Positions 1-64,000 of a DNA stretch of 64,000 bases are shown one piece after another. Both the position numbers and the translations under genes were made by a program. The notes below the pieces were generated by a model that saw only the letters and a list, made by a program, of their open reading frames with translations, was not told the DNA's origin and did no database searches. Every line of letters begins with the position of its first letter. Within the stretch, counting starts at the first letter, position 1. The DNA comes from Cognaticolwellia mytili (GTDB taxonomy: Bacteria > Pseudomonadota > Gammaproteobacteria > Enterobacterales > Alteromonadaceae): positions 248,001 to 312,000 of the forward strand of contig NZ_NBOF01000004.1 of assembly GCF_002104475.1 (NCBI RefSeq), read 5' to 3'.

Positions 1-210
1 ACCTTAATGCATGTTGTCATTTTATGTCCTGCTGCCACTTAGTCGTTTATTAAGTACGGTGATTAATAAAAAGGTGATATTGCATAAAACTATAGCAACA
101 TTGAATGAAACGAGTTTTGTTTCAAATCAAAAATAACGATTAAAAAAGTGATAAATATCACCGTGTTTTAGGTATCATAATGAGTAAATTATCCACCAAT
201 CATATTGCTA

Positions 211-762
211 ATGAAAAATAGTAAAAAAGTAACATATATTCCCTTACTTATCGGATTAACCTTTCTAGTCACTGCTTGTAGTGATAAAAGTGAGCGAGCA
301 ACTAAAAGAGCTGAAATGCCAATTCGCGAAATGAGGTGCCTTGAACAGCAAAGCGCATGTTTTTTTGATGTTGCAGATGGACGAGTTGAAATATTATTTG
401 ATGTTAATAAAATAATCGCAGAACAAGCCTTTAATATGTCTATCAATTATACCGGTGCTAAAACTATTATCGAGGTTAATGGCTATATGGAAGGTGTTGA
501 TATGTTTATGGGGAAAATTCCTTTATTTTTAGAAAAAAAAACAGAAATGGATAACCACGCTAAATTAAATGCTGTATCGGCAGATGTAATTGCCGACAAT
601 GCTGAATCAATGAGTCAAAACAACATTCAAGCCTTTCAGGGGGAAGTCTTAGTCGGTAGTTGCTCTGCTGAAAAAATGACTTGGAAAATATGGCTAACCT
701 TTACTGATAATGACAAAAAAAACTATACAAAAATGCTAACTATCATCAGCCATCGTAGCTAA
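211..762 (+). CDS. putative lipoprotein, unknown function
   Basis: I do not recognise a family. The N-terminus has a lysine-rich start, a hydrophobic stretch and a lipobox (VTAC), so it is probably exported and lipid-anchored. The mature part is about 160 residues, mixed charged, with no further membrane segment. An in-frame TTG lies two codons upstream (205), but ATG at 211 gives a cleaner signal peptide, so I chose it. It stands alone: nothing precedes it in the window and the next gene runs the other way. Function unknown; existence as a gene is likely because of the signal peptide and length. Confidence 0.7.
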   Translation: MKNSKKVTYIPLLIGLTFLVTACSDKSERATKRAEMPIREMRCLEQQSACFFDVADGRVEILFDVNKIIAEQAFNMSINYTGAKTIIEVNGYMEGVDMFMGKIPLFLEKKTEMDNHAKLNAVSADVIADNAESMSQNNIQAFQGEVLVGSCSAEKMTWKIWLTFTDNDKKNYTKMLTIISHRS

Positions 763-817
763 GTTCTGTTTTGGCATTAATTATTGGTTCCAGTTGCTTT
801 CTTGTTAACAAGGATAA

Positions 818-1438
818 TTAACTAGTTGCTAACCAAATCGCGACCATAATCATCAAGCTACCCGATACTTTATTAAGTAATTGTACGTTATTACGCTGCG
901 TTAACGCTTTGCCAATAGTTTTTCCGCCAGTGGCGTAAATCGTCATGCAAATAAACTCAGATAGTAATATTACGGCTACTAGCATGCTTAACTGAGGAGC
1001 TAGCTGTAAATCGGGATTAATAAAGGGTGGAAGCAGCGATACCATGAATGCCCAACCTTTTGGGTTAGCAATTGCAGTAAAAAAACCTTGCTTGAATAAA
1101 CTTGATTTATCAATTGACTGAGTATTTTGTTCTGCAGAAAGTGCGAGCTTTCCTTTCGCTCGCCACATATTAATACCAACATAGGCAAGGTAAAGCGCAC
1201 CAAGTATTTTAAAGCCTTGAAACAATTCAGGCAGTTTGCTCATTAATGTTGCAACACCTAACACAGAAGCAATAGCGACTGTTGCGACTCCTAATAATTC
1301 ACCATACATCATCCAAAATGTTTTTCTTACGCCTATGGTAATGCCTAAGCTCATGGCTAAAGTCATACACATGCCCGGTGTTACGCTAACGATGAAAAAT
1401 GTTGGGATAAAAAGGCTTAATAAAGTAAAGTCAATCAA
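818..1438 (-). CDS. LysE/RhtB family amino-acid exporter
   Basis: A 206-aa inner-membrane protein of the LysE/RhtB translocator superfamily, whose members export amino acids or related metabolites by proton antiport. Visible support: a proline/glycine-rich first helix with the family-typical TPGM motif near residue 20, about six hydrophobic segments, the conserved LGALYLAYVGINMWRA region, and a NPKGWAFM motif around residue 130. Length is usual for the family. It stands alone on the minus strand, convergent with the lipoprotein gene. The exact substrate cannot be read from the sequence. Confidence 0.85.
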   Translation of the reverse strand: MIDFTLLSLFIPTFFIVSVTPGMCMTLAMSLGITIGVRKTFWMMYGELLGVATVAIASVLGVATLMSKLPELFQGFKILGALYLAYVGINMWRAKGKLALSAEQNTQSIDKSSLFKQGFFTAIANPKGWAFMVSLLPPFINPDLQLAPQLSMLVAVILLSEFICMTIYATGGKTIGKALTQRNNVQLLNKVSGSLMIMVAIWLATS

Positions 1439-1535
1439 TGCTTGAATACCTATCGGTGAATAATAAAAATAAAATACTAAGTTGAGTTGAATGGTACTGT
1501 AATTTAATCGCCTTTCGTAGTTAAAAGGTAGAAAT

Positions 1536-1562
1536 AAAAAAACGTGGCATTAGCCACGTTTT
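1536..1562 (-). terminator. intrinsic terminator for the DUF3083 gene
   Basis: The arms AACGTGGC and GCCACGTT surround a 4-nt loop, and A-T pairs lengthen the stem to about 10 bp. The A-run at 1534-1540 reads as a T-run on the minus strand, as expected for a rho-independent terminator just after the gene ending at 1585. Confidence 0.85.
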
Positions 1563-1584
1563 AATAATGTTCAAGAAGTGGTGT

Positions 1585-2703
1585 TTACTTTTCTTGATAA
1601 AAGCCAAGATGTTGATGGAAGCGTACGTTTAGTTCTTCTTTGTCATCTACATATTCAAGCTTTTCAGCGATGCTGTGTAAAGCATGCTCTATTTGAATGA
1701 GGAACTTACCAAAACCGTGACTTGTTTTGTCTTGTTCACTCGCAACAAAAACAAATTGCACACTATCAACTAGCTGATCTGCAGACCATTTGCAGGTGTA
1801 ACCGCCACTGGTGTTTTTCGGGTTATAACCCAGCATGATTAGTTCACCCTTAGCAATTGTGTTTTCATCATCACTACGACGAACGATAGGTACTAACCCG
1901 TTTGCAATCACTGCACCATTATTTAAGTGATGTTTTTTGGCTGCGCTAATAAAGGCGTCAGCAATAAAGTTATAAAGTGGGTTGTAATTTTCACCTTCAC
2001 TATGGTCGAGTTCAACTAAGTTGCGTAAACGGCGGTTGATTGGCATATCAACAATAGCGTAAGTCAATTCATCAGTGTTTTCTGGTAATGAAATATCATC
2101 AGGGGCATAGCGATTTGAAATACTGCGCAGTTTATGAACTTGATTACCTTGAACGCCTTTGTCTTTAGCAAATAAGTCATAGGTTAAATGCTGATGATCG
2201 CATATGCGCATTTCATCTGTGGTGATACCTGTTTTTTCAGTAAATTTGGTAATAGCATTTAGTACTTTCTGATGAAATATTGCAGAGTTATGTCTAACTT
2301 CATCCCCATTGGCTAGAAAAACTAAATGAATTTTACTTGCTTGTTTATGACCATCGTAATGGGCACTTTGACTAAAATGATAACGAGAGTTATAAAGGAA
2401 TAATATTTGTTGCTCAGTTTGAGCGGTTATTCTTTCAGGGCTAAATCGAATGCGGGTAAATTTGTCATTGGCAACAAATTGGCCACTTTCAATATCGAAT
2501 TCTTCATTAATTTTAAAGAACATCTCGGATAATTTTTTATAAAACGGTAAAAATGGTTGGTCGCTATTTAAATCGACAGGGCCCGCAATTTTTTCAATTA
2601 ATTGCTCGGTGATATTAAATTTGGCGAGTAAATATTGATTTTCACGAGCTGAAGACGGGATGTAAACTTTATGTTGTGTACTTCTTTTGCGGGAAAGCGG
2701 CAT
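1585..2703 (-). CDS. DUF3083 family protein
   Basis: A 372-aa soluble protein that I place in DUF3083, a family known mainly from Shewanella, Colwellia and relatives and without assigned function. There is no signal peptide or membrane helix. The N-terminus is basic (PLSRKRSTQHKVYIP), and the rest is a mixed alpha/beta-like chain without recognisable catalytic motifs. The gene is monocistronic, ending in a strong hairpin terminator. The family assignment is from recall of its overall look and length, so it is moderately sure. Confidence 0.7.
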   Translation of the reverse strand: MPLSRKRSTQHKVYIPSSARENQYLLAKFNITEQLIEKIAGPVDLNSDQPFLPFYKKLSEMFFKINEEFDIESGQFVANDKFTRIRFSPERITAQTEQQILFLYNSRYHFSQSAHYDGHKQASKIHLVFLANGDEVRHNSAIFHQKVLNAITKFTEKTGITTDEMRICDHQHLTYDLFAKDKGVQGNQVHKLRSISNRYAPDDISLPENTDELTYAIVDMPINRRLRNLVELDHSEGENYNPLYNFIADAFISAAKKHHLNNGAVIANGLVPIVRRSDDENTIAKGELIMLGYNPKNTSGGYTCKWSADQLVDSVQFVFVASEQDKTSHGFGKFLIQIEHALHSIAEKLEYVDDKEELNVRFHQHLGFYQEK

Positions 2704-2966
2704 AGCAATTAACCTATTGATTGAAAACGTTAGTATAATAGCAACATTAAACAGGAGTAAATATGATTTATATCAAAGAGTAAGATAGCCTATTTTATTT
2801 AATAAATATGATGATTACATCCTATTGTCAATGTTATAAATTTGCTAAAACAATATTGCTATTCATTTGTAGCTCTCAAAGTGTATAAATTTCTCTGTTA
2901 GATCTACCTAACTCTGCCCGTATTTGTTTATAATCGTGGCGTCATCCGTAACTAAAGAATAAAAAT

Positions 2967-4601
2967 ATGAAAAAAATATTAGCGCTAACTCTGCTTGCAT
3001 CGGCGACACTAACCGGCTGTGGTGCGGAAAATGTTGGAAAAAGTAATACCGCTTCAGATATTGCAGCAAGTTATGACAGTATTAATAAAGAACAGCTTAC
3101 CGAACATATTAAAGTACTTGCCTCAGATGAGTTTGAAGGCCGTGCACCATCGAGTAAAGGTGAAGAACTTACGCTTGATTATTTAACTAAGCAGTTAACA
3201 GCTATTGGTTTTAAGCCTGGCAACGGTGATAGCTTTTTACAAGCTGTGCCTATGGTATCAATCGAAGCGTCGCCAGAAATGACTTTATCGATTGGTGGTA
3301 AAGATTATCAATATGGTCACGATATGGTTATGGGTTCAAGCCGCATTAGCGATTTTGAGCAACTTAAAGATTCTGAACTAGTTTTTGTTGGCTATGGTGT
3401 TAATGCGCCTGAGTACCAATGGAATGATTATGACGGGCTGGACGTAAAAGGCAAAACGGTTGTTATTTTAGTGAACGACCCAGGTTTTGCCACTAAAGAT
3501 CCTGCATTATTTAATGGCAATGCTATGACATATTACGGTCGTTGGACTTATAAATATGAAGAGGCGAGTCGACAAGGTGCTGAGGGTGCAATTATTATTC
3601 ATGAAACTGCACCTGCATCATATGGTTGGTCAGTAGTTGAACACTCATGGACTGGACCTCAATTTGGTTTTGTTCGTGAAGATCTTAACAAAGGTCGTGT
3701 TGCTGTTGAAGGCTGGGTTAACACCGACGTAGCGAAAGAGTTATTTACAAATGCAGGCTTAAACTTTGAACAAGCAAAAGCAAAGGCTGCTAAAGGTAGC
3801 TATCATGTTGATATGGGAGACTTAACGGCTTCTGTTACTGTGAAAAATACTGTTAAAAAATCAACATCATATAACTTTATTGCCACCTTACCTGGTAGTG
3901 TGAAATCTGATGAGCACATTCTTTATACGGCACATTGGGATCATTTAGGAAAAGATACCAGTAAAGATGGTGACCAAATTTATAATGGCGCCGTTGATAA
4001 TGCATCAGGTACTGCAGCACTAATTGAAGTGGCTGAAGCATTTTCGAAATTACCTGTAGTACCTGAACGTTCAATTACTATTATGGCGGTAACTGCAGAA
4101 GAGCAAGGCTTATTAGGCTCTAAATTTTATGCTGCAAACCCTGTGATCCCTGCAGCTAAAACTGTTGCTAATATTAATATGGATGCATTAAACGTTAATG
4201 GTCGTAGTAAAGATGTTTCTGTCTATGGTCTAGGTCAGTCACAACTTGATGAATACTTAACGGTTGCAGCTAAAAAGCAAGGTCGCATTATTTCAGGTGA
4301 TCCGCGTCCGGCAGCAGGTATTTACTATCGTTCAGATCATTTCGCCTTTGCCAATATCGGTATTCCAGCACTTTATGCTAAAAGTGGTCCAGAACCAGTT
4401 GATGCCGCGACTAAAGCCTTACGTGAAGTATTGAATCCTATTTTAGCTAAGTGTTATCACAATGCTTGTGATGAATATAATGAGCAATGGGATCTTTCGG
4501 GGGCAGTTGAAGATATGCAAGCTTTCTTTGAAATTGGTTACGAGCTATCTAACGTAGGTGTTTGGCCAGAATGGAGCAAAACCTCAGAGTTTAAACGTTA
4601 G
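2967..4601 (+). CDS. M28 family zinc metallopeptidase, lipoprotein
   Basis: A secreted aminopeptidase-type enzyme of peptidase family M28. The signal peptide ends in a lipobox (LTGC, Cys18), so it is probably membrane-anchored outside the cytoplasm. A PA-type insert spans about residues 110-270, and the catalytic domain follows. The expected two-zinc set is visible: His323 in AHWDHLG, Asp344 in AVDNASG, Glu378-Glu379 (general base and ligand) in TAEEQGLLGS, Asp406 in NMDAL and His458 in RSDHF. All residues are present, so it should be active, removing N-terminal residues from peptides in the periplasm or outside. It stands alone with its own terminator. Confidence 0.92.
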   Translation: MKKILALTLLASATLTGCGAENVGKSNTASDIAASYDSINKEQLTEHIKVLASDEFEGRAPSSKGEELTLDYLTKQLTAIGFKPGNGDSFLQAVPMVSIEASPEMTLSIGGKDYQYGHDMVMGSSRISDFEQLKDSELVFVGYGVNAPEYQWNDYDGLDVKGKTVVILVNDPGFATKDPALFNGNAMTYYGRWTYKYEEASRQGAEGAIIIHETAPASYGWSVVEHSWTGPQFGFVREDLNKGRVAVEGWVNTDVAKELFTNAGLNFEQAKAKAAKGSYHVDMGDLTASVTVKNTVKKSTSYNFIATLPGSVKSDEHILYTAHWDHLGKDTSKDGDQIYNGAVDNASGTAALIEVAEAFSKLPVVPERSITIMAVTAEEQGLLGSKFYAANPVIPAAKTVANINMDALNVNGRSKDVSVYGLGQSQLDEYLTVAAKKQGRIISGDPRPAAGIYYRSDHFAFANIGIPALYAKSGPEPVDAATKALREVLNPILAKCYHNACDEYNEQWDLSGAVEDMQAFFEIGYELSNVGVWPEWSKTSEFKR

Positions 4602-4671
4602 TTATGTAATTACTGTCGAAGGCTAGCCAATAACTAGTTAGTGCTTATCTAAGACATAATTATAAATTATC

Positions 4672-4702
4672 AAAGCAGCAATTATTTAATTGCTGCTTTT
4701 TT
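4672..4702 (+). terminator. intrinsic terminator after the M28 peptidase
   Basis: AAAGCAGCAA and TTGCTGCTTT form at least a 10-bp stem that can extend inward by A-T pairs, followed by a T-run on the plus strand. Confidence 0.85.
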
Positions 4703-4740
4703 ATTTCCAGCTAAAAAATTTATTATTCATTGAAATAGCG

Positions 4741-4813
4741 GGTTGGATCAGGGACAAATGCCTGTTTGCTATAAGAGTACAGTCCCTTGCACTACCAGAT
4801 GAGTCATTATGAG
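4741..4813 (-). pseudogene. degenerate tRNA-Asn-like copy (class 3), 3' truncated
   Basis: Shares the altered anticodon-arm block (ACTCTTATAGCAAACAGGC on the minus strand) and the changed D-arm (GACTCATCTGGTAG) with the copies at 5019 and 5303, but lacks the 3' half of the T-arm and the acceptor strand. It is the last copy in the direction of transcription and lies beyond three terminators. Confidence 0.75.
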
Positions 4814-4840
4814 ATAAGTTGACATCGAATTCAGAGCAAA

Positions 4841-4864
4841 AAAAAACCTGCTAAAAGCAGGTTT
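4841..4864 (-). terminator. terminator T1 within the tRNA-Asn array
   Basis: AAACCTGCT-AAA-AGCAGGTTT hairpin; the preceding A-run is a T-run on the minus strand. It repeats at 5132-5157 and 5417-5442. Confidence 0.8.
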
Positions 4865-4871
4865 CTTAATG

Positions 4872-4960
4872 TGGCTCCTCAACCTGGACTTGAATCAAGG
4901 ACAAACGCCTGTTTATTATAAAAGTACAGTCCGTTACTCTACCAACTGAGCTATTGAGGA
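4872..4960 (-). pseudogene. tRNA-Asn-like copy with 13-nt enlarged anticodon arm (class 2)
   Basis: An 89-nt copy. Acceptor stem, D-arm and encoded CCA end match the normal genes, but the anticodon stem-loop is replaced by a longer segment (CTGTACTTTTATAATAAACAG on paired arms CTGT/ACAG, written 5'-3' on the minus strand in two halves CTGTACTTTTA and TAATAAACAG). The GTT anticodon context is lost, and the T-stem carries one mismatch (CCTTG/CCAGG). It probably cannot act as a normal tRNA-Asn. It lies downstream of terminators T2 and T3. Confidence 0.8.
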
Positions 4961-5018
4961 ATTGTTCTTTTTCTAATATAACCGCTAATAATAAATTAAT
5001 AGCCATTATTTAATAATG

Positions 5019-5109
5019 TGGCTCCTCAACCTGAACTTGGATCAGGGACAAATGCCTGTTTGCTATAAGAGCACAGTCCGTTGTGCTACCAGATGAGTCA
5101 TTATGAGGT
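5019..5109 (-). pseudogene. degenerate tRNA-Asn-like copy (class 3)
   Basis: A 91-nt copy with an altered D-arm (GACTCATCTGGTAG), the enlarged anticodon arm, and a T-stem in which both sides changed together (CCTGA/TCAGG, against CCTGG/CCAGG in the normal gene). The D-stem partner GAGC is lost. The encoded CCA end remains. Confidence 0.75.
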
Positions 5110-5131
5110 AAGCTGATATCGAATTCAGAGC

Positions 5132-5157
5132 AAAAAAAAAACTGCTAAAAGCAGGTT
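5132..5157 (-). terminator. terminator T2 within the tRNA-Asn array
   Basis: The same hairpin as T1 but with one C missing, leaving CTGCT-AAA-AGCAG. The long A-run (5132-5141) is the T-run on the minus strand. Confidence 0.7.
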
Positions 5158-5165
5158 TCTTAATG

Positions 5166-5254
5166 TGGCTCCTCAACCTGGACTTGAATCAAGGACAAAC
5201 GCCTGTTTATTATAAAAGTACAGTCCGTTACTCTACCAACTGAGCTATTGAGGA
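5166..5254 (-). pseudogene. tRNA-Asn-like copy with enlarged anticodon arm (class 2)
   Basis: Over its 89 nt it matches the copy at 4872-4960, including the 13-nt enlargement and the T-stem mismatch. It sits between terminators T2 and T3. Confidence 0.8.
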
Positions 5255-5302
5255 ATTGTTCTTTTCTAACATAACCACTATTAATAGTGGTTACTTATAA
5301 TG

Positions 5303-5393
5303 TGGCTCCTCAACCTGAACTTGGATCAGGGACAAATGCCTGTTTGCGATAAGAGCACAGTCAATTGTGCTACCAGATGAGTCATTATGAGGT
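5303..5393 (-). pseudogene. degenerate tRNA-Asn-like copy (class 3)
   Basis: A 91-nt copy of the type at 5019-5109, starting exactly 284 bp further on. It has extra changes: the loop reads TCTTATC instead of TCTTATA, and the outer anticodon stem reads TTGA instead of CGGA. Confidence 0.75.
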
Positions 5394-5416
5394 AAGCTGA
5401 CATCGAATTCAGAGCA

Positions 5417-5442
5417 AAAAAAAACCTGCTAAAAGCAGGTTT
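5417..5442 (-). terminator. terminator T3 ending the expressed part of the tRNA array
   Basis: AAACCTGCT-AAA-AGCAGGTTT with a nine-base A-run (5416-5424 region) that is a T-run on the minus strand. It is the first terminator met by transcription from the promoter near 5970-6001, directly after the intact tRNA at 5450. Confidence 0.82.
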
Positions 5443-5449
5443 CTTAATG

Positions 5450-5525
5450 TGGCTCCTCAACCTGGACTTGAACCAGGGACAAACGGATTAACAGTCCGTT
5501 GCTCTACCAACTGAGCTATTGAGGA
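5450..5525 (-). tRNA. tRNA-Asn (GTT)
   Basis: A 76-nt gene with encoded CCA. Stems read on the minus strand: acceptor TCCTCAA/TTGAGGA, D-stem GCTC/GAGC, anticodon stem ACGGA/TCCGT around CTGTTAA (anticodon GTT), T-stem CCTGG/CCAGG with TTCAAGT loop. All pairs are intact. It is the last normal tRNA of the transcript, just before terminator T3. Confidence 0.97.
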
Positions 5526-5573
5526 ATTGTTCTTTTCTAACATAACCACTATTAATAGCAGTTACTTATAATG

Positions 5574-5649
5574 TGGCTCCTCAACCTGGACTTGAACCAG
5601 GGACAAACGGATTAACAGTCCGTTGCTCTACCAACTGAGCTATTGAGGA
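5574..5649 (-). tRNA. tRNA-Asn (GTT)
   Basis: Identical over its 76 nt to the gene at 5450-5525, with anticodon GTT and encoded CCA. It is separated from that gene by a 48-nt spacer that is itself similar between copies. Confidence 0.97.
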
Positions 5650-5706
5650 ATTGTTCTTTTCTAACATAACCGCTAACAATAAATTGCTAGCCATTATTTA
5701 ATAATT

Positions 5707-5802
5707 TGTCTCCTCAACCCAGACTTGAAATAACCAACAGGGACAAACGCCTGTTTATTATAAAAGTACAGTCCGTTACTCTACCAACTGAGCTATTGAG
5801 GA
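5707..5802 (-). pseudogene. tRNA-Asn-like copy with enlarged anticodon arm and T-arm insertion
   Basis: A class-2 copy lengthened to 96 nt by an extra insertion in the T-arm (around 5726-5740). Its 3' end reads GACA instead of GCCA. It lies between two intact genes in the same presumed transcript, so it will be transcribed, but the T-arm and 3' end changes argue against a working tRNA. Confidence 0.75.
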
Positions 5803-5860
5803 ATTGTTCTTTTTCTAATATAACCGCTAATAATAAATTAATAGCCATTATTTAATAATG

Positions 5861-5936
5861 TGGCTCCTCAACCTGGACTTGAACCAGGGACAAACGGATT
5901 AACAGTCCGTTGCTCTACCAACTGAGCTATTGAGGA
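5861..5936 (-). tRNA. tRNA-Asn (GTT), first gene of the array
   Basis: 76 nt, same sequence as the other two intact genes, anticodon GTT, CCA encoded. Its 5' end lies about 30 nt after the presumed transcription start. Confidence 0.97.
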
Positions 5937-5972
5937 ATTGTTTTGAAAGCCGCTAGTGGCTAACGGGGCGGA

Positions 5973-6001
5973 ATATTAAAGACACCTTGCCAGACTGTCA
6001 A
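5973..6001 (-). promoter_or_regulatory. sigma-70 promoter of the tRNA-Asn array, GC-rich discriminator
   Basis: On the minus strand TTGACA (5996-6001), an exact 17-bp spacer and TAATAT (5973-5978) form a near-perfect promoter. They are followed by a GC-rich discriminator (CCGCCCCG), the hallmark of stable-RNA promoters under growth-rate and ppGpp (stringent) control. Confidence 0.88.
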
Positions 6002-6493
6002 CACAAAATTTAGAAAAAAAATCATTTAATTGACTGTTTGCTTAAATTGCAGGCAAAGTTGTGAAGTTTTCTTCAAGTTTAGCTTGAAAAGCATTCAGTA
6101 GGCTGCGGATGATGCAAAAAGCATAGTTATCCACTTATTCTGTGGATAACTATGTGAGTTAAAGTGTAAAATTAGGTGGCCTAAACCGTATAATGCGGCT
6201 TGTAGCACGTCATGCTTTTTCTGGATGTTATGATAATAGCTATATATAACATGTTGTTAAGTTTTATTTGTTATGTTTTTTTACATGGTCGTGTGTTTTT
6301 TGTGCAAGGATGATCTTTCTCACATTTTCTGTGTATTTCTACGAAATTCAAGCTAGTTTAAAATGTGTTCAAGTAAATAACTTTTTAATGAAATGGCTTT
6401 ATTATCTTAAATGCAATATTTACATAGCGAGTCTAATCACTATCTTTTACAATAAAGAATGCATTCTATTTACTTCTACATTTGAAAATATTA
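6002..6493. other. intergenic region before the MATE gene
   Basis: AT-rich spacer of about 490 bp between the tRNA promoter and the MATE gene. It holds the DnaA-box palindrome listed separately. No convincing coding region was seen; an 85-codon open frame here starts without a ribosome site and runs into the transporter gene in another frame. Confidence 0.6.
6122..6154. promoter_or_regulatory. palindrome with a consensus DnaA box
   Basis: CATAGTTATCCAC and GTGGATAACTATG form a perfect 13-bp inverted repeat around a 7-nt centre. TGTGGATAA (6141-6149) is the exact DnaA-box consensus on the minus strand, and the left arm gives TTATCCACT, one mismatch away. It may be a DnaA-binding site or a hairpin; no T-run follows. 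Confidence 0.55.
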
Positions 6494-7867
6494 ATGACCA
6501 AAACTCAAAAAAATCGCCAAATTAATTTACTTGAAGATCCCGTCGCACCGACCTTAAAAAATATGACCGTTCCGATGATCTATGGCATGATTTTATTGAT
6601 GACTTTTAACTTAGTTGATACTTTTTTCGTTGGTTTATTAGGTACACAACCATTAGCGGCTATTAGTTTTACTTTTCCTATTACCTTTACCGTAATTAGT
6701 TTAACCATTGGCTTAGGAATAGGTACGTCAGCGGTTATTGCAAGAGCACTAGGCAAAGGTGATAAAGAGTCAGCAAAAAACTTAGCCACTAGCGCATTAT
6801 ATCTAGCTGCTGCTATTGTCGGTATTCTAGCGGTAATTGGTTATCTTCTTATTGATGAAACTTTTTTATTGCTAGGAGCAAGCGAAGTTCTATTACCTTT
6901 AATTCATCAATACATGGATATTTGGTTTCTAGGCTGTATTTGCTTAATAGGTCCTATGATAGGCAATGCGGTGTTACGTGCGTCTGGCGATACTAAAACC
7001 CCGAGTTTAATTATGGGCAGTGCAGGGTTGATAAACGCAGTGCTAGATCCTATTTTTATTTTTGGCTTTGGCCCTGTGCCTGCGATGGGCATTCAAGGTG
7101 CAGCCATTGCAACTTCAGTTTCATGGATATTCGGTTTGGGCTATGTACTATATATCCTAAGCGTTAAACGAGGGCTGATTCACAGCAAGCTAATGTCAGT
7201 TAAAGACTTTATTACCTCAGCGCGTGGTATTTTACATATAGGCTTACCGGCAGCCGGCGCGAATATGCTAACGCCGGTTGCTGCAGCTGTATTAACTGCC
7301 ATCGTAGCAAAGTATGGTGAATCTGCTGTCGCTGCATTTGGTGTCGGCTCTAGAATTGAATCTATTGCGTGTTTAGTTGTATTGGCTTTGTCGATGACTT
7401 TACCGCCATTTATCAGTCAAAATTTCGGTGCCGGCAATATGAAGCGCGTTGCAGAAGGCTATAAAGCATCAATAAAGTTCGTTTTAGGTTGGCAAGTACT
7501 TATTTATGTTGTGCTAGTGTTAGCTGCGCCTTTCATTGCTGATGTCTTTTCTAAAGAACAAGCGGTAGCCGATATTATCAAACTTTTCATTTGGATTTTA
7601 CCATTAGGCTATGGTTTACAAGGTGTAATCATTCTAACTAATTCATCATTTAATGCGCTTCATAAGCCAATGGTTGCGTTAATGCTAAGCATTGTTCGTT
7701 TATTTGTTTGTTATGTACCTGCTGCCTATTTGGGGAGTTTATGGTTTGGTCTTGAAGGTTTCTTTATCGGCGCCTTAATTGGTAATGTTGTAATGGCGGT
7801 AATTTCTTACGGTTTGTTTAACAAACAATGCAAGGAAGGCCGAGAAACGGTTGAGGTTGCTGCTTGA
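6494..7867 (+). CDS. MATE family multidrug efflux transporter
   Basis: A 457-aa inner-membrane antiporter of the MATE family, using H+ or Na+ to expel cationic drugs or metabolites. Two homologous halves with about 12 hydrophobic segments are visible. Typical motifs include [20 protein letters not shown] near the start and the second-half [10 protein letters not shown] stretch. ATG at 6494 is chosen over an in-frame TTG at 6482 because the protein then starts a few residues before the usual family start. Its stop overlaps the start of uvrB by one base (TGATG), so the two are probably translated together. Substrate unknown. Confidence 0.9.
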
Positions 7868-9867
7868 TGAAAGCTTTAAAAATACATTCAGACTATATTC
7901 CAAGTGGCGATCAGCCAACGGCAATTGCTAAATTACTTGATGGTATTGATTCCGGGCTTGCCCATCAAACCTTGCTAGGTGTTACAGGCTCAGGTAAAAC
8001 CTACACCATTGCTAATGTTATCGAAAAACTAAATCGTCCTACGATGATGTTAGCGCCAAATAAAACCTTGGCGGCACAATTGTACGGAGAAATGAAAGAG
8101 TTTTTTCCTAACAATGCAGTTGAATATTTTGTTTCTTATTATGATTACTACCAGCCTGAAGCTTATGTTCCTACAACAGACACTTTTATTGAAAAAGATG
8201 CCTCTGTAAACGAACATATTGAGCAAATGCGCTTGTCGGCAACCAAGTCCTTACTAGAGCGACGAGACGTTATTATTGTTGCTTCTGTGTCGGCTATTTA
8301 TGGTTTGGGTGATCCTGATTCTTACTTGAAAATGATGTTGCATATCAGTGTCGGCGACATTATCAATCAGCGTGACATTTTAAGGCGATTGGCAGAACTA
8401 CAATATACTCGTAATGATGTCGCTTTTCAGCGAGCCACTTATCGAGTACGTGGTGACGTTATTGATATATTCCCTGCTGAATCTGACCGCATGGCACTAC
8501 GTGTTGAGTTATTTGATGAAGAAATTGAGCGTATAAGCGTATTTGACCCTTTAACAGGGGCAGTTGAGCGCACTGTAGCTAGAGTTACGGTTTATCCAAA
8601 AACGCACTACGCGACGCCTCGTGAAAAAATACTTGCCGCTGTTGATAGAATAAAAATTGAATTAAAAGACCGCTCAGCACAACTGAAAGAAAATAATAAG
8701 TTAGTAGAAGAGCAACGAATAGTACAACGAACTCAATTTGATATTGAGATGATGACGGAGCTAGGTTATTGCTCAGGCATCGAAAACTATTCTCGCTATT
8801 TATCGGGAAGAGGGGCAGGTGAAGCGCCACCGACATTGTTTGACTACCTTCCTGATGACGGTCTGTTGATTATCGATGAATCACACGTTACCGTACCGCA
8901 AATTGGTGCTATGTATAAAGGTGACCGTTCTCGTAAAGAAAATCTTGTGGAATATGGTTTTAGATTACCTTCTGCACTTGATAATCGCCCAATGAAGTTT
9001 GAAGAGTTTGAAGCGTTATCGCCACAAACTATTTATGTATCAGCAACACCAAGTAATTACGAAATTGAAAAGTCGGCAGGAGAAATTGCTGAACAAGTGG
9101 TAAGGCCAACGGGCTTGCTTGATCCACAAATAGAAGTTCGTCCAGTTGACACTCAAGTTGATGATTTACTTTCTGAAATTCGCAAGCGTGTAAAAATTAA
9201 TGAACGTGTTCTGGCTACGACGTTAACCAAACGCATGGCAGAAGATTTAACTGACTACTTAGATGAGCATCAAGTAAAAACTCGTTATTTACATTCTGAT
9301 GTTGATACCGTTGAGCGTGTGGAAATTATTCGTGATTTTCGCTTAGGAAAGTTTGATGTACTGGTTGGTATTAACTTACTGCGTGAAGGCTTAGATATGC
9401 CAGAAGTGTCTCTAGTTGCCATTCTAGATGCTGACAAGGAAGGCTTTTTGCGCTCAGAGCGTTCTCTTATACAAACTATTGGACGAGCTGCTCGTAATAT
9501 TAATGGTCGTGCAATTCTTTATGCAGCTCGCATTACCGGCTCAATGCGAAAAGCAATTGACGAAACCGAAAGGCGCCGTGCTAAACAACATCAATACAAC
9601 ATAGATAATAATATAACCCCTCGTGGTGTTAAGCGCATTATTGCTGATGTAATGGATCTAGAGGGTGGTAAAGTTAGAGCAGAATATGCAGCTAAAGCTG
9701 CAGAGCCTGAAGCTAAATACGATACACTAACGACTAAAGAAATAGATGTTAAAGTGCAAGAACTAGAATCGTTGATGATGGATCATGCACAAAACCTAGA
9801 ATTTGAATTGGCAGCATCAGTACGAGATGAAATTAAGTTGCTGCGAGACAAGCAGTTAATTACATAG
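7867..9867 (+). CDS. uvrB: UvrABC system protein B (excinuclease subunit)
   Basis: The damage-verifying helicase-like subunit of nucleotide excision repair. It is loaded on DNA by UvrA and recruits UvrC for incision. Walker A is GVTGSGKT (38-45), close to the E. coli position. The beta-hairpin with [13 protein letters not shown] that inserts between strands starts near residue 90, DESH is the Walker B box, and motif VI lies in QTIGRAARN. The last 40 residues form a UVR domain for UvrC binding. The 666-aa length is standard. ATG at 7867 overlaps the MATE stop. No SOS box was recognised directly before it; the promoter may lie before the MATE gene. Confidence 0.98.
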
Positions 9868-9908
9868 ACCTTACTGATTTGGTGGTAAGTAGCCGATTTT
9901 AAATACGA

Positions 9909-9957
9909 CTAACACTTACAAACATTTCCATGCCCGCTGGCTGTTAGTAAGTGTTAG
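9909..9957. terminator. 11-bp inverted repeat after uvrB
   Basis: CTAACACTTAC (9909-9919) and GTAAGTGTTAG (9947-9957) pair perfectly across 27 nt. There is no clear T-run, so it may be a weak terminator or an RNA-stabilising stem between convergent genes. Confidence 0.4.
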
Positions 9958-10004
9958 GGTTATGAACTGATTTTCAGTAAAAGTAGTGGGTAATTATGTT
10001 ACAA

Positions 10005-10292
10005 CTATTTCATTTCAAACATCATATATTGAGTAATGATATTTGCGACATCATCAGTGTTGCAGTGTTTTAAATTGCTCACGTCATTGATAATCTTATC
10101 TTGAATATCAACAGGAAACAGCATTAATTGCTCTAAATATAGATGAGCGTGGGTGTCGTTATTACTGTTGATTAATTCTATCAAGCGATTCGCATGGTTA
10201 GTCCAAATGGCACTCATACAAGCATCCTCATAAATCATTTCGAGCTCAAGTTTTATTACTTGAGCAACCTGATGACACCCAAGATATTGCAT
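10005..10292 (-). CDS. hypothetical protein, 95 aa
   Basis: A small, acidic, probably all-helical cytoplasmic protein with no signal peptide, no membrane helix and no motif I recognise. It is rich in Asn, Asp, His and Leu. It lies between uvrB (convergent) and the response regulator gene on the same strand, 120 nt downstream of the latter, so it may or may not share its transcript. Its composition looks protein-like and no better frame covers the stretch, but that is the only support for it. Confidence 0.5.
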   Translation of the reverse strand: MQYLGCHQVAQVIKLELEMIYEDACMSAIWTNHANRLIELINSNNDTHAHLYLEQLMLFPVDIQDKIINDVSNLKHCNTDDVANIITQYMMFEMK

Positions 10293-10412
10293 GTCATGAC
10301 TTAAGTTTAGAGCATATGTGGCGGGGCATTATACGTATTGGTAATTAAAAAGAAACTTTGGTAATTAAGTAATCTAATACAGAAACATGCTCAGACAATC
10401 ATTAAGCGAGTG

Positions 10413-11774
10413 CTAACTTTTTATTTCGAATTTTTCTAAGCGATATAAAAATGCTTTATATGACATATTCAAGTATTTAGCAGCTTTGGTTTTATTGCCC
10501 TGATTTATTGTCAGTGTTCTTGCTAAGCAGTCTCGTTCGAATTGCTGCCAGCAAAACCCTTGCTCTGGCATATTAAAAGCAGGCACGTCGCTTCTTTCTT
10601 TGCTTGAAAGATTAGTCGTGAAGTTTTGTGTTAACTCGCTTTCATCATTTAGCAATACATAGCGCTCAATGCGATTTGATAATTCACGAACATTACCTGG
10701 CCAATGGTAATCAAGAAGTTGACGATATAGTTCATTTGATAAACTTGGCGCATCACACTTGTATTGCTTTGCATGCTGGGCAATAAAATGATCCGCTAAA
10801 ATGGCGATATCTTGCTGGCGTTCTCGAAGCGGTGGCATGTTAATAGGTACTACGTTTAAGCGATAATATAAGTCTTCACGAAAATCCCCTTTACTAACAT
10901 CTTTAGGTAAATTTCGATGAGTTGCTGCTATCACGCGAATATCTAACTTAATTTCATCGTTACTGCCTAGGCGGGTAATAGTGCCTTCTTGTAAAAATCG
11001 CAATAAATGCGCTTGTAAACTAGGGCTTAACTCGCCAATTTCATCAAGAAAAATAGTACCATTGTTTGCGGCTTCGAACCGGCCAACTTTCAGGGTGTTC
11101 GCGCCAGTAAAAGCCCCTTTTTCTGCGCCAAATAGTTCTGCTTCGGCAATTGACTCAGCAATAGCAGCACAGTTTATGGCAATAAATTTCTCATGTTTTC
11201 TGTCAGATTTCTCATGCAATGCGCGCGCTGCTAGCTCTTTACCTGTGCCACTTTCACCAAGAATAAGTACCGTTGCATTCGTTGCCGACACTTTATCAAT
11301 ACGCTGATAAACTTTTTGCATGCAAGGAGCTTTACCAACAATGCCCACCAGCTTATTTTGTTCAGATAAGCGTGCAGATAACTCTTTGTTTTGCCCGCGA
11401 AGATTCTTTGCTTTTAGTGCTTTATCTATTGTTAATAATAGCTCTTGGCGCTTAAATGGTTTTGGAATGTAATCATCAGCGCCTTGTTGAAGCGCTTGTA
11501 CTGCGTGATTAATAGTGCCGTAAGCTGTCGCGATAACAAAACCAATTTCGGGAATATTTTTTCGGCAGTAATTAAGCAGGTCGATACCTGATAGTTCGGC
11601 TAATTTCCAGTCAGAAAAAATCACATCTATTGGTGATTTTTTGATGGTCAATATAGCGCTTTCCACACAGTCAGCCTGTAAAACATTAAAGCCACTAACA
11701 GTTAAAATATTACAAATAAGCTCTCGTTGGTCTGGCTCATCTTCAACAACTAAGATAGTAACGACTTCACTCAT
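10413..11774 (-). CDS. sigma-54-dependent response regulator (NtrC family)
   Basis: A 453-aa bacterial enhancer-binding protein in three parts. The receiver domain (1-120) has acidic pocket Glu11-Asp12 and phospho-acceptor Asp55. The AAA+ domain (about 145-375) has Walker A GESGTGKE, the sigma-54-contacting GAFTGA loop and Walker B box FLDEIGEL. A Fis-type helix-turn-helix lies at the C-terminus (NQGNKTKAAKYLNMSYKAF). Upon phosphorylation it should drive open-complex formation at -24/-12 promoters. The start codon overlaps the kinase gene stop by 4 bp (ATGA), so kinase and regulator are coupled. A matching promoter lies in front of the divergent gene at 13681. Confidence 0.94.
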   Translation of the reverse strand: MSEVVTILVVEDEPDQRELICNILTVSGFNVLQADCVESAILTIKKSPIDVIFSDWKLAELSGIDLLNYCRKNIPEIGFVIATAYGTINHAVQALQQGADDYIPKPFKRQELLLTIDKALKAKNLRGQNKELSARLSEQNKLVGIVGKAPCMQKVYQRIDKVSATNATVLILGESGTGKELAARALHEKSDRKHEKFIAINCAAIAESIAEAELFGAEKGAFTGANTLKVGRFEAANNGTIFLDEIGELSPSLQAHLLRFLQEGTITRLGSNDEIKLDIRVIAATHRNLPKDVSKGDFREDLYYRLNVVPINMPPLRERQQDIAILADHFIAQHAKQYKCDAPSLSNELYRQLLDYHWPGNVRELSNRIERYVLLNDESELTQNFTTNLSSKERSDVPAFNMPEQGFCWQQFERDCLARTLTINQGNKTKAAKYLNMSYKAFLYRLEKFEIKS

Positions 11775-13351
11775 GAATGTTCCTTAAGGTTAAAGTGGGC
11801 GGTAGCAATGCAGCCCGAGTCAGCTGCGTTTTCTAAGGCTAAACTTCCTTGATAATGCAGTGATATGATTCGATTTGCGATATATAACCCCATTCCCGCA
11901 CCTTCTGGCTTAGTTGATATGTGAGGTTGAAATAGTTTACTTTCTACCGATTTTGCTAAGCCACAACCAATATCTTTAACGTATAGCGTAGTACTGTTAT
12001 CTTTCTGCTTTTCAACGGAAATTGTCACTATACCGTTAATCGGGTTTGCATCGCAGGCATTATAAATTAAGGTATGAAATACACTGCGAATTTCCGATTC
12101 GGCGCCAAGCAATTCAATGTTGGGTGCTACATTAATGGTAAACTGTTGAGGCTTGTTTTGGCATGATTTATATTCAAGTACTATATCTTGTACCACTGCT
12201 AACAGCGGTACTTTTTCTTGGCGGCTAATCCCTGTCGTGGTTAAGGTTAACAACGCTTTTATATTGCTATCAATGTGGGTGATTTTATTTTGCACTGTGC
12301 GTACTAAGCTTTGGCGCTGCTGTTGTGACAACGACTCCTGCGCAAGTTGCTCAATGGATAACCCTATGGTGTGTATTGGGTTTCTTAACGCATGGGCGAG
12401 GCCTCGGCTGACTTCACCTAGCTCGGCGAGATGTGCAATTTCGCTATGATGTTTTGCCGCTTGTGTTAGTTCGCTAAGATGATTCACCATATCATTGAAA
12501 TGGACAATGGTTTCGCGGATCTCATTAACACCATCTTCAGCAACTTGATGAGTATAATCACCTTGTGCTAGCTTTTTGAATCCAAAGCTTAAATTTTTCA
12601 GTGGTTGGTTGAATTTTGCACTTAGCCAGTAGGCGATAACAAGTGCGAATAAGCCACAAATTATTAATATCCATTGAATGTAATTAATCAGTTTACTCGT
12701 TCCGCTTTGTGGAATTTCAGTTTCGTGTTCAAGCCAATGTTCGCTGATTATTTCAGGTGAGCGGACGAATACCGCAATATCATTATCATCAGTTAACGTT
12801 ACTTTATTATCGTTATGAATTTTTTCAACTAGCGACTTTAATTCTCGCCCAATAATATGTCGCTCGCTGATCACTTCAGTATTATTACTGCTACTTTCGT
12901 ATGTAGTTGATTGAACACCACTAGTATTCGTTTTGTCTTGGTTATCAGATACTTTTTTAGGAATGATTTTTTGAATAACGGGGGACTCACCTTGCACTAT
13001 TGTCACTACACTGTTTTCATTTTTGACGGCAGAGCCATCAATTTTTTCAATAAATTTGATATTCGGTGATATGTTTTTAATGATTTTTTCAAGCTCTTCT
13101 TCACTACGAAATGGCTCATGGGGTGAATTACTTTCTCTAATAATTTTATGACGAAGCACCTTATTGGTTTTACTTGCTTGGTCGAATTCTTCTAGTGCGA
13201 GTTCTATAACTTGCTCACTGAAAAACTTAGCTTTGATGTTTACCTCTTCAGCAAGGTTTTGCTCAATCCAGCGCACTAAAAATAACTGACTAATGGTGAG
13301 CAATACTATAAGACCGCCAATAAGGCTAAATAGGTAACTACGTAATGACAT
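11771..13351 (-). CDS. sensor histidine kinase with HAMP domain
   Basis: A 526-aa inner-membrane kinase. The first membrane helix lies near residues 5-25 and the second around 225-245, enclosing a roughly 200-residue periplasmic sensor region of unknown ligand. HAMP follows, then the dimerisation/phospho-acceptor region with His in LAHALRNPI. The ATP-binding domain has N-box YNACDANPI, G1 KDIGCGLA and G2 GAGMGLYIANRI. All catalytic boxes are present. It is first in the two-gene unit with the NtrC-type regulator and divergent from the periplasmic-protein gene at 13681, which is a likely target. Confidence 0.93.
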   Translation of the reverse strand: MSLRSYLFSLIGGLIVLLTISQLFLVRWIEQNLAEEVNIKAKFFSEQVIELALEEFDQASKTNKVLRHKIIRESNSPHEPFRSEEELEKIIKNISPNIKFIEKIDGSAVKNENSVVTIVQGESPVIQKIIPKKVSDNQDKTNTSGVQSTTYESSSNNTEVISERHIIGRELKSLVEKIHNDNKVTLTDDNDIAVFVRSPEIISEHWLEHETEIPQSGTSKLINYIQWILIICGLFALVIAYWLSAKFNQPLKNLSFGFKKLAQGDYTHQVAEDGVNEIRETIVHFNDMVNHLSELTQAAKHHSEIAHLAELGEVSRGLAHALRNPIHTIGLSIEQLAQESLSQQQRQSLVRTVQNKITHIDSNIKALLTLTTTGISRQEKVPLLAVVQDIVLEYKSCQNKPQQFTINVAPNIELLGAESEIRSVFHTLIYNACDANPINGIVTISVEKQKDNSTTLYVKDIGCGLAKSVESKLFQPHISTKPEGAGMGLYIANRIISLHYQGSLALENAADSGCIATAHFNLKEHS

Positions 13352-13485
13352 ATATGTGTGCTTTATGAGTTGTTGAAAAAGTTACGACGAATATAACAAG
13401 TATAATGCCAATTTGTGCTGAATATTAAAAGCAAATAAAACAAACACTTAATAAACTGATTATATCCCTCCATCGAATTTTCCCC

Positions 13486-13515
13486 ATATCAGGAAAGTGA
13501 GTTCCTTATATCAGG
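13486..13515 (+). promoter_or_regulatory. paired ATATCAGG repeats, candidate enhancer sites
   Basis: ATATCAGG occurs at 13486-13493 and 13508-13515, exactly 22 bp (two helix turns) apart. AGGAA-N6-TTCCT forms an inverted repeat between them. They lie about 90-120 bp upstream of the -24/-12 promoter, a usual place for enhancer-binding sites. Confidence 0.5.
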
Positions 13516-13602
13516 TTATTAAGATATTTATTTTTTCGAATGTTTAACCTTTAACTCTTTAAGTTTTTGATTAATAACGGATAAGGTGTTTTGGTATGGT
13601 TC

Positions 13603-13618
13603 TGGCAATATCCTTGTT
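13603..13618 (+). promoter_or_regulatory. sigma-54 (-24/-12) promoter for the gene at 13681
   Basis: TGGCAATATCCTTGTT fits the consensus TGGCAC-N5-TTGCW at the GG and TTG cores with correct spacing; the -12 element has GT in place of GC. It lies about 63 bp before the start codon, next to an NtrC-type regulator gene. Confidence 0.65.
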
Positions 13619-13680
13619 GAAAGTACATTAATTTAATCAATGCAAATTGAAATACAAAATAGTCAACAAGGAATTATCAA

Positions 13681-14310
13681 ATGACATTACTTAACAAATT
13701 AAATTTTAACCTTAACCTAAACAGTAAAAAAGCGAGTAAAATTACCGCTGCTTTAATTCTTTCGCTAGGTGGAGCTATTAGCAGTATGTCTGCTATTGCA
13801 ATGGCTACAGACAATACCGAGTTGCGCACAGAGGTGCGTGAAATATCTATTGAAGCTGAGCACGGTAAAGAAGTAAAACTATTTGTACATGACAATGGTG
13901 AAATGGTAAACGTTACTATTCCTCACACAGCGTTGAGTGATAAAGAGCAGTTGAGTAGTTATTTGGCTGAAGTACCTGATGGAGTAAAAGAAAAGCTGCT
14001 AAATGAATTAGCCAATTTATCTGATAATGTGCACATTTTGGCGAACCATGACAGTGGTGGTGAAGTAATGCGTTGGGTAAGTGAGGGGGAAAGTGAAAAA
14101 GTTATCATTATTGAGCGTGATGGCGATGAAAGTGTTGATATTGAAAAGCACATTGTTAAAGAAATGATGGCTGATGGCCATCATAAAATATTTAAATTTG
14201 AACATGGCAGTGAAATGGGCGCTAAAGGCATTATTAAAATGCTACAGCATGGCAACTATAGTGCTGAAGAGTTAAATAAAATTCAGCAAGTGTTAGACTC
14301 GAAAAGATAA
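13681..14310 (+). CDS. periplasmic protein of unknown function, likely sigma-54 regulated
   Basis: A 209-aa exported protein. It has a basic N-terminus, a hydrophobic segment around residues 20-37 and a plausible cleavage after Ala-Met-Ala. The mature part is strongly acidic, rich in Glu, Asp and His, with no domain I recognise. An AAGGA ribosome site lies 8 nt before ATG. The -24/-12 promoter and the divergent kinase/regulator pair suggest it is an output, or a sensor accessory, of that system, which is inference. A hairpin terminator shared with the convergent peroxidase gene follows. Confidence 0.8.
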   Translation: MTLLNKLNFNLNLNSKKASKITAALILSLGGAISSMSAIAMATDNTELRTEVREISIEAEHGKEVKLFVHDNGEMVNVTIPHTALSDKEQLSSYLAEVPDGVKEKLLNELANLSDNVHILANHDSGGEVMRWVSEGESEKVIIIERDGDESVDIEKHIVKEMMADGHHKIFKFEHGSEMGAKGIIKMLQHGNYSAEELNKIQQVLDSKR

Positions 14311-14328
14311 AAGCATTTAAAAAGGTTA

Positions 14329-14357
14329 GTTGTATTAAAATATGATTTTAATACAAC
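14329..14357. repeat. perfect 13-bp inverted repeat
   Basis: GTTGTATTAAAAT and ATTTTAATACAAC flank a 3-nt loop. It forms a second hairpin just before the terminator at 14371, with no T-run of its own. Confidence 0.6.
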
Positions 14358-14370
14358 GCTTTATAACTTA

Positions 14371-14397
14371 AAAAGCCAGCATCATACGCTGGCTTTT
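14371..14397. terminator. bidirectional intrinsic terminator
   Basis: AAAAGCCAGC and GCTGGCTTTT form a perfect 10-bp stem around ATCATAC, with A's on one side and T's on the other. It serves both convergent genes (13681 on plus, 14443 on minus). Confidence 0.88.
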
Positions 14398-14442
14398 GCT
14401 TGTGGCTTTTTATTCGTAGAGCTTAGCTGTATAAAGCAAATA

Positions 14443-14934
14443 TTAAAGTAGTGCAGCGATATCTGCAGCAATATCTGCTGGCTTTGTTGTTGGGCTATAA
14501 CGCTTTATGACTTCGCCTTGGTTGTTAACGAGGAACTTTGTGAAATTCCACTTTATGCCTTTGCTACCTAGTATACCCGGCGCTTCACTTTTTAAATGTT
14601 GGTATAATGGGTGTGTGTTCTCGCCGTTGACTTCTATTTTACTAAATAGCTCAAATGAAATATTAAAATTAAGATCACAAAACTGCTTAATTTCAGTGTT
14701 ATTACCTTTCTCTTGTTTACCAAATTGGTTACATGGAAAAGCAAGCACTTCAAAATCTTGGTCTTTGTATTGTTGATAAAGTGCTTCTAAGCCTGCATAT
14801 TGTGGAGTAAAACCACATGCGCTAGCGGTATTAACAATCAGCAGTGTTTTGCCTTGATACTTAGCAAAATCAACCGTTTCATTTTTGAAGTTTTCAGCAC
14901 CAAAGGTGTAAATAGTTTGAGTCATTCTGTTCAA
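14443..14934 (-). CDS. glutathione peroxidase (Cys type)
   Basis: A 163-aa thioredoxin-fold peroxidase that reduces H2O2 or lipid hydroperoxides, in bacteria usually with thioredoxin as partner. Catalytic Cys40 lies in NTASACGFTPQY, the Gln in FPCNQFGKQE and the Trp-Asn pair in IKWNFTKFLV. A normal Cys codon (TGT) replaces selenocysteine. A second in-frame ATG three codons in (TQTIYTF) is an equally good start. It is cytoplasmic and stands alone. Confidence 0.93.
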   Translation of the reverse strand: MNRMTQTIYTFGAENFKNETVDFAKYQGKTLLIVNTASACGFTPQYAGLEALYQQYKDQDFEVLAFPCNQFGKQEKGNNTEIKQFCDLNFNISFELFSKIEVNGENTHPLYQHLKSEAPGILGSKGIKWNFTKFLVNNQGEVIKRYSPTTKPADIAADIAALL

Positions 14935-15191
14935 CTGGTCGGATCAATATTAATGATAGAATAAGATAATTTCTTGAAATTAACAACAATAGTACTTTGC
15001 ATGATATTTTAATTGGTTGTGCTAATGACTATGGAAGAAGGGTATTAGAAGGATACAAATAGACGAATACCCTAAATGCAGTTGGTTGCTATGCTGAGCT
15101 TTTTATCTGTAGAAGCAAAAGGCGAAACTGATTATTAAGTTTCGCCTAATTTTGAGATATTATTGCTAAATCTGATACTATAGTTATAGCA

Positions 15192-16061
15192 CTATAAACG
15201 TGTAAGTAAACTTGACGTGTCCCAACGGCCGCCGCCATTTTTTTGCACACCTGCATAAAATTGGTCAACTAATGCCGTTAACGGTAGGGTAGAACCGTTG
15301 TTTCTTGCTTCAGTCAGGGCAATATCGAGATCCTTCCTCATCCAATTAACAGCAAAGCCAAAATCGTATTCACCTTTTATCATGCTTTGATGACGATTAT
15401 CCATTTGCCATGAGCCTGCAGCACCTTGGCTAATGACTTCTACCACTTGTTCACAATCTAAACCTGCATTTTGGCCAAAATGTAATGCTTCTGCTAAGCC
15501 TTGTACAACGCCAGCAATACAAATTTGGTTCATCATTTTTGCCAATTGCCCACTGCCAATAGGTCCTAATAATTTACTAATTTTGGCATACGCCTGAACA
15601 ATTGGTTCTATTGCCTCGTAAGCAGCTTGTTCACCACCAACCATAATAGAAAGTTGACCATTTACAGCGCCGGCCTCACCACCAGAAACGGGCGCGTCTA
15701 AAAAGGCTAAACCAATAGACTTTGCTTGCTGTGCTAGTTCTCTAGCAACAGATGCTGAAGCGGTTGTATGGTCAACAAGTACGGCGTTGGCCTTCATGCC
15801 AGAAAATGCGCCATTAGTACCTAAAATTACTTGCTTTAAATCATTGTCGTTACCTACACATACAAAAACAACATCGCTGTCTTTTACTGCTTTTGCTGGT
15901 GTCGTGGCCATTTCGCCGCCGTATTGCTCTACCCAAGCTTGCGCTTTTTGCTGTGTACGGTTATACACGGTTACTTGGTAACCTGAGTTTTGTAAATGAC
16001 CAGCCATAGGAAAGCCCATAACACCTAAGCCAATAAAAGATACTTTTTTCATACTGTTCAA
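15192..16061 (-). CDS. NAD(P)-dependent beta-hydroxyacid dehydrogenase (3-hydroxyisobutyrate dehydrogenase family)
   Basis: A 289-aa oxidoreductase of the 3-hydroxyisobutyrate dehydrogenase / tartronate semialdehyde reductase family. The N-terminal Rossmann motif is FIGLGVMGFPMAG, the substrate loop is DAPVSGGEAGA near residue 125, and the catalytic Lys lies in GQLAKMMNQ. The NRT pattern after the second strand hints at NADP(H), which is inference. The likely start is MKKVSF, three codons inside the longest frame. It has no valine-degradation neighbours, so the exact substrate is open. Confidence 0.88.
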   Translation of the reverse strand: MNSMKKVSFIGLGVMGFPMAGHLQNSGYQVTVYNRTQQKAQAWVEQYGGEMATTPAKAVKDSDVVFVCVGNDNDLKQVILGTNGAFSGMKANAVLVDHTTASASVARELAQQAKSIGLAFLDAPVSGGEAGAVNGQLSIMVGGEQAAYEAIEPIVQAYAKISKLLGPIGSGQLAKMMNQICIAGVVQGLAEALHFGQNAGLDCEQVVEVISQGAAGSWQMDNRHQSMIKGEYDFGFAVNWMRKDLDIALTEARNNGSTLPLTALVDQFYAGVQKNGGGRWDTSSLLTRL

Positions 16062-16250
16062 ACTATTACGATTAATGTTACTAATGTTTATATCATATCT
16101 TTAGTGATAAGTTTTAGCTATTTGACCTTGAAAATGTAGTTTAGGAATATGCTAATTTTTAATTTAAACAACATCACTATTTCGTCTGACTACAGTTTTA
16201 ATCTATAATTAACGAAACTTCCAAGGATGGCTAACTTTTGAGTTGTTATT

Positions 16251-17066
16251 ATGCCGTATCGCTACCTTGTAATTTTTATTGTTTTGCTTTCCTTACCCGT
16301 AACTGCTGTGCCTGTTTCTGTGCATTTGCTTATTCCTGGCCCTAGTGCACCTTTTAAAGTTAGGAACCCTTTTATTGAAAAGTTATTGAAACTTATTTTT
16401 TCGAAACAGAATATCGAACTTAAGCTAGAGTATGCACAAGAAGATATTAGTCAAGGTAGAGCATTAAAAGAGCTTAATAATAGCGATGTTATTGATTTAA
16501 CTTGGAGTGTTACAACCCATGAGCGTGAGCAGTCGTTAATACCCATTCGTATTCCTTTATATCAAGGCTTTATTGGTTGGCGAGTTTTTATTATACATAA
16601 AGATAACCAGAAAAAATTTAAGCATATAAACCGCTTAGTAGAGTTAGAAAAGCTACTGGCAATACAGCGATTTGACTGGCCAGATCATCAAGTTTTTGTC
16701 GATAACAATTTAGCTGTGGACGGCAGTTTACCTTTTGCGCAAATGTATAAGGCAATTGAAAATGGCTTAGCTGATTATTTTCCTCGCTCTGTGCTAGAAA
16801 TAACTCGTGAGCTCAATTCAGTACAATCAGAGCAGTTAACTATTGAGAATACTTTGCTTTTAAAGTATCCAACGTCGTATTATTTTTTTGTGGGTAAAGG
16901 CAATGTTGAGTTAGCAGAGATGATAGAAAAAGGTTTCGAATTAGTATTAGCAGATGGTAGCTATCAATTGTTATTTCAAGAGTGCTTTGGCAGTGCATTA
17001 AAAGCACTAAATTTAGAAAAAAGAAAAGTGTTTAATTTAAAGAGTTCACTCATGCCTAACCAGTAA
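16251..17066 (+). CDS. periplasmic substrate-binding-like protein (SBP family 3 fold)
   Basis: A 271-aa exported protein with a signal peptide over the first 20 residues (cleavage probably after PVTAVP). The mature chain resembles transporter substrate-binding domains of the amino-acid/ABC type 3 family. It contains the FPRSV region and a C-terminal pattern (LADGSYQLLFQECFG) like the family's closing helices. No permease or ATPase gene is adjacent, so it is probably a solitary binding or sensory-type protein. Its last codon and stop lie inside a hairpin shared with sbcB. Confidence 0.65.
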   Translation: MPYRYLVIFIVLLSLPVTAVPVSVHLLIPGPSAPFKVRNPFIEKLLKLIFSKQNIELKLEYAQEDISQGRALKELNNSDVIDLTWSVTTHEREQSLIPIRIPLYQGFIGWRVFIIHKDNQKKFKHINRLVELEKLLAIQRFDWPDHQVFVDNNLAVDGSLPFAQMYKAIENGLADYFPRSVLEITRELNSVQSEQLTIENTLLLKYPTSYYFFVGKGNVELAEMIEKGFELVLADGSYQLLFQECFGSALKALNLEKRKVFNLKSSLMPNQ

Positions 17067-17089
17067 ACTCTTTAAATTGTTTACTGGTT
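17058..17089. terminator. inverted repeat covering the stop codons of two convergent genes
   Basis: AACCAGTAAAC (17058-17068) and GTTTACTGGTT (17079-17089) form an 11-bp stem. The plus-strand gene's stop (17064-17066) lies in one arm and the minus-strand sbcB stop (17088-17090) overlaps the edge of the other. No strong T-run follows. Confidence 0.55.
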
Positions 17090-18551
17090 ATTTATTAATA
17101 TACTCAAACAAGGCTTTTAATACCTTCATTTTTTCGGTGTTACTTTCATTTTCAAACGCTAAATTTTCCAACTTGATCATAAACTCATCGGCACTTAATA
17201 ATCCTTTAGCACCATATTGAATACGATTTTGACAATGAGCTTGCCATTTTTTTTGCTCGCTATCAGTAAGGGTTAGTGGAAAGTTACGAGCGCGATATCT
17301 AAATAATAAAGTCGCTAATCTATCATCTTGAAATCTAAATGGGTGTGTACCTAATTGCTCTGGAGGTAATTGGTGCAAAATTTCCATTTGCGCTTTATCA
17401 CTGTGTGAGAAAAACTTACCGCCGTAAAGCGAAAACTCGGGATCAACAGTTTCATCACCAAAATCACTATTGGCAAAAACATCCGTTAACTTATCTCTAA
17501 GTTCAGTAAATTGCTTAAGTTGTTTTAGGTTATCAAGACACAAATCACGAGGAATACTCAAACGCTCAGCATTTTCAGGTAATAAGGTTTTGGCCGGCGC
17601 AACAACAGGGCACTTATTCAAATGAATGAGCTTGATTGGAATTGGCAGTTCATCTTCAGCTAACTCATCAAAACGGGTATATAATCGCGCTTTAATTTCC
17701 TCACTCGACAACTCAAATAATGGCGTTGGGTCGCGCGCTAAATCTACCGCCACAACAGCATTTTTATTAACTGGGTGATAACAAACTGGCGCAAACCAAC
17801 TTGTACAACCGTGTAGTGATGAAACTTTACTTGAAGTATGAACAACAGGCGTCATGTTATAAACGTCAATAAGTTCAGCAACTTGCTTTTTATTTTTGAG
17901 ATTAAAAATAAACTCATATAGCTTTGGCTGTTTTTCTTTAATGAGTTTTGCCATGGCAATAGTGGCGTAAACATCGCTCATTGCATCATGAGCCGCTTCA
18001 TGACTAATACCATTGGCTTGTGTCAATAGTTCTAAACGAAAGCTAACCACTTGTTCACCGTCACGTTCAACCGTTGGCCATTCAATCCCTTCTGGGCGTA
18101 GCGCGTAACAAGCACGCACCATATCGATGATATCCCAACGGCTATTACCATTTTGCCATTCACGTGCATATGGATCGTAAAAATTACGATAGAGCATGTA
18201 GCGAGTAACTTCATCATCAAAGCGAATACTGTTGTAGCCTGCAACACAGGTATCTGGTTGTGAAAACAAATCATGAATACGCTCTGCAAACTCAGCTTCT
18301 GTTAAACCTTCTCGTAAGGCTTTTTGTGGAGTAATGCCCGTAACTAAACAAGCTTCAGGTTGTGGCAAGTAATCTTGCGGCGGCTGACAATAAAACATCT
18401 CAGGCTCACCAATAATATTTAAATCTAAATCGGTGCGAATGCCGGCAAACTGAGACGGCTTATCAAACTTAGGATTTACACCCCAGGTTTCGTAGTCGTG
18501 CCACAAAATACTAGGTTGTTCGCTGGTGTTCAAAGATGTTTTATTATTCAT
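17088..18551 (-). CDS. sbcB: exodeoxyribonuclease I
   Basis: A 3'-5' single-strand DNA exonuclease used in mismatch repair and recombination. It is 487 aa, close to the E. coli length of 475. The N-terminal DnaQ-type exonuclease domain has acidic residues Asp19 and Glu21 (HDYETWG) and the later HDAMSD motif. The SH3-like and helical C-terminal regions typical of ExoI follow (ARNFPLTL pattern). It forms the left neighbour of the genomic island: the integrase starts 166 bp from its start codon, and the gene itself is intact. Confidence 0.96.
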   Translation of the reverse strand: MNNKTSLNTSEQPSILWHDYETWGVNPKFDKPSQFAGIRTDLDLNIIGEPEMFYCQPPQDYLPQPEACLVTGITPQKALREGLTEAEFAERIHDLFSQPDTCVAGYNSIRFDDEVTRYMLYRNFYDPYAREWQNGNSRWDIIDMVRACYALRPEGIEWPTVERDGEQVVSFRLELLTQANGISHEAAHDAMSDVYATIAMAKLIKEKQPKLYEFIFNLKNKKQVAELIDVYNMTPVVHTSSKVSSLHGCTSWFAPVCYHPVNKNAVVAVDLARDPTPLFELSSEEIKARLYTRFDELAEDELPIPIKLIHLNKCPVVAPAKTLLPENAERLSIPRDLCLDNLKQLKQFTELRDKLTDVFANSDFGDETVDPEFSLYGGKFFSHSDKAQMEILHQLPPEQLGTHPFRFQDDRLATLLFRYRARNFPLTLTDSEQKKWQAHCQNRIQYGAKGLLSADEFMIKLENLAFENESNTEKMKVLKALFEYINK

Positions 18552-18643
18552 GGCTTTTGTTATTAAACTCTATATTTTGTAGTTATTTAGTTTTATTTTT
18601 TGTCCGTAAAAGTCCACTGATGTTTTTTGTTCTCAAATCAAAA

Positions 18644-18666
18644 GTGTGCATCGTAATGTGCATCAT
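18644..18666 (+). repeat. island left-end GTGCATC site pair
   Basis: GTGTGCATC-N5-GTGCATCAT between sbcB and the integrase. The same pair with the same spacing and orientation recurs at 40774-40796. These are probably integrase arm-binding sites at the ends of the island. Confidence 0.65.
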
Positions 18667-18717
18667 AAAAGTGTAAGCTGTGCCCATAGACGGATTTTAA
18701 CTGTTGAGTAAATACCT

Positions 18718-19887
18718 ATGCCATTATCAGATAGCAAATTAAGAAACATTAAAGCTCCTTACGAAGGTAAAACGGAGCTAGCTGATCGTGATGGATTAAC
18801 CGTTAGGATCACACGCAATGCAATCATTTCATTCAATTATCGCTTTAGATGGCGCGGTAAGCAACAACGAATAAAAATAGGACGCTATCCTGATATCAAA
18901 CTATCAGATGCTCGAGCTAAAGCTTGTGAGTATCGGCAGGCGTTACAAGAAGGACTTGATCCCCGAAGTTATGCAACTCGCAATCAGGAAGGCCGCCTAT
19001 TGGGAGAACTCTGCTGTGATTTTATGGAGAAATACGCACTAAAAGAACTATCACCTAAAACAATTGTTTTATACGAATCATTTTATAAAAAATACGTTAA
19101 ACCAAATGAGAATATTGATATTGAACGCTATAAATATTTAGATTGGATTAAGTTTTTCGATGAAATTAGAGAAGCGACTACTGCGAGTAATGCTGGCAGC
19201 ATATTAAAGCGGATTAAAACGATTATAAGGTGGTCGAAATCTAGAGGTGAAATCGAAAACTCTCATTGCTTGGATATTCCTGTAAAAGCCATAGGGGCTC
19301 ACCAAACTAGAAGGGATCGAGTTCTAGAGTGGAAGGAAGTCACAGAGTTATGGAGACAAATAGAATCAAGTAAAGCTACACCTAAGTGTAAAATATGTGT
19401 TCAGTTGTTGATTTTAACCGGAGCTAGAAACAGTGAGATTCGTGAAGCGAATCGTGATGAGTTTGATTTAGATGATGCGTTATGGATTTTACCTAAAGAT
19501 CGATCAAAAACTAAAAAAGCTATCAGACGCCCGCTTAGTGATAAAAGTGTTGAGTTAATTAAACAACTAGATCTTATTTACGGTAAAGACCGTAAGCACT
19601 TAATAGAGGGGGATAAAAAAGGCTCACCGTTAACTACTCATTCAATTAACCGTTTTGTACAGAGAATGAATAACCATTTAAAATTTGAGCCTTTTGTACC
19701 CCATGACTTTAGGCGTACAATTTCAACCAGGCTAAGTGAGAATAAAGTTCACCCCCATGTAACAGAAAATATGCTCGGCCATGTTCTTGGCGGTGTTATG
19801 GCTATTTATAATAAGCATGATTGGCTAGACGAGCAACGAGACGCTTACCAGTTATATTGGGAGCTTATTGAGAAAAACTTACGCTAG
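18718..19887 (+). CDS. tyrosine-type site-specific integrase (P4/DUF4102 family)
   Basis: A 389-aa integrase with an N-terminal DUF4102 arm-binding domain (to about residue 90), a core-binding domain (about 100-190) and a catalytic domain. The catalytic set is visible: Arg237 in TGARNSEIREA, His329 and Arg332 in HDFRRTIS, His355 in MLGHVLGG and nucleophile Tyr364 in AIYNKHDW. All are present, so it should be active. It is placed at the left end of the island, reading inward, directly next to sbcB, as expected for an integrating element of the P4/satellite class. Confidence 0.95.
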   Translation: MPLSDSKLRNIKAPYEGKTELADRDGLTVRITRNAIISFNYRFRWRGKQQRIKIGRYPDIKLSDARAKACEYRQALQEGLDPRSYATRNQEGRLLGELCCDFMEKYALKELSPKTIVLYESFYKKYVKPNENIDIERYKYLDWIKFFDEIREATTASNAGSILKRIKTIIRWSKSRGEIENSHCLDIPVKAIGAHQTRRDRVLEWKEVTELWRQIESSKATPKCKICVQLLILTGARNSEIREANRDEFDLDDALWILPKDRSKTKKAIRRPLSDKSVELIKQLDLIYGKDRKHLIEGDKKGSPLTTHSINRFVQRMNNHLKFEPFVPHDFRRTISTRLSENKVHPHVTENMLGHVLGGVMAIYNKHDWLDEQRDAYQLYWELIEKNLR

Positions 19888-19980
19888 AATTGTTTAAATA
19901 TGGTATATCCCTCACTTCACGTGTATTGGCATCAAATAAGCGACCTCAGAGGCTTTCCTAGGTATTATTTTAGTTTATTT

Positions 19981-20904
19981 TTAATCGCCCAAGTCTAATG
20001 CATTATGTTTTTCATTTATAAGGTCGGTTAATACTTTATTACGGGTAACTCCTAACTGTCGTGAAATTTCAGTCATTTTATCTTCGATATTTAATGGCAT
20101 TGAATAGGTATAGGTTTTTTCCTTTTCTTTTTTACTTTCTTTTTTATTTTGTCTATAGGATTTTTGTCTATAAGCTTTTTTTAATTTTTCAAGAAATAAT
20201 CCCTTTTCCAATTTGTCCATAGGCTCCCAGTCATCGTACAACTCAATCGCTGAATACAGGTAATTCTCAATTAGTGAGTCGGTTGTAAAGTTGATATTTT
20301 TGCTAGGAAATTTATCTTTCATATAACAATAAAGCCATTTATGTAGCGCTTCATTTGGTATAGCCCATTCAAAGTCATCTGTTGCTACTGTTGCTGAATA
20401 CTGTTTCTTTAGTCTTTCAATATAATATTCTTTGCATTCTTTTCTAAGGTTCATTGTATCGATGGAAATGTTAATAGCATTTATTTTTCCCACAAGTGAC
20501 GTGGCATCTTTTTCTATCCAAATATCTTCAGCGGTCGTACTTCTATAATTAGACGCTTGCGACGGTAAATAAAGGCGGTTAACCTCTATCATTGTTTGTG
20601 TTAATTTTTGATAAACAAAATAACAAGCTCTATGGTTATTTTCATTAACCCAACTCAATTTATCTTCAGTTATCAAATTGTAATCACACTTGTTTTTCAA
20701 TTTTCCATAAAAATAGTTTTTGTCTCTGTTTTCTTTTTTGTATGGCGAGAGTCTAGCGCTCTCAATTCTAGACTTAAACTGTTCAATACTAGCTGGTAGA
20801 TATTGGTGCCCTAGTGCTTGACTGTTCTCATGCACTATTCCCCAGGCTGCGCGGCAATACCTTACATTTATTAAGAAACTATCAGGCTGGTTTGTAACTG
20901 TCAT
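19981..20904 (-). CDS. island protein with C-terminal ribbon-helix-helix-like domain
   Basis: A 307-aa protein with no family I recognise for its first 260 residues, which are mixed and Lys/Tyr-rich. A lysine-rich linker (KKESKKEKEK) precedes a C-terminal segment, MPLNIEDKMTEISRQLGVT and onward, that looks like a ribbon-helix-helix DNA-binding unit. It may be a regulator or replication-associated protein of the island. It is convergent with the integrase, and its composition is AT- and Lys-rich. Confidence 0.6.
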   Translation of the reverse strand: MTVTNQPDSFLINVRYCRAAWGIVHENSQALGHQYLPASIEQFKSRIESARLSPYKKENRDKNYFYGKLKNKCDYNLITEDKLSWVNENNHRACYFVYQKLTQTMIEVNRLYLPSQASNYRSTTAEDIWIEKDATSLVGKINAINISIDTMNLRKECKEYYIERLKKQYSATVATDDFEWAIPNEALHKWLYCYMKDKFPSKNINFTTDSLIENYLYSAIELYDDWEPMDKLEKGLFLEKLKKAYRQKSYRQNKKESKKEKEKTYTYSMPLNIEDKMTEISRQLGVTRNKVLTDLINEKHNALDLGD

Positions 20905-21250
20905 GCTTAATTCAAATAAGTTTATACTACACAGTAGTGATTATGAGGTTTTTATGAGGTTATTTCGAGGTTTTTTTGAGGTGTTTTGCGGTAGGGGTTG
21001 AGTATATTATGAATTACTCTTGACTTTTGAATGTATTAATTCCCTATAGATACTGGCTTATATAGCCAAATAGCTTTAATAATCACGAGATATAATTATT
21101 TTTATCCATTCATTGTATCTGTTTCGTAATCAGGATAACTGAGCACTATTTTAGTTAACGCTAAGGTGTGAATCTTAGTCATAAATAGAAGTGAAAACTT
21201 CAGAGATACAACCCAGCGAATCTTTATGAGTTAAACAACAAGGATCACTC
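20905..21250. other. non-coding region before alpA
   Basis: 346 bp between divergent genes, AT-rich, with several GAGGTT-type short repeats at 20942-20985 (TTATGAGGTT, TTTCGAGGTT, TTTTGAGGTG). They may be iterons or regulator sites. No gene was seen. An AAGGA ribosome site leads into alpA. Confidence 0.5.
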
Positions 21251-21430
21251 ATGAGATTAATTAAACTAAAAGAAGTAATGCACTTAACTGCACTTGGTCG
21301 TTCAAGTATTTATAAAATGATGGAAGAAGAAAGTTTCCCTAAAAGCATTAATTTAGGCATCAGGTCTGTTGCATGGATCGAAGGTGATATTCTTGAGTGG
21401 ATTGAAGAAAAAATAGCGAATAATCAATAA
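21251..21430 (+). CDS. AlpA family phage regulatory protein
   Basis: A 59-aa MerR/excisionase-type DNA-binding protein of the AlpA family, typical of P4-like satellites and cryptic prophages, where it activates excision or integrase genes. It has a winged HTH at the N-terminus (LIKLKEVMHLTALGRSSIYK) and the usual RSVAWIEGDILEWIEEK end. An AAGGA site lies 11 nt before ATG. It is too short for common ORF length cut-offs. Confidence 0.88.
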   Translation: MRLIKLKEVMHLTALGRSSIYKMMEEESFPKSINLGIRSVAWIEGDILEWIEEKIANNQ

Positions 21431-21794
21431 ATGAATGACGAAGGTAAAAGCCTTAATGCCCACATTAGTTTTTAAAGCTAAATTTATAAAACCCTATACT
21501 ATTATCAAAAAAGCCGTTTTTTGGAGTTTCTATCTGTGTAAAATTATTTATTGGATTTTAATAGGGGAAGCCATATAGACAAGGCTTGAGACAAAATAAA
21601 GGTACTTAAAACAATTCATATCTCTTTATATTCTATAGGTACTGTTAGGAGGTTATTAATCAAATTTTAAATGTAATAACGGGAGATTTTAATAGTTGTA
21701 GTAATATTAGGGCACAGTCATATAGTAAATAACAAACTTATTTGAAAATACAACACCGTAAATATTCTATGAAATAACATCATAGGATATAAAC
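21431..21794. other. non-coding region after alpA
   Basis: 364 bp, AT-rich. No gene, strong hairpin or clear promoter was seen. Confidence 0.5.
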
Positions 21795-22484
21795 ATGCAA
21801 TCAATGCAAACACAGTTAACAAATAGAAATTATACATTACCACAGCAACGGGTTACTTCATTAGCCAATACACTTAACCATGCATTAAGTGCCTTTAATA
21901 TAGTAGCCGCTGTCCGATTAGACTTTGCTTATTCAGGGAGAACAGTATTAGATCACCCATCCATCAGCATTTTTAACGCGTTTGATACTTTCATGAATCG
22001 TTTAAGAAGAATGAAAGTGAAAGGTGAAATAATTAACTTTTTTGTAAGTTGGAAGAAAGAGTTTTCTCAAGCTAAAGGTGAGCACATTCATACTGTATTT
22101 TATTTTAACCATAGTCGCTTTTCAAGTTTTGATGCCACAAGCCATATTTTCAAAAAGATGAATACTCTATGGCAAACATGCTCAATGAACTTACCGTTAG
22201 GACAAAAGGCTTATATTAATATTATCCCAGCTTATTATTGTGAGAACGATGATGTTTTTAGGGCTAAACCATCGAATAAGGTTAATGGGCACCAATATAA
22301 AATTAAAAATTATTTTACAATATTAACGAAGGATAAAATGGCGCGAGAACAATTGCCTGAATACCATAAACAAAAGCATTTGTTTCATAAAGCTTGTGGC
22401 TTTTTTCATTGGATTTCATATCTAGCAAAAACAGAACAACAAGCAGCAGTAAGAAAAAGTCTGGGAAGTGTACGAAACGGTTAA
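21795..22484 (+). CDS. YagK/YfjJ-domain (inovirus Gp2-like) protein
   Basis: A 229-aa protein resembling the YagK/YfjJ C-terminal domain (DUF3296), annotated in relatives as inovirus-type Gp2. The cues are EHIHTVFYFNHS near residue 100, the YINIIPAYYCENDDVF centre and the FHWISYLAKTEQ end. In phages and satellites this family is linked to replication, possibly as a divergent initiator, which remains unproven. It follows alpA in the island's satellite-like part. Confidence 0.75.
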   Translation: MQSMQTQLTNRNYTLPQQRVTSLANTLNHALSAFNIVAAVRLDFAYSGRTVLDHPSISIFNAFDTFMNRLRRMKVKGEIINFFVSWKKEFSQAKGEHIHTVFYFNHSRFSSFDATSHIFKKMNTLWQTCSMNLPLGQKAYINIIPAYYCENDDVFRAKPSNKVNGHQYKIKNYFTILTKDKMAREQLPEYHKQKHLFHKACGFFHWISYLAKTEQQAAVRKSLGSVRNG

Positions 22485-22577
22485 GTAAGTCAAATATAAA
22501 AAATAAAGGTGTTCAACACGCCTTTACTTAACTTGTTATAACCAGCTTTTAGCAAATATTAATTGCTGTTAAGTTAG

Positions 22578-23063
22578 TTACAATATGCCATGCTCAGCAA
22601 ATGAATAACAGCCTTCACCCACAACAAAGTGGTCAAGTACGCGAATATCAATTAACTTTAATGCTTGCGTTAACTTTTCCGTAATCACCTTATCCGCTAA
22701 TGACGGTTCGCTGATACCAGAGGGGTGATTATGGGCAAATATTACTGCAGCAGCATTAAACTCAAGAGCTATCTTAACAACTTCTCTTGGATAAACGCTG
22801 GCGGCATCAATAGTACCGTAAAATAATTCGCTAAAATTTATTAACCGGTATTGGCTATCAAGTAATAAAACAGCAAAAACTTCTTTGTCATATTTACCAA
22901 GTTTATATTTTAGGTACTCTTTACTTTTCTCCGAACTAGTAAAGCTTTCACCACGTAGATATTTATTTGCTAATATTTTTGCCGCTTGTTCAAGTATTTG
23001 AACATCAGAACGTGTTGTTTTGTTTTTGTAACTCTGGCTATGAATACATATAGGCTCATTCAT
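22578..23063 (-). CDS. RadC family (JAB/MPN domain) protein
   Basis: A 161-aa RadC/DUF2466 protein. The metal-binding JAMM motif is complete: [14 protein letters not shown] with both His and the Asp. The usual N-terminal HhH part of chromosomal RadC is absent, as in short RadC copies from islands and prophages. Its molecular role is unclear; RadC was wrongly named as a repair protein. It probably shares a transcript with the small recombinase upstream on the same strand. Confidence 0.9.
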
Positions 23064-23221
23064 ATAGTGCTCCTGTGTAAATTAGTTTTAGGTGGTTGTT
23101 CTGTCAAGGTGTAGTATTAATCGTAAAATTGAGTTCGTTTTTTTGCCGTACAAGGATAGGTAGCTGGTGCTCCCTAAATTCAAAGGTATGTTCAATAAAC
23201 TTAAACTTAAACTTCAAGTTC

Positions 23222-23767
23222 AATAAAGTCTTTATCAATTTCTTCTTGAGTAATACCAATGTAGCGAAGGGTAACGCCTTCGCTACTGTGTCTAAGCATT
23301 TTCATTACCCGTGCAATATCTTTAGTTTGTTGGTAAAGCATATAACCGCGGGTTTTTCGCATAGAATGCGTACCCAAATTAATGTTTAATTCTTCACCAA
23401 CTAAAGCAAATGCTTTAGCAACCGCTCTGCGTGTTAATGGTTTAGGCTCACGATAAAGTGATTGTTGGTTACGGTACGATTGAAATAAATAAACATGTAC
23501 AGGGTGTTGAACCTGTATTCGTTGAATAATAGTTAGAGCTTTATTGTTCAATTTAATACGCGCTACCTTGCCTGTTTTAGACTCGCAAATAATTAAGGTG
23601 TTATTTTTGATGTCTTCAAAGCGAACGGCTAACAAATCTGAAATACGTAATGCTAGGTTTAAGCCTACATTCCAAATGTCAGCCATTTGCTCACTGCATC
23701 GAATCGCCAACAAGTGACTAATTAAATTAACTTGGTCAATGCTTTTCACTGAATATACTTCTGCCAT
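23222..23767 (-). CDS. small tyrosine recombinase
   Basis: A catalytic-domain-only tyrosine recombinase of about 180 residues. Arg lies in LALRISDLLAVRF, His and Arg in GTHSMRKTRGY, the second His in MLRHSSEGVTLRYIG, and the Tyr in the same stretch. The start at 23767 (MAEVYS) is preferred over a longer frame beginning at 23812 because an AAGGAAG site lies just before it; the frame continues to about 23207, so the C-terminal end is 23207. Such short recombinases occur in integrons, conjugative elements and phage regions. Listed end coordinates are approximate at the 3' side. Confidence 0.82.
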
Positions 23768-23812
23768 GTTAACTTCCTTTTTTGTGGTATGTTTTTGTTT
23801 TGGGTACTTCAA

Positions 23813-24183
23813 CGCTTGTTTTTACTGCCAGCCCGTATATAAAAGGGGATGGCAAGTTCCCAAAATAGTAATTTGGGAACTTGAAAATAAACGACGAAAA
23901 TTGTTGGACTGTTGATTTGGTTAATTGAGCTAAATGGTGACCGTTACTCGAAAATTTTCTATTGAATAAGGCATGCCTCCCAAGTAAAGGTTAGTCAGCA
24001 AAAATTAGCCAAATATAAAGATTTAAAATATTGATATCTAGACTCCTAAATATTTATCTGCTTGATATTCATATATATAGTGTAGGGTTGTAATTTTCTA
24101 AAAACACACTTTACGTTCAATTTTGATATAAATGAGTGAGGCTGAATATGATAAGCCAAGAGATAAGGCTGGAATAGCAAATT
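23813..24183. other. non-coding region with a strong inverted repeat
   Basis: 371 bp between the small recombinase and the dam fragment. It carries the 12-bp inverted repeat at 23853-23883. Otherwise AT-rich, with no gene seen. Confidence 0.5.
23853..23883. repeat. perfect 12-bp inverted repeat upstream of the small recombinase
   Basis: CAAGTTCCCAAA (23853-23864) and TTTGGGAACTTG (23872-23883) flank 7 nt. This is about 85 bp upstream of the recombinase start, so it may be an operator or a recombination site. Confidence 0.6.
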
Positions 24184-24468
24184 GTGTTCTGCAGCCCTCT
24201 ATATTCAACGTTAAGTGTGTTCGCCCATAAAGCGAAAGAAGAAGCTGAGAAGGGGGCAACAGTCGTTATGTTAGTACCAGCAAGAACTGATACGCGCGCT
24301 TTTCATGAAAGTTTGGCTGACGGGGAAGTGAGGTTTATTAAAGGCAGGCTTAAGTTTCAACAAAATGGGAAAGAGAAAGACCCAGCACCGTTTCCTAGTA
24401 TGGTTTGTGTAATGGGGCCTGATATAGAACCAACTATGAAAACGGTAAATAAGGATAGCCTGAAGTAA
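24184..24468 (+). pseudogene. C-terminal fragment of a phage DNA N-6-adenine methyltransferase (dam)
   Basis: About 80 residues matching the C-terminal part of phage Dam-type adenine methyltransferases (PF05869): KEEAEKGATVVMLVPAR, then GEVRFIKGRLKF and APFPSMVCVMGP. The catalytic N-terminal half with the DPPW-type motif is missing, and there is no proper start, so it is a remnant. It marks the junction between the satellite-like and defence parts of the island. Confidence 0.8.
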
Positions 24469-24647
24469 AAAAAGCAATAATGGTCTAGGTTGAGCATAAC
24501 CTAGACTTTATGCAGTTTAAATAGTCTACATCAAAGAGTTATTGCATATGGTCGTTACAATAACATACATTGACCATTCCCCAATTTTCCCATATTCTCT
24601 CATTATCTTTTTTTATAAATTGACCCCCTCACGAGATAACACTCTGA

Positions 24648-24821
24648 ATGGTAGACCAAATATTAACACTTAAAGAAGTTGCTGCTTATTTAAAGCTTAC
24701 TGAAAAAACGGCTTATCGATTAGCAAGTGAAGGAAAGCTTCCTGGCTTCAAAGTCGGCGGATCATGGCGTTTCAAACGTGATGATTTAGAAAAATGGATT
24801 GAAGAAAGAAAGGCTAAATAA
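24648..24821 (+). CDS. excisionase-family HTH protein upstream of hsdR
   Basis: A 57-aa single-domain MerR/excisionase-type helix-turn-helix (LTLKEVAAYLKLTEKTAYRL, then KVGGSWRFKRDDLEKWI). Small HTH genes of this type often open type I restriction-modification loci and probably control them. It is 10 bp upstream of hsdR, so it is likely the first gene of that operon. Too short for common ORF cut-offs. Confidence 0.88.
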   Translation: MVDQILTLKEVAAYLKLTEKTAYRLASEGKLPGFKVGGSWRFKRDDLEKWIEERKAK

Positions 24822-24831
24822 GGATGTAAAC

Positions 24832-27597
24832 ATGGACCAACATATAACACCTGAAGATCAAGCCAGATTAGTTATTGACAAAAAACTAGTCGAAGCGGGT
24901 TGGACTATCCAGAACAAAAAACGCATGAATCTTTACGATGGTAAAGACGGTATTCATGGTGTTGCTATTCGAGAAATGGATACATCAACAGGCCCTGTCG
25001 ATTACATGTTGTTTATCGATGGTAAAGCGTGTGGTGTGCTTGAAGCGAAAAAAGATGGCATTTCATTGGGCGGCGTTGCTGGCCAAAGTGAGCGCTATAG
25101 CTTTTCAAAATCAGCCTTTACACAACGTTGGTTAGATGATTTACCTTTTACCTACGAAGCTAACAGTCATGAAGTGCGTTTTTGTGATTTCAGAGACCCT
25201 AAAGCACGTAGTCGTAATGTATTTCATTTCCATAAGCCCGAAACTCTTAAAAAGTGGCTTGAAGAGGAAAACACCCTTCGAGCACGCATGCATGATTTGC
25301 CTGAGCTAAATACTGACGGCTTACGTGATTGCCAAATAGATGCCATTGCAGGTATTGAAGACTCACTTAAAAAGAATAAGCCCCGAGCTTTACTGCAAAT
25401 GGCAACAGGCTCAGGTAAAACCTTTACCGCAGTTACTCAAATATATCGTTTAGCTAAATACGCAAAAGCAAAGCGAGTTTTATTCTTGGTTGACCGTGGT
25501 AACTTAGGACGTCAAGCAAAAAAAGAATTTGAACAATATGATACGCCTTTAGATGGCCGTAAGTTTACCTCTCACTACAATGTAAACATGCTTGGCACAA
25601 CAGGCGTTGCTGATACCACTAAAGTCACCATATCTACTATTCAACGTTTGTACTCACAATTATCAGGTACAGAGCTAGATGATGATGCCGATGAACGCTC
25701 AGGCTATGAAATAGAATCTAATACCGAATCAAAGCAACCACGTAAAGTGCTTTATAACGCTGAAATTCCAATCGAAACATTCGACCTTATCATTATCGAT
25801 GAATGTCATCGCTCTATTTACAACTTATGGCGACAAGTCATTGAGTATTTTGATGCGTTTCTTATTGGCTTAACAGCAACACCTACAAAGAAAACTATCG
25901 GCTTTTTTAATCAAAACCTAGTGTCTGAATATACCCATGAAGACGCAGTAATCGATAAAGTTAACGTAGGTTACGACATCTATCGCATTAAAACAGAAAA
26001 GTCCGAAAAAGGTGACTTAATTGAAGCAGGTACTGCCGTACAAGTACGTGACCGCTTAACAAAAAAGAAACGCCAAGAAATTCTTGATAAAGACGAAAAA
26101 TATACTAAAACTCAGCTTGATCGGAGCGTTATCGCGCCCAATCAAATTTTAACCGTATTAACAGCATTTAAAGATAATTGCTTACCCGATTGTTTTAGTG
26201 AACGTACTTGGGTGCCTAAAACCCTTATCTTCGCTAAAGATGACGACCATGCCGACCGTATTGTTGATAAAGTACGAGAAGTGTTTAATGAAGGTAATAG
26301 CTTTTGTAAAAAAATCACCTATCGTGTTGGTAAAAAAGCGGCTGAAAATACCATTAAAGAGTTTAAGATAAGTCCTCATCTGCGAGTAGCCGTTACGGTT
26401 GACATGATAGCAACAGGTACAGACATTAAACCGCTAGAGTGTATTATCTTCATGCGTGATGTACGTAGCCAAGCCTACTACGAGCAAATGAAAGGTCGGG
26501 GTACACGCGTTATCGATGTTGATTCACTGCACCTAGTCACCCCTGATGCTAAAGCAAAAACCAAGTTTGTATTAGTCGATGCTGTAGGCGTAACCGAAAC
26601 TGATAAAACTGAAAGCCAAGCAATGGAACAAAAGCCGTCAGTTTCCACTGAAAAGCTCATGGAACAAATAGCCCGTGGTGACAGGTCGGCTGAAACCATA
26701 CGTAGTTTAGGCAACCGCTTAATACGATTAGATTTAAAGCTTGATGATAAGCAACGAGCAGAACTAGGCGAATTAATGGGTAAGCCGCTGGCATTGGTCG
26801 CCGGCGAATTAATACATGCCACCAATGAAGATTATTTAGAGCAACAAGCAAAAATTAAATTCGGCACAGACGCACCAACTCAAGAGCAACGTGACCAAGT
26901 ATTTAAACCCTTAGCTAATGCAGCAGTAAAACCTTTTCATAATCCTGATGTACGAGAAACTATCGAAAAGGTTAGGCGCAATACCGACCAAATTATTGAT
27001 GAAAGTGCCGACGAGCTAATAGATGCAGGTTTTGATGAAGAAAAAGCACAACACATCATTGAAAGCTTTAAGCAATTTATTGATGATAATAAAGACGAAT
27101 TAACCGCGATTGAGTTAATTTACAGCAAACCGTATCAACAAAGACATTTAAGTTACGAACAAATAGAAGAATTGGCTGAAAACATTCAAGCACCGCCGTA
27201 TAATCTCGCCCCAATTGAAGTGTGGAAAGCCTATCAACAACTTGAAGCCGCGAAAGTAAAAGGTGTGCCGCCTGCAAAGCTTCTTACCAATATTGTTAGC
27301 CTAATTAATTATGCTACAGGTTTAAAAGATGTATTGGAGCCATTCCCGCAAGTGGTAGAACGTCGTTTCGATACCTGGTTAACCCAACAACAGCAAACAG
27401 GTGTTGAGTTTGATGATTCACAACTTGAATGGCTGGCGCTGATAAAAGAACAAATTGCACAAAATGCAGAAATGATGATAGAAGACTTTGATTATGCCCC
27501 GTTCACCCAACAAGGTGGTGTACTCAAAGCAAAGCAGTTATTTGGTGACAATCTAAATAATGTAGTTAATGAATTAAATGGGTATTTAATTGCTTAG
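24832..27597 (+). CDS. hsdR: type I restriction enzyme subunit R (EcoEI type)
   Basis: A 921-aa translocase/nuclease subunit. The N-terminal part holds the HSDR_N-type nuclease region with DYMLFIDGKACGVLEAKK, where Asp and Glu-x-Lys form the catalytic core. SF2 helicase motifs follow: Walker A MATGSGKT (190-197), DECH (323-326), LTATPT, and motif VI-like MKGRGTRVID. The C-terminus is of the EcoEI_R_C type. ATG at 24832 has a TAAGGA site; an earlier in-frame TTG at 24799 lies inside the HTH gene and is not used. It should cut unmodified DNA after translocation, together with HsdM and HsdS. Confidence 0.96.
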   Translation: MDQHITPEDQARLVIDKKLVEAGWTIQNKKRMNLYDGKDGIHGVAIREMDTSTGPVDYMLFIDGKACGVLEAKKDGISLGGVAGQSERYSFSKSAFTQRWLDDLPFTYEANSHEVRFCDFRDPKARSRNVFHFHKPETLKKWLEEENTLRARMHDLPELNTDGLRDCQIDAIAGIEDSLKKNKPRALLQMATGSGKTFTAVTQIYRLAKYAKAKRVLFLVDRGNLGRQAKKEFEQYDTPLDGRKFTSHYNVNMLGTTGVADTTKVTISTIQRLYSQLSGTELDDDADERSGYEIESNTESKQPRKVLYNAEIPIETFDLIIIDECHRSIYNLWRQVIEYFDAFLIGLTATPTKKTIGFFNQNLVSEYTHEDAVIDKVNVGYDIYRIKTEKSEKGDLIEAGTAVQVRDRLTKKKRQEILDKDEKYTKTQLDRSVIAPNQILTVLTAFKDNCLPDCFSERTWVPKTLIFAKDDDHADRIVDKVREVFNEGNSFCKKITYRVGKKAAENTIKEFKISPHLRVAVTVDMIATGTDIKPLECIIFMRDVRSQAYYEQMKGRGTRVIDVDSLHLVTPDAKAKTKFVLVDAVGVTETDKTESQAMEQKPSVSTEKLMEQIARGDRSAETIRSLGNRLIRLDLKLDDKQRAELGELMGKPLALVAGELIHATNEDYLEQQAKIKFGTDAPTQEQRDQVFKPLANAAVKPFHNPDVRETIEKVRRNTDQIIDESADELIDAGFDEEKAQHIIESFKQFIDDNKDELTAIELIYSKPYQQRHLSYEQIEELAENIQAPPYNLAPIEVWKAYQQLEAAKVKGVPPAKLLTNIVSLINYATGLKDVLEPFPQVVERRFDTWLTQQQQTGVEFDDSQLEWLALIKEQIAQNAEMMIEDFDYAPFTQQGGVLKAKQLFGDNLNNVVNELNGYLIA

Positions 27598-27614
27598 ATA
27601 TCAAATGAGAAACT

Positions 27615-29408
27615 ATGAAAATGATAACAGAACTACCAGAATCCTGGAGTTTAGTAAGCTTCGGAGACATTTTAGATATTCAAGGTGGCAGCCAGCCACC
27701 TAAGAGTGCCTTTAAAAGTGAACCAAGTGATGGTTATATTAGACTTTTACAGATTCGAGATTTTGGTAAGAAACCTGTACCTACTTATGTCCCTGAAGAT
27801 TCAGTAACAAAACTATGCGAAAAAGATGATATTTTCGTTGCTCGATATGGAGCTTCACTAGGTAGAATCCTTACCGGTATGGAAGGTGCGTACAATGTTG
27901 CGTTAGCAAAAGTTATTTATAGTAAAAACCTATTCGAAAAAAAATACCTTTATTATCTATTGAAAACACCTATTTTTCAGACGCCTATCATGATGATTTC
28001 TAGGTCTGCTCAAAATGGCTTTAACAAAGGTGACTTATACCCAATTCAGATTCCAGTAGCGCCAAAAAAGCAACAACTTGCTATTGCGAATAAGATCGAA
28101 GAACTTTTTTCTCATATCGATGCAGGTGTTGAAGGGCTAAAGCAAGCGAAATATAAATTACAGCAATACCGCCAATCAGTGTTAAAAGATGCCGTAACTG
28201 GCAAGTTAACTGAAAAGTGGCGTAAACAAAACGCCGATAAACTTGAACCTGCAAGTGAATTACTTGAACGCATTCTAGAAGAGCGCTGCGAAAACTGGGA
28301 AGCTGAGCAACTCAAAATATTCGAAGTAAAAGGCAAAACACCTAAAGACGATAAGTGGAAAGATAAGTATAAAGAGCCAATGACGTTTGGGAATGATGAA
28401 CAAGCTTTTGATATCCCAACGGCTTGGGAGTGGTGTTATTTTGAGGCTATTGGGCAAGTAACTGGAGGTCTAACCAAAAATAGTAAAAGAAACAATCTAG
28501 AGAAAAAGTTACCTTATTTAAGAGTTGCAAATGTATACGCGAATGAATTGAGATTAGATGAAATAAAAGAAATCGGTATTTCTGATTCTGAATTAGATAG
28601 GGTTTTGCTTAAAGATAAAGATTTGCTCATAGTCGAAGGAAATGGCAGCCCAGATCAAATTGGCCGTCTTGCTGTTTGGGATGATTCAATTCAACCTTGT
28701 GTTCATCAAAACCATTTGATTAAAGTCAGGTTGGTAGAAAAGTTACTCTGTGATTTTATTGTTTTTTGGCTTACTTCATTAAAAGGGCGAGAACAAATAA
28801 AAGCTGTAGCGAGTTCAACTTCAGGGCTATATACGTTGAGTATATCGAAAATCTCTGGCCTCCCTGTTCCATTACCTTCATTGAAAGAAGCAATCGAAAT
28901 ATCCAATATACTCTCAGAGAAATTATCGGCAACAGATAGAGCAGAAGAAGAACTTATAAAAAAAATAGAACACAGTGAACAACTTAAGTCATCAATATTA
29001 GCAGACGCATTTTCAGGTAAGTTAGTTGAGAATATCGAAACGGATGAAACTGCTGAACAATTACTAGAAAAAATCCAAACGGAAAAACTGCTTTTAGAAG
29101 AAAAAGCCAAACTTGCCAAAAATAAACCTACAGCGAGAACAAAAAAAATGGATAAACAGCCAATTATTGATGTGCTTAAAAAAGCAGCTGGAGCAGAAAA
29201 AAAAGATAAAGCATTGACTGTAGATGAGTTGTTTGAGCAAGCGGGCTTTCAAAATGACGTTTCTCCTGAAGGCATTGAAGCTTTTTACCAAGAATTAAAA
29301 ATAGTTACGGAGAATGAAAACGTAACAGTAACGCCCGTTATGTTGAAAGAACAGAAGCAAGGTGACAAATTTGAATACAAGGAAGTAAAAGAAAATGAAG
29401 CTGGATAA
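27615..29408 (+). CDS. hsdS: type I restriction-modification specificity subunit S
   Basis: 597 aa. Two target recognition domains (about 1-170 and 260-430) are each followed by a conserved helical spacer, first ITGKLTEKW-like (VTGKLTEKWRKQ) and then LADAFSGKLVEN. Each TRD has the LPVPLP/IPVAPKKQQ type ending. A C-terminal extension of about 100 residues (from about 495) is Lys/Glu-rich and not part of classical HsdS. It starts 17 bp after hsdR and overlaps the next gene by 14 bp. It determines which bipartite DNA site is recognised; the site itself cannot be read. Confidence 0.94.
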   Translation: MKMITELPESWSLVSFGDILDIQGGSQPPKSAFKSEPSDGYIRLLQIRDFGKKPVPTYVPEDSVTKLCEKDDIFVARYGASLGRILTGMEGAYNVALAKVIYSKNLFEKKYLYYLLKTPIFQTPIMMISRSAQNGFNKGDLYPIQIPVAPKKQQLAIANKIEELFSHIDAGVEGLKQAKYKLQQYRQSVLKDAVTGKLTEKWRKQNADKLEPASELLERILEERCENWEAEQLKIFEVKGKTPKDDKWKDKYKEPMTFGNDEQAFDIPTAWEWCYFEAIGQVTGGLTKNSKRNNLEKKLPYLRVANVYANELRLDEIKEIGISDSELDRVLLKDKDLLIVEGNGSPDQIGRLAVWDDSIQPCVHQNHLIKVRLVEKLLCDFIVFWLTSLKGREQIKAVASSTSGLYTLSISKISGLPVPLPSLKEAIEISNILSEKLSATDRAEEELIKKIEHSEQLKSSILADAFSGKLVENIETDETAEQLLEKIQTEKLLLEEKAKLAKNKPTARTKKMDKQPIIDVLKKAAGAEKKDKALTVDELFEQAGFQNDVSPEGIEAFYQELKIVTENENVTVTPVMLKEQKQGDKFEYKEVKENEAG

Positions 29409-31065
29409 ACTATGGATCAGTGAGTTTAAAAACCTCAAAGACATTGAAATAGATTTTGATCAAGATGAACTAGTAACCGTTATTATAGGCTGGAACGGTG
29501 CAGGTAAATCAAATGTCATAGAAGCTTTGGTTATTATTTTTCGTGATTTAGATTTGCACAAAGCACCTTCATTTTCATATAAATTGGAATATCTCTGTCG
29601 TGGTAACCGAATTGTTGTCGAAGCCACTAAAACAGACGTTAAAAAAGAACAATATATAATTGGTTATCATCCCGTAATTAAGTCAGATGAAGAAAGTGAA
29701 TTAATTCCATTAAGCAATAAACAATTTTTTGATGATAAACCAAGGCATTACTTACCTTCTAATGTATTTGGATATTACTCTGGACCGAGTGACCGATTAG
29801 CAACACATTTTTATGAACACCAACGAAAGTTTCGTGAGCAATTGTTGCACCCAGATAAACAAAAACCAAAGTTGGATGAAAAAACGCTGCCTTTAAGGCC
29901 TCTTTTTTATGCTCAAAAAGTGCATAGTAACTTTGTTCTGTTAGCTTTCTTTTTAGGTGCTGATGAAAAAATTAAGAAGTTCTTAAAAGATAAACTTTAC
30001 ATCGAAGATATTGAGTCAGTTCTATTTGTTTTAAATAAACCTGATTGGAAAGGAAGCAGTAAAGGTGACCCGCGTTTTTGGAATGCTACAGGTGTTGTAC
30101 GGCCCTTTCTAAATAGACTTTACGATGCATCGTTAGCACCAATGAAAAAGACATTTACTCTTCCTGACCCTATGAAAAAGAACGGTAAAAAGGTTGATGC
30201 ATTATTTTTATATTTAAAAGATTTAGAAGCATTAAAAGAAGTTGGTAAAGACACATCAGATAAAGATTTTTTTAAACTCCTAGAAAGTATTTATTTTTCA
30301 AATTTAATTCATGAAGTACGTATACGTGTAAAGATTAAAAATAAAAATGGAACAGATGAAACATTAACTTTTAGAGAGTTAAGTGAAGGTGAACAACAGT
30401 TAATAACGGTTCTTGGTCTTCTTCGTTTTACACGTGACGATGAATCGTTATTTTTACTTGATGAACCTGACACACATTTAAACCCTGCGTGGAGTATGGA
30501 GTACATTAGCTTCTTGAAAGAAGTTGCTGGTTTTAATTTAGATGTTAAAGAAGACTCGGATGAGGAAGGTTCTGATGCGGTTGATAATAGCCATATTGTG
30601 CTAGCAACTCATGACCCTATTGTGATTTCTACGCTGAAGCAGGAACAAATTAAAATAATGAAGCGTGATGAAGATAGCTTAAAGGTATTCGCTGCATCAC
30701 CGCTTTATGAACCCAAAGGAATGGGGTTCTCTGGTATTTTGATGAGTGACATGTTTGGCCTACGCTCTGACTTAGATCCTAAAACACTAGAAAAATTAGA
30801 TGAACACGCAATTTTATTAGCGAAAGAAGAACGCACAGCGCCAGAAGAAACGCGTTATAAGCAGTTACAAGAACAATTAGATAAATCAGGCTTTCTTGAT
30901 GCCTATTCAGACCCATACTTCTCAGCCTTTGTTAAAGCGTGGGGAAGAAAGCATGGTGATAAATTGTTCACTCAAACCTTTTTGTCAGACGGAGATAGAC
31001 AGCAACTTGCCGATATGACGGATGAAATACTCGCTGAGCTTGATGCAGAAGAGGCAGGTGAGTAA
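29395..31065 (+). CDS. AAA family ATPase, Septu PtuA-like
   Basis: A 556-aa ABC/SMC-like AAA ATPase with Walker A GWNGAGKS (32-39), signature LSEGEQQL near 330, Walker B LLDEPDTHLNP with Asp356-Glu357, and a THDPIV switch His. Together with the HNH gene directly after it, the pair matches the PtuA-PtuB layout of Septu anti-phage systems, where the ATPase controls the nuclease. It overlaps hsdS by 14 bp and the HNH gene by one base, so it is embedded in the type I operon. The identification as PtuA is by domain order and pairing, not by alignment. Confidence 0.85.
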   Translation: MKLDKLWISEFKNLKDIEIDFDQDELVTVIIGWNGAGKSNVIEALVIIFRDLDLHKAPSFSYKLEYLCRGNRIVVEATKTDVKKEQYIIGYHPVIKSDEESELIPLSNKQFFDDKPRHYLPSNVFGYYSGPSDRLATHFYEHQRKFREQLLHPDKQKPKLDEKTLPLRPLFYAQKVHSNFVLLAFFLGADEKIKKFLKDKLYIEDIESVLFVLNKPDWKGSSKGDPRFWNATGVVRPFLNRLYDASLAPMKKTFTLPDPMKKNGKKVDALFLYLKDLEALKEVGKDTSDKDFFKLLESIYFSNLIHEVRIRVKIKNKNGTDETLTFRELSEGEQQLITVLGLLRFTRDDESLFLLDEPDTHLNPAWSMEYISFLKEVAGFNLDVKEDSDEEGSDAVDNSHIVLATHDPIVISTLKQEQIKIMKRDEDSLKVFAASPLYEPKGMGFSGILMSDMFGLRSDLDPKTLEKLDEHAILLAKEERTAPEETRYKQLQEQLDKSGFLDAYSDPYFSAFVKAWGRKHGDKLFTQTFLSDGDRQQLADMTDEILAELDAEEAGE

Positions 31066-31982
31066 TGCGATATATTGACATAGATGAAGTCGACTTGGAG
31101 CTTCCTGATAACTGGGATGACACAGTCGAGCAGGCTTGGGAATATGTGAATGGTAAGGTCGAAGAAGCGGAAGCTGCAACTATTGTTAAAGCAGGGGAAG
31201 AGGGGTGGACTCCTGAGCAGCAAACAGAGAAGATTGCTGTAGCTAAAGATAAAGCCCGAAAAAAAGCTATCGGTGCAAAAAGTAATGTATGGGGGCAATT
31301 AAGTACCATTTTGTCAAAGCGCTCACATGGTAAATGTTGGTACTGTGAAAGCAATGAGCTCAGGTCAGACAATCCAATTGATCACTTTAGACCTAAAGGA
31401 AAAGTCGCAGAATGCCCTGAACACCCAGGCTATTGGTGGCTAGCTTTTGATTGGGGAAATTACCGTTTTGCGTGTACTTTTTGTAATTCTAGACGTGTTA
31501 ATGTAGAAACTGCTGGTGGTAAACAAGATCATTTCCCTGTTTTTATTCCACCAGACTGGAATAAGTCTGAAGGTGATAATAATTTAGAAAAGCCTAAACT
31601 GTTAGATCCTACAGATGAAGATGACTACAAGCTTCTTACATTTAATAAAAATGGTGAAGCTTGTCCTAATTGTGATGATGAAGAGACCGAAGATTTTCAA
31701 AAAGCAAAAGAGTCTATTGAAAAATTTCATTTGAATCATGGTCCAACAAAAAAAGCACGAAAGGCAATAAAACAAAAAATTATGCAAGTTGTCGCTGATA
31801 CAAATGAGTTGTTAGCGCAAGGCATTGATATTAAATCAGGCCAAATCAAGTCTAATAAAAAGGAACTTATTAAATTAATTAGACCTTCTTGTACCACCAC
31901 AAAATTTAATACTGCGGCAAAACTATATCTAAGAGAATTCGAAGATAATGTGTGGGTTAAAGAAATATTAGATAGAGACTAG
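31065..31982 (+). CDS. HNH endonuclease, Septu PtuB-like
   Basis: A 305-aa protein of the TIGR02646/PtuB-like HNH type. It has a zinc pair CWYC (Cys91, Cys94), a catalytic region with Asp106-His107 (NPIDHFRPKGKV), GYWWLAFDWGNYRFAC, and a second pair CTFCN (Cys137, Cys140, Asn141). This is the layout seen in Septu PtuB and retron-linked HNH effectors. It probably cleaves nucleic acid when its ATPase partner is triggered by phage. The start overlaps the ATPase stop (TAATG), and the stop is 2 bp before the hsdM ATG. Confidence 0.87.
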   Translation: MRYIDIDEVDLELPDNWDDTVEQAWEYVNGKVEEAEAATIVKAGEEGWTPEQQTEKIAVAKDKARKKAIGAKSNVWGQLSTILSKRSHGKCWYCESNELRSDNPIDHFRPKGKVAECPEHPGYWWLAFDWGNYRFACTFCNSRRVNVETAGGKQDHFPVFIPPDWNKSEGDNNLEKPKLLDPTDEDDYKLLTFNKNGEACPNCDDEETEDFQKAKESIEKFHLNHGPTKKARKAIKQKIMQVVADTNELLAQGIDIKSGQIKSNKKELIKLIRPSCTTTKFNTAAKLYLREFEDNVWVKEILDRD

Positions 31983-31984
31983 TG

Positions 31985-33523
31985 ATGAATAATGTAAGTA
32001 CCACAGAAATAGTAAACCGCGTTTGGAATTATGCCCACGTATTACGTGATGAAGGTGTAGGCTATGGGGATTATGTAGAGCAACTCACCTATCTAATTTT
32101 CCTTAAAATGACCGCTGAACGAGTTGCAGGTGGTCAAGAAGGCGAAAGTATAGCGACAGAGCAGTGGACCAAGTTAGTGAAACTTGATGGCTCAGATTTA
32201 GAAAAAGAGTATCGTCATACGTTAGAAACACTTGGTGAACAAAAAGGTACTTTAGGTACTATTTTCCGTAAAGCTCAGAATAAGATTCAAGACCCTGCTA
32301 AGTTAGAGCGCTTAATTGACATGATTAATAAAGAGTCATGGTCCACATTAAGCATTGATGTAAAAGGGGCAATATACGAAGGCCTTTTACAAAAAGGCGC
32401 TGAAAGCGAAAAGAAAGGTGCTGGCCAGTACTTTACACCTCGCCCCATTATTGAAGCTATTGTAGAAGTAATGCAACCCCAACCAATGCAGATTATTGCT
32501 GACCCTGCATGTGGTACAGGTGGTTTTTTAACAGTTGCCCATGACTATATTACAAACAATAAAGCACGCCCACTTTCTAAAAAAGAAGCGCGCTTTTTAA
32601 AGCATGAAGCATTCAGAGGAAACGACATATCTGATTCAGTTGCTCGATTATGTGCAATGAATTTGTATCTTCATGGTATTGGTACTGATGAATGTCCTAT
32701 ATCTACTTCTGATGCCTTAGCAAAAGAAGTTGGCGAAAACAAAGTAGATATGGTGTTAGCAAACCCACCATTTGGTAAGAAAAGTTCAGTTACTATCATT
32801 AGTGAAAAAACAGGTAAAGTTGAGAAGGAAAAACTGACGTATGAACGTGATGACTTTTGGGCTGACTCATCAAACAAACAATTAAATTTTGTTCAACACA
32901 TCGGCAACATGCTGAAAGTTGAAGGCAAGGCAGGTGGTAAAGCTGCGGTTGTTTTACCCGATAATGTTTTATTTGAAGGTGGTGCCGGTGAAACTGTTCG
33001 TAAAGAACTGCTTAACCGATTTAATCTTCATACGATTTTAAGGCTTCCAACCGGTATTTTTTACGCGCAGGGGGTTAAAGCGAATGTTTTGTTTTTTGAT
33101 GCTAAGCCCGCGTCAAAAAAAGCATGGACCGAAAATGTGTGGGTTTATGATTTTAGAACCAACGTGCACATGACACTTAAAACTAAAAAATTAACACGTT
33201 CAGACTTTGATGAATTTGTAGACTTATTCTCAGCTTCAGACATTAAAAAACGCATTTCAAATTGGAAAGAAGAAGAGCGCGAAGAAGATGGCGGCCCAGG
33301 TCCTGATGGTCGCTGGCGTAAGTTCAGTTACGATGAAATTATTGCCCGCGATAAAACCAACCTTGATATATCTTGGTTAAAAGATGATTCGTTAGAAGAT
33401 ACAGAAAACCTTCAGCCACCCGCTGTTATAGCCAGTGAAATTGTCGAGCTGCTTACTGCAGCTTTAGAAGAGTTCAAAAGTGTAGAAGAAGCACTTGTTG
33501 ACGATGATGAAGACGAAGTTTAA
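31985..33523 (+). CDS. hsdM: type I restriction-modification DNA methyltransferase subunit M
   Basis: A 512-aa N6-adenine methyltransferase. It has an N-terminal HsdM_N helical part, SAM-binding motif I DPACGTGGF (about 175) and catalytic motif IV NPPFGKK (about 260). All are intact. ATG at 31985 is preferred over GTG at 31982. It is separated from hsdS by the ATPase/HNH pair, giving the order R-S-ATPase-HNH-M. It protects host DNA at the HsdS site. A strong hairpin follows at 33533. Confidence 0.96.
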   Translation: MNNVSTTEIVNRVWNYAHVLRDEGVGYGDYVEQLTYLIFLKMTAERVAGGQEGESIATEQWTKLVKLDGSDLEKEYRHTLETLGEQKGTLGTIFRKAQNKIQDPAKLERLIDMINKESWSTLSIDVKGAIYEGLLQKGAESEKKGAGQYFTPRPIIEAIVEVMQPQPMQIIADPACGTGGFLTVAHDYITNNKARPLSKKEARFLKHEAFRGNDISDSVARLCAMNLYLHGIGTDECPISTSDALAKEVGENKVDMVLANPPFGKKSSVTIISEKTGKVEKEKLTYERDDFWADSSNKQLNFVQHIGNMLKVEGKAGGKAAVVLPDNVLFEGGAGETVRKELLNRFNLHTILRLPTGIFYAQGVKANVLFFDAKPASKKAWTENVWVYDFRTNVHMTLKTKKLTRSDFDEFVDLFSASDIKKRISNWKEEEREEDGGPGPDGRWRKFSYDEIIARDKTNLDISWLKDDSLEDTENLQPPAVIASEIVELLTAALEEFKSVEEALVDDDEDEV

Positions 33524-33532
33524 TAAATAATA

Positions 33533-33568
33533 GAAAGGTAATTATGTAAAAACACATAGTTACCTTTC
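33533..33568 (+). terminator. 15-bp hairpin between hsdM and the downstream cassette
   Basis: GAAAGGTAATTATGT (33533-33547) and ACATAGTTACCTTTC (33554-33568) pair fully, with one G-U, around a 6-nt loop. No T-run follows, so it may be an attenuator or an RNA-processing/stability element. It ends 9 nt before the next start codon. Confidence 0.6.
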
Positions 33569-33577
33569 CTTCAATAA

Positions 33578-34990
33578 ATGGATTTTTTCTTGTATTTAAA
33601 AAGATTTTTTACTGAATATGATGATTCATTAACACATACGTTAAATATTGACCCATTGGGCATGACAGTCATTTGGTCAGCGTTTGGTCAAAAAATATTT
33701 AACAACAGAGTCAGCTCTATTTCAAATGATGTACGTAATTACACGCTTAACTTGGTACATCACTTAGCGATTAAAGAACTGGTTGAATCAGGACTTACCC
33801 TTCAAGGGCAACTTGCCCATCTATACCCTCAAACAGATGTTCTTGAATTCAAACAAGCTTGTTTAATTCATGCAGAAAATCTATTCGTATACTCAATTTT
33901 AACCAGTGAAAAGCCAGTAGATACGTTTGGTATTCTAGGGGCTTCAAAAGGGCGAGCAAAATTAGGTAAAGGAGAAGGGATCACATTAAAATTTTCCCAT
34001 ACTGAAGTTAGCCACTTGTTAGTGCGTCAATTAACATTAGGGGTAAGTGGCCGTTATAAAACCCCGTTTATCGATATGAAATTCTTCGATAAAGATTACC
34101 GGTATAAGCACCCTAAATATGTTGAACAGTGGAATAAAACTTCCAAATTTATAAATAGTTGTGAAGAGTTGAAAAAAGTTAAAGACTTATTGATTGTTCA
34201 TTTCAAAAAACTATTAAAAAGTACTCATAAGAAACCGACAATAAATTTTGATGAAGTACCTATGGAGTTAAATAACGCTTATCAAACGGCATTTAACTCT
34301 GCTAAGCACGTTGGCTCTATGTGTAAGGATTTTTGGCTTGATGTTTCTGAACTAAATATCGGTGCAGCTGGTTGTTTGTATGAGGTGATTCAAGCTAATG
34401 AAGAGCAAATTAATCGACAACAGGTATTTGAACAGGCACTGAGTTTAACTACAGATTTCGAAGTAAAAACAAAATTACAAAACATTATTGATATTGAACC
34501 ATTTCTTGCTGAATGTGACCTGTTGTTTACGCTATTAATGAGTCAGCGAAAGCAAACAATACAAAATGTCTTAGAAAGTTATCAATTGCTAGGGCGAGAT
34601 ATTAATACATTACCGTCATTAGCGAGAGCACTTGTAGATAATATTCAAGTGAAAAATGTATTGGGAACTACTGCAAAAGGGCGATTTGAATCGTTATTAA
34701 AACTTTCAATGATAGCGCAAGGTGATGATGAAGATATTCTTAAAAGTATCATTTCTGTTTTGCTAAAATACCATGAAAGTATTATGTCTAAGCGAGGGCA
34801 AAGTGTCTGGGTTGAAAATGATGCGAATGGGAATTTCAGTTGCAACGTTAAGTTATCTAAGGTGCCTTCTGTTGAGAAAAGGCCTACAGCTACATGGTAT
34901 CATCGATATTACCTTAGTGAATTTAAACAGCTTATTCATGGATTAGAAGGTCAGAAAGAAATAAAAGATATTGAGGCTGATGCTGCATGA
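33578..34990 (+). CDS. unrecognised protein, first gene of a PLD/helicase defence-like cassette
   Basis: 470 aa, with no signal peptide, no membrane helix and no domain I recognise. The chain looks mostly helical. Notable stretches are GILGASKGRAKLGKGEG near 125, FSHTEVSHLLVRQLTLG, and a C-terminal tail WYHRYYLSEFKQLIHGLEG. The start at 33578 lacks a clear ribosome site and lies just after a hairpin. The stop overlaps the PLD gene start by 4 bp (ATGA), so the two are coupled. It could be the sensor or structural subunit of the cassette, which is inference from position only. Confidence 0.8.
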   Translation: MDFFLYLKRFFTEYDDSLTHTLNIDPLGMTVIWSAFGQKIFNNRVSSISNDVRNYTLNLVHHLAIKELVESGLTLQGQLAHLYPQTDVLEFKQACLIHAENLFVYSILTSEKPVDTFGILGASKGRAKLGKGEGITLKFSHTEVSHLLVRQLTLGVSGRYKTPFIDMKFFDKDYRYKHPKYVEQWNKTSKFINSCEELKKVKDLLIVHFKKLLKSTHKKPTINFDEVPMELNNAYQTAFNSAKHVGSMCKDFWLDVSELNIGAAGCLYEVIQANEEQINRQQVFEQALSLTTDFEVKTKLQNIIDIEPFLAECDLLFTLLMSQRKQTIQNVLESYQLLGRDINTLPSLARALVDNIQVKNVLGTTAKGRFESLLKLSMIAQGDDEDILKSIISVLLKYHESIMSKRGQSVWVENDANGNFSCNVKLSKVPSVEKRPTATWYHRYYLSEFKQLIHGLEGQKEIKDIEADAA

Positions 34991-36933
34991 AACTTTTAGA
35001 AGAACTTGCAGAACAAATAAAAGATTTAGGATCAATTAAACGAGTATGGTTCACATCGTTTAACTTAAACTTAGATTTTTTTGAACGACATGTTTTACCG
35101 ACTATCTTACAAATGGATAAACCTAAAAATCGTATTGATTACGAGTTAATGCAACAGAGAATAAATGGAAGTATTGCTTTAACTGAAGGAACAGAAGCAC
35201 TAAATAAATTGGATATTGCTATTTTTGCTGACGTTCGAATGTACGATGCTAGCGATTTGAAACGTACCGCTATTGATGTTCATTCTATAAACCCTAGTTT
35301 ACTAAACAATGCAGTGAACTTTTCGAAGCAGACTCTTTTTCACCCCAAGGTCATTTACTTAGAAGCTGACGATGGTCGTGCAATATTAGGCGCTGGGAGT
35401 GCAAATTTAACGTTAAGTGGTTGGTCTAACAATCAGGAAGTCTTTGCGTTTAGAAAGATAGCTTCAAGTGAACAAAAAAAATCGGTTAAGGCTTTCTTTT
35501 CTCCCTTGTTCACTTCAATTAATCAGACTGAACAATCAACGTCTATTGCTCGTAAATTGTATTCAGGAGCAGATCAGCAATGGAAGTTTATTCATAGCTT
35601 TGCACAGCCTAACTTTTTAGAATCGTTATTTAAAGATTTAGCAAAGAATGAGGAGCATAAACTTGCTGTTTGGTCTCCCTATTTTCCTGCCGACTTACCA
35701 AAATACATTTCAAACTTAGAAGCTAAAATTCAGCGTATTACAGGCAACCCGATACCACTTTCATTGCATATTACCCCTGATAGAGTAGAAAATAAGCTCA
35801 TTAGAACAAAATGGAGTGACGAGCTAGGGCGACTACAAAAATTAGAAAAACTAACTTTTTATAACAATGCGGTTGAAAAGCATGATAGCTGTGATTTATG
35901 TCATGCAAAAGTTTGGATGACGCCAGATCGCTTAGCCATTGGCTCATGGAATTTCACTACACCTGGCTCAAATTTATTATTAGGTAACGAGAACGCTCAC
36001 GTAAATATTGAAGCTGGTTTTGTATTTGAACATGATGAGTTGTTAGATAAGCAACTTGGTAAAAACTTTATTGCTGATACATCTGACTTTATGAACCAAG
36101 AAAGTTTAGATAAAGAGGGGTTAGAAGTACCTGAACTATTGCCGTTTGCTATTCAAGTTAGCTTTGACTGGCGGTATCTGAAATACACTGTACACCTTTC
36201 AAATGATTCTTCTTTATTAGATGGTTATCAGCTTTTACTTCCGGATATAGATAATTTAATTAATGTCGAGTCGCTTAGCAACGTTACTACAGAGTTTCCT
36301 GTAATAAAGCCCCAGTGCTTACTTTCACAACACTCATATGAAGTTCGTCATCATAACCGTATTGTTCACCGTGGATTTATTATTGAAAAGCAAGCCGAAC
36401 TTCGTCGCGTTGAAGACTTCGATTCGCTAGATGATATTTTTAGTAACTTGATTTCTGGTGCTGAATTGGAGGGTAATGGTAATACATCATTGCGGCGTGA
36501 GTTAAATACGGACCAAGATCCGGACGATGATAATATTAATGACTTTACTGATAGTGACGTTAAACCTGTTTCTCTTAGTTATTTTAGAATGTTCCAGGCT
36601 TGTGCTGAGTTTGATACTCGCTTGGAAAAAATTAATAGTGTTAGTCTTCTAGAACAATATGCTTTTGTTGTCCCTGGCTGTATGACAGAGCTAAAAGAGA
36701 AGATTGGAGTAGAAATAGAACGAGAGGTTAACGTGTTGAACTGGTATATGACACAAGAATATAACTCGTTAGTTAATAAAGCGTTAACCCTAGAAATTGG
36801 TATTGATGAAGGACTAAAACTACGTTTGAATTCTTTACTTATTGATATTGAAAAAAACTCTCACGAACCCAAAAAGCTAGGTTCAAAAAAATATCGAAAC
36901 CTGATTCAGAAAGAGTGCAAATATGTCTCTTGA
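34987..36933 (+). CDS. PLD-superfamily (double HKD) nuclease-like protein
   Basis: 648 aa. Two phospholipase-D-type motifs are visible: HPK (119-121) followed by AILGAGSANLTLSGW, and HAK (306-308) followed by AIGSWNFTTPGSN. This is the HxK...GSxN pattern of PLD-type nucleases and NgoFVII-like restriction enzymes. The C-terminal third has no recognised domain. It is coupled on both sides (4-bp and 11-bp overlaps). PLD proteins paired with helicases occur in DISARM (DrmC) and other defence systems; here it is probably the DNA-cutting effector, by inference. Confidence 0.88.
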   Translation: MKLLEELAEQIKDLGSIKRVWFTSFNLNLDFFERHVLPTILQMDKPKNRIDYELMQQRINGSIALTEGTEALNKLDIAIFADVRMYDASDLKRTAIDVHSINPSLLNNAVNFSKQTLFHPKVIYLEADDGRAILGAGSANLTLSGWSNNQEVFAFRKIASSEQKKSVKAFFSPLFTSINQTEQSTSIARKLYSGADQQWKFIHSFAQPNFLESLFKDLAKNEEHKLAVWSPYFPADLPKYISNLEAKIQRITGNPIPLSLHITPDRVENKLIRTKWSDELGRLQKLEKLTFYNNAVEKHDSCDLCHAKVWMTPDRLAIGSWNFTTPGSNLLLGNENAHVNIEAGFVFEHDELLDKQLGKNFIADTSDFMNQESLDKEGLEVPELLPFAIQVSFDWRYLKYTVHLSNDSSLLDGYQLLLPDIDNLINVESLSNVTTEFPVIKPQCLLSQHSYEVRHHNRIVHRGFIIEKQAELRRVEDFDSLDDIFSNLISGAELEGNGNTSLRRELNTDQDPDDDNINDFTDSDVKPVSLSYFRMFQACAEFDTRLEKINSVSLLEQYAFVVPGCMTELKEKIGVEIEREVNVLNWYMTQEYNSLVNKALTLEIGIDEGLKLRLNSLLIDIEKNSHEPKKLGSKKYRNLIQKECKYVS

Positions 36934-39559
36934 AAACTGGCCTCCTTTGACTGCGCTGGAAGTGTCCAAATTAATGACTTTCGAAAAAGGTATTACTGAT
37001 TGGTGCTATCAAATTGATAAACTTGAAGCAGATAAAACAATGGCCGATAAACAGGCTGAAGGTGTTGCTTATCTTTGGAATTTACTCGGAAAAGAAAATT
37101 TAGCTATTCTGGCGGATGAAGTAGGAATGGGAAAAACATTCCAAGCGATTGCTTTGATACTGCATTTATGGCTCAGAAAACCTAACGCTAAGGTATTGGT
37201 TATAACGCCAAACAAAAACATTTGTGGGCATTGGCGCAATGAATTTAAAAGCTTTATAGCTCATCATTATCATTCGTCAGATATTAAAATTAAATTACCT
37301 CAGCCAGAAAGTAATTTAATTAGACTAGTCGACTCAATTAAAGAAAATAGCGATAATATTTTCTTTACAACAGTGCACTCTTTTAGCGGATTAACAAAGG
37401 GTTATGAAGGAGATAAAAATTTAGAGGCTTCAAGAGTTGGCTCATTATTGAATGAAAATGTAAGAAGTTACCTTGAAGATGGTGAGTTTGATTTGGTAGT
37501 CATAGATGAAGCGCATTACTTTCGGACAATTAATGGTGGTTCACAAAAAGTAAACGCTGCAAAAGCTTTTTTTGGTAGTGGTAAAATGAAGTTATCAAAA
37601 AAAGTACTGCTTATGTCTGCTACACCTACCCACTCTTCACCTGCTGATGTTTATAATATTTTGAGCTATTTTTTCCATGAGGAAACCATCAATGTTGGTG
37701 GTAAAAAAAGAGATGCGCGGTCTTTACTCGAACAGTTCGCCTTGCGGCGTTTTCGCTTGATGAAAGGCAAAGATAACGCACACCATTCTAAATATGATTA
37801 TCGAGTAGAGACTGACTTACCTGTTACATTTAAAGATAATCCAGAAGCTGAATTGTTTTTTGGTTTATATCAACGCCAGCTTGTACATAGACTAAAAGAA
37901 AGTAGAAAAAGTGGTAATGCAAATAAGCAATATCTTTATGGTTACCTAGAAGGTTTTGAATCGTTTGGGGAGTACGATGAAGAATTACCAAATGACGCTA
38001 CAGATGATAATGATGCAGAATCGGCGAAAGATTCTTTTAGTAAGGCAACAGACTCAGAAATGCTTCATAGCCTTAGTAAGCAATATTTTGATTGTTTTGG
38101 TAAGCATCCAGAGCATCCCAAATATAATGCGTTAGTGAAACAATTTGTTCCTAATACCTTAAGCTATGATGCTTTAGATGACATTAAACACCTTGTTTTT
38201 GTGCGCCGTATACCATCTGTGCGTGAATTAACTAAACGTACCAATAGCTCTTATGATGAACTCTTCGCCCCCCAAATAGCTAAAGCTATTGGCTTGAGTA
38301 AAAAGCAAATTAGAGAGTGGAAAAAAAGTAAGTGGGACCGTGAGTTGTTTAATAAATGGCAACGAGCAGAGGATGTATTAGAGGAAGCTGACGGTTCCAA
38401 TGATGACCAATTAGACCAAAAACTGACTTCAAAAGTCGCTAATCTGTTTGTAGTGAAAAAAGACGAAAAAAATACTGTTTGTACAAATGTTGCGCTGAGA
38501 TTTAAAAAGCCTGAAAGTATCTTCTCATTATTCTTAGAGCCTCTTAAAGATTATTTAACTGGTGATTATACATACCACTTTGAACATGATTCAGCGGGAA
38601 AATCCCGTGCTTTATATTCTAGTGCCGCATTACATGCAAGAATAGGTAAATGTAGCCAAATACCAGAGCAAACAAATATAGTTAAAGGTGGGTTTAATGT
38701 TACGACTATATGGGCTGATATTATTCCATTATTAGCGCCTGAGCAGCAATCGAAGTTAACAATATGGAAAAAGAATGATGAAAGAATATTAGAGAATTTT
38801 GCTAACTACCTAAAGGCAGGCCTTCTACATGCAAGTCCTGTAATGATTGAATTGTTTATTTGGTATTCTACGTTTGAAAAGCAACAGAAAATAAAAAAGG
38901 TTAAAAGTGCAGAGGTACGATACAAAAAATTTATAACTTATGTGAAACCTAAATTAAAAAAATCTTGGTTGCTTTGGTATTTCAATGCTGCGATTAAAAC
39001 GTTTGAAGATGTTTGTGAAAAAATTGAGGGCGTAAATATCAACGACTCTGAGAATAAATGGAATTCGTTAAAAACACTGACTTCTCCATCTGCATTTGCA
39101 AGTGGTCAATCTGGAAATAGGCAGAGGCTAATAACCGGTTTTAACTCACCTTTTTACCCTAATGTATTAGTCGCTACCTCAGTGTTTCAGGAAGGGGTTA
39201 ATTTACATATGCAATGTAATAGTGTTCATCACTACGGCATAGCAGGAAACCCAGGGGATAATGAGCAAAGAGTCGGACGACTAGATCGATTGTTTGGCAA
39301 AGTAAATCGCTCTCTTCAAGAGAACGATAGTGCTGAGCTTAGTATTAATTACCCATATCTAAAAAACTCATTTGATGAAGATCAGTTAGCATCATTCGTT
39401 GAAAGGAAATTCGTTGCTGAAGAAAAGTTGGATGCTTGCTTAGATGTTCGTTCGTCTAATGAAATCGATGGTAAAAAGGCAGGTAATTGGAAAGAGTTTC
39501 TAAAAAAACCAGATAAAGAAAGGCGAGAAGTTAATGACCCATACCCACCGAAGCTTTAA
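36923..39559 (+). CDS. SNF2-like SF2 helicase, third gene of the cassette
   Basis: 878 aa. Helicase motifs: Walker A DEVGMGKT (65-72), DEAH (195-198), MSATPTHSSPAD (about 235), ATSVFQEGVNLH (motif V, about 755) and QRVGRLDRLFG (motif VI, about 790). A long insert between the two RecA lobes (about 300-600) is acidic and not recognised. SNF2-type translocases of this form are common in DISARM, BREX-like and other defence loci. It overlaps the PLD gene by 11 bp. All catalytic motifs are intact, so it is a likely motor for the PLD partner. Confidence 0.92.
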   Translation: MSLENWPPLTALEVSKLMTFEKGITDWCYQIDKLEADKTMADKQAEGVAYLWNLLGKENLAILADEVGMGKTFQAIALILHLWLRKPNAKVLVITPNKNICGHWRNEFKSFIAHHYHSSDIKIKLPQPESNLIRLVDSIKENSDNIFFTTVHSFSGLTKGYEGDKNLEASRVGSLLNENVRSYLEDGEFDLVVIDEAHYFRTINGGSQKVNAAKAFFGSGKMKLSKKVLLMSATPTHSSPADVYNILSYFFHEETINVGGKKRDARSLLEQFALRRFRLMKGKDNAHHSKYDYRVETDLPVTFKDNPEAELFFGLYQRQLVHRLKESRKSGNANKQYLYGYLEGFESFGEYDEELPNDATDDNDAESAKDSFSKATDSEMLHSLSKQYFDCFGKHPEHPKYNALVKQFVPNTLSYDALDDIKHLVFVRRIPSVRELTKRTNSSYDELFAPQIAKAIGLSKKQIREWKKSKWDRELFNKWQRAEDVLEEADGSNDDQLDQKLTSKVANLFVVKKDEKNTVCTNVALRFKKPESIFSLFLEPLKDYLTGDYTYHFEHDSAGKSRALYSSAALHARIGKCSQIPEQTNIVKGGFNVTTIWADIIPLLAPEQQSKLTIWKKNDERILENFANYLKAGLLHASPVMIELFIWYSTFEKQQKIKKVKSAEVRYKKFITYVKPKLKKSWLLWYFNAAIKTFEDVCEKIEGVNINDSENKWNSLKTLTSPSAFASGQSGNRQRLITGFNSPFYPNVLVATSVFQEGVNLHMQCNSVHHYGIAGNPGDNEQRVGRLDRLFGKVNRSLQENDSAELSINYPYLKNSFDEDQLASFVERKFVAEEKLDACLDVRSSNEIDGKKAGNWKEFLKKPDKERREVNDPYPPKL

Positions 39560-39659
39560 TACAAATTTTATATGAAGCCATTTAAGGCTTAAATGATGTT
39601 ATCTGCGAGACTATAGGGTGGTTACACAGATTTAGTTACAGGGTCGGTCTATCTACATC

Positions 39660-39684
39660 AAAAGGGAATTATTATTTCCCTTTT
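39660..39684 (-). terminator. hairpin at the end of the XRE regulator gene
   Basis: AAAAGGGAA and TTCCCTTTT form a 9-bp stem around 7 nt that contains part of the stop codon region (39672-39674). The A's upstream give a short T-run on the minus strand. Confidence 0.55.
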
Positions 39685-40028
39685 GTCAAAAACAACGTCA
39701 ATAAAGCTCCAATAGCAGCACCAGTTAATACAGCTCCAGATGTATTGGCTTCTTTGGTGGTTGTAACGTTAACAGCGTCCTCTGTACTAAATGCTTCTAC
39801 TCCCTTTGAAGCTTTAGAAATTATATTTTCAGGTTTAACCCCTAGCGCACCACAAACGACAAACAATTGGTCAATAGTGATCATGGCTTTGCCTTTCTCT
39901 AGCCTTGATAGCACAGGTTGAGATATACCAGTAGCGGTCGAGATCTCCGATTGTTCCTTTCCTAATTCTTTTCTAATGCTTTCTAGTTCAAACCCAACTA
40001 ATGCGTTGTAGGTTATTTGTTGATTCAT
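39672..40028 (-). CDS. XRE-family regulator with C-terminal membrane helix
   Basis: 118 aa. Residues 10-70 form a Cro/CI-type HTH (QSEISTATGISQPVLSRLEKG). Unusually, the C-terminus ends in a small-residue hydrophobic helix (LTGAAIGALLTLFLTKGK), suggesting membrane attachment. It is divergent from the LRAT-like gene at 40147, whose product also ends in a hydrophobic helix. The shared 118-bp region has a promoter overlapped by an inverted repeat, so repression of the partner (and possibly itself) is likely. Confidence 0.87.
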   Translation of the reverse strand: MNQQITYNALVGFELESIRKELGKEQSEISTATGISQPVLSRLEKGKAMITIDQLFVVCGALGVKPENIISKASKGVEAFSTEDAVNVTTTKEANTSGAVLTGAAIGALLTLFLTKGK

Positions 40029-40050
40029 AGCAAATTCTCAAAATCAATTA

Positions 40051-40079
40051 TTGACAACTATCCGATATAAGGATAGTAT
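40051..40079 (+). promoter_or_regulatory. promoter and operator of the LRAT-like gene
   Basis: TTGACA (40051-40056), a 17-bp spacer and TAGTAT (40074-40079). The inverted repeat ACTATCC-N7-GGATAGT (40057-40077) fills the spacer, so a bound XRE repressor would block polymerase. ATAAGGATA recurs next to the ribosome site (about 40133-40141). Confidence 0.72.
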
Positions 40080-40146
40080 CCGTTTTGTGGTGTATATTCG
40101 TATTTAGAATATATGTATTTTTTAACGTAATATAAGGATAACAGAA

Positions 40147-40641
40147 ATGTTGTTGAATGAGAATATGTTTACTGAGCAACTATTAGTATCAGTGACAAAG
40201 GTGTATAGAAAGAAAGTGTCTGGTTTAGTAGCTCATGCAGGATTAATGCTTAATTTCGAGCAGGGTGAGCAATTGGTTTTGCATACGAATCCAGAAAGAA
40301 ATACTCATCTAAGTACTATTGAAGAGTTTTCAGATGGAGAACGCCTCGTAATAAAAGAATGCTTTAGTGCTACACAGGAGGTTGTAGAGAGAATTCAGAG
40401 TAGGTTGTTTACTGATTTGAAATATAGCGTATTTAATAATTGTGAGCATTTGGTGAATGAGGTTCTTACTGGTCTCCCAACAAGCGAACAATTAAAAACA
40501 TCGTTAACTGTATCACTGGTTGGAACGGCCGTAGTTGCATGTAAAGCTGCGAATCGTAATGCAACAACCCTAATAATCGCAGCGTTAGTATTTGGAGGGC
40601 TAGGACTTTATTTAGAGAAACAAAACCAGTTGTCTTCGTAA
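40147..40641 (+). CDS. LRAT/NlpC-P60-like protein with C-terminal membrane helix
   Basis: 164 aa. It shows the LRAT-type triad: His30 (VAHAGLML), His46 (LVLHTNP) and Cys99 in FNNCEHLVNEVLTG, matching the NCEH signature of lecithin:retinol acyltransferase-like permuted NlpC/P60 enzymes. A hydrophobic segment near residues 135-155 suggests membrane anchoring. Such folds act as acyltransferases, phospholipases or thiol hydrolases. Here it is paired with a membrane-tethered XRE regulator at the end of a defence island; a toxin-like or membrane-acting effector role is only inference. Confidence 0.75.
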   Translation: MLLNENMFTEQLLVSVTKVYRKKVSGLVAHAGLMLNFEQGEQLVLHTNPERNTHLSTIEEFSDGERLVIKECFSATQEVVERIQSRLFTDLKYSVFNNCEHLVNEVLTGLPTSEQLKTSLTVSLVGTAVVACKAANRNATTLIIAALVFGGLGLYLEKQNQLSS

Positions 40642-41109
40642 TAAAATGAATAACGAATTTTGTGAGGTTTTGCTGAAACTACCAAAGTTTCATAATTCTA
40701 GGCAGTTATGATACAAGGTGTTGATTTTTCTTGGGTTTCCTCGTAAGTTATTGAAAGTCCAATCGTTAAAGGTGTGTGCATCACAGAGTGCATCATGCCT
40801 GGCTTTAATTATATTTAATTACTATTAATCAACTGCTTATTTTTCAAAGCTCATAATCGTGCCAGAGGATTGTTGCTTGGTTATTTTTATCCATAACTGT
40901 CTGTTTTTGTCTTTAGCTAGTTGTTTTTATCGTAAAAATAAAATTTTCGATGATTGTTTTATTCAGTTTAATACAAAGTTGTTTAGCTTTGTCTATCAAA
41001 TCTGTACACATAAAAGTGTCCAGAAAAAATGAGTTTAACAAAAACGAAATTCAATAAGATATTTGATGGTTATCATGATAAAGCTTTTGAGCTTGTAGAT
41101 CGAGACACT
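40642..41109. other. island right-end region
   Basis: 468 bp without a convincing gene. It holds the GTGCATC site pair at 40774-40796. A 60-codon open frame from 41029 runs antisense into the SGNH hydrolase gene and has no support. Confidence 0.55.
40774..40796 (+). repeat. island right-end GTGCATC site pair
   Basis: GTGTGCATC-N5-GTGCATCAT, identical in both half-sites, spacing and direction to 18644-18666. It suggests the right end of the roughly 22-kb element lies close by. Confidence 0.65.
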
Positions 41110-41856
41110 TTAAGTGTGCTCGTTTTTGTAAAGGAAACATTCATTAGCGGTTTGTTGCGCCCAGGCACTGTATGCCAGTTCAGAAGGGTGAATACCGTCT
41201 TTTGCTAGATACTCAGGCTTAAAGGGCAAGTCAAATTTCAGTATCGTATTCTTCTGTTCACACGCTAGCGCCGTTATCATTAACTCATTGAGTTTATTAG
41301 CTTGCTTACCTAAGAAGAAGTTCAAAGGGAAAGGGATTGCCTTAAACTTTTCCATTGGCGGTACACCGGAAAATATCACATTAGGAGCGCCGAATTTAGT
41401 TTTTAATATATGCGCGATCGTGGTTATATTTTTTGACCACTGTTTGGCTCGTGTTAAGCCAGTTACATCATTCACGCCAACAGAAATCAGTACATAGTTG
41501 AATTGTTGTGAAGGTAGTGCGTTAAGCTCGGCGATAAGGTCAGATGAAGTGAAACCGGTACGGGCAACTAATAACCAATTTACTCGGTGTTTTTCAGCAA
41601 GACTTGTAGTTAATTGCCCACTTATTGCTTGCGCTTGTTTTGTTACTCCAACGCCTGCTGCGGCAGAGTCCCCAACAATCAGTAAACGCAATTCACTTCC
41701 GTCACCACAATATCCTGAGCGTTCGCCGTCCGGCTCAGGTAAGCGCAGTACGGTTAACCTTACTGCAATGGCTTGCAGCAATAATAAAGGGAATATTAAT
41801 GCTGTAACCATAACGTTGCAGAATAAGTTTAGCTTCAACTTTAAACTCAATCTCAT
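41110..41856 (-). CDS. SGNH/GDSL family hydrolase
   Basis: 248 aa with an N-terminal hydrophobic helix (about 10-32) that anchors or exports it. The hydrolase blocks are all present: catalytic Ser64 in VGDSAAAGVGV, GVND in block III, and DGIHPSE with Asp and His in block V. It is probably a membrane-anchored or periplasmic esterase/lipase; substrate unknown. It is the first gene to the right of the island, with no obvious operon partner. Confidence 0.9.
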   Translation of the reverse strand: MRLSLKLKLNLFCNVMVTALIFPLLLLQAIAVRLTVLRLPEPDGERSGYCGDGSELRLLIVGDSAAAGVGVTKQAQAISGQLTTSLAEKHRVNWLLVARTGFTSSDLIAELNALPSQQFNYVLISVGVNDVTGLTRAKQWSKNITTIAHILKTKFGAPNVIFSGVPPMEKFKAIPFPLNFFLGKQANKLNELMITALACEQKNTILKFDLPFKPEYLAKDGIHPSELAYSAWAQQTANECFLYKNEHT

Positions 41857-42512
41857 TTGCCTAGCCTAATATAAATATTGTACCCGCTGACACTTTAGCT
41901 ACTTTTATTCATAAAATGAAGCTTAGTGCTTATTCTTTGATATTTTGTACCAATTACTGCCTGTTGACTTTTGAATAGTGTGCAAAAGTGAAATATTTGA
42001 GTAGATCATCACGAGTCAATAATGCTGAGTTATTTGGCTTAACCCGTGTTGATATTATTTATAATACAGCGTTGTAATTTTTAGTGACTTGATCAATTAA
42101 GTTATTGTAACTGGGAATATTATTATGTGATTGGACAATAAAACAATGTGAATTTAAATCCAAGCTTGAAGCTAACAATGTTTAGGTGACGCTGATGTTA
42201 TGGCAGAATAAGACGCTAAATGTGCAACTTAACAAAGAACACTTGTTGCTGCGATGTAGTATACGAATAACATTGAAAAGTACTTTGTATAAGAGCGAAC
42301 TGATTTATTTTCATCTAATCGCTTGGGTTTCAGCATATAACAAATTGAAATTTTTAAATGTTGAAGTTGGAGATGTGTGTCGATGAATAAGCTACGTGCT
42401 AGGTTCAGTGTTTATATTCTGTTTCCACATGGACTATTGGGAATAGAATGCGATCAAAAAAGCCAATTAATTGAATGTTAATTGGCTTTAAATATTAAGT
42501 TTTATGTAGGCG
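41857..42512. other. non-coding region
   Basis: 656 bp, AT-rich. A 66-codon frame (42186-42386) has no ribosome site and odd composition, and is not called. The terminator of the PEP-CTERM gene lies at the right edge. Confidence 0.5.
42456..42489 (-). terminator. intrinsic terminator of the PEP-CTERM gene
   Basis: AAAGCCAATTAA and TTAATTGGCTTT form a 12-bp stem around TTGAATG; the A-run on the left is a T-run on the minus strand. Confidence 0.85.
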
Positions 42513-43076
42513 TTAATATGTTCTTTTGTTACGACGTTTTATCGTAGTGAAACCTAGAGCTGCTAGCATTAAAAGCACTAAAGAAGAAGGCTCTGGTACA
42601 TTAATTACAGCAGGTAAGTTCGATACATTCGTTACTGTTAAAGACGCATCACGTATATGTAATCTATGACCACCACCACCACCTACAACATAACCGATTT
42701 CAAGAGTTGTTGGCGAAGAGGGAGCAAGAGATAATGTATTGACGGCTATTAATTCAGCACGTGTGATAGTAACTGATTCACTGAGCAAACGATGGTTAGC
42801 CAGAAGGCCTGAAGAAAGCCAATCAAAATTGTTTAGGCGAAAATTTATTTGGCCTTTTCTATTGCCCCAACCTTGGTCATACCAATCAAGAGATAAGGTC
42901 AGGGAATAAAAATCATCAGTAACATTAACAGTAAACCAACTTTGGGTATTATTACTTACAATTGAGGAATTAACATCCAATATATCATAGTTTTCTATTA
43001 GACCAGCTTGTGCGTTATTGATAAAACCAATAAGCAAAATTAGTGGGCAGAGTATCTTCTTAAGTAAATGGTTCAA
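42513..43076 (-). CDS. PEP-CTERM sorting-domain protein
   Basis: 187 aa with a signal peptide at the N-terminus. The C-terminus is a classic PEP-CTERM tripartite signal: VPEPSS, hydrophobic helix (LVLLMLAALGF) and basic tail (KRRNKR). Such proteins are cut and anchored or released by exosortase (EpsH-type) in bacteria that make exopolysaccharide. The mature domain is beta-rich, like many extracellular PEP-CTERM proteins, without a recognised function. No exosortase gene is in this window. Confidence 0.9.
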   Translation of the reverse strand: MNHLLKKILCPLILLIGFINNAQAGLIENYDILDVNSSIVSNNTQSWFTVNVTDDFYSLTLSLDWYDQGWGNRKGQINFRLNNFDWLSSGLLANHRLLSESVTITRAELIAVNTLSLAPSSPTTLEIGYVVGGGGGHRLHIRDASLTVTNVSNLPAVINVPEPSSLVLLMLAALGFTTIKRRNKRTY

Positions 43077-43443
43077 TTTTATTCCTATTTATAACTTAGA
43101 CAACATATACTGAACGTGCAAAGCATTAAGTATGCCAATATTTTATTTTTGTTGCAATTCATATCACTAAGTCATGTTGACAGGTCAACCAGGTATGAAG
43201 TGTTAAAAAATATGACAACGGAATTATGGTGACATTAACTGATTGATTTTTAAGTGAAAATTTGGTTTTATGCTTGTTTTTGTTGTTAAGGCAGAAAAAT
43301 GACATTAGCGTGCATATAAAGTAATAAAACTTTGTATGGAAAGGGCATAAGGCTGTAGTTAAATTGTTTATAAACCGAATGTCATGGCTAGTTTGTTGAG
43401 AAGAGATTATAGGCTACGAGTGGTAGTTCCTAGCCTATACTTT
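43077..43443. other. non-coding region between PEP-CTERM and ydbL genes
   Basis: 367 bp. A 9-bp inverted repeat TATAGGCTA...TAGCCTATA (43408-43439) lies just after ydbL and may end its transcript. Nothing else was seen. Confidence 0.5.
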
Positions 43444-43785
43444 TTATTTTTTAATCCACTTTCCTGAAGTGTTTTTGATAAAGTGCCCAGATTGAGTTTT
43501 TGCTAAGGCTTTTTTACCTGCTAACGCAGTAACTTGCTGTATGGTAATTTTGTTTTTACGCGCTAAATTAATATAAATGCTTTTGCGTTTTTTATTAACA
43601 CTCTCCACCAAGCTTTTAGCTTCAGCACTTTCAACAACCATGCCTAAGTAACCATTTTGCATTTCACCAACTAGACCTTGTTTTTTTGCGTCGCCAAGTG
43701 AAATTGCCCAAGCTGAAAAAGTCATTGCTGAGACTAAAACAGCACAGGTTAGTTTTTTTATAAATTTTTTGGTTAAATTATTCAT
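43444..43785 (-). CDS. ydbL: YdbL family (DUF1318) periplasmic protein
   Basis: 113 aa with a signal peptide (cleavage after AWA). The mature part holds the DUF1318 pattern LGDAKKQGLVGEMQNGYLG and ARKNKITIQQVTALAG. It lies third in the ydbH-ynbE-ydbL operon. In E. coli YdbL assists the YdbH-YnbE envelope bridge, probably as a chaperone that controls YnbE assembly. Length is close to the E. coli protein. Confidence 0.92.
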   Translation of the reverse strand: MNNLTKKFIKKLTCAVLVSAMTFSAWAISLGDAKKQGLVGEMQNGYLGMVVESAEAKSLVESVNKKRKSIYINLARKNKITIQQVTALAGKKALAKTQSGHFIKNTSGKWIKK

Positions 43786-43794
43786 TACATCTCC

Positions 43795-43977
43795 TTAAAA
43801 TACGTCGCTTTCGTCACTAAATATGTCGTCTAGTTCTTTATCTACTTTGACCTTTATTTCATGATCAATTTTTAAATTTAAATTAATCGTGATTGGCTCT
43901 TTTGCGCTAACTTCTATTTTATGTGTGCAGGCACTCATTATAAAAATAGCTAATACTGCGGTTAGTATTTTACTCAT
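43795..43977 (-). CDS. ynbE: YnbE family outer-membrane lipoprotein
   Basis: 60 aa. The lipobox is IMSAC and the short mature peptide (PITINLNLKIDHEIKVKVD) is rich in beta-branched residues. In E. coli YnbE stacks as beta-strands on the YdbH C-terminus and links it to the outer membrane. It sits 2 bp after ydbH and 9 bp before ydbL, with matching gene order. Confidence 0.9.
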   Translation of the reverse strand: MSKILTAVLAIFIMSACTHKIEVSAKEPITINLNLKIDHEIKVKVDKELDDIFSDESDVF

Positions 43978-43979
43978 AC

Positions 43980-46676
43980 TTACTCCTTATTTTTTTGTAA
44001 ACCTTTGATAATACTTTCTTCAAAACGTTGTGTTATTGACAAGGATTCAAGTAATCCTAGCAAGTCGTAACTTAAATTCAAATTGAGATTAACATCGTTA
44101 TCGATATCGGGATTGCGACCTTTTATTACTGTTTCCAAAAGCATATAACCGTCGTCCGCCATAGAAACCTCAGAAGAAAGCTGATGGTAGTGCAAATTTT
44201 GCAGTGCATCAAACGCCAATTGCAGCTGACTATTACTCGCTTTTAGCTCGGCTACCGCAGGGTTGTTAATGACCTGAATTAAGCCATTACTAATATTGTG
44301 TAGTTCACCGTCTACAATAATATATTTTTCACCATCAAATGTAACGGGTAGTTGTCCTGAAATATCCCCAGTAACAACAATACCTTGCTTCTTGTCTAAT
44401 GCTAATACTTGCTCTAAGTCTATACTTTCAAGCTGAACGTTTACTGAATGGCCGTGCTCAAAAGGCCATTGTAATTTTGTAATGGAAAAACTGCCACCTA
44501 AAACATCTGCTTTAAGTTTACTGGCTGAAAACGCAAAGCTTTTATTAAAAGTCCAACTAGTATTAATGGAAAGCTTTGAAATTGGCGTTGCAGTTTCAAT
44601 TAACTCAACGGTTAAGTTTTCTTCTGTATTAGGTGTCGTGGTTATTTTTCCGGCCAGTAAGGTGAAATGTTGTTGCCAATTCAGCTCTTGCAGCCAAATA
44701 CCATCAATATCACCACTGAGCGATGTCACTGCGACAGAGGTACTAAGTGGTGTGTTTTTAATGTCATTAAAGTTTGTTATTTGGCCGGATACGCTGTAAT
44801 CCAATAAGCCGTCAACTAGTTCAATTTTAGTTGGCAGCTGTATATTTAATGACAATAAATTAGTTAGTTGCAAACCCTTGGCAGCGACTTGTACTTTAGG
44901 CGCTAGCACAGGACCAGAAATGACAATAGTGCCAAGGTTAACGCCGTCAGCATTGGCAGTGGCATCAATTTTAATGTCATCGAGATTACCTTTAATTTCA
45001 CTAACAAGTTCAAATGATTTTATTTGTAGTGTTTTTGGGACCTTGATTTGTGATGCTTGGCTGCGTGCTTTTACATTCATGCTAAGTATATTATTCTCTA
45101 GCAGTTGCAAATTTCCCTCAAGCGTTGATGACAACGTTTTCAGGCTAATTAACATATTGGATTTTTCGATTGCACTAAGGCTTGCCTGCACATACTCTTT
45201 TTTATTGTTAACTTCCTGCTTAGCTTTTGGTTTAGTTTTCGACTTAGCTTTGGACTTATTTTTTTGCTTGGCGTTCTTCGTTGCCAAAGTAATATTTTTC
45301 GCAGTAATGATGGAGTTTTTAGTTAAGTTAAGCGCTATTTTTTGTTCGCTCTTTTGTAGTCCCCCTTCTAAATGCACAGAAACGGGGGCAGTGGTAAATG
45401 ACGCTATATCAGCTAATCTAATTTCGCTATCGACAATAAAGCTTTCTATCGCTAAGTCACTACTAGGCAGTGAGAAAGTCACCTTGTTAAGCTCAACAAG
45501 GTGAGCCCGTTCATCACCGCTAGCCTTAACTTTAACACCGCTAAGGCTTACTTGCTTGTTGTCTAGGCTAACCGCTGTGCTGTCTGCTAGCGTCAACTTG
45601 AGGTTACCCAAGGGGTTATCTTTAAGTATTGCTATTAATGTTGGAGATATTTCATGGTCTTCTAACATTGAAATAAGGTGGGTTTGGCTATAATCCAATG
45701 CAAGAGTATTTGCTTCTATAAAGCTTAGTGTTATTTCAATATTAGGGCTGCTTAACTTTTCGTTAGCAGACAACTGTAATTGACTCCTGAAATTCAATGT
45801 ACTAGTTAGTTTGAATGGCCCACTATTATTTATGCCACTTTTTGAAATGATTGCTAGTTTAGCAATTCTATTATGTACACTAAGTTTATTATTTTGATAT
45901 GTTATTACTGTATTGATATCACCCGATATTTCACTATTGCTTAAGGTATTTTGTAGCGTAGGCGCTAAAGGGAGTTGGTGTGTATTGAGGAATTTTTTCA
46001 GTAAATTTAGCTTGCCGCTTAAATCGATGGCGAAACCTTCTTCATATTTTATTTTTTTACTGTCGATATTACTATTGTCTAATTTAGCGTTAATAAACTC
46101 AATGTTATCGGCATTTCTTAACGAAAAATAAATCATATCGCCTATAGCTGACAAATTGGCTGTGTAACTGCTTACCTGGTGCTCTTGGTTAGATGTACTT
46201 GAACTACTGATTGCATTAAAAGGCAAGTATTCAAGTTGAGTTACATTGAGATTAACAGGTAACTTTAATTGACTAATTTGATTAATATAAGACTGTAATG
46301 TTGACGATATTTGACTGTTTTTGTTCGTCTTGTCGTTTTGATTAGCATTATTTTGGTTGGAAAATAGGTGCTCAGTGCCTATTATTTGAGCCTGCCTGAT
46401 ATCAACATCTGTTACTTTAAATGTTGACGAATATTGCCATTGCACTGTGGTTTCGAGTATTTCAATATCCGCTTTAGGGCTGTTTAAACATAATCTTTCG
46501 ATCATGATGTTCATATTGCTAGCAAGGCTAAAGTCTAAGCAGGTGACTTTCATATCAACTAAACTTAATTGCTCTGTCGCTACACTGTTTATAAGTGTTA
46601 TACGAGCGATATAAGCGGTGGTCAGAATAATGAGCGATAGTAAAACAGCAATTAAAAAAACTTTGAAAAATCGCAC
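43980..46676 (-). CDS. ydbH: YdbH family AsmA-like intermembrane transport protein
   Basis: 898 aa, close to the E. coli 879. One N-terminal membrane helix (about 5-25) is followed by a long, repetitive beta-strand-rich periplasmic region, ending in the DUF3971/YdbH_C-type domain (NISNGLIQVINNPAVAELK). A Lys-rich stretch (KNKSKAKSKTKPKAK, about 475-490) interrupts it. YdbH, TamB and YhdP are redundant bridges that move phospholipid from inner to outer membrane. It is first of the three-gene operon. Confidence 0.92.
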   Translation of the reverse strand: MRFFKVFLIAVLLSLIILTTAYIARITLINSVATEQLSLVDMKVTCLDFSLASNMNIMIERLCLNSPKADIEILETTVQWQYSSTFKVTDVDIRQAQIIGTEHLFSNQNNANQNDKTNKNSQISSTLQSYINQISQLKLPVNLNVTQLEYLPFNAISSSSTSNQEHQVSSYTANLSAIGDMIYFSLRNADNIEFINAKLDNSNIDSKKIKYEEGFAIDLSGKLNLLKKFLNTHQLPLAPTLQNTLSNSEISGDINTVITYQNNKLSVHNRIAKLAIISKSGINNSGPFKLTSTLNFRSQLQLSANEKLSSPNIEITLSFIEANTLALDYSQTHLISMLEDHEISPTLIAILKDNPLGNLKLTLADSTAVSLDNKQVSLSGVKVKASGDERAHLVELNKVTFSLPSSDLAIESFIVDSEIRLADIASFTTAPVSVHLEGGLQKSEQKIALNLTKNSIITAKNITLATKNAKQKNKSKAKSKTKPKAKQEVNNKKEYVQASLSAIEKSNMLISLKTLSSTLEGNLQLLENNILSMNVKARSQASQIKVPKTLQIKSFELVSEIKGNLDDIKIDATANADGVNLGTIVISGPVLAPKVQVAAKGLQLTNLLSLNIQLPTKIELVDGLLDYSVSGQITNFNDIKNTPLSTSVAVTSLSGDIDGIWLQELNWQQHFTLLAGKITTTPNTEENLTVELIETATPISKLSINTSWTFNKSFAFSASKLKADVLGGSFSITKLQWPFEHGHSVNVQLESIDLEQVLALDKKQGIVVTGDISGQLPVTFDGEKYIIVDGELHNISNGLIQVINNPAVAELKASNSQLQLAFDALQNLHYHQLSSEVSMADDGYMLLETVIKGRNPDIDNDVNLNLNLSYDLLGLLESLSITQRFEESIIKGLQKNKE

Positions 46677-47002
46677 CTAGGCTCCCTTGCCTGACATACT
46701 TTGCATATTAGGCAAAGTTAATGAGAATAAGCTAATGGTTATAATATTTATGATAATTGATTTATAAAAAACGATAAAATCATACACGATAGAGTAGCTT
46801 AATTTTACTCTATCGAATATACCTAGTGGCTAATTGGTTGATAAGGTTATTTCAGTAGTGTTCTTATCTTACGCTATAGGAAGGGCTGAAATATAAACAA
46901 AGATTAATAACATCAAAACAATAGATTAAAGTTGTTGTATGAGCTTCTTGAACAACGTTATTATATCGGCAATTTTACAGTAACAAATATTAAGAGATAA
47001 GC
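46677..47002. other. divergent intergenic region with 10-bp inverted repeat
   Basis: 326 bp between ydbH and the esterase gene. CGATAGAGTA (46787-46796) and TACTCTATCG (46806-46815) form a palindrome that may be an operator. No gene was seen. Confidence 0.5.
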
Positions 47003-47680
47003 ATGTCTTCAGCTCCGCTAGATCGTATTACTATTGAACCTAATGTACCTGCAACATCATGTGTTGTTTGGCTTCATGGCTTAGGTGACTCAGGTGATGG
47101 CTTTGCACCGATTGTACCTGAATTAAAACTCCCCCAAAATCACGCTGTTCGCTTTGTTTTTCCGCATGCTCCTCAACAGGCTGTAACGATTAACCAAGGC
47201 TATGTAATGCGTTCGTGGTATGATATTAAAAGTATGGATTTGCATAGCCGTGCTGATATGGACGGCGTATTAGAATCGGAAGTTAAAGTTAAGGCTTTAA
47301 TAAAAGAGCAAATAGACAGTGGTATCCCTGCCTGCAATATCATTTTAGCCGGTTTTAGCCAAGGTGGAGTCGTGGGGATGTTTACTGGTTTACGCTATCC
47401 GGAAAAGCTTGCTGGTATTATGGCGCTATCTTGTTATTTACCTAATGCTGATGCTTTGCCTGAGCAATTGAGTGAGGCCAATAGTGATACAGCTATTTTA
47501 CAGCAGCATGGCGATAATGATGAAGTTGTGCCGCTGAGCGCAGGTAAAATGGCTAATAGTTTGTTGAAAAAGAAAAACTATCCTGTTAAATGGCAAACAT
47601 ACCCGATGGCGCATAGTGTTCATCCAACGCAAGTTCGTGATATAGCCACTTGGTTAGTAGCTCAGTTAAAGCTTGCTTAA
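47003..47680 (+). CDS. alpha/beta-hydrolase carboxylesterase (phospholipase/carboxylesterase family)
   Basis: A 225-aa cytoplasmic esterase of the acyl-protein-thioesterase-like family. It has the oxyanion region WLHGLGDSGDGF, nucleophile Ser119 in GFSQGG, Asp in GDNDEVVP and His in PMAHSVHP. All triad residues are present and the length is normal. It hydrolyses short carboxylic esters. A 57-codon gene follows 33 bp later and may be co-transcribed. Confidence 0.94.
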   Translation: MSSAPLDRITIEPNVPATSCVVWLHGLGDSGDGFAPIVPELKLPQNHAVRFVFPHAPQQAVTINQGYVMRSWYDIKSMDLHSRADMDGVLESEVKVKALIKEQIDSGIPACNIILAGFSQGGVVGMFTGLRYPEKLAGIMALSCYLPNADALPEQLSEANSDTAILQQHGDNDEVVPLSAGKMANSLLKKKNYPVKWQTYPMAHSVHPTQVRDIATWLVAQLKLA

Positions 47681-47713
47681 GTCATAGGATTCATTTTGTT
47701 ATAGGAAAATACT

Positions 47714-47887
47714 ATGTCAGAAGTTAGCGTTAAATTAGTTTTTGAAAAAGAAAATAAAAATAGCATTCGATTCAAAGAAGCCTCAGAGCCAGGCAAAGCT
47801 GAAGTATTAGGCAGTGTGTATCTACAAAAATGGGTTGCAGGCAAGGCTAAAGCTATTGAAATAACAGTAAAAGTAGCTGATGAATAA
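47714..47887 (+). CDS. small hypothetical protein, 57 aa
   Basis: Begins with ATG preceded by AGGAAA. It encodes a charged, soluble peptide (starting SEVSVKLVFEKENKNSIRF and ending TVKVADE) with a regular alternating pattern suggestive of beta-strands. It lies 33 bp after the esterase on the same strand. I do not know the family, but the ribosome site, codon use and position favour a real gene. It is antisense to a longer frame (47677-47949) that looks spurious. Confidence 0.72.
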   Translation: MSEVSVKLVFEKENKNSIRFKEASEPGKAEVLGSVYLQKWVAGKAKAIEITVKVADE

Positions 47888-48043
47888 CTTCTTAGCTTGA
47901 GCTGAGCTTCCTTAATCCCCAAGCAGCTTGAATATGCGGAATCCTGCACTTTCAGGCAACCGGTGGTATTGCATAAAAGTATGTGAGTTTCTCGACTAGC
48001 CTACTTTTTATTTTGCTTACCCCGGGCTCGGGTTACTTTGATT

Positions 48044-48637
48044 TCAGCTAAGCTTTGTAAACACTAATAAGCGATTATTAGCAGGCATTTCATGATCTTT
48101 GTCTAGCGATAATCCAGCGTTTTTTGCCAATGTTGTTATTGCCTCAATATCACGAATACCACTTTCGCTATCGCGCTCTTTTAGCCACTCATTAAAGTTA
48201 GCGTTGCTTTTGCTAGTAAATTTTCCCTGATAATTAAATGGTCCATAAATACAACATTTCCCCGCAGTGGCTAAGTGTTGCGATACACCTTGGAAAAATG
48301 CTTGTACTAAAGGCCAACTAATAATATGTAAGGTATTTGCGCTGTAAATGGCGTCAACTTGTGTAATTGGCCAAGGATTATTTAAATCGAGTTCGATGGG
48401 AGTAAATAAATTAACTGATGGATATTCGTTCAGCCATTGATGTATACCTTGATGATTGTTAATAACGTCACTGGTTTGCCATGATAACCACGGCATATTT
48501 TCAGCAAAATGTACCGCATGTTGGCCAGTACCTGAGCCAACTTCTAATAAATTTCTACTATTTGTAAAACTATCTGCTAAGAACGGCAAAATAAAGGCTT
48601 TGTTATTCTCGCAGGCCTGTGAATAGGGTTTGTTCAT
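48044..48637 (-). CDS. DUF938 family SAM-dependent methyltransferase
   Basis: 197 aa. The SAM-binding motif is LLEVGSGTGQHAVHFAE (about 32-48), followed by YSANTLHIISWP, which is diagnostic of DUF938, and CCIYGPFNYQGKFT. It is cytoplasmic; substrate unknown. It lies 32 bp downstream of the FemAB-like gene on the same strand, so the two probably form an operon. Confidence 0.9.
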   Translation of the reverse strand: MNKPYSQACENNKAFILPFLADSFTNSRNLLEVGSGTGQHAVHFAENMPWLSWQTSDVINNHQGIHQWLNEYPSVNLFTPIELDLNNPWPITQVDAIYSANTLHIISWPLVQAFFQGVSQHLATAGKCCIYGPFNYQGKFTSKSNANFNEWLKERDSESGIRDIEAITTLAKNAGLSLDKDHEMPANNRLLVFTKLS

Positions 48638-48669
48638 ACGTTAATTACTCTTGAATGTGGCTGTTTTGT

Positions 48670-49833
48670 TTATTTACTATCTTTTTGACTGTGCCTAAAA
48701 GGCAATTGTTTCTGGCATTGCTGTAGATAGTTACGCATTTGCTCTTGCTCTTGTAAACAATAGGCTTTAATTGCGGGCCTAAATGCTTCATGTTTAATCC
48801 AATGATAAGAAGTTGTTAATTTTGGTTCAAAACCGCGTTGAATCTTATGCTCTCCCTGAGTACCAGGGTGAAATAAGCTCAGACTATTTTCAATACAAAA
48901 CTCGATGCCTTGGTAGTAACACAATTCGAAATGTAGATTGCTATAGGGCTTCGTGCAACCCCAATAACGACCGTACAAGCAGTCGTTATCATAAAAAAAC
49001 CAAGCACATGCGACATCTTCTCCATTACAGTTGGCGACGATTAATAAGATATTATCTGGTAGCTGCTTAATGACGGCTTGAAAAAATTGCAAGGTTAAAT
49101 GCGGTGTGTGACCACGCTTCAAATAAGTTAGCTGATAGGCTAAGTAAAAAAAGGCTAACTCTTTTTCATTAATATCAGCGCCTTTAATACGTCTAACGTT
49201 AATACCTTGCAGGCCAATAGAAAGGCGTTCTTTGCGAGTGTTTTTTCTTTTTCTGGCGGTAAAGCTAGCTAAAAAGTCATCAAAGTCTCGATAACCATTA
49301 TTAAGCCAGTGAAATTGTACGGTATTACGTTGGTAGACATTTTCAGGACTGTGCTGTGGTGATTGTTCAAGCTGATCTTCAGCTTGGCAATATAATAAAT
49401 GCCAACTATTAATCTCTGATTGCTGACAATGCTCGCTCAAATAGGGAAATAGATCATTAACCCTAAGGTTTTGAGATAATAATTTATCGCTAGTTACGGG
49501 GGTAAAAGGCGCGGTAGCAACTAATTTAGGGTAGTAGGGCACATTGTGTTGTTGATAAGCATCGGCCCATGCCCAGTCAAAAACATATTCACCCCAGGAA
49601 TGTGATTTGATGTACATCGGTAATATAGCGTCAACTTTATTAGTCTTTTTGTTGTTATGATCACTATTTAATTGCAGGTGGTGAGGTTGCCAGCCTTTAG
49701 CTTTAGAAACTGAACTACTGCATTCCAAGCATTTGAAAAATTGATAACTTGAAAATACCGATGACTCTCTGTTTAGTCTTTGCCAATCCTGTTCATTAAT
49801 ATCAGCAATGCTGCTTGCAATTTCAATTTTCAA
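48670..49833 (-). CDS. peptidogalycan/FemAB-like acyltransferase (GNAT superfamily, DUF482)
   Basis: 387 aa of the DUF482/PF04339 family, a double-GNAT FemAB-like group. Cues: WQRLNRESSVFSSYQFF at the N-terminus, ARKRKNTRKERLS (about 200), CAWFFYDNDCLYGRYWGC, FELCYYQGIEFCI and the C-terminal PGTQGEHKIQRGFEP motif. Members are predicted to transfer acyl or aminoacyl groups, with the true substrate unknown. It is upstream of the DUF938 gene. Confidence 0.88.
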   Translation of the reverse strand: MKIEIASSIADINEQDWQRLNRESSVFSSYQFFKCLECSSSVSKAKGWQPHHLQLNSDHNNKKTNKVDAILPMYIKSHSWGEYVFDWAWADAYQQHNVPYYPKLVATAPFTPVTSDKLLSQNLRVNDLFPYLSEHCQQSEINSWHLLYCQAEDQLEQSPQHSPENVYQRNTVQFHWLNNGYRDFDDFLASFTARKRKNTRKERLSIGLQGINVRRIKGADINEKELAFFYLAYQLTYLKRGHTPHLTLQFFQAVIKQLPDNILLIVANCNGEDVACAWFFYDNDCLYGRYWGCTKPYSNLHFELCYYQGIEFCIENSLSLFHPGTQGEHKIQRGFEPKLTTSYHWIKHEAFRPAIKAYCLQEQEQMRNYLQQCQKQLPFRHSQKDSK

Positions 49834-50010
49834 ACGAGTTTTCTATTACTTAACCGAAGAGTAATTGAAGCTTAACAGATGATTTGGATAATTTTAGTGT
49901 TTATATTGTCTAACTTTTGCCTTTATACGTTCTTAGAGTTGCCATAGAAGCGGTAAATATTGAAACTTAAATATTTAATTAAAGCTTAGAGTAAAGGTTT
50001 TTAATTACTA

Positions 50011-50041
50011 TAAAGCCACTGGTGATTGTCCAGCGGCTTTA
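50011..50041 (-). terminator. hairpin after the TonB-receptor gene
   Basis: AAAGCC-A-CTGG and CCAG-C-GGCTTT form an 11-bp stem with one mismatch around TGATTGT, 60 bp after the gene. The T-run on the minus strand is weak. Confidence 0.55.
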
Positions 50042-50102
50042 TTAGTTAATATGTTTTTAGAACGAGTGGCCTTATGCTCTACTGCATATTAATGTTACAG
50101 CA

Positions 50103-52751
50103 TTAAAAGTCGTAATTTACTTTTACATATCCCCGACGACCAATGGTATCGTAAGTAAATACGTCAGTATTAGCGTCATTCGTTGAAGTTAAAAATGGTG
50201 GTTGTTTGTCAAAAATATTATCAATACCAGCTGAAAATATTAAATCGTTGGACATGGCATAGCTTGCTTGGATGTCATGGTAGAAGACACTCGGTACTGA
50301 ACTACCGATAGGACCACCACCATTTTCATCGTCAGCTTTGCCGATATAGCGAATGCTATAGTTAAACTTATAGTCTTGCGTTGCTACTGATATTTGGATA
50401 TTACTTTTCCATTTAGAAAAACTGCCGCGGTCAGCGGTTATTTTACCTAAAAGTACTTCAGTTTCTGCGCCATCAAAAGCGGTATTTTCATGGTTTAATA
50501 AACGCGTTACGTCCCAGTTTAGTGCTAATTGATAACTGTTATACTCAGTTTTATATTTTACATTAACGTCAATACCTGCAACCTTTTCATTAGCGGCATT
50601 CATTGGACGCTTTTCAATTTCTGTCACTTGATATGTATTCTCATCACGGACAATATTATTACAGTATTCAGCATAAGCAACGGGGTCTGAATAACATAAA
50701 CGTAGCATGTTTGACCCAGCAACTGAATTAATGGCGTTGTCTATTTCAATATCAAAATAATCTACTGTAACGGCTAAATCGTCGGCATATGGGCTTTGCC
50801 ATACAGCACCTAATGTTAAAGTATTTGCTCGTTCTGGCGCTACACTAGGGTTGCCACCGACGCTGGTTTTAACCGTTGAACCATCTTGTGTAAAATTAAC
50901 CGGAACACCGGCAGCAACACAATTGTTTTTAATTGCACCTGTAGCGCCCGCACAGGGGTCAACAGTAATAAGGTTTTCAGTATTTGTGCCACCAAATAAC
51001 TCTGTAATAGTGGGTGTTCTAAATGCTGAAGAGCGCACACCTCTAAGCATGAACGTGTCGTTAATACGCCATGTTAAGCCGAGTTTAAACGTTGTATCAG
51101 AGTCAAATGTTGAATAATCTGAATAACGTAATGCAACGTCAGCTGCTAAATTTTCTGCCCAAGTAGTATTGCGTGCAAGCGGTACTGCAAACTCAATATA
51201 AGCTTCTTTTACTTGATAAGCGCCGGAAATAGCGTCCTCATCGCCATTTTGCTGGGCAACGGTGTCGGGCTTACGCCAGCCTTTTTCGTCGCGTTGCTCG
51301 ATACCTGCAGCAAAAGCTAAAGTTCCGGTATCAAGCTCCATTAGGTCTCCGGTTAATTGGCCAGTCCAAGCGCGTAATTCGTTACCGCCACTACCCTCTC
51401 GTCGATAAGTGACATAATCGATCACTTCTTGAGAAAGTTCTCCAATACCAAAGTAGTCACCACATGGAATCGCTGCATCAACCTCAGTGCTACATACTGA
51501 ACTGTCTAATGTCTGTGCCACGCGAGCATCATTAAAGTCATAGCTCCAACCATCAGTACCAGTATTTCGGCCATAGCTATAACTTAGCTGCCACTGCCAA
51601 TCGTTAGCTAATTCACCATTAAGCATAAAGTTTGTTTGTAAAGTATTGGTTTCTTGAAAGAATTCAGGATTGTTAACTTCAACATTACGACGATTTTTTA
51701 AGGTTAAATCTTGGCCTGTTGGGTTGTAAATAAAATCACTGGCAACGTTCACTTTTGCAAAGCCACGTGGAGTAACAATTTGGCTAGAGCGACGATTTGC
51801 ATAAATAAGTTCGGTACTTAATTGCACATCTTCGTTTACTTCGTAGTTCAGCAAAGTTGCAATGTTAAAGCGTTTCATCGGGCTATATGAGTTTAATGAC
51901 TCGAACCAATTATAACCGTGTTCGCTATTATTATAAGTTGAATAGCTATTACCGTCAGCCATCGGGTTTTGATTAAATTGTACTTCACTTCCGTCAGAAA
52001 GTGTTGCGCGGCCACCAATCGTTGAACCTGAATAGAAGCACTCGAGCTTGCCGTCAACTTCTGTTAATGGGCAAGAGTTACGTTCTGACTGTAGCGCATT
52101 GCCAGTGTTAACATAGTTGGCATTCACTACTATGTTACCGCGGTCAAAGTTACCACCTAAAGTTAAGTTTACTTCTTGGTTTTCCGCATCACCTTTATCG
52201 CTAGCCCCCGTTTTTATCGTCAACTGCGCACCAGAGAAATCGTCTTTAGTAATAATGTTAACGACGCCAGCAATAGCGTCTGCTCCATATATCGCTGAGG
52301 CGCCATCTTTTAAAACTTCAACGCGTTTGATTAAGTTAATAGGGATCATATTCAGATCTGGGCTATCGTTTGCACCAGTGCCGCCAGCAACAATACGGCG
52401 GCCATTTAATAATACTAAAGTACGTTTAATACCAAGCCCGCGTAAATTTATTTGTGCGGTTGCATAGCCGTTGCTGGTCCAATAAGCATTGGTTGCGTTG
52501 CCTGCGGGGCCAGCGGCGGCCGTCATTTCTTGTAACAATTCTTCTACGCTAGAAATTCCAGAAAAAGCAATTTGTTTGGCATCAATAACGGTAACTGGGC
52601 TAGCAGATTCAAGATCAACTTGTTTGATATGCGAGCCAGTGATCTCGATTCGTTCGGTGGTTTGGCTATCTATTTCTTCGGCATTAACGTTAAAAGCAGA
52701 GATAAAAGCGATCGAGCAGCAAACACTTAAATAAGATTTTTTTAATAACAT
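50103..52751 (-). CDS. TonB-dependent outer-membrane receptor
   Basis: An 882-aa outer-membrane beta-barrel. It has a signal peptide (to about residue 24), a TonB-box-like segment (TERIEITGSHIK), a plug domain (about 50-165) with NLRGLGIKRTLVLLNGRR and DAIAGVVNIIT, and a barrel ending in an aromatic residue (VKVNYDF), the usual sorting signal. It takes up a siderophore, vitamin or glycan/peptide breakdown product; no neighbour tells which. It belongs to the large oar-like/plug group common in Alteromonadales. It is alone in its transcript. Confidence 0.92.
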   Translation of the reverse strand: MLLKKSYLSVCCSIAFISAFNVNAEEIDSQTTERIEITGSHIKQVDLESASPVTVIDAKQIAFSGISSVEELLQEMTAAAGPAGNATNAYWTSNGYATAQINLRGLGIKRTLVLLNGRRIVAGGTGANDSPDLNMIPINLIKRVEVLKDGASAIYGADAIAGVVNIITKDDFSGAQLTIKTGASDKGDAENQEVNLTLGGNFDRGNIVVNANYVNTGNALQSERNSCPLTEVDGKLECFYSGSTIGGRATLSDGSEVQFNQNPMADGNSYSTYNNSEHGYNWFESLNSYSPMKRFNIATLLNYEVNEDVQLSTELIYANRRSSQIVTPRGFAKVNVASDFIYNPTGQDLTLKNRRNVEVNNPEFFQETNTLQTNFMLNGELANDWQWQLSYSYGRNTGTDGWSYDFNDARVAQTLDSSVCSTEVDAAIPCGDYFGIGELSQEVIDYVTYRREGSGGNELRAWTGQLTGDLMELDTGTLAFAAGIEQRDEKGWRKPDTVAQQNGDEDAISGAYQVKEAYIEFAVPLARNTTWAENLAADVALRYSDYSTFDSDTTFKLGLTWRINDTFMLRGVRSSAFRTPTITELFGGTNTENLITVDPCAGATGAIKNNCVAAGVPVNFTQDGSTVKTSVGGNPSVAPERANTLTLGAVWQSPYADDLAVTVDYFDIEIDNAINSVAGSNMLRLCYSDPVAYAEYCNNIVRDENTYQVTEIEKRPMNAANEKVAGIDVNVKYKTEYNSYQLALNWDVTRLLNHENTAFDGAETEVLLGKITADRGSFSKWKSNIQISVATQDYKFNYSIRYIGKADDENGGGPIGSSVPSVFYHDIQASYAMSNDLIFSAGIDNIFDKQPPFLTSTNDANTDVFTYDTIGRRGYVKVNYDF

Positions 52752-53025
52752 GGATAAACTCTATGGTAACAAATAATAATTGCGGCAACTATATCCGAAA
52801 AGTTCAACTTTTTACTGCGACATAATGTCGCACTTGTTATTGATTTATAACGTTAATTGCCTTTATTTGATTTGAAATAAGTTATTGAGTCGGTTGATGG
52901 AATTAGCAGCAGAAATTATTAAAATAAATGCTTGTTAATATTTATTAATGCTGGCTAAAGCTGCGTTGAGTAATATGATTTCCCCCCGTATAATAATGAC
53001 AAAACTTTTAAGGTAACCTGATATT

Positions 53026-53382
53026 ATGTCAACAGTAAGTGTACTTAGTACTTTTATAAAGCAAATTAAAGAAATACAAACTTTTTGGGCATTACAAGAT
53101 AAAAGTAGTGAAGATTGGGTTGTTCTTGATTCTGTTAACTTTGAAAATACTGAAGTTATGCCCCTTTGGTCAACTGAAGCTTTAGCTAAAAAACATTGTG
53201 TAGAAGAATGGGCTGACTATGTTCCGGCGGCTATTAGTGTTGCTGATTGGATGGAGTTTTGGGTCGAAGACTTACTTGAAGATGGAGTTATTATTGGACT
53301 TGATTGGCAAGAAAGTGCAGATTGTTTTGAATTAGAGTTACCTGAATTTACCCAAGCACTAGCAGAAATTGAAACATTATAA
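53026..53382 (+). CDS. DUF2750 family protein
   Basis: A 118-aa acidic soluble protein that I assign to DUF2750. Cues: FWALQDKSSEDWVVLDS near the start, MPLWSTEALAKKHC and WMEFWVEDLLEDGVIIGLDW. The family function is unknown and immunity-like roles have been suggested. AAGGTAA before the ATG is a good ribosome site. It is monocistronic. Confidence 0.85.
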   Translation: MSTVSVLSTFIKQIKEIQTFWALQDKSSEDWVVLDSVNFENTEVMPLWSTEALAKKHCVEEWADYVPAAISVADWMEFWVEDLLEDGVIIGLDWQESADCFELELPEFTQALAEIETL

Positions 53383-53979
53383 TTTAGTTAAAGTTTAGTA
53401 ACTGACGACAAATCCTGCTCCATAAGGTATTAGCAATGAGCCGATGTTAATGATTAGTCTTCATTATTTTCGGCTTATTTTAATTACTTTTTATTTACAC
53501 TCTAGAAAACTTCCCACCCTTAATACTGTTTATAATTGATTATCTACGTATAAACTGCAGAAATTTTCGACGTTTTTAAATTAAATTTAATTAAATTTAT
53601 TTAGAAATATTTAATTATTTCACTGTATTTTCATCAAGCTTTCCTGAACCATTATTATTTATATAATTTCCTGATATTCACACCTTGTTTTTTTATTTCT
53701 TTAAATTCAATTGACTAAGTTTTTTTTTGCGAGCGTTTATACATAATGTTTGCATCTGTTTTTTTATCGAATTGCTATGAACTGTTAAGAGCGGTTTATA
53801 TTTCAAATATTTTTTTTTGATATATTTTTCGATGATTTCTAAATAAAGTGATGAAATTACTCAATAACTTGTCGGGTCAAATTAAGCAGTTACCATGAGT
53901 GTCTTGTCATATTATTTAGTAGACTAGTGACAAATTGGGCTAAAGTTAAACTTAACGTTTTAAAAGAACAGGAATAAAC
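53383..53979. other. long AT-rich intergenic region upstream of the metal-stress operon
   Basis: 597 bp, extremely AT-rich (for example the AAATTTAATTAAATTTATTT tract near 53580). It must hold the promoter of the following four-gene operon. No gene or strong hairpin was seen, and no promoter could be fixed with confidence. Confidence 0.55.
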
Positions 53980-54582
53980 ATGGTTAAAACAATATTGGAA
54001 AAAGGCTACGGCTTACTAAATTCGAGCAAAAAATTGGATTTTCTTGCACCGTTATTGATGCGTTTGTATTTAGTACCTATTTTTTGGATGGCGGGAACAC
54101 ATAAGATTGAAGGTTTTGACAATATTGTGCAGTGGTTTGGCAATGATGATTGGGGCTTAGGGCTACCATTCCCATTTCTTTTAGCCATTTTAGCTATTGG
54201 TGCTGAAGTTGTTGGTGCTATCGCTTTATTATTGGGTTTTGGCGTACGTTTGATGGCAGTTCCTATGATGTTTACGATGATTATAGCGATGACTTCAGTT
54301 CATGGACAATATGGTTGGCAAGCGATTGCAGATGCTAATGCCCCGTTTTCTACTGAACGTGTACAGGCATCGGTTGAGAAAAAAGAAATTATTATTTCTA
54401 TTTTACAAGAGCATGGTAACTACGAGTGGCTAACTAGCAGCGGTAATATTACTATTTTAAATAATGGTATTGAGTTTGCTGCGACTTATTTCATTATGTT
54501 ATTGGCATTATTTTTTATCGGCGGTGGACGCTATGTCAGCCTCGACTACTGGTTTAAACGAAAAGTATTGCCAAAGGCATAA
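53980..54582 (+). CDS. DoxX-like membrane protein of a bufferin/Hvf operon (HvfX-like)
   Basis: A 200-aa inner-membrane protein with about four hydrophobic helices. It has the DoxX pattern LLMRLYLVPIFWMAGTHKI near residue 27 and GAEVVGAIALLLGFGVR. It begins the four-gene unit DoxX-precursor-MNIO-partner, the arrangement found in HvfABCX and bufferin loci, where it probably helps copper or other metal stress handling or redox at the membrane. RBS AGGAAT precedes ATG. Confidence 0.88.
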   Translation: MVKTILEKGYGLLNSSKKLDFLAPLLMRLYLVPIFWMAGTHKIEGFDNIVQWFGNDDWGLGLPFPFLLAILAIGAEVVGAIALLLGFGVRLMAVPMMFTMIIAMTSVHGQYGWQAIADANAPFSTERVQASVEKKEIIISILQEHGNYEWLTSSGNITILNNGIEFAATYFIMLLALFFIGGGRYVSLDYWFKRKVLPKA

Positions 54583-54671
54583 GAACGTATCACTTGAAGT
54601 AGTATAAACAAGCGATACGGACACAACTAACTTACAAAGATAATAATTCAATAGAACAATCGGAGAATATG

Positions 54672-55142
54672 ATGAACCACAACACTAAAACTAAATTTCA
54701 AGGTGCTGCTGTTGCACTTGCTGTAGCTGGCTTAATGGGCTGTTCAGCTGTTTCAGCTGATTCATCTAGTAAAACTGCTGCATCAGGTAGTAATACTGCT
54801 GAACTAGCACATTGTTACGGCGTTAATAAATGTAACGGTCACAATGACTGTAAAACTGCTGAAAATGCCTGTAAAGGCCAAGCTGCTTGTAAAGGTCATG
54901 GTTTTGTTGCTATGGATACCAAAACTTGTGGTGACATTGGTGGTAAAGTAAAGGACGATTGGCGTGGAGACGTTAACACAGCTGAATTAACACATTGTTA
55001 CGGTGTTAATGTTTGTAAAGGCCACAATGACTGTAAAACGGCTGAAAATGCTTGTAAAGGTCAAGCTGCATGTAAAGGACATGGCTTTGTCGCTCTTTCA
55101 GCGCAAACTTGTGACGATGTTGGAGGCACAGTTGGCGAATAA
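54672..55142 (+). CDS. bufferin-like Cys-rich RiPP precursor with tandem duplication
   Basis: 156 aa. The signal region ends either at a lipobox (LMGC, Cys24) or after VSA. The mature part has two copies of a 61-residue unit, each with six Cys in the order CYGVN-x-C, GHNDC, KTAENAC, KGQAAC and a final Cys (units at 48-86 and 109-147). The KGH-F and ACKG patterns match bufferin (BufA/HvfA) families, whose Cys are modified by an MNIO enzyme to bind copper. ATG at 54672 with GGAG at 54662 is chosen over ATG at 54669. The next gene encodes the MNIO enzyme. Confidence 0.88.
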   Translation: MNHNTKTKFQGAAVALAVAGLMGCSAVSADSSSKTAASGSNTAELAHCYGVNKCNGHNDCKTAENACKGQAACKGHGFVAMDTKTCGDIGGKVKDDWRGDVNTAELTHCYGVNVCKGHNDCKTAENACKGQAACKGHGFVALSAQTCDDVGGTVGE

Positions 55143-56028
55143 GCAAACTGCCAGCAACATGGAAGGAGAGCATTCGCTCTCCTTTTCTAAAGCTTGTGTG
55201 CCTGATCATTTTCTAGGATTTGGCTTAGGTCTTAGAACTGAACATTTTCAAGATGTTATTGACAACAAACCGGCAATTGATTGGTTTGAAGTTGTGTCTG
55301 AAAACTTTATGGTTGATGGCGGTAAACCTAAACATTATTTACATAGTATTCGCGAACATTACCCTATGGTGATGCATGGCGTGTCTTTGTCGATAGGGTC
55401 AACTGATCCTATTAATTTTGATTATTTACGTAAGTTAAAAGTGCTGACCAATGAGCTACAACCAGAATGGATTTCAGATCATTTATGTTGGACAGGCGCC
55501 CATGAAAAAAATAGTCATGACTTACTGCCATTACCCTATAATGATGAAGCGTTAACACATGTTTGTCAGCGTATTGAGCAAGTGCAAGAGTTTCTAGGCC
55601 GACCAATATTACTTGAGAATGTTTCAAGCTATTTGACTTACAAAAGCTCTGAAATGACCGAATGGCAGTTTTTCAATGAAGTTGCTCGCCGCTCAGGCTG
55701 TGAAATATTATTAGATATCAATAATATTTATGTCAGTGCTCGTAATCATGATTTCAATGCTGAAGATTACCTTAATGGTATTACTAAGGAAAAAGTGAAA
55801 CAGTTCCATCTGGCTGGGCATAGTGATTATGGTGATTACGTTATTGATACCCATGATCACCCTGTTGCGGATCCTGTTTGGCTGCTTTATCAAAAAGCGT
55901 TGCAACGTTTTGGCTGGATAAGCACCATGATAGAACGTGATGACAACATCCCACCATTAGCAGAATTATTAGCGGAAGTAGATACTGCGCGAGCGATTGC
56001 GACAAAAACCTTAGGCTCACTTACTTAA
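55132..56028 (+). CDS. MNIO family (DUF692) enzyme, BufB/HvfB-like
   Basis: Up to 298 aa. A multinuclear non-heme iron oxidative enzyme that modifies Cys of the precursor peptide. Family signatures: GFGLGLRTEHF near the start, ENVSSYL, LDINNIYVSARNHDF and QFHLAGH, with the metal-ligand His, Glu, Asp and Asn set. Three starts are possible: TTG at 55132 (GGAGG 5 nt before it, overlapping the precursor gene by 11 bp), ATG at 55159 (no ribosome site) and GTG at 55198 (minimal family start). I favour 55132. The frame open further upstream (from 55003) is not likely used. Confidence 0.88.
   Translation: MANKQTASNMEGEHSLSFSKACVPDHFLGFGLGLRTEHFQDVIDNKPAIDWFEVVSENFMVDGGKPKHYLHSIREHYPMVMHGVSLSIGSTDPINFDYLRKLKVLTNELQPEWISDHLCWTGAHEKNSHDLLPLPYNDEALTHVCQRIEQVQEFLGRPILLENVSSYLTYKSSEMTEWQFFNEVARRSGCEILLDINNIYVSARNHDFNAEDYLNGITKEKVKQFHLAGHSDYGDYVIDTHDHPVADPVWLLYQKALQRFGWISTMIERDDNIPPLAELLAEVDTARAIATKTLGSLT
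55163..55186 (+). terminator. terminator-like hairpin inside the precursor/MNIO junction
   Basis: AAGGAGAGC-ATTC-GCTCTCCTT, a 9-bp stem with a TTTT run, sits about 21-44 nt after the precursor stop. It lies inside the MNIO coding region if translation begins at 55132 or 55159. It probably reduces transcription of the enzyme gene relative to the precursor. Confidence 0.65.
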
Positions 56029-56114
56029 TTCATAGATAATTTTGTTATCAACAGCAAAATAACGAGTACGTTTCTTGTAAGTGAGTGGTTGAGCCACTAA
56101 AAATAAAAAGATGA

Positions 56115-56903
56115 GTGAAAAATAACGTGAGCGAACTTTCATTACACACGCTACAGCAACAAATGATAAACTACTTAATTGATGATGAATTAACCATTAC
56201 CCATCAAGTTGAAGAGCATGGTGGTATTAGCCGCGATGCCCGTTTACATATCTATAAAAACGCTTATCAAATGCGGTTAAAAGAAACTATTGATAACGAT
56301 CATGAACAATTAGGTATTTACCTAGGTGATGACTTGTTTGATCAAATGGTTGATGGTTACATTAAAGCTTATCCATCCAATAACACCTCATTACGTAATT
56401 TTGCAGATGCGTTACCTGAGTTTCTAGCTAATCATGCACCATTTAATGGCTATCCATTAATCAGCGAATTAGCACACTTTGAACGTTTACTGATGGTGGC
56501 ATTTGACGCCGCTGACACCGAACGTTTTACCCGAGAACTGCTAATAGAAATTCCGCATGAGCAATGGCCAACGTTAGTTTTTCGCTTTCATCCTAGTTTA
56601 CAAATTTGTCACTTTAATTTTAACACTGTGGAAACTTGGCAAGCATTAAAGCAAGAAAAGGCACCACAACCTGCAACTAAAATAGCAAATACTTGGTTGT
56701 TGTGGCGAAATAAGCAGCGTTTAACTCAATTTAGATCAATCTCTCAAGTAGAATTTTCATTATTAGAAATGATACTAAAGGGGAGTGACTTCTCTAGCTT
56801 ATGTGATTATTTACTCACGCAAAACCTCGAAGAAGACGTTAGCCAAGTTGCACTGAACTATTTATTAGCGTGGATTGACGACGGCATTTTAGCTAACCGC
56901 TAG
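56115..56903 (+). CDS. MNIO partner protein (BufC/HvfC-like, DUF2063)
   Basis: A 262-aa soluble protein with an N-terminal DUF2063 helical domain: LQQQMINYLIDDE, YKNAYQMRLKETIDNDHEQL and LPEFLANHAPFNGYPLISELAHFE are the family pattern. HvfC/BufC bind the precursor leader and present it to the MNIO enzyme. Starts: GTG at 56115 or GTG at 56127; a nearby ATG at 56111 opens a 4-codon frame only. It is 86 bp after the MNIO gene and last in the operon. Confidence 0.9.
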   Translation: MKNNVSELSLHTLQQQMINYLIDDELTITHQVEEHGGISRDARLHIYKNAYQMRLKETIDNDHEQLGIYLGDDLFDQMVDGYIKAYPSNNTSLRNFADALPEFLANHAPFNGYPLISELAHFERLLMVAFDAADTERFTRELLIEIPHEQWPTLVFRFHPSLQICHFNFNTVETWQALKQEKAPQPATKIANTWLLWRNKQRLTQFRSISQVEFSLLEMILKGSDFSSLCDYLLTQNLEEDVSQVALNYLLAWIDDGILANR

Positions 56904-57168
56904 AGATGTATTTTTCTAACGGTAGCAATTAACATTTATTTCTGACTTAAAATAGAACCAGTTGATTGCTTTTCCCCTTCAACAGATAATATTTCTTACG
57001 CTTTTCTTACAATTTCTCAACAAAGTATCTATTGCCCTTACGTGCAAATAAGCTTAATTTAACCTTAGATTTAAGTCGTTAGCTTTATGGCTTTAAGCGG
57101 AGACTAATTTAGTTTTGTTGTTTAAAAGTGACAGTATTAAAGAACCTTTGGGAAATAGTATTATTCAG

Positions 57169-58590
57169 ATGAACAAACACATTTCAACCAATGTCTTGGT
57201 GACCGTGCTAATTACTGTATTGTCTGGTTGTGCCTCATTACAATTTGCTGACATTTTTCAAGGCTACACTAGTCAAATGAAGCCAGTAAAAGCGGCGCAG
57301 AGACAAGGTGAGTTTGTTAAGGCGCAAAGCATTTTGGGGCAACGCTCGGCAAGTAACGGCAGTTATGTACTTAGTTTACTTGAACGAGCACGTTTACAGT
57401 TTTTAGCGTCTGACTTTCAGGCCAGCCAAAAAAACTTTGCTCAAGCTTATGTGTTAATAGAGCAGCAACGAAATAAAGCAAAAATACAAATTAGTAAAGG
57501 CATAGAAAAACTTGGAGCAGTAGTTAGCAACGACAATGCTATTTCTTATCAAGTGCCTTACTACGAGCAAGGTATGTTACATAGTTACCAAGCGCTAAAT
57601 TACTTATTTCAACATGACTTTGAAGGCGCATTAGTCGAAATTCGCCGAGCAAACCTGGTACAAGAAAATGCCTTGAAAGCTTATCAAGACGAAATTTACA
57701 AAGCTGAAAGTGAGTTGGCTAATTCAGGTATGAGCTCTGGTAGTTTGGATGGTACTTATCCTAGCATGGCTGAAAGCATTGGAGAGGTGAAAAATGGTTT
57801 CCAAAATGCTTTTACTTTTTACCTTTCAGGCATTTTATATGAAGCAAGCGGCGAGCTAAATGATGCATACATCGACTACAAACGAGCAATAGAAATATAT
57901 CCGGAGAATCATTACTTACAGCAGGATGTTTTACGATTAGCAACAAAGCTAGGTATGCAAGATGACTTAGACGAATTTGAACAACGCTTTGGCTCATATC
58001 AATCAGAAAAATCTGAAAGTGAAGGGCAGGTGGTTATACTTTTCGAGCAAGACATTGTTAATAGTAAGCAAGACGTAGGCTTAAATTTACCCATTGGTAG
58101 AAGCAATAGAGGTTTAAAGTTTTTTAGTTTCTCTTTGCCTGTTTATCGCGGAGCATTGCCACAACACAGTAATTTAACGGTAAGTAATGCGGGTGAAAGC
58201 TACGAGTCAAACGAATTGGTGCGTATTCAATCGTTAGCGGCAAAAGATTTACAAGACCAATTACCGTCATTATTAACCCGACAAGTTGTTCGAGTTGTTG
58301 CCAAAGAGCAAATGAGACAAAAACTTAGCCGTGAAGCTGGTGATGTTGGCAATATATTAGCAAGTATTTATAACATCGCTTCTGAAAGAGCTGATACACG
58401 TAGTTGGTCAACCTTGCCAGATGAAGTTGATATTGTGCGAATGAATGTACCAACAGGCAAACAATTATTGCAAGTACAGGTGCATGGGCAAATGCAAAAT
58501 ATTGAAGTAAATGTGCAGCCAAATAGAATTACCTTAATCAATTTTTCTGCTATCGGTAACTATACTGGTTATCAGAGCATTAATTTATAA
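57169..58590 (+). CDS. COG3014 family lipoprotein
   Basis: A 473-aa exported lipoprotein with lipobox SGCA. Helical, TPR-like repeats follow (AAQRQGEFVKAQSILGQR, YQALNYLFQHDFEGALVEIRRAN, YLSGILYEASGELNDAYIDYKRAIE). COG3014 has no firm function. It opens the unit with ycfL-like, lpoB-like and glycine-zipper genes, which suggests a role in peptidoglycan or envelope assembly. ATG at 57169 gives the proper signal peptide; the open frame starts earlier at 57115. Confidence 0.86.
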   Translation: MNKHISTNVLVTVLITVLSGCASLQFADIFQGYTSQMKPVKAAQRQGEFVKAQSILGQRSASNGSYVLSLLERARLQFLASDFQASQKNFAQAYVLIEQQRNKAKIQISKGIEKLGAVVSNDNAISYQVPYYEQGMLHSYQALNYLFQHDFEGALVEIRRANLVQENALKAYQDEIYKAESELANSGMSSGSLDGTYPSMAESIGEVKNGFQNAFTFYLSGILYEASGELNDAYIDYKRAIEIYPENHYLQQDVLRLATKLGMQDDLDEFEQRFGSYQSEKSESEGQVVILFEQDIVNSKQDVGLNLPIGRSNRGLKFFSFSLPVYRGALPQHSNLTVSNAGESYESNELVRIQSLAAKDLQDQLPSLLTRQVVRVVAKEQMRQKLSREAGDVGNILASIYNIASERADTRSWSTLPDEVDIVRMNVPTGKQLLQVQVHGQMQNIEVNVQPNRITLINFSAIGNYTGYQSINL

Positions 58591-58648
58591 AACAATGAAA
58601 TCCACACAGCAAAACTGTGGCGGTAAAGTGACTAAACCAGGAGGAAGC

Positions 58649-59125
58649 ATGTTGAATAGCAAGAAGAGTAAAACAACGAGTCAAAAATTTGCATGTAGTT
58701 TAAGTGTGATACTACTCAGTGCTTTTGTTATTACCGGGTGTGCGAATAGCAAGCCTCCTGTGACATCAGGCACGGGAACAAGCCCAATGACCCACGGTGA
58801 CGACTTTAATAAACACCTTGAAATACATAACGATGAACTTGCAGAACGTTTATATATTAGCGATGTAAAGTCACGTAAAAATAATGGCTTATTAGAAGTA
58901 AATTTAGAACTTATAAGCCGCTACGAAAAGTCGCAAAAATTGCAATATCATTTTAATTGGTTTGATAGTGACGGCTTTGTTATCGAATCAAGAAAAACAT
59001 CCTGGAAGCCTTTAGATTTACATGGTTTACAGTCAACAACATTACGAGGTTTAGCACCTAATATAAATGTTAGTACGTTTAATGTTTATGTTCGTGAAAT
59101 CCCTGAAAAAGCATACGAATATTAA
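58649..59125 (+). CDS. YcfL family (DUF1425) lipoprotein
   Basis: 158 aa from ATG at 58649 (AGGAGG ribosome site 5 nt before it; a longer frame from 58595 is not needed). Lipobox ITGCA. The mature domain shows the DUF1425 pattern: LAERLYISDVKSRKNNGLLEV, LQYHFNWFDSDGFVI and TTLRGLAP. In E. coli ycfL lies next to lpoB and is cotranscribed; here it precedes lpoB by 18 bp. Role unknown. Confidence 0.9.
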   Translation: MLNSKKSKTTSQKFACSLSVILLSAFVITGCANSKPPVTSGTGTSPMTHGDDFNKHLEIHNDELAERLYISDVKSRKNNGLLEVNLELISRYEKSQKLQYHFNWFDSDGFVIESRKTSWKPLDLHGLQSTTLRGLAPNINVSTFNVYVREIPEKAYEY

Positions 59126-59143
59126 TAGTTAAGGAAAAGAATT

Positions 59144-59746
59144 ATGAACAAACTAGCACTGATAACAACCCTAGGCTTAACACTAACGCTTGCCGTTGGT
59201 TGTGCTAATAAATCTGTTGTACGTTATGGCGATGCCACGGCAGTAGAAACGACAGATATTAACTTTGGTTCAACAGACTTACAAAAAGTTGCTGCTGAAA
59301 TGACTGACTCATTATTGCTTTCACCAGTAGTAGGTACCTTAACGCAAAATAAACGCCCAGTGATGTTCGTTGAACGCCTGAAAAACAAAACTAGCGAGCA
59401 TATTGATACGGAATCTATTACCGACTCTATTTCAACTAAATTATTACGCTCAGGCAAGTTCCGTTTTGTTGATATGGGCCGAGTAGAGGCGGCACGTGAA
59501 CAGCTGAAATTTCAACATGAAGGGGGTATGGTTGATCCAAATAAAGCTTTACAGTTTGGCCGTCAAATTGGCGCACAATATATGTTGTACGGTAACTTAT
59601 CGAGTATCGTAAAAAGTAATCAAGATAAATCAGACGTTTACTATAAATTTACTTTACGCTTAATGGACCTTGAAAGCGGCCTTGTTGAATGGGCTGACGA
59701 AACCGAAATTCGTAAAACTAAAGTGAAAGAATCTGTCGGTTGGTAA
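59144..59746 (+). CDS. lpoB: penicillin-binding protein activator LpoB
   Basis: A 200-aa outer-membrane lipoprotein with lipobox AVGC that stimulates the transpeptidase/glycosyltransferase PBP1b from the outer membrane. The mature domain has the LpoB pattern: LLLSPVVGTLTQNKRPVMFV, LRSGKFRFVDMGRV, QIGAQYMLYGNLSSI and LMDLESGLVEWADETEIRK. The proline-rich linker of E. coli LpoB is shorter. It follows ycfL with a GGAAAAG ribosome site. Confidence 0.95.
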   Translation: MNKLALITTLGLTLTLAVGCANKSVVRYGDATAVETTDINFGSTDLQKVAAEMTDSLLLSPVVGTLTQNKRPVMFVERLKNKTSEHIDTESITDSISTKLLRSGKFRFVDMGRVEAAREQLKFQHEGGMVDPNKALQFGRQIGAQYMLYGNLSSIVKSNQDKSDVYYKFTLRLMDLESGLVEWADETEIRKTKVKESVGW

Positions 59747-59830
59747 GCCTATTAAACTGAATCTAGTAAGTTGAATTTAGATAGCTTCACAGTGTTTGAC
59801 GTTATCTAATTAATGAATAAGGAGAACGAT

Positions 59831-60298
59831 ATGAAAGCTATTTACTTATCGTTGATGTGTTGGCTGGCGCTAATACCTTTTGCCCAAGCTGACTATGATA
59901 GAAATAAAGCCGTACCAGTAGAAAAAGTGCTATTTGGTCAAGTGTTGTCAGTACGTAACATTACCGAACAAGAATTGATTCAAGATAAAAACCAAGGTTG
60001 GAAAACTTTTGGCGGTGCACTTATTGGCGGCGCTATTGGTAATCAATTTGGCAGTGGCAGTGGTCGTGATGTTGCCACTATTCTCGGTGCGCTTGTTGGT
60101 GGCTCTATTGCACATAATAGAAACCCACAATACCGCGAAAAAACGCTACATTTAGTAGAGTTGATGATCAAAGTCGACAATGGCGATGAATACATGGTGG
60201 TGCAAGATTTAGATCGCCGAATGGTATTTCAGGCAAGAGATGAAATTCGCATGATTTACCTAGCTAATGGCTCTGTGCGTATTGATAAACAAATGTAG
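59831..60298 (+). CDS. glycine-zipper (2TM) outer-membrane protein
   Basis: 155 aa. Signal peptide (to about residue 20, AQA). The glycine-zipper is around residues 70-110, GGALIGGAIGNQFGSGSG and GALVGGSIAHN, resembling SlyB/Pcp-type proteins. ATG at 59831 with AAGGAG five to nine nt before is chosen; a frame open 18 bp upstream is not needed. It lies 84 bp after lpoB and is probably the last gene of the operon. Function in envelope integrity is inference. Confidence 0.87.
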   Translation: MKAIYLSLMCWLALIPFAQADYDRNKAVPVEKVLFGQVLSVRNITEQELIQDKNQGWKTFGGALIGGAIGNQFGSGSGRDVATILGALVGGSIAHNRNPQYREKTLHLVELMIKVDNGDEYMVVQDLDRRMVFQARDEIRMIYLANGSVRIDKQM

Positions 60299-60425
60299 CT
60301 TCGCAGTATTAATTTTTTAGTTAAGGTTTCAGATAAAAGGCTTAGTAGAGATTCTAGGCCTGTATATTTTTAGTATCGTGATTATCACACGAGCATATGA
60401 AACTTAAACCGCAGTTACAATTTTA

Positions 60426-61445
60426 TCAAGCATTCTGTTTTTCTGTTAGGCTAAAACGATTGGCACGGACGAGGCTATGAAAATCATTAAATCTGATCCC
60501 TTGTTCACGCATGACCTGATGTACTTCTTTCGCTATCAATTGTCTGATATAAAAAGGCTGACGGACATAATAATGATGAATGATGTGGGTGCTACCGAAA
60601 TTACAGCATAATAACTGTATTGGGAACAACGCCCAGTGATTGAGTACTTGGCATTGTTTATTTAAGTGATCAACATCGCCATAGTAATGCAAGGTAGCGC
60701 TGATACCGTGAAGACAAAGTGCGCGTAAGGCATTGGGTAATAACCAAACAACGGCCAAAATATTTAAAAACTCAATCACCGCTAATAGCTTGTATGAATA
60801 ATCTACCGATAAACTCAATACTGGCGCAGCAGCTTGATAACTATGAAAAATTAAAAAACTGTATAAGGCCAATAAGTAAATATAAGCCAGTGGAGCCCCC
60901 TTCAGAGTAAAGTCAAAATAATTAAACTGCTTTAGTCGACTTAATTCTTTTGCTCTAAGCGTGATCGAAATAAAAGTATCGAGAGAAATAAGTAACCGAT
61001 AAAACCCAAACTTCATGCCGTTACCCAAAATACGCTCTTCTAAATCATTTTCAGTTCCGGATGTTTTGTGGTGGTTTAAATGCATTTTCTGGCGATACCA
61101 GGGGTTGACTGTGTTAGGGCGCATTAACCAAACGAGTGACATCATCATGTGGTAGGCAATTTTATTTTTGCGAAAATATAATCGATGGATTAAATCATGC
61201 TCAAGTTCGTGCGAAAGTGCAGCAAAAAAGGTGCTAAGTATAATCGTTAACCAAGCAGGAAAGCCCCATAAAATATATCCTAATGCAGAAGTTACCATAC
61301 CTAAGAGTGCTATTGTCAATATGATTAAACCGATAGTGTTTTGATGTTCTAGTAATGACCAACGAGCTCGGCAATGGCCATCAGCTGTTGCTATCGCTTG
61401 CTGAATGATTTCTGCTGTCTGACTATCATTATAATTTTGATGCAT
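60426..61445 (-). CDS. membrane fatty acid desaturase family protein
   Basis: 339 aa with about four membrane helices and the three His boxes of the di-iron desaturase/hydroxylase family: HELEHDLIH (about 88), HLNHH (about 124) and HIIHHYYV (about 287). Boxes are complete, so activity is likely; substrate may be a fatty acyl chain or a lipid. It stands alone on the minus strand. Confidence 0.9.
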   Translation of the reverse strand: MHQNYNDSQTAEIIQQAIATADGHCRARWSLLEHQNTIGLIILTIALLGMVTSALGYILWGFPAWLTIILSTFFAALSHELEHDLIHRLYFRKNKIAYHMMMSLVWLMRPNTVNPWYRQKMHLNHHKTSGTENDLEERILGNGMKFGFYRLLISLDTFISITLRAKELSRLKQFNYFDFTLKGAPLAYIYLLALYSFLIFHSYQAAAPVLSLSVDYSYKLLAVIEFLNILAVVWLLPNALRALCLHGISATLHYYGDVDHLNKQCQVLNHWALFPIQLLCCNFGSTHIIHHYYVRQPFYIRQLIAKEVHQVMREQGIRFNDFHSLVRANRFSLTEKQNA

Positions 61446-61616
61446 AGGGATGGTTGATTAGCTTAATGATTGGTAGATGATGCTTATAACAAGTTGTAAG
61501 AGTTTACACGTAGCTATTATTTGCACTTAACTCACTACTATTTTATTTCTTTGCAATAAGATAGTAGTGATGCTTAAAACTTGAGTAATGTTAAACAGTG
61601 CAAGCTTGACATATTA

Positions 61617-61949
61617 CTAGCCACAACACTTTTTATACTTTTTGTTACTGCCACATGAACAAGGATCATTACGGTTTGGCGTTTTTTCGAACGTCGTGGT
61701 AACAGGCTTGTTTAATACAGCATTAAGCTCATCGATATTTTCATCATTGGCACTATCTAGCGTGATCTCGGCAAATAGCTGATTATCGGCAACTAAGGTT
61801 GCGACGGCTAATTTTCTCTCTTCGCTAGTAACTGTTAGCGTTAATGGGTTTTTTTCAGTGCCAAGTTTAACGGTTCGTTTAGTGTTATAACCTGTTTTTA
61901 CATGATTTTCTCTGGTGTGAATACGGCCTTTGTAATACAGATCGTGCAT
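61617..61949 (-). CDS. SEC-C metal-binding motif protein (PBPRA1643 family)
   Basis: A 110-aa protein with a C-terminal zinc-binding SEC-C motif (DPCSCGSNKKYKKCCG). The N-terminal part YYKGRIHTRENHVKTGYNTKR is typical of the PBPRA1643-type SWIM/SEC-C family of marine gammaproteobacteria. Function unknown, perhaps SecA- or protein-binding. It stands alone. Confidence 0.88.
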   Translation of the reverse strand: MHDLYYKGRIHTRENHVKTGYNTKRTVKLGTEKNPLTLTVTSEERKLAVATLVADNQLFAEITLDSANDENIDELNAVLNKPVTTTFEKTPNRNDPCSCGSNKKYKKCCG

Positions 61950-62286
61950 AATGAACTCCGCTAATTAAATACTTAATTTTAGCGCGGCAGTATAACGTAA
62001 AAAGTTAAATAGTCGACAGCTGAATTGAATAACTCAATTTTTATTTACTTGTATCAATGACAATATTAAAAGCCTTTATATTGTAATTGATGGCTTTTGC
62101 GAAAATGCTTTTGAGGTATCGTAGAGGCGAGGGCTTTTTTTAGCTAGCAAAAACCTGACTTGTGAAGGCATTCATTCTAAAAAAATAGTAGCGACTTATC
62201 CTCATGTAAATTTGATTCAGAAAAGCAAGTTTAATTATTTAGGACTAATATAATGTTATGTAATGTTATTTTGGCTTTTATAGACA
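61950..62286. other. intergenic region upstream of the GGDEF/EAL gene
   Basis: 337 bp, AT-rich, with no gene or strong hairpin seen. It should hold promoters in both directions. Confidence 0.5.
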
Positions 62287-64000
62287 ATGAAATCATCCCA
62301 AATGAGTGATGCATTAATTCATCAATATATTATTAATGATCCTCTTCATCAATTATTTGATGCGGTGGATGCTATTTCTGTGCAAGGGTACGATGAAAAG
62401 CGTAGGGTTATTTATTGGAATGTCGGTAGTGAATTACTATATGGCTACTCTAAAAAAGAGGCGTTGGGAAAAAAATTAGAAGAGCTTATTATTCCTGAAC
62501 CCATGTGTGATTTGGTGGTTGCTGCACATAGTGATTGGATAAATCAGGGGATAGAAATTCCAGCATCAGAAGTGACTTTACGGCATAAAAATGGTCATGA
62601 AGTTAATGTTTTTTCAAGCCATGTCATGTTTACCAATCAATATAATCGACAACAAATGTATTGTATTGATATTGATTTAACCGATGTGAGATATGCCCAA
62701 AACCAAGTTATATTGAAGGAAAACATGCTTGAGGCCGTATTTGAAGCAATTCCAGACTTGTTTTTTTTGATGAAAGAAGATGGCACTATCGTTGATTATC
62801 ATGCGGGTAATAAGAATAATCTTTTTATTTCGCCAGAGCAGTTTATTGGCAAACTTATGGGCGATATATTACCAAGCGAAGTTGCGAAAAAATTCCGAAT
62901 TCATATTGAAAAGGCATTACAAACAGAAGAATTTTCAAGTTTTGAATACGAATTAACTCTACCGCACGGTGCGGCTTATTTTGAAGCCAGAATTAGGCAC
63001 TTACCTGAACATAATCAAGTGATAACTATTGTTAGAGATATTACTGAGCAACATAAGTCAGCTGAAATTATACGACAGCAGGCTTATTTTGATACGTTAA
63101 CCTCATTACCTAATCGTTTTTTGGCGCTGGATCGTTTGTCCCAGATGCTTAATGAAGCTCAAAGGAAAAATGATAAAACAGCTGTACTTTTTCTCGACTT
63201 AGATGATTTCAAAAAAGTTAATGATTCATTAGGTCACGAAGTAGGTGATAAGTTGCTAATAGAGTCAGCTCATCGGTTAAATAAAGTTGTACGTCAAGAA
63301 GATACTGTAGGGCGCCTAGGTGGTGATGAATTTATTGTATTGCTACGCAGTATAGCTGATGATCATAATGCATTAGTTATTGCTGAAAACTTACTTACCA
63401 CTTTCAGAAAGCCTTTTGAAATAGATGGACGAGAATTAATCCTGACATTGAGTATTGGTATTGCTATATCGCCTGAAAATGGTCGCTGTGCTTCTGATTT
63501 ATTACGCAATGCAGATACGGCAATGTATCAAGCAAAAGCGCTTGGGCGGAATGCATATTCGTTTTTCACCAAAGAAATGAACATAACGATGATACGTCGT
63601 TTTGAAATTGAAGAACAAATGCGTAGTGCTATAGAACATGATGAATTTGATGTCTATTATCAGCCTCAATTTGATGCCAATAATGAAAGGATTATTGGTG
63701 CAGAAGCCTTGCTTCGTTGGCATAACCCGATGTTAGGTCATATAACACCAAATGAATTTATTCCAATTGCTGAAAATACTGGGTTAATTGTACCTATTGG
63801 ACGATATGTCATTATGCAAGCACTTAAGTTTTTAAATAGATGGCAAAATATTGATCAACGAAAGTATACAATGGCGATTAACTTGTCCCCACGTCAATTT
63901 AGAGATGTCGATCTTCTTAGCTTTATTAAAAAATTCCTTACTCAGGAAAATATTAGTGCGAAAAGCTTGGAGCTTGAAATAACTGAAGGTGTATTAATGA
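62287..64000 (+). CDS. PAS-PAS-GGDEF-EAL c-di-GMP protein, 3' end outside the window
   Basis: 571 codons are visible, running off the end. Two PAS domains (about 15-140 and 145-265) precede GGDEF with the intact motif GGDEF (345-349), followed by the start of an EAL domain (EAL at 473-475, then LRWHNP). Both catalytic signatures are intact, so the protein may make and break c-di-GMP in response to a signal sensed by the PAS domains. ATG at 62287 begins MKSSQMSDALIH; no membrane helix is seen, so it is probably cytoplasmic. The last residues in the window lie in the LELEITEG motif. Confidence 0.93.
   Translation, partial: MKSSQMSDALIHQYIINDPLHQLFDAVDAISVQGYDEKRRVIYWNVGSELLYGYSKKEALGKKLEELIIPEPMCDLVVAAHSDWINQGIEIPASEVTLRHKNGHEVNVFSSHVMFTNQYNRQQMYCIDIDLTDVRYAQNQVILKENMLEAVFEAIPDLFFLMKEDGTIVDYHAGNKNNLFISPEQFIGKLMGDILPSEVAKKFRIHIEKALQTEEFSSFEYELTLPHGAAYFEARIRHLPEHNQVITIVRDITEQHKSAEIIRQQAYFDTLTSLPNRFLALDRLSQMLNEAQRKNDKTAVLFLDLDDFKKVNDSLGHEVGDKLLIESAHRLNKVVRQEDTVGRLGGDEFIVLLRSIADDHNALVIAENLLTTFRKPFEIDGRELILTLSIGIAISPENGRCASDLLRNADTAMYQAKALGRNAYSFFTKEMNITMIRRFEIEEQMRSAIEHDEFDVYYQPQFDANNERIIGAEALLRWHNPMLGHITPNEFIPIAENTGLIVPIGRYVIMQALKFLNRWQNIDQRKYTMAINLSPRQFRDVDLLSFIKKFLTQENISAKSLELEITEGVLM

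Follow-up and report, generated by a model that had tools for sequence, protein, structure and literature searches.

The DNA studied here, a stretch of 64,000 nucleotides of Cognaticolwellia mytili (hereafter the window), carries three overlapping genes that raise a question in three parts: do they form a defence unit, is that unit undescribed, as an earlier note on this DNA had proposed, and does it depend on the methylase encoded next door? The genes, here called A, B and C (Table 1), lie on the + strand and overlap by 4 bp (A/B) and 11 bp (B/C), with open reading frame (ORF) coordinates exactly as the note had given them. On the same strand, HsdR, HsdS, PtuA, PtuB and HsdM are encoded upstream in that order, and A starts 54 bp after the stop of hsdM, which bears out the placement of the set straight after a type I restriction-modification (RM)/Septu operon. 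The further label of an island is fair, since two integrase ORFs, one encoding a tyrosine integrase and one shorter, are present on the left side. Within the explanation that we favour, the RM/Septu operon would be a co-located defence module.

Table 1. Features of the locus and its surroundings, in positions of the window
Feature	Position	Strand	Remarks
Gene A (PDC-M27A)	33578..34990	+	470 aa; almost wholly helical; proposed sensor/scaffold
Gene B (PDC-M27B)	34987..36933	+	648 aa; PLD-superfamily protein; paired H-K-N motifs
Gene C (PDC-M27C)	36923..39559	+	878 aa; SNF2-type SF2 helicase
HsdR	24799-27597	+	upstream neighbour, type I RM
HsdS	27615-29408	+	upstream neighbour, type I RM
PtuA-like ATPase	29395-31065	+	neighbour inside type I RM operon
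PtuB-like	31065-31982	+	neighbour inside type I RM operon
HsdM, type I adenine methylase	31982-33523	+	neighbour, outside the A-B-C set
Inverted repeat, 15-bp stem	33533..33568	+	between hsdM and A
Tyrosine integrase	18718-19887	+	left side of island
Shorter integrase ORF	23207-23812		left of A-B-C

Each protein matches its own model in PADLOC-DB 2.0.0 over nearly its full length: A matches PDC-M27A (E 4.5e-176), B matches PDC-M27B (E 5.4e-222) and C matches PDC-M27C (E 0). All three models are matched and the genes are adjacent on one strand, the arrangement by which PDC-M27 membership is judged; the catalogued entry has the same A-B-C set, and no tested feature separates the window locus from it. 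By its sequence, the locus is a complete member of PDC-M27, a three-gene defence candidate already in PADLOC-DB. Since models exist for exactly this set, and each gene matches its own at a very high score, the word undescribed is unsupported; the earlier note had staked it on no search placing all three genes in a named system, and PDC-M27 largely refutes it, the entry being that of a candidate only. PDCs are described as putative defence candidates derived from 'guilt by embedding', with experiments pending for most, and their origin is credited to a 2024 preprint by Payne et al. (both according to PMC12988326); the 'M' presumably stands for multi-gene. Because PDC families are found through their position inside or near defence systems, the defence surroundings of the window locus lend it no independent support. 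In the main texts of the literature searched, the name 'PDC-M27' is absent and we found no experiment on phage protection. A vague 'new system' has thereby become a specific, testable candidate: catalogued, apparently uncharacterised, and closest to the Azaca system. The comparisons below show co-inheritance of its genes, their presence on plasmids and a mostly methylase-free neighbourhood.

Whether the three genes belong together was judged from 24 related loci (21 with relatives of A from a scan of genome contigs, two plasmid loci and one further genome stretch). A, B and C stand in this order in 19 of the 24, 18 of them with an intact A and one (L034) with A in two pieces, and in all 19 complete loci B is followed by the helicase gene. 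The remaining five are truncated at a contig end, disrupted, or both: the contig ends within B in L015 and L024 and within A in L028, in L032 the frames of A and B are disrupted and the contig stops 0.4 kb later, and L035 shows just a fragment of A, with neither B nor C on the following 9.8 kb. As relatives of A at 36-57% identity mostly keep the gene order, the arrangement is not due to chance. Conservation was assessed on 25 A, 23 B and 20 C sequences, some of them fragments; only those longer than 85% of the complete protein (22 A, 20 B and 20 C) entered the motif alignments, the hhalign comparisons and the identity correlations, and 19 loci, the window among them, have all three proteins above that length. 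Across these 19 loci the pairwise identities of A, B and C correlate with r of 0.986-0.990, a level reached in none of 2000 permutations (which carry no correction for host relatedness, the loci including the near-duplicates L016/L017 and L021/L022/L027). To judge from gene order and identities, A-B-C is a real co-inherited unit. This supports the view of the earlier note that the three genes belong together and resemble a helicase-plus-PLD defence set.

The set is rare. Of 72,556 plasmids, three records, two from Vibrio nigripulchritudo and one from Rhodoferax antarcticus, contain all of A, B and C, each covered to at least 80% (46 records are listed for C, of which three cover 80% and the rest are partial, many of the partial ones in genera that also carry DUF6361). 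Three of 196 genomes (a total that counts the window's own) have full-length A together with full-length B; two of these three also have C, and in the third the contig stops inside B. Weak partial matches to the A profile were not counted (G041, 6.4e-4, positions 340-459; G093, 6.9e-4, positions 207-353, with two stop codons). In 369 genomes sampled across the class, the set was found only in the window's own, and phage records and viral contigs yielded no instance. When nine of the larger ORFs flanking six of the loci were compared with PADLOC, five proteins, in five of the six loci, were matched with an E of 1e-10 or lower: type I restriction enzymes in L018 and L029, Druantia DruE3 in L026, a GajB-like helicase in L025 and a partial PDC-M26A in L021, with no such match in the flanks of L030.

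With a limit of E 0.1, protein A was assigned to none of the Pfam or NCBIfam families, which agrees with the remark in the earlier note that it has no nameable domain. Its structure model is nearly all-helical, with no significant fold match. Conservation is strong in segment 44-62, part of which has low confidence in the model of A by itself (residues 45-49 fall below pLDDT 50). Protein C carries motifs I, II, III and VI of an SF2/SNF2 helicase, its Walker lysine being K71, and all 20 aligned sequences keep DEVGxGKT, DEAH, the ATP of SATP, and QRVGRxDR unchanged, so that its first description as a helicase with SF2 motifs stands.

Protein B shows the features of the PLD superfamily, namely two H-x-K motifs, a downstream Asn and a two-domain PLD fold. 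All 20 aligned sequences retain H119/K121 together with G137-S138-N140, and H306/K308 together with G319-S320-N322, while the Asp position of HKD is E (14 sequences) or Q (6) in the first motif and variable in the second; of the phrase 'double-HKD PLD nuclease', therefore, the paired HxK motifs hold and 'HKD' is loose. The structure model of residues 1-376 has the two domains of a Tdp1/PLD fold, and the top VIA rows are Tdp1 (rows within 1 Z being tied). Tdp1 is a DNA-repair phosphodiesterase. From this fold and the helicase partner we assume that B is a PLD-type nuclease that would cut DNA. It might instead act on phospholipids or another phosphodiester, for example in membrane damage during abortive infection; with Tdp1 at the top of the VIA rows and a helicase gene after B in every complete locus, this is very improbable. 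Still less probable is that A-B-C serves DNA repair or the maintenance of mobile elements and not defence: the Tdp1-like fold of B, the SNF2-type helicase C, the occurrence on plasmids and the nearby integrase would suit such a role, whereas the patchy spread (three of the 196 genomes, including the window's own, and in the class sample one of 369, again the window's own) and the defence-type neighbours in several loci speak against it.

The proximity of hsdM raises the possibility, voiced in the earlier note, that the set depends on HsdM. Taken further, A-B-C would serve the type I RM system upstream of it as an additional restriction module, HsdM/HsdS marking self and A-B-C destroying unmarked DNA, which would agree with the close same-strand spacing of hsdM and A in the window, with the Marinomonas locus L018, where A-B-C lies between hsdM-hsdS and hsdR, and with L028 and L029, where type I RM genes lie upstream. 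These three are the only ones of the 24 loci in which type I RM genes adjoin the set, and consistent linkage to hsdM/hsdS was not found. Moreover, 16 complete loci have flanks of 9.2 kb or more upstream and 3.6 kb or more downstream, and in 14 of them neither an HsdM relative nor an adenine-methylase motif in a long ORF was detected. The plasmid loci L011 and L012 likewise have A-B-C with no detected adenine methylase. The scan applied a profile built from five HsdM sequences to ORFs of at least 150 aa, and a motif pattern to ORFs of at least 250 aa, so that unusual or distant methylases could escape it. Conversely, a Pantoea eucalypti plasmid carries HsdS-PtuA-PtuB-HsdM in the order seen in the window, and a Vibrio vulnificus plasmid an HsdM-HsdS-PtuA-PtuB group, both lacking A-B-C. 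The two modules are separable, which makes dependence on HsdM unlikely, and the rarity of RM genes beside the set likewise suggests that a neighbouring methylase is dispensable. On this comparison of loci, HsdM is probably not required by A-B-C, and a role as a module of the RM system is quite improbable.

Taken together, we hypothesize, with a probability of about 0.6, that the locus is a complete PDC-M27 locus built on the Azaca plan, with a first protein of no detectable DUF6361 kinship, in which A, B and C jointly attack DNA and the neighbouring methylase is not needed. The computed basis consists of the identity with a catalogued family, the conserved order, the co-inheritance, the motif residues of B and C, the PLD/Tdp1 model of B and the helical model of A. 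The three proteins would act together: C, powered by ATP, may travel along or unwind DNA that comes from a phage or is otherwise aberrant, B, as a PLD-type nuclease, would cleave the DNA engaged by C, and A could be a sensor or scaffold that couples or restrains the other two, the whole working without the neighbouring methylase. A methylase-free helicase-nuclease system must separate phage from self DNA by other means, and A is the obvious suspect.

Several known systems share parts of this design. The earlier note had seen a DISARM-like logic with no DUF1998 protein or dedicated methylase. C indeed shares domains with DrmD/DpdE and B with DrmC/DpdK, at scores far below those families' own (the best NCBIfam models for C, DpdE at 83.6 and DrmD at 70.6 bits, fall far under the cut-offs of 500 and 610), whereas a DUF1998 protein, a DISARM methylase and a 7-deazaguanine gene belong to DISARM/Dpd. 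Among the ten proteins encoded at 24799-40638, neither a DUF1998 protein (DrmB) nor a DISARM methylase was found (by Pfam, and by PADLOC among the matches listed), nor a 7-deazaguanine gene (among the matches listed), and the methylase that is there is HsdM of the type I RM system. With these absences, and with C scoring better to ZacC of Azaca (97.7 bits) than to DrmD (60.5 bits), the resemblance is no more than generic. In BREX-related type-2 systems an HKD DNase and a Swi2/Snf2 helicase are the proposed effector, and the core there, a DUF499 ATPase and an N6-methylase, has neither part in A-B-C (system as described in PMC12839542). In Hachiman, a tested case by the account in PMC12278908, the helicase restrains a nuclease until damaged DNA is met; HamAB resembles A-B-C in this working logic, a sensor helicase controlling a nuclease effector, and differs in having two genes of other families, a Ski2-like helicase and a DUF1837 nuclease.

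The closest likeness is to Azaca. Among the PADLOC matches listed for C, ZacC (97.7 bits) precedes BrxHI (64.3), DpdE (61.2) and DrmD (60.5), and is its nearest named homologue (E 1.8e-28), yet C matches PDC-M27C far better; no ZacC match occurs among the NCBIfam matches listed. Azaca (ZacA-ZacB-ZacC) was reportedly described by Millman et al. in 2022. It is listed with a PLD-like domain (PMC10952713), and ZacC is counted among the SF1/SF2 defence helicases (PMC12278908). We compared Azaca loci from four genomes and eight plasmids (the genome ORFs being stop-to-stop frames, some with extra leading residues; ZacC of L042 was left out, and L061 contributed no ZacB). Six of the eight plasmids carry annotations that read, in order, DUF6361 protein, PLD protein and helicase; in the other two the middle gene is a 'hypothetical protein' (L060) or not listed (L061). 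PADLOC confirms this order in L041 and L043, the two genomes scanned for all three genes. Azaca thus shares with A-B-C the gene order and short overlaps, a homologous helicase (C-ZacC, hhalign E 1.2e-14) and, weakly, the PLD protein: B and ZacB align collinearly over both motifs, weakly, at E 3.7e-5 and 71% probability with four Azaca sequences and at E 3.2e-4 and 39% with 11, and B matches the PADLOC ZacB model at E 5.9e-7 on 77 residues. All non-corresponding pairs of A, B or C with a Zac protein lie above E 0.05 in the profile comparison. The systems differ in the length of the helicase (ZacC exceeds 1,000 aa) and in the first protein: ZacA is a DUF6361 protein, and A matches neither ZacA of PADLOC nor DUF6361 of Pfam with the limit set at E 0.1, and shows no detected relation by hhalign (probability 0.3%, 22 against 12 sequences).

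With B-ZacB weak and A-ZacA undetected, 'Azaca-like' rests on C, the gene order and the general plan, and since the defining ZacA/DUF6361 protein was tested for and not found, PDC-M27 is not filed as Azaca. A-B-C could be a diverged type of Azaca whose A is ZacA beyond detection, for the order, plan and helicase agree, and both ZacC proteins scanned have PDC-M27C as their best PADLOC match outside their own family; given the results for A, we think this unlikely. A somewhat better prospect, though still tentative, is that a single methylase-free helicase-PLD machine exists in two versions, PDC-M27 and Azaca, which arose when an unrelated protein took the place of the first subunit. If so, M27A would be a new helical sensor fold deciding when the helicase-nuclease core attacks, and a comparison of M27A with ZacA would show how such cores gain new triggers.

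Between hsdM, the last gene of the type I restriction-modification operon, and gene A, the first of the three PDC-M27 genes (A, helical protein; B, PLD protein; C, SNF2-type helicase), lies an inverted repeat with a 15-bp stem, whose RNA fold has a z-score of -5.02 and was equalled in none of 200 shuffles. The repeat contains AGAAAGG followed, five bases downstream, by ATG-TAA, and is present as a single copy in the genome when up to 3 mismatches are allowed. Inspection by eye and folding of the approximately 100 bp upstream of gene A in 21 relatives revealed no counterpart.

Features in the Cognaticolwellia mytili window and in retrieved loci (L-numbers)
Feature	Locus	Positions	Remark
RtcR-like CARF-AAA-HTH regulator	window	10413-11774	PADLOC E 7.3e-111
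PtuA/PtuB pair within type I RM operon	window	29395-33523	
Inverted repeat, 15-bp stem	window	33533-33568	between hsdM and gene A
Cro/C1-type regulator (-) and divergent protein	window	39672-40641	immediately past A-B-C
Interrupted/frame-broken gene A	L034	about 10001-12296	
Interrupted/frame-broken gene A	L035	1913-3134	
Interrupted/frame-broken gene A	L032	10001-12621	
1,276-aa open frame containing gene C	L031	13178-17005	Aliidiomarina taiwanensis
SLATT-domain protein and reverse transcriptase	L011	24753-26654	Vibrio nigripulchritudo plasmid
HsdM, HsdS, PtuA, PtuB	L052	6748-12446	plasmid
HsdM, HsdS, PtuA, PtuB	L053	3065-8747	plasmid

Three relatives have a gene A that is either interrupted or broken in frame; in one of these (L035) the open reading frame after the gene A piece resembles, by eye, a group II intron protein. 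The gene C frame of A. taiwanensis exceeds those of the other relatives (884-972 aa) and may carry a C-terminal extension.

The LRAT-like match of the protein divergent from the Cro/C1-type regulator is weak and does not reach Pfam's cut-off (E 1.9e-4). On the V. nigripulchritudo plasmid, the annotated SLATT-domain protein and reverse transcriptase are adjacent and lie downstream of A-B-C.

The type I operon of the window has a Septu-like PtuA/PtuB pair built in. HsdM, HsdS, PtuA and PtuB genes are also clustered on Pantoea eucalypti pEuc2 and on a Vibrio vulnificus plasmid, and a three-sequence profile found no HsdR near the cluster on either pEuc2 (20.9 kb) or the V. vulnificus plasmid (12.1 kb), as if PtuAB had replaced the restriction subunit.
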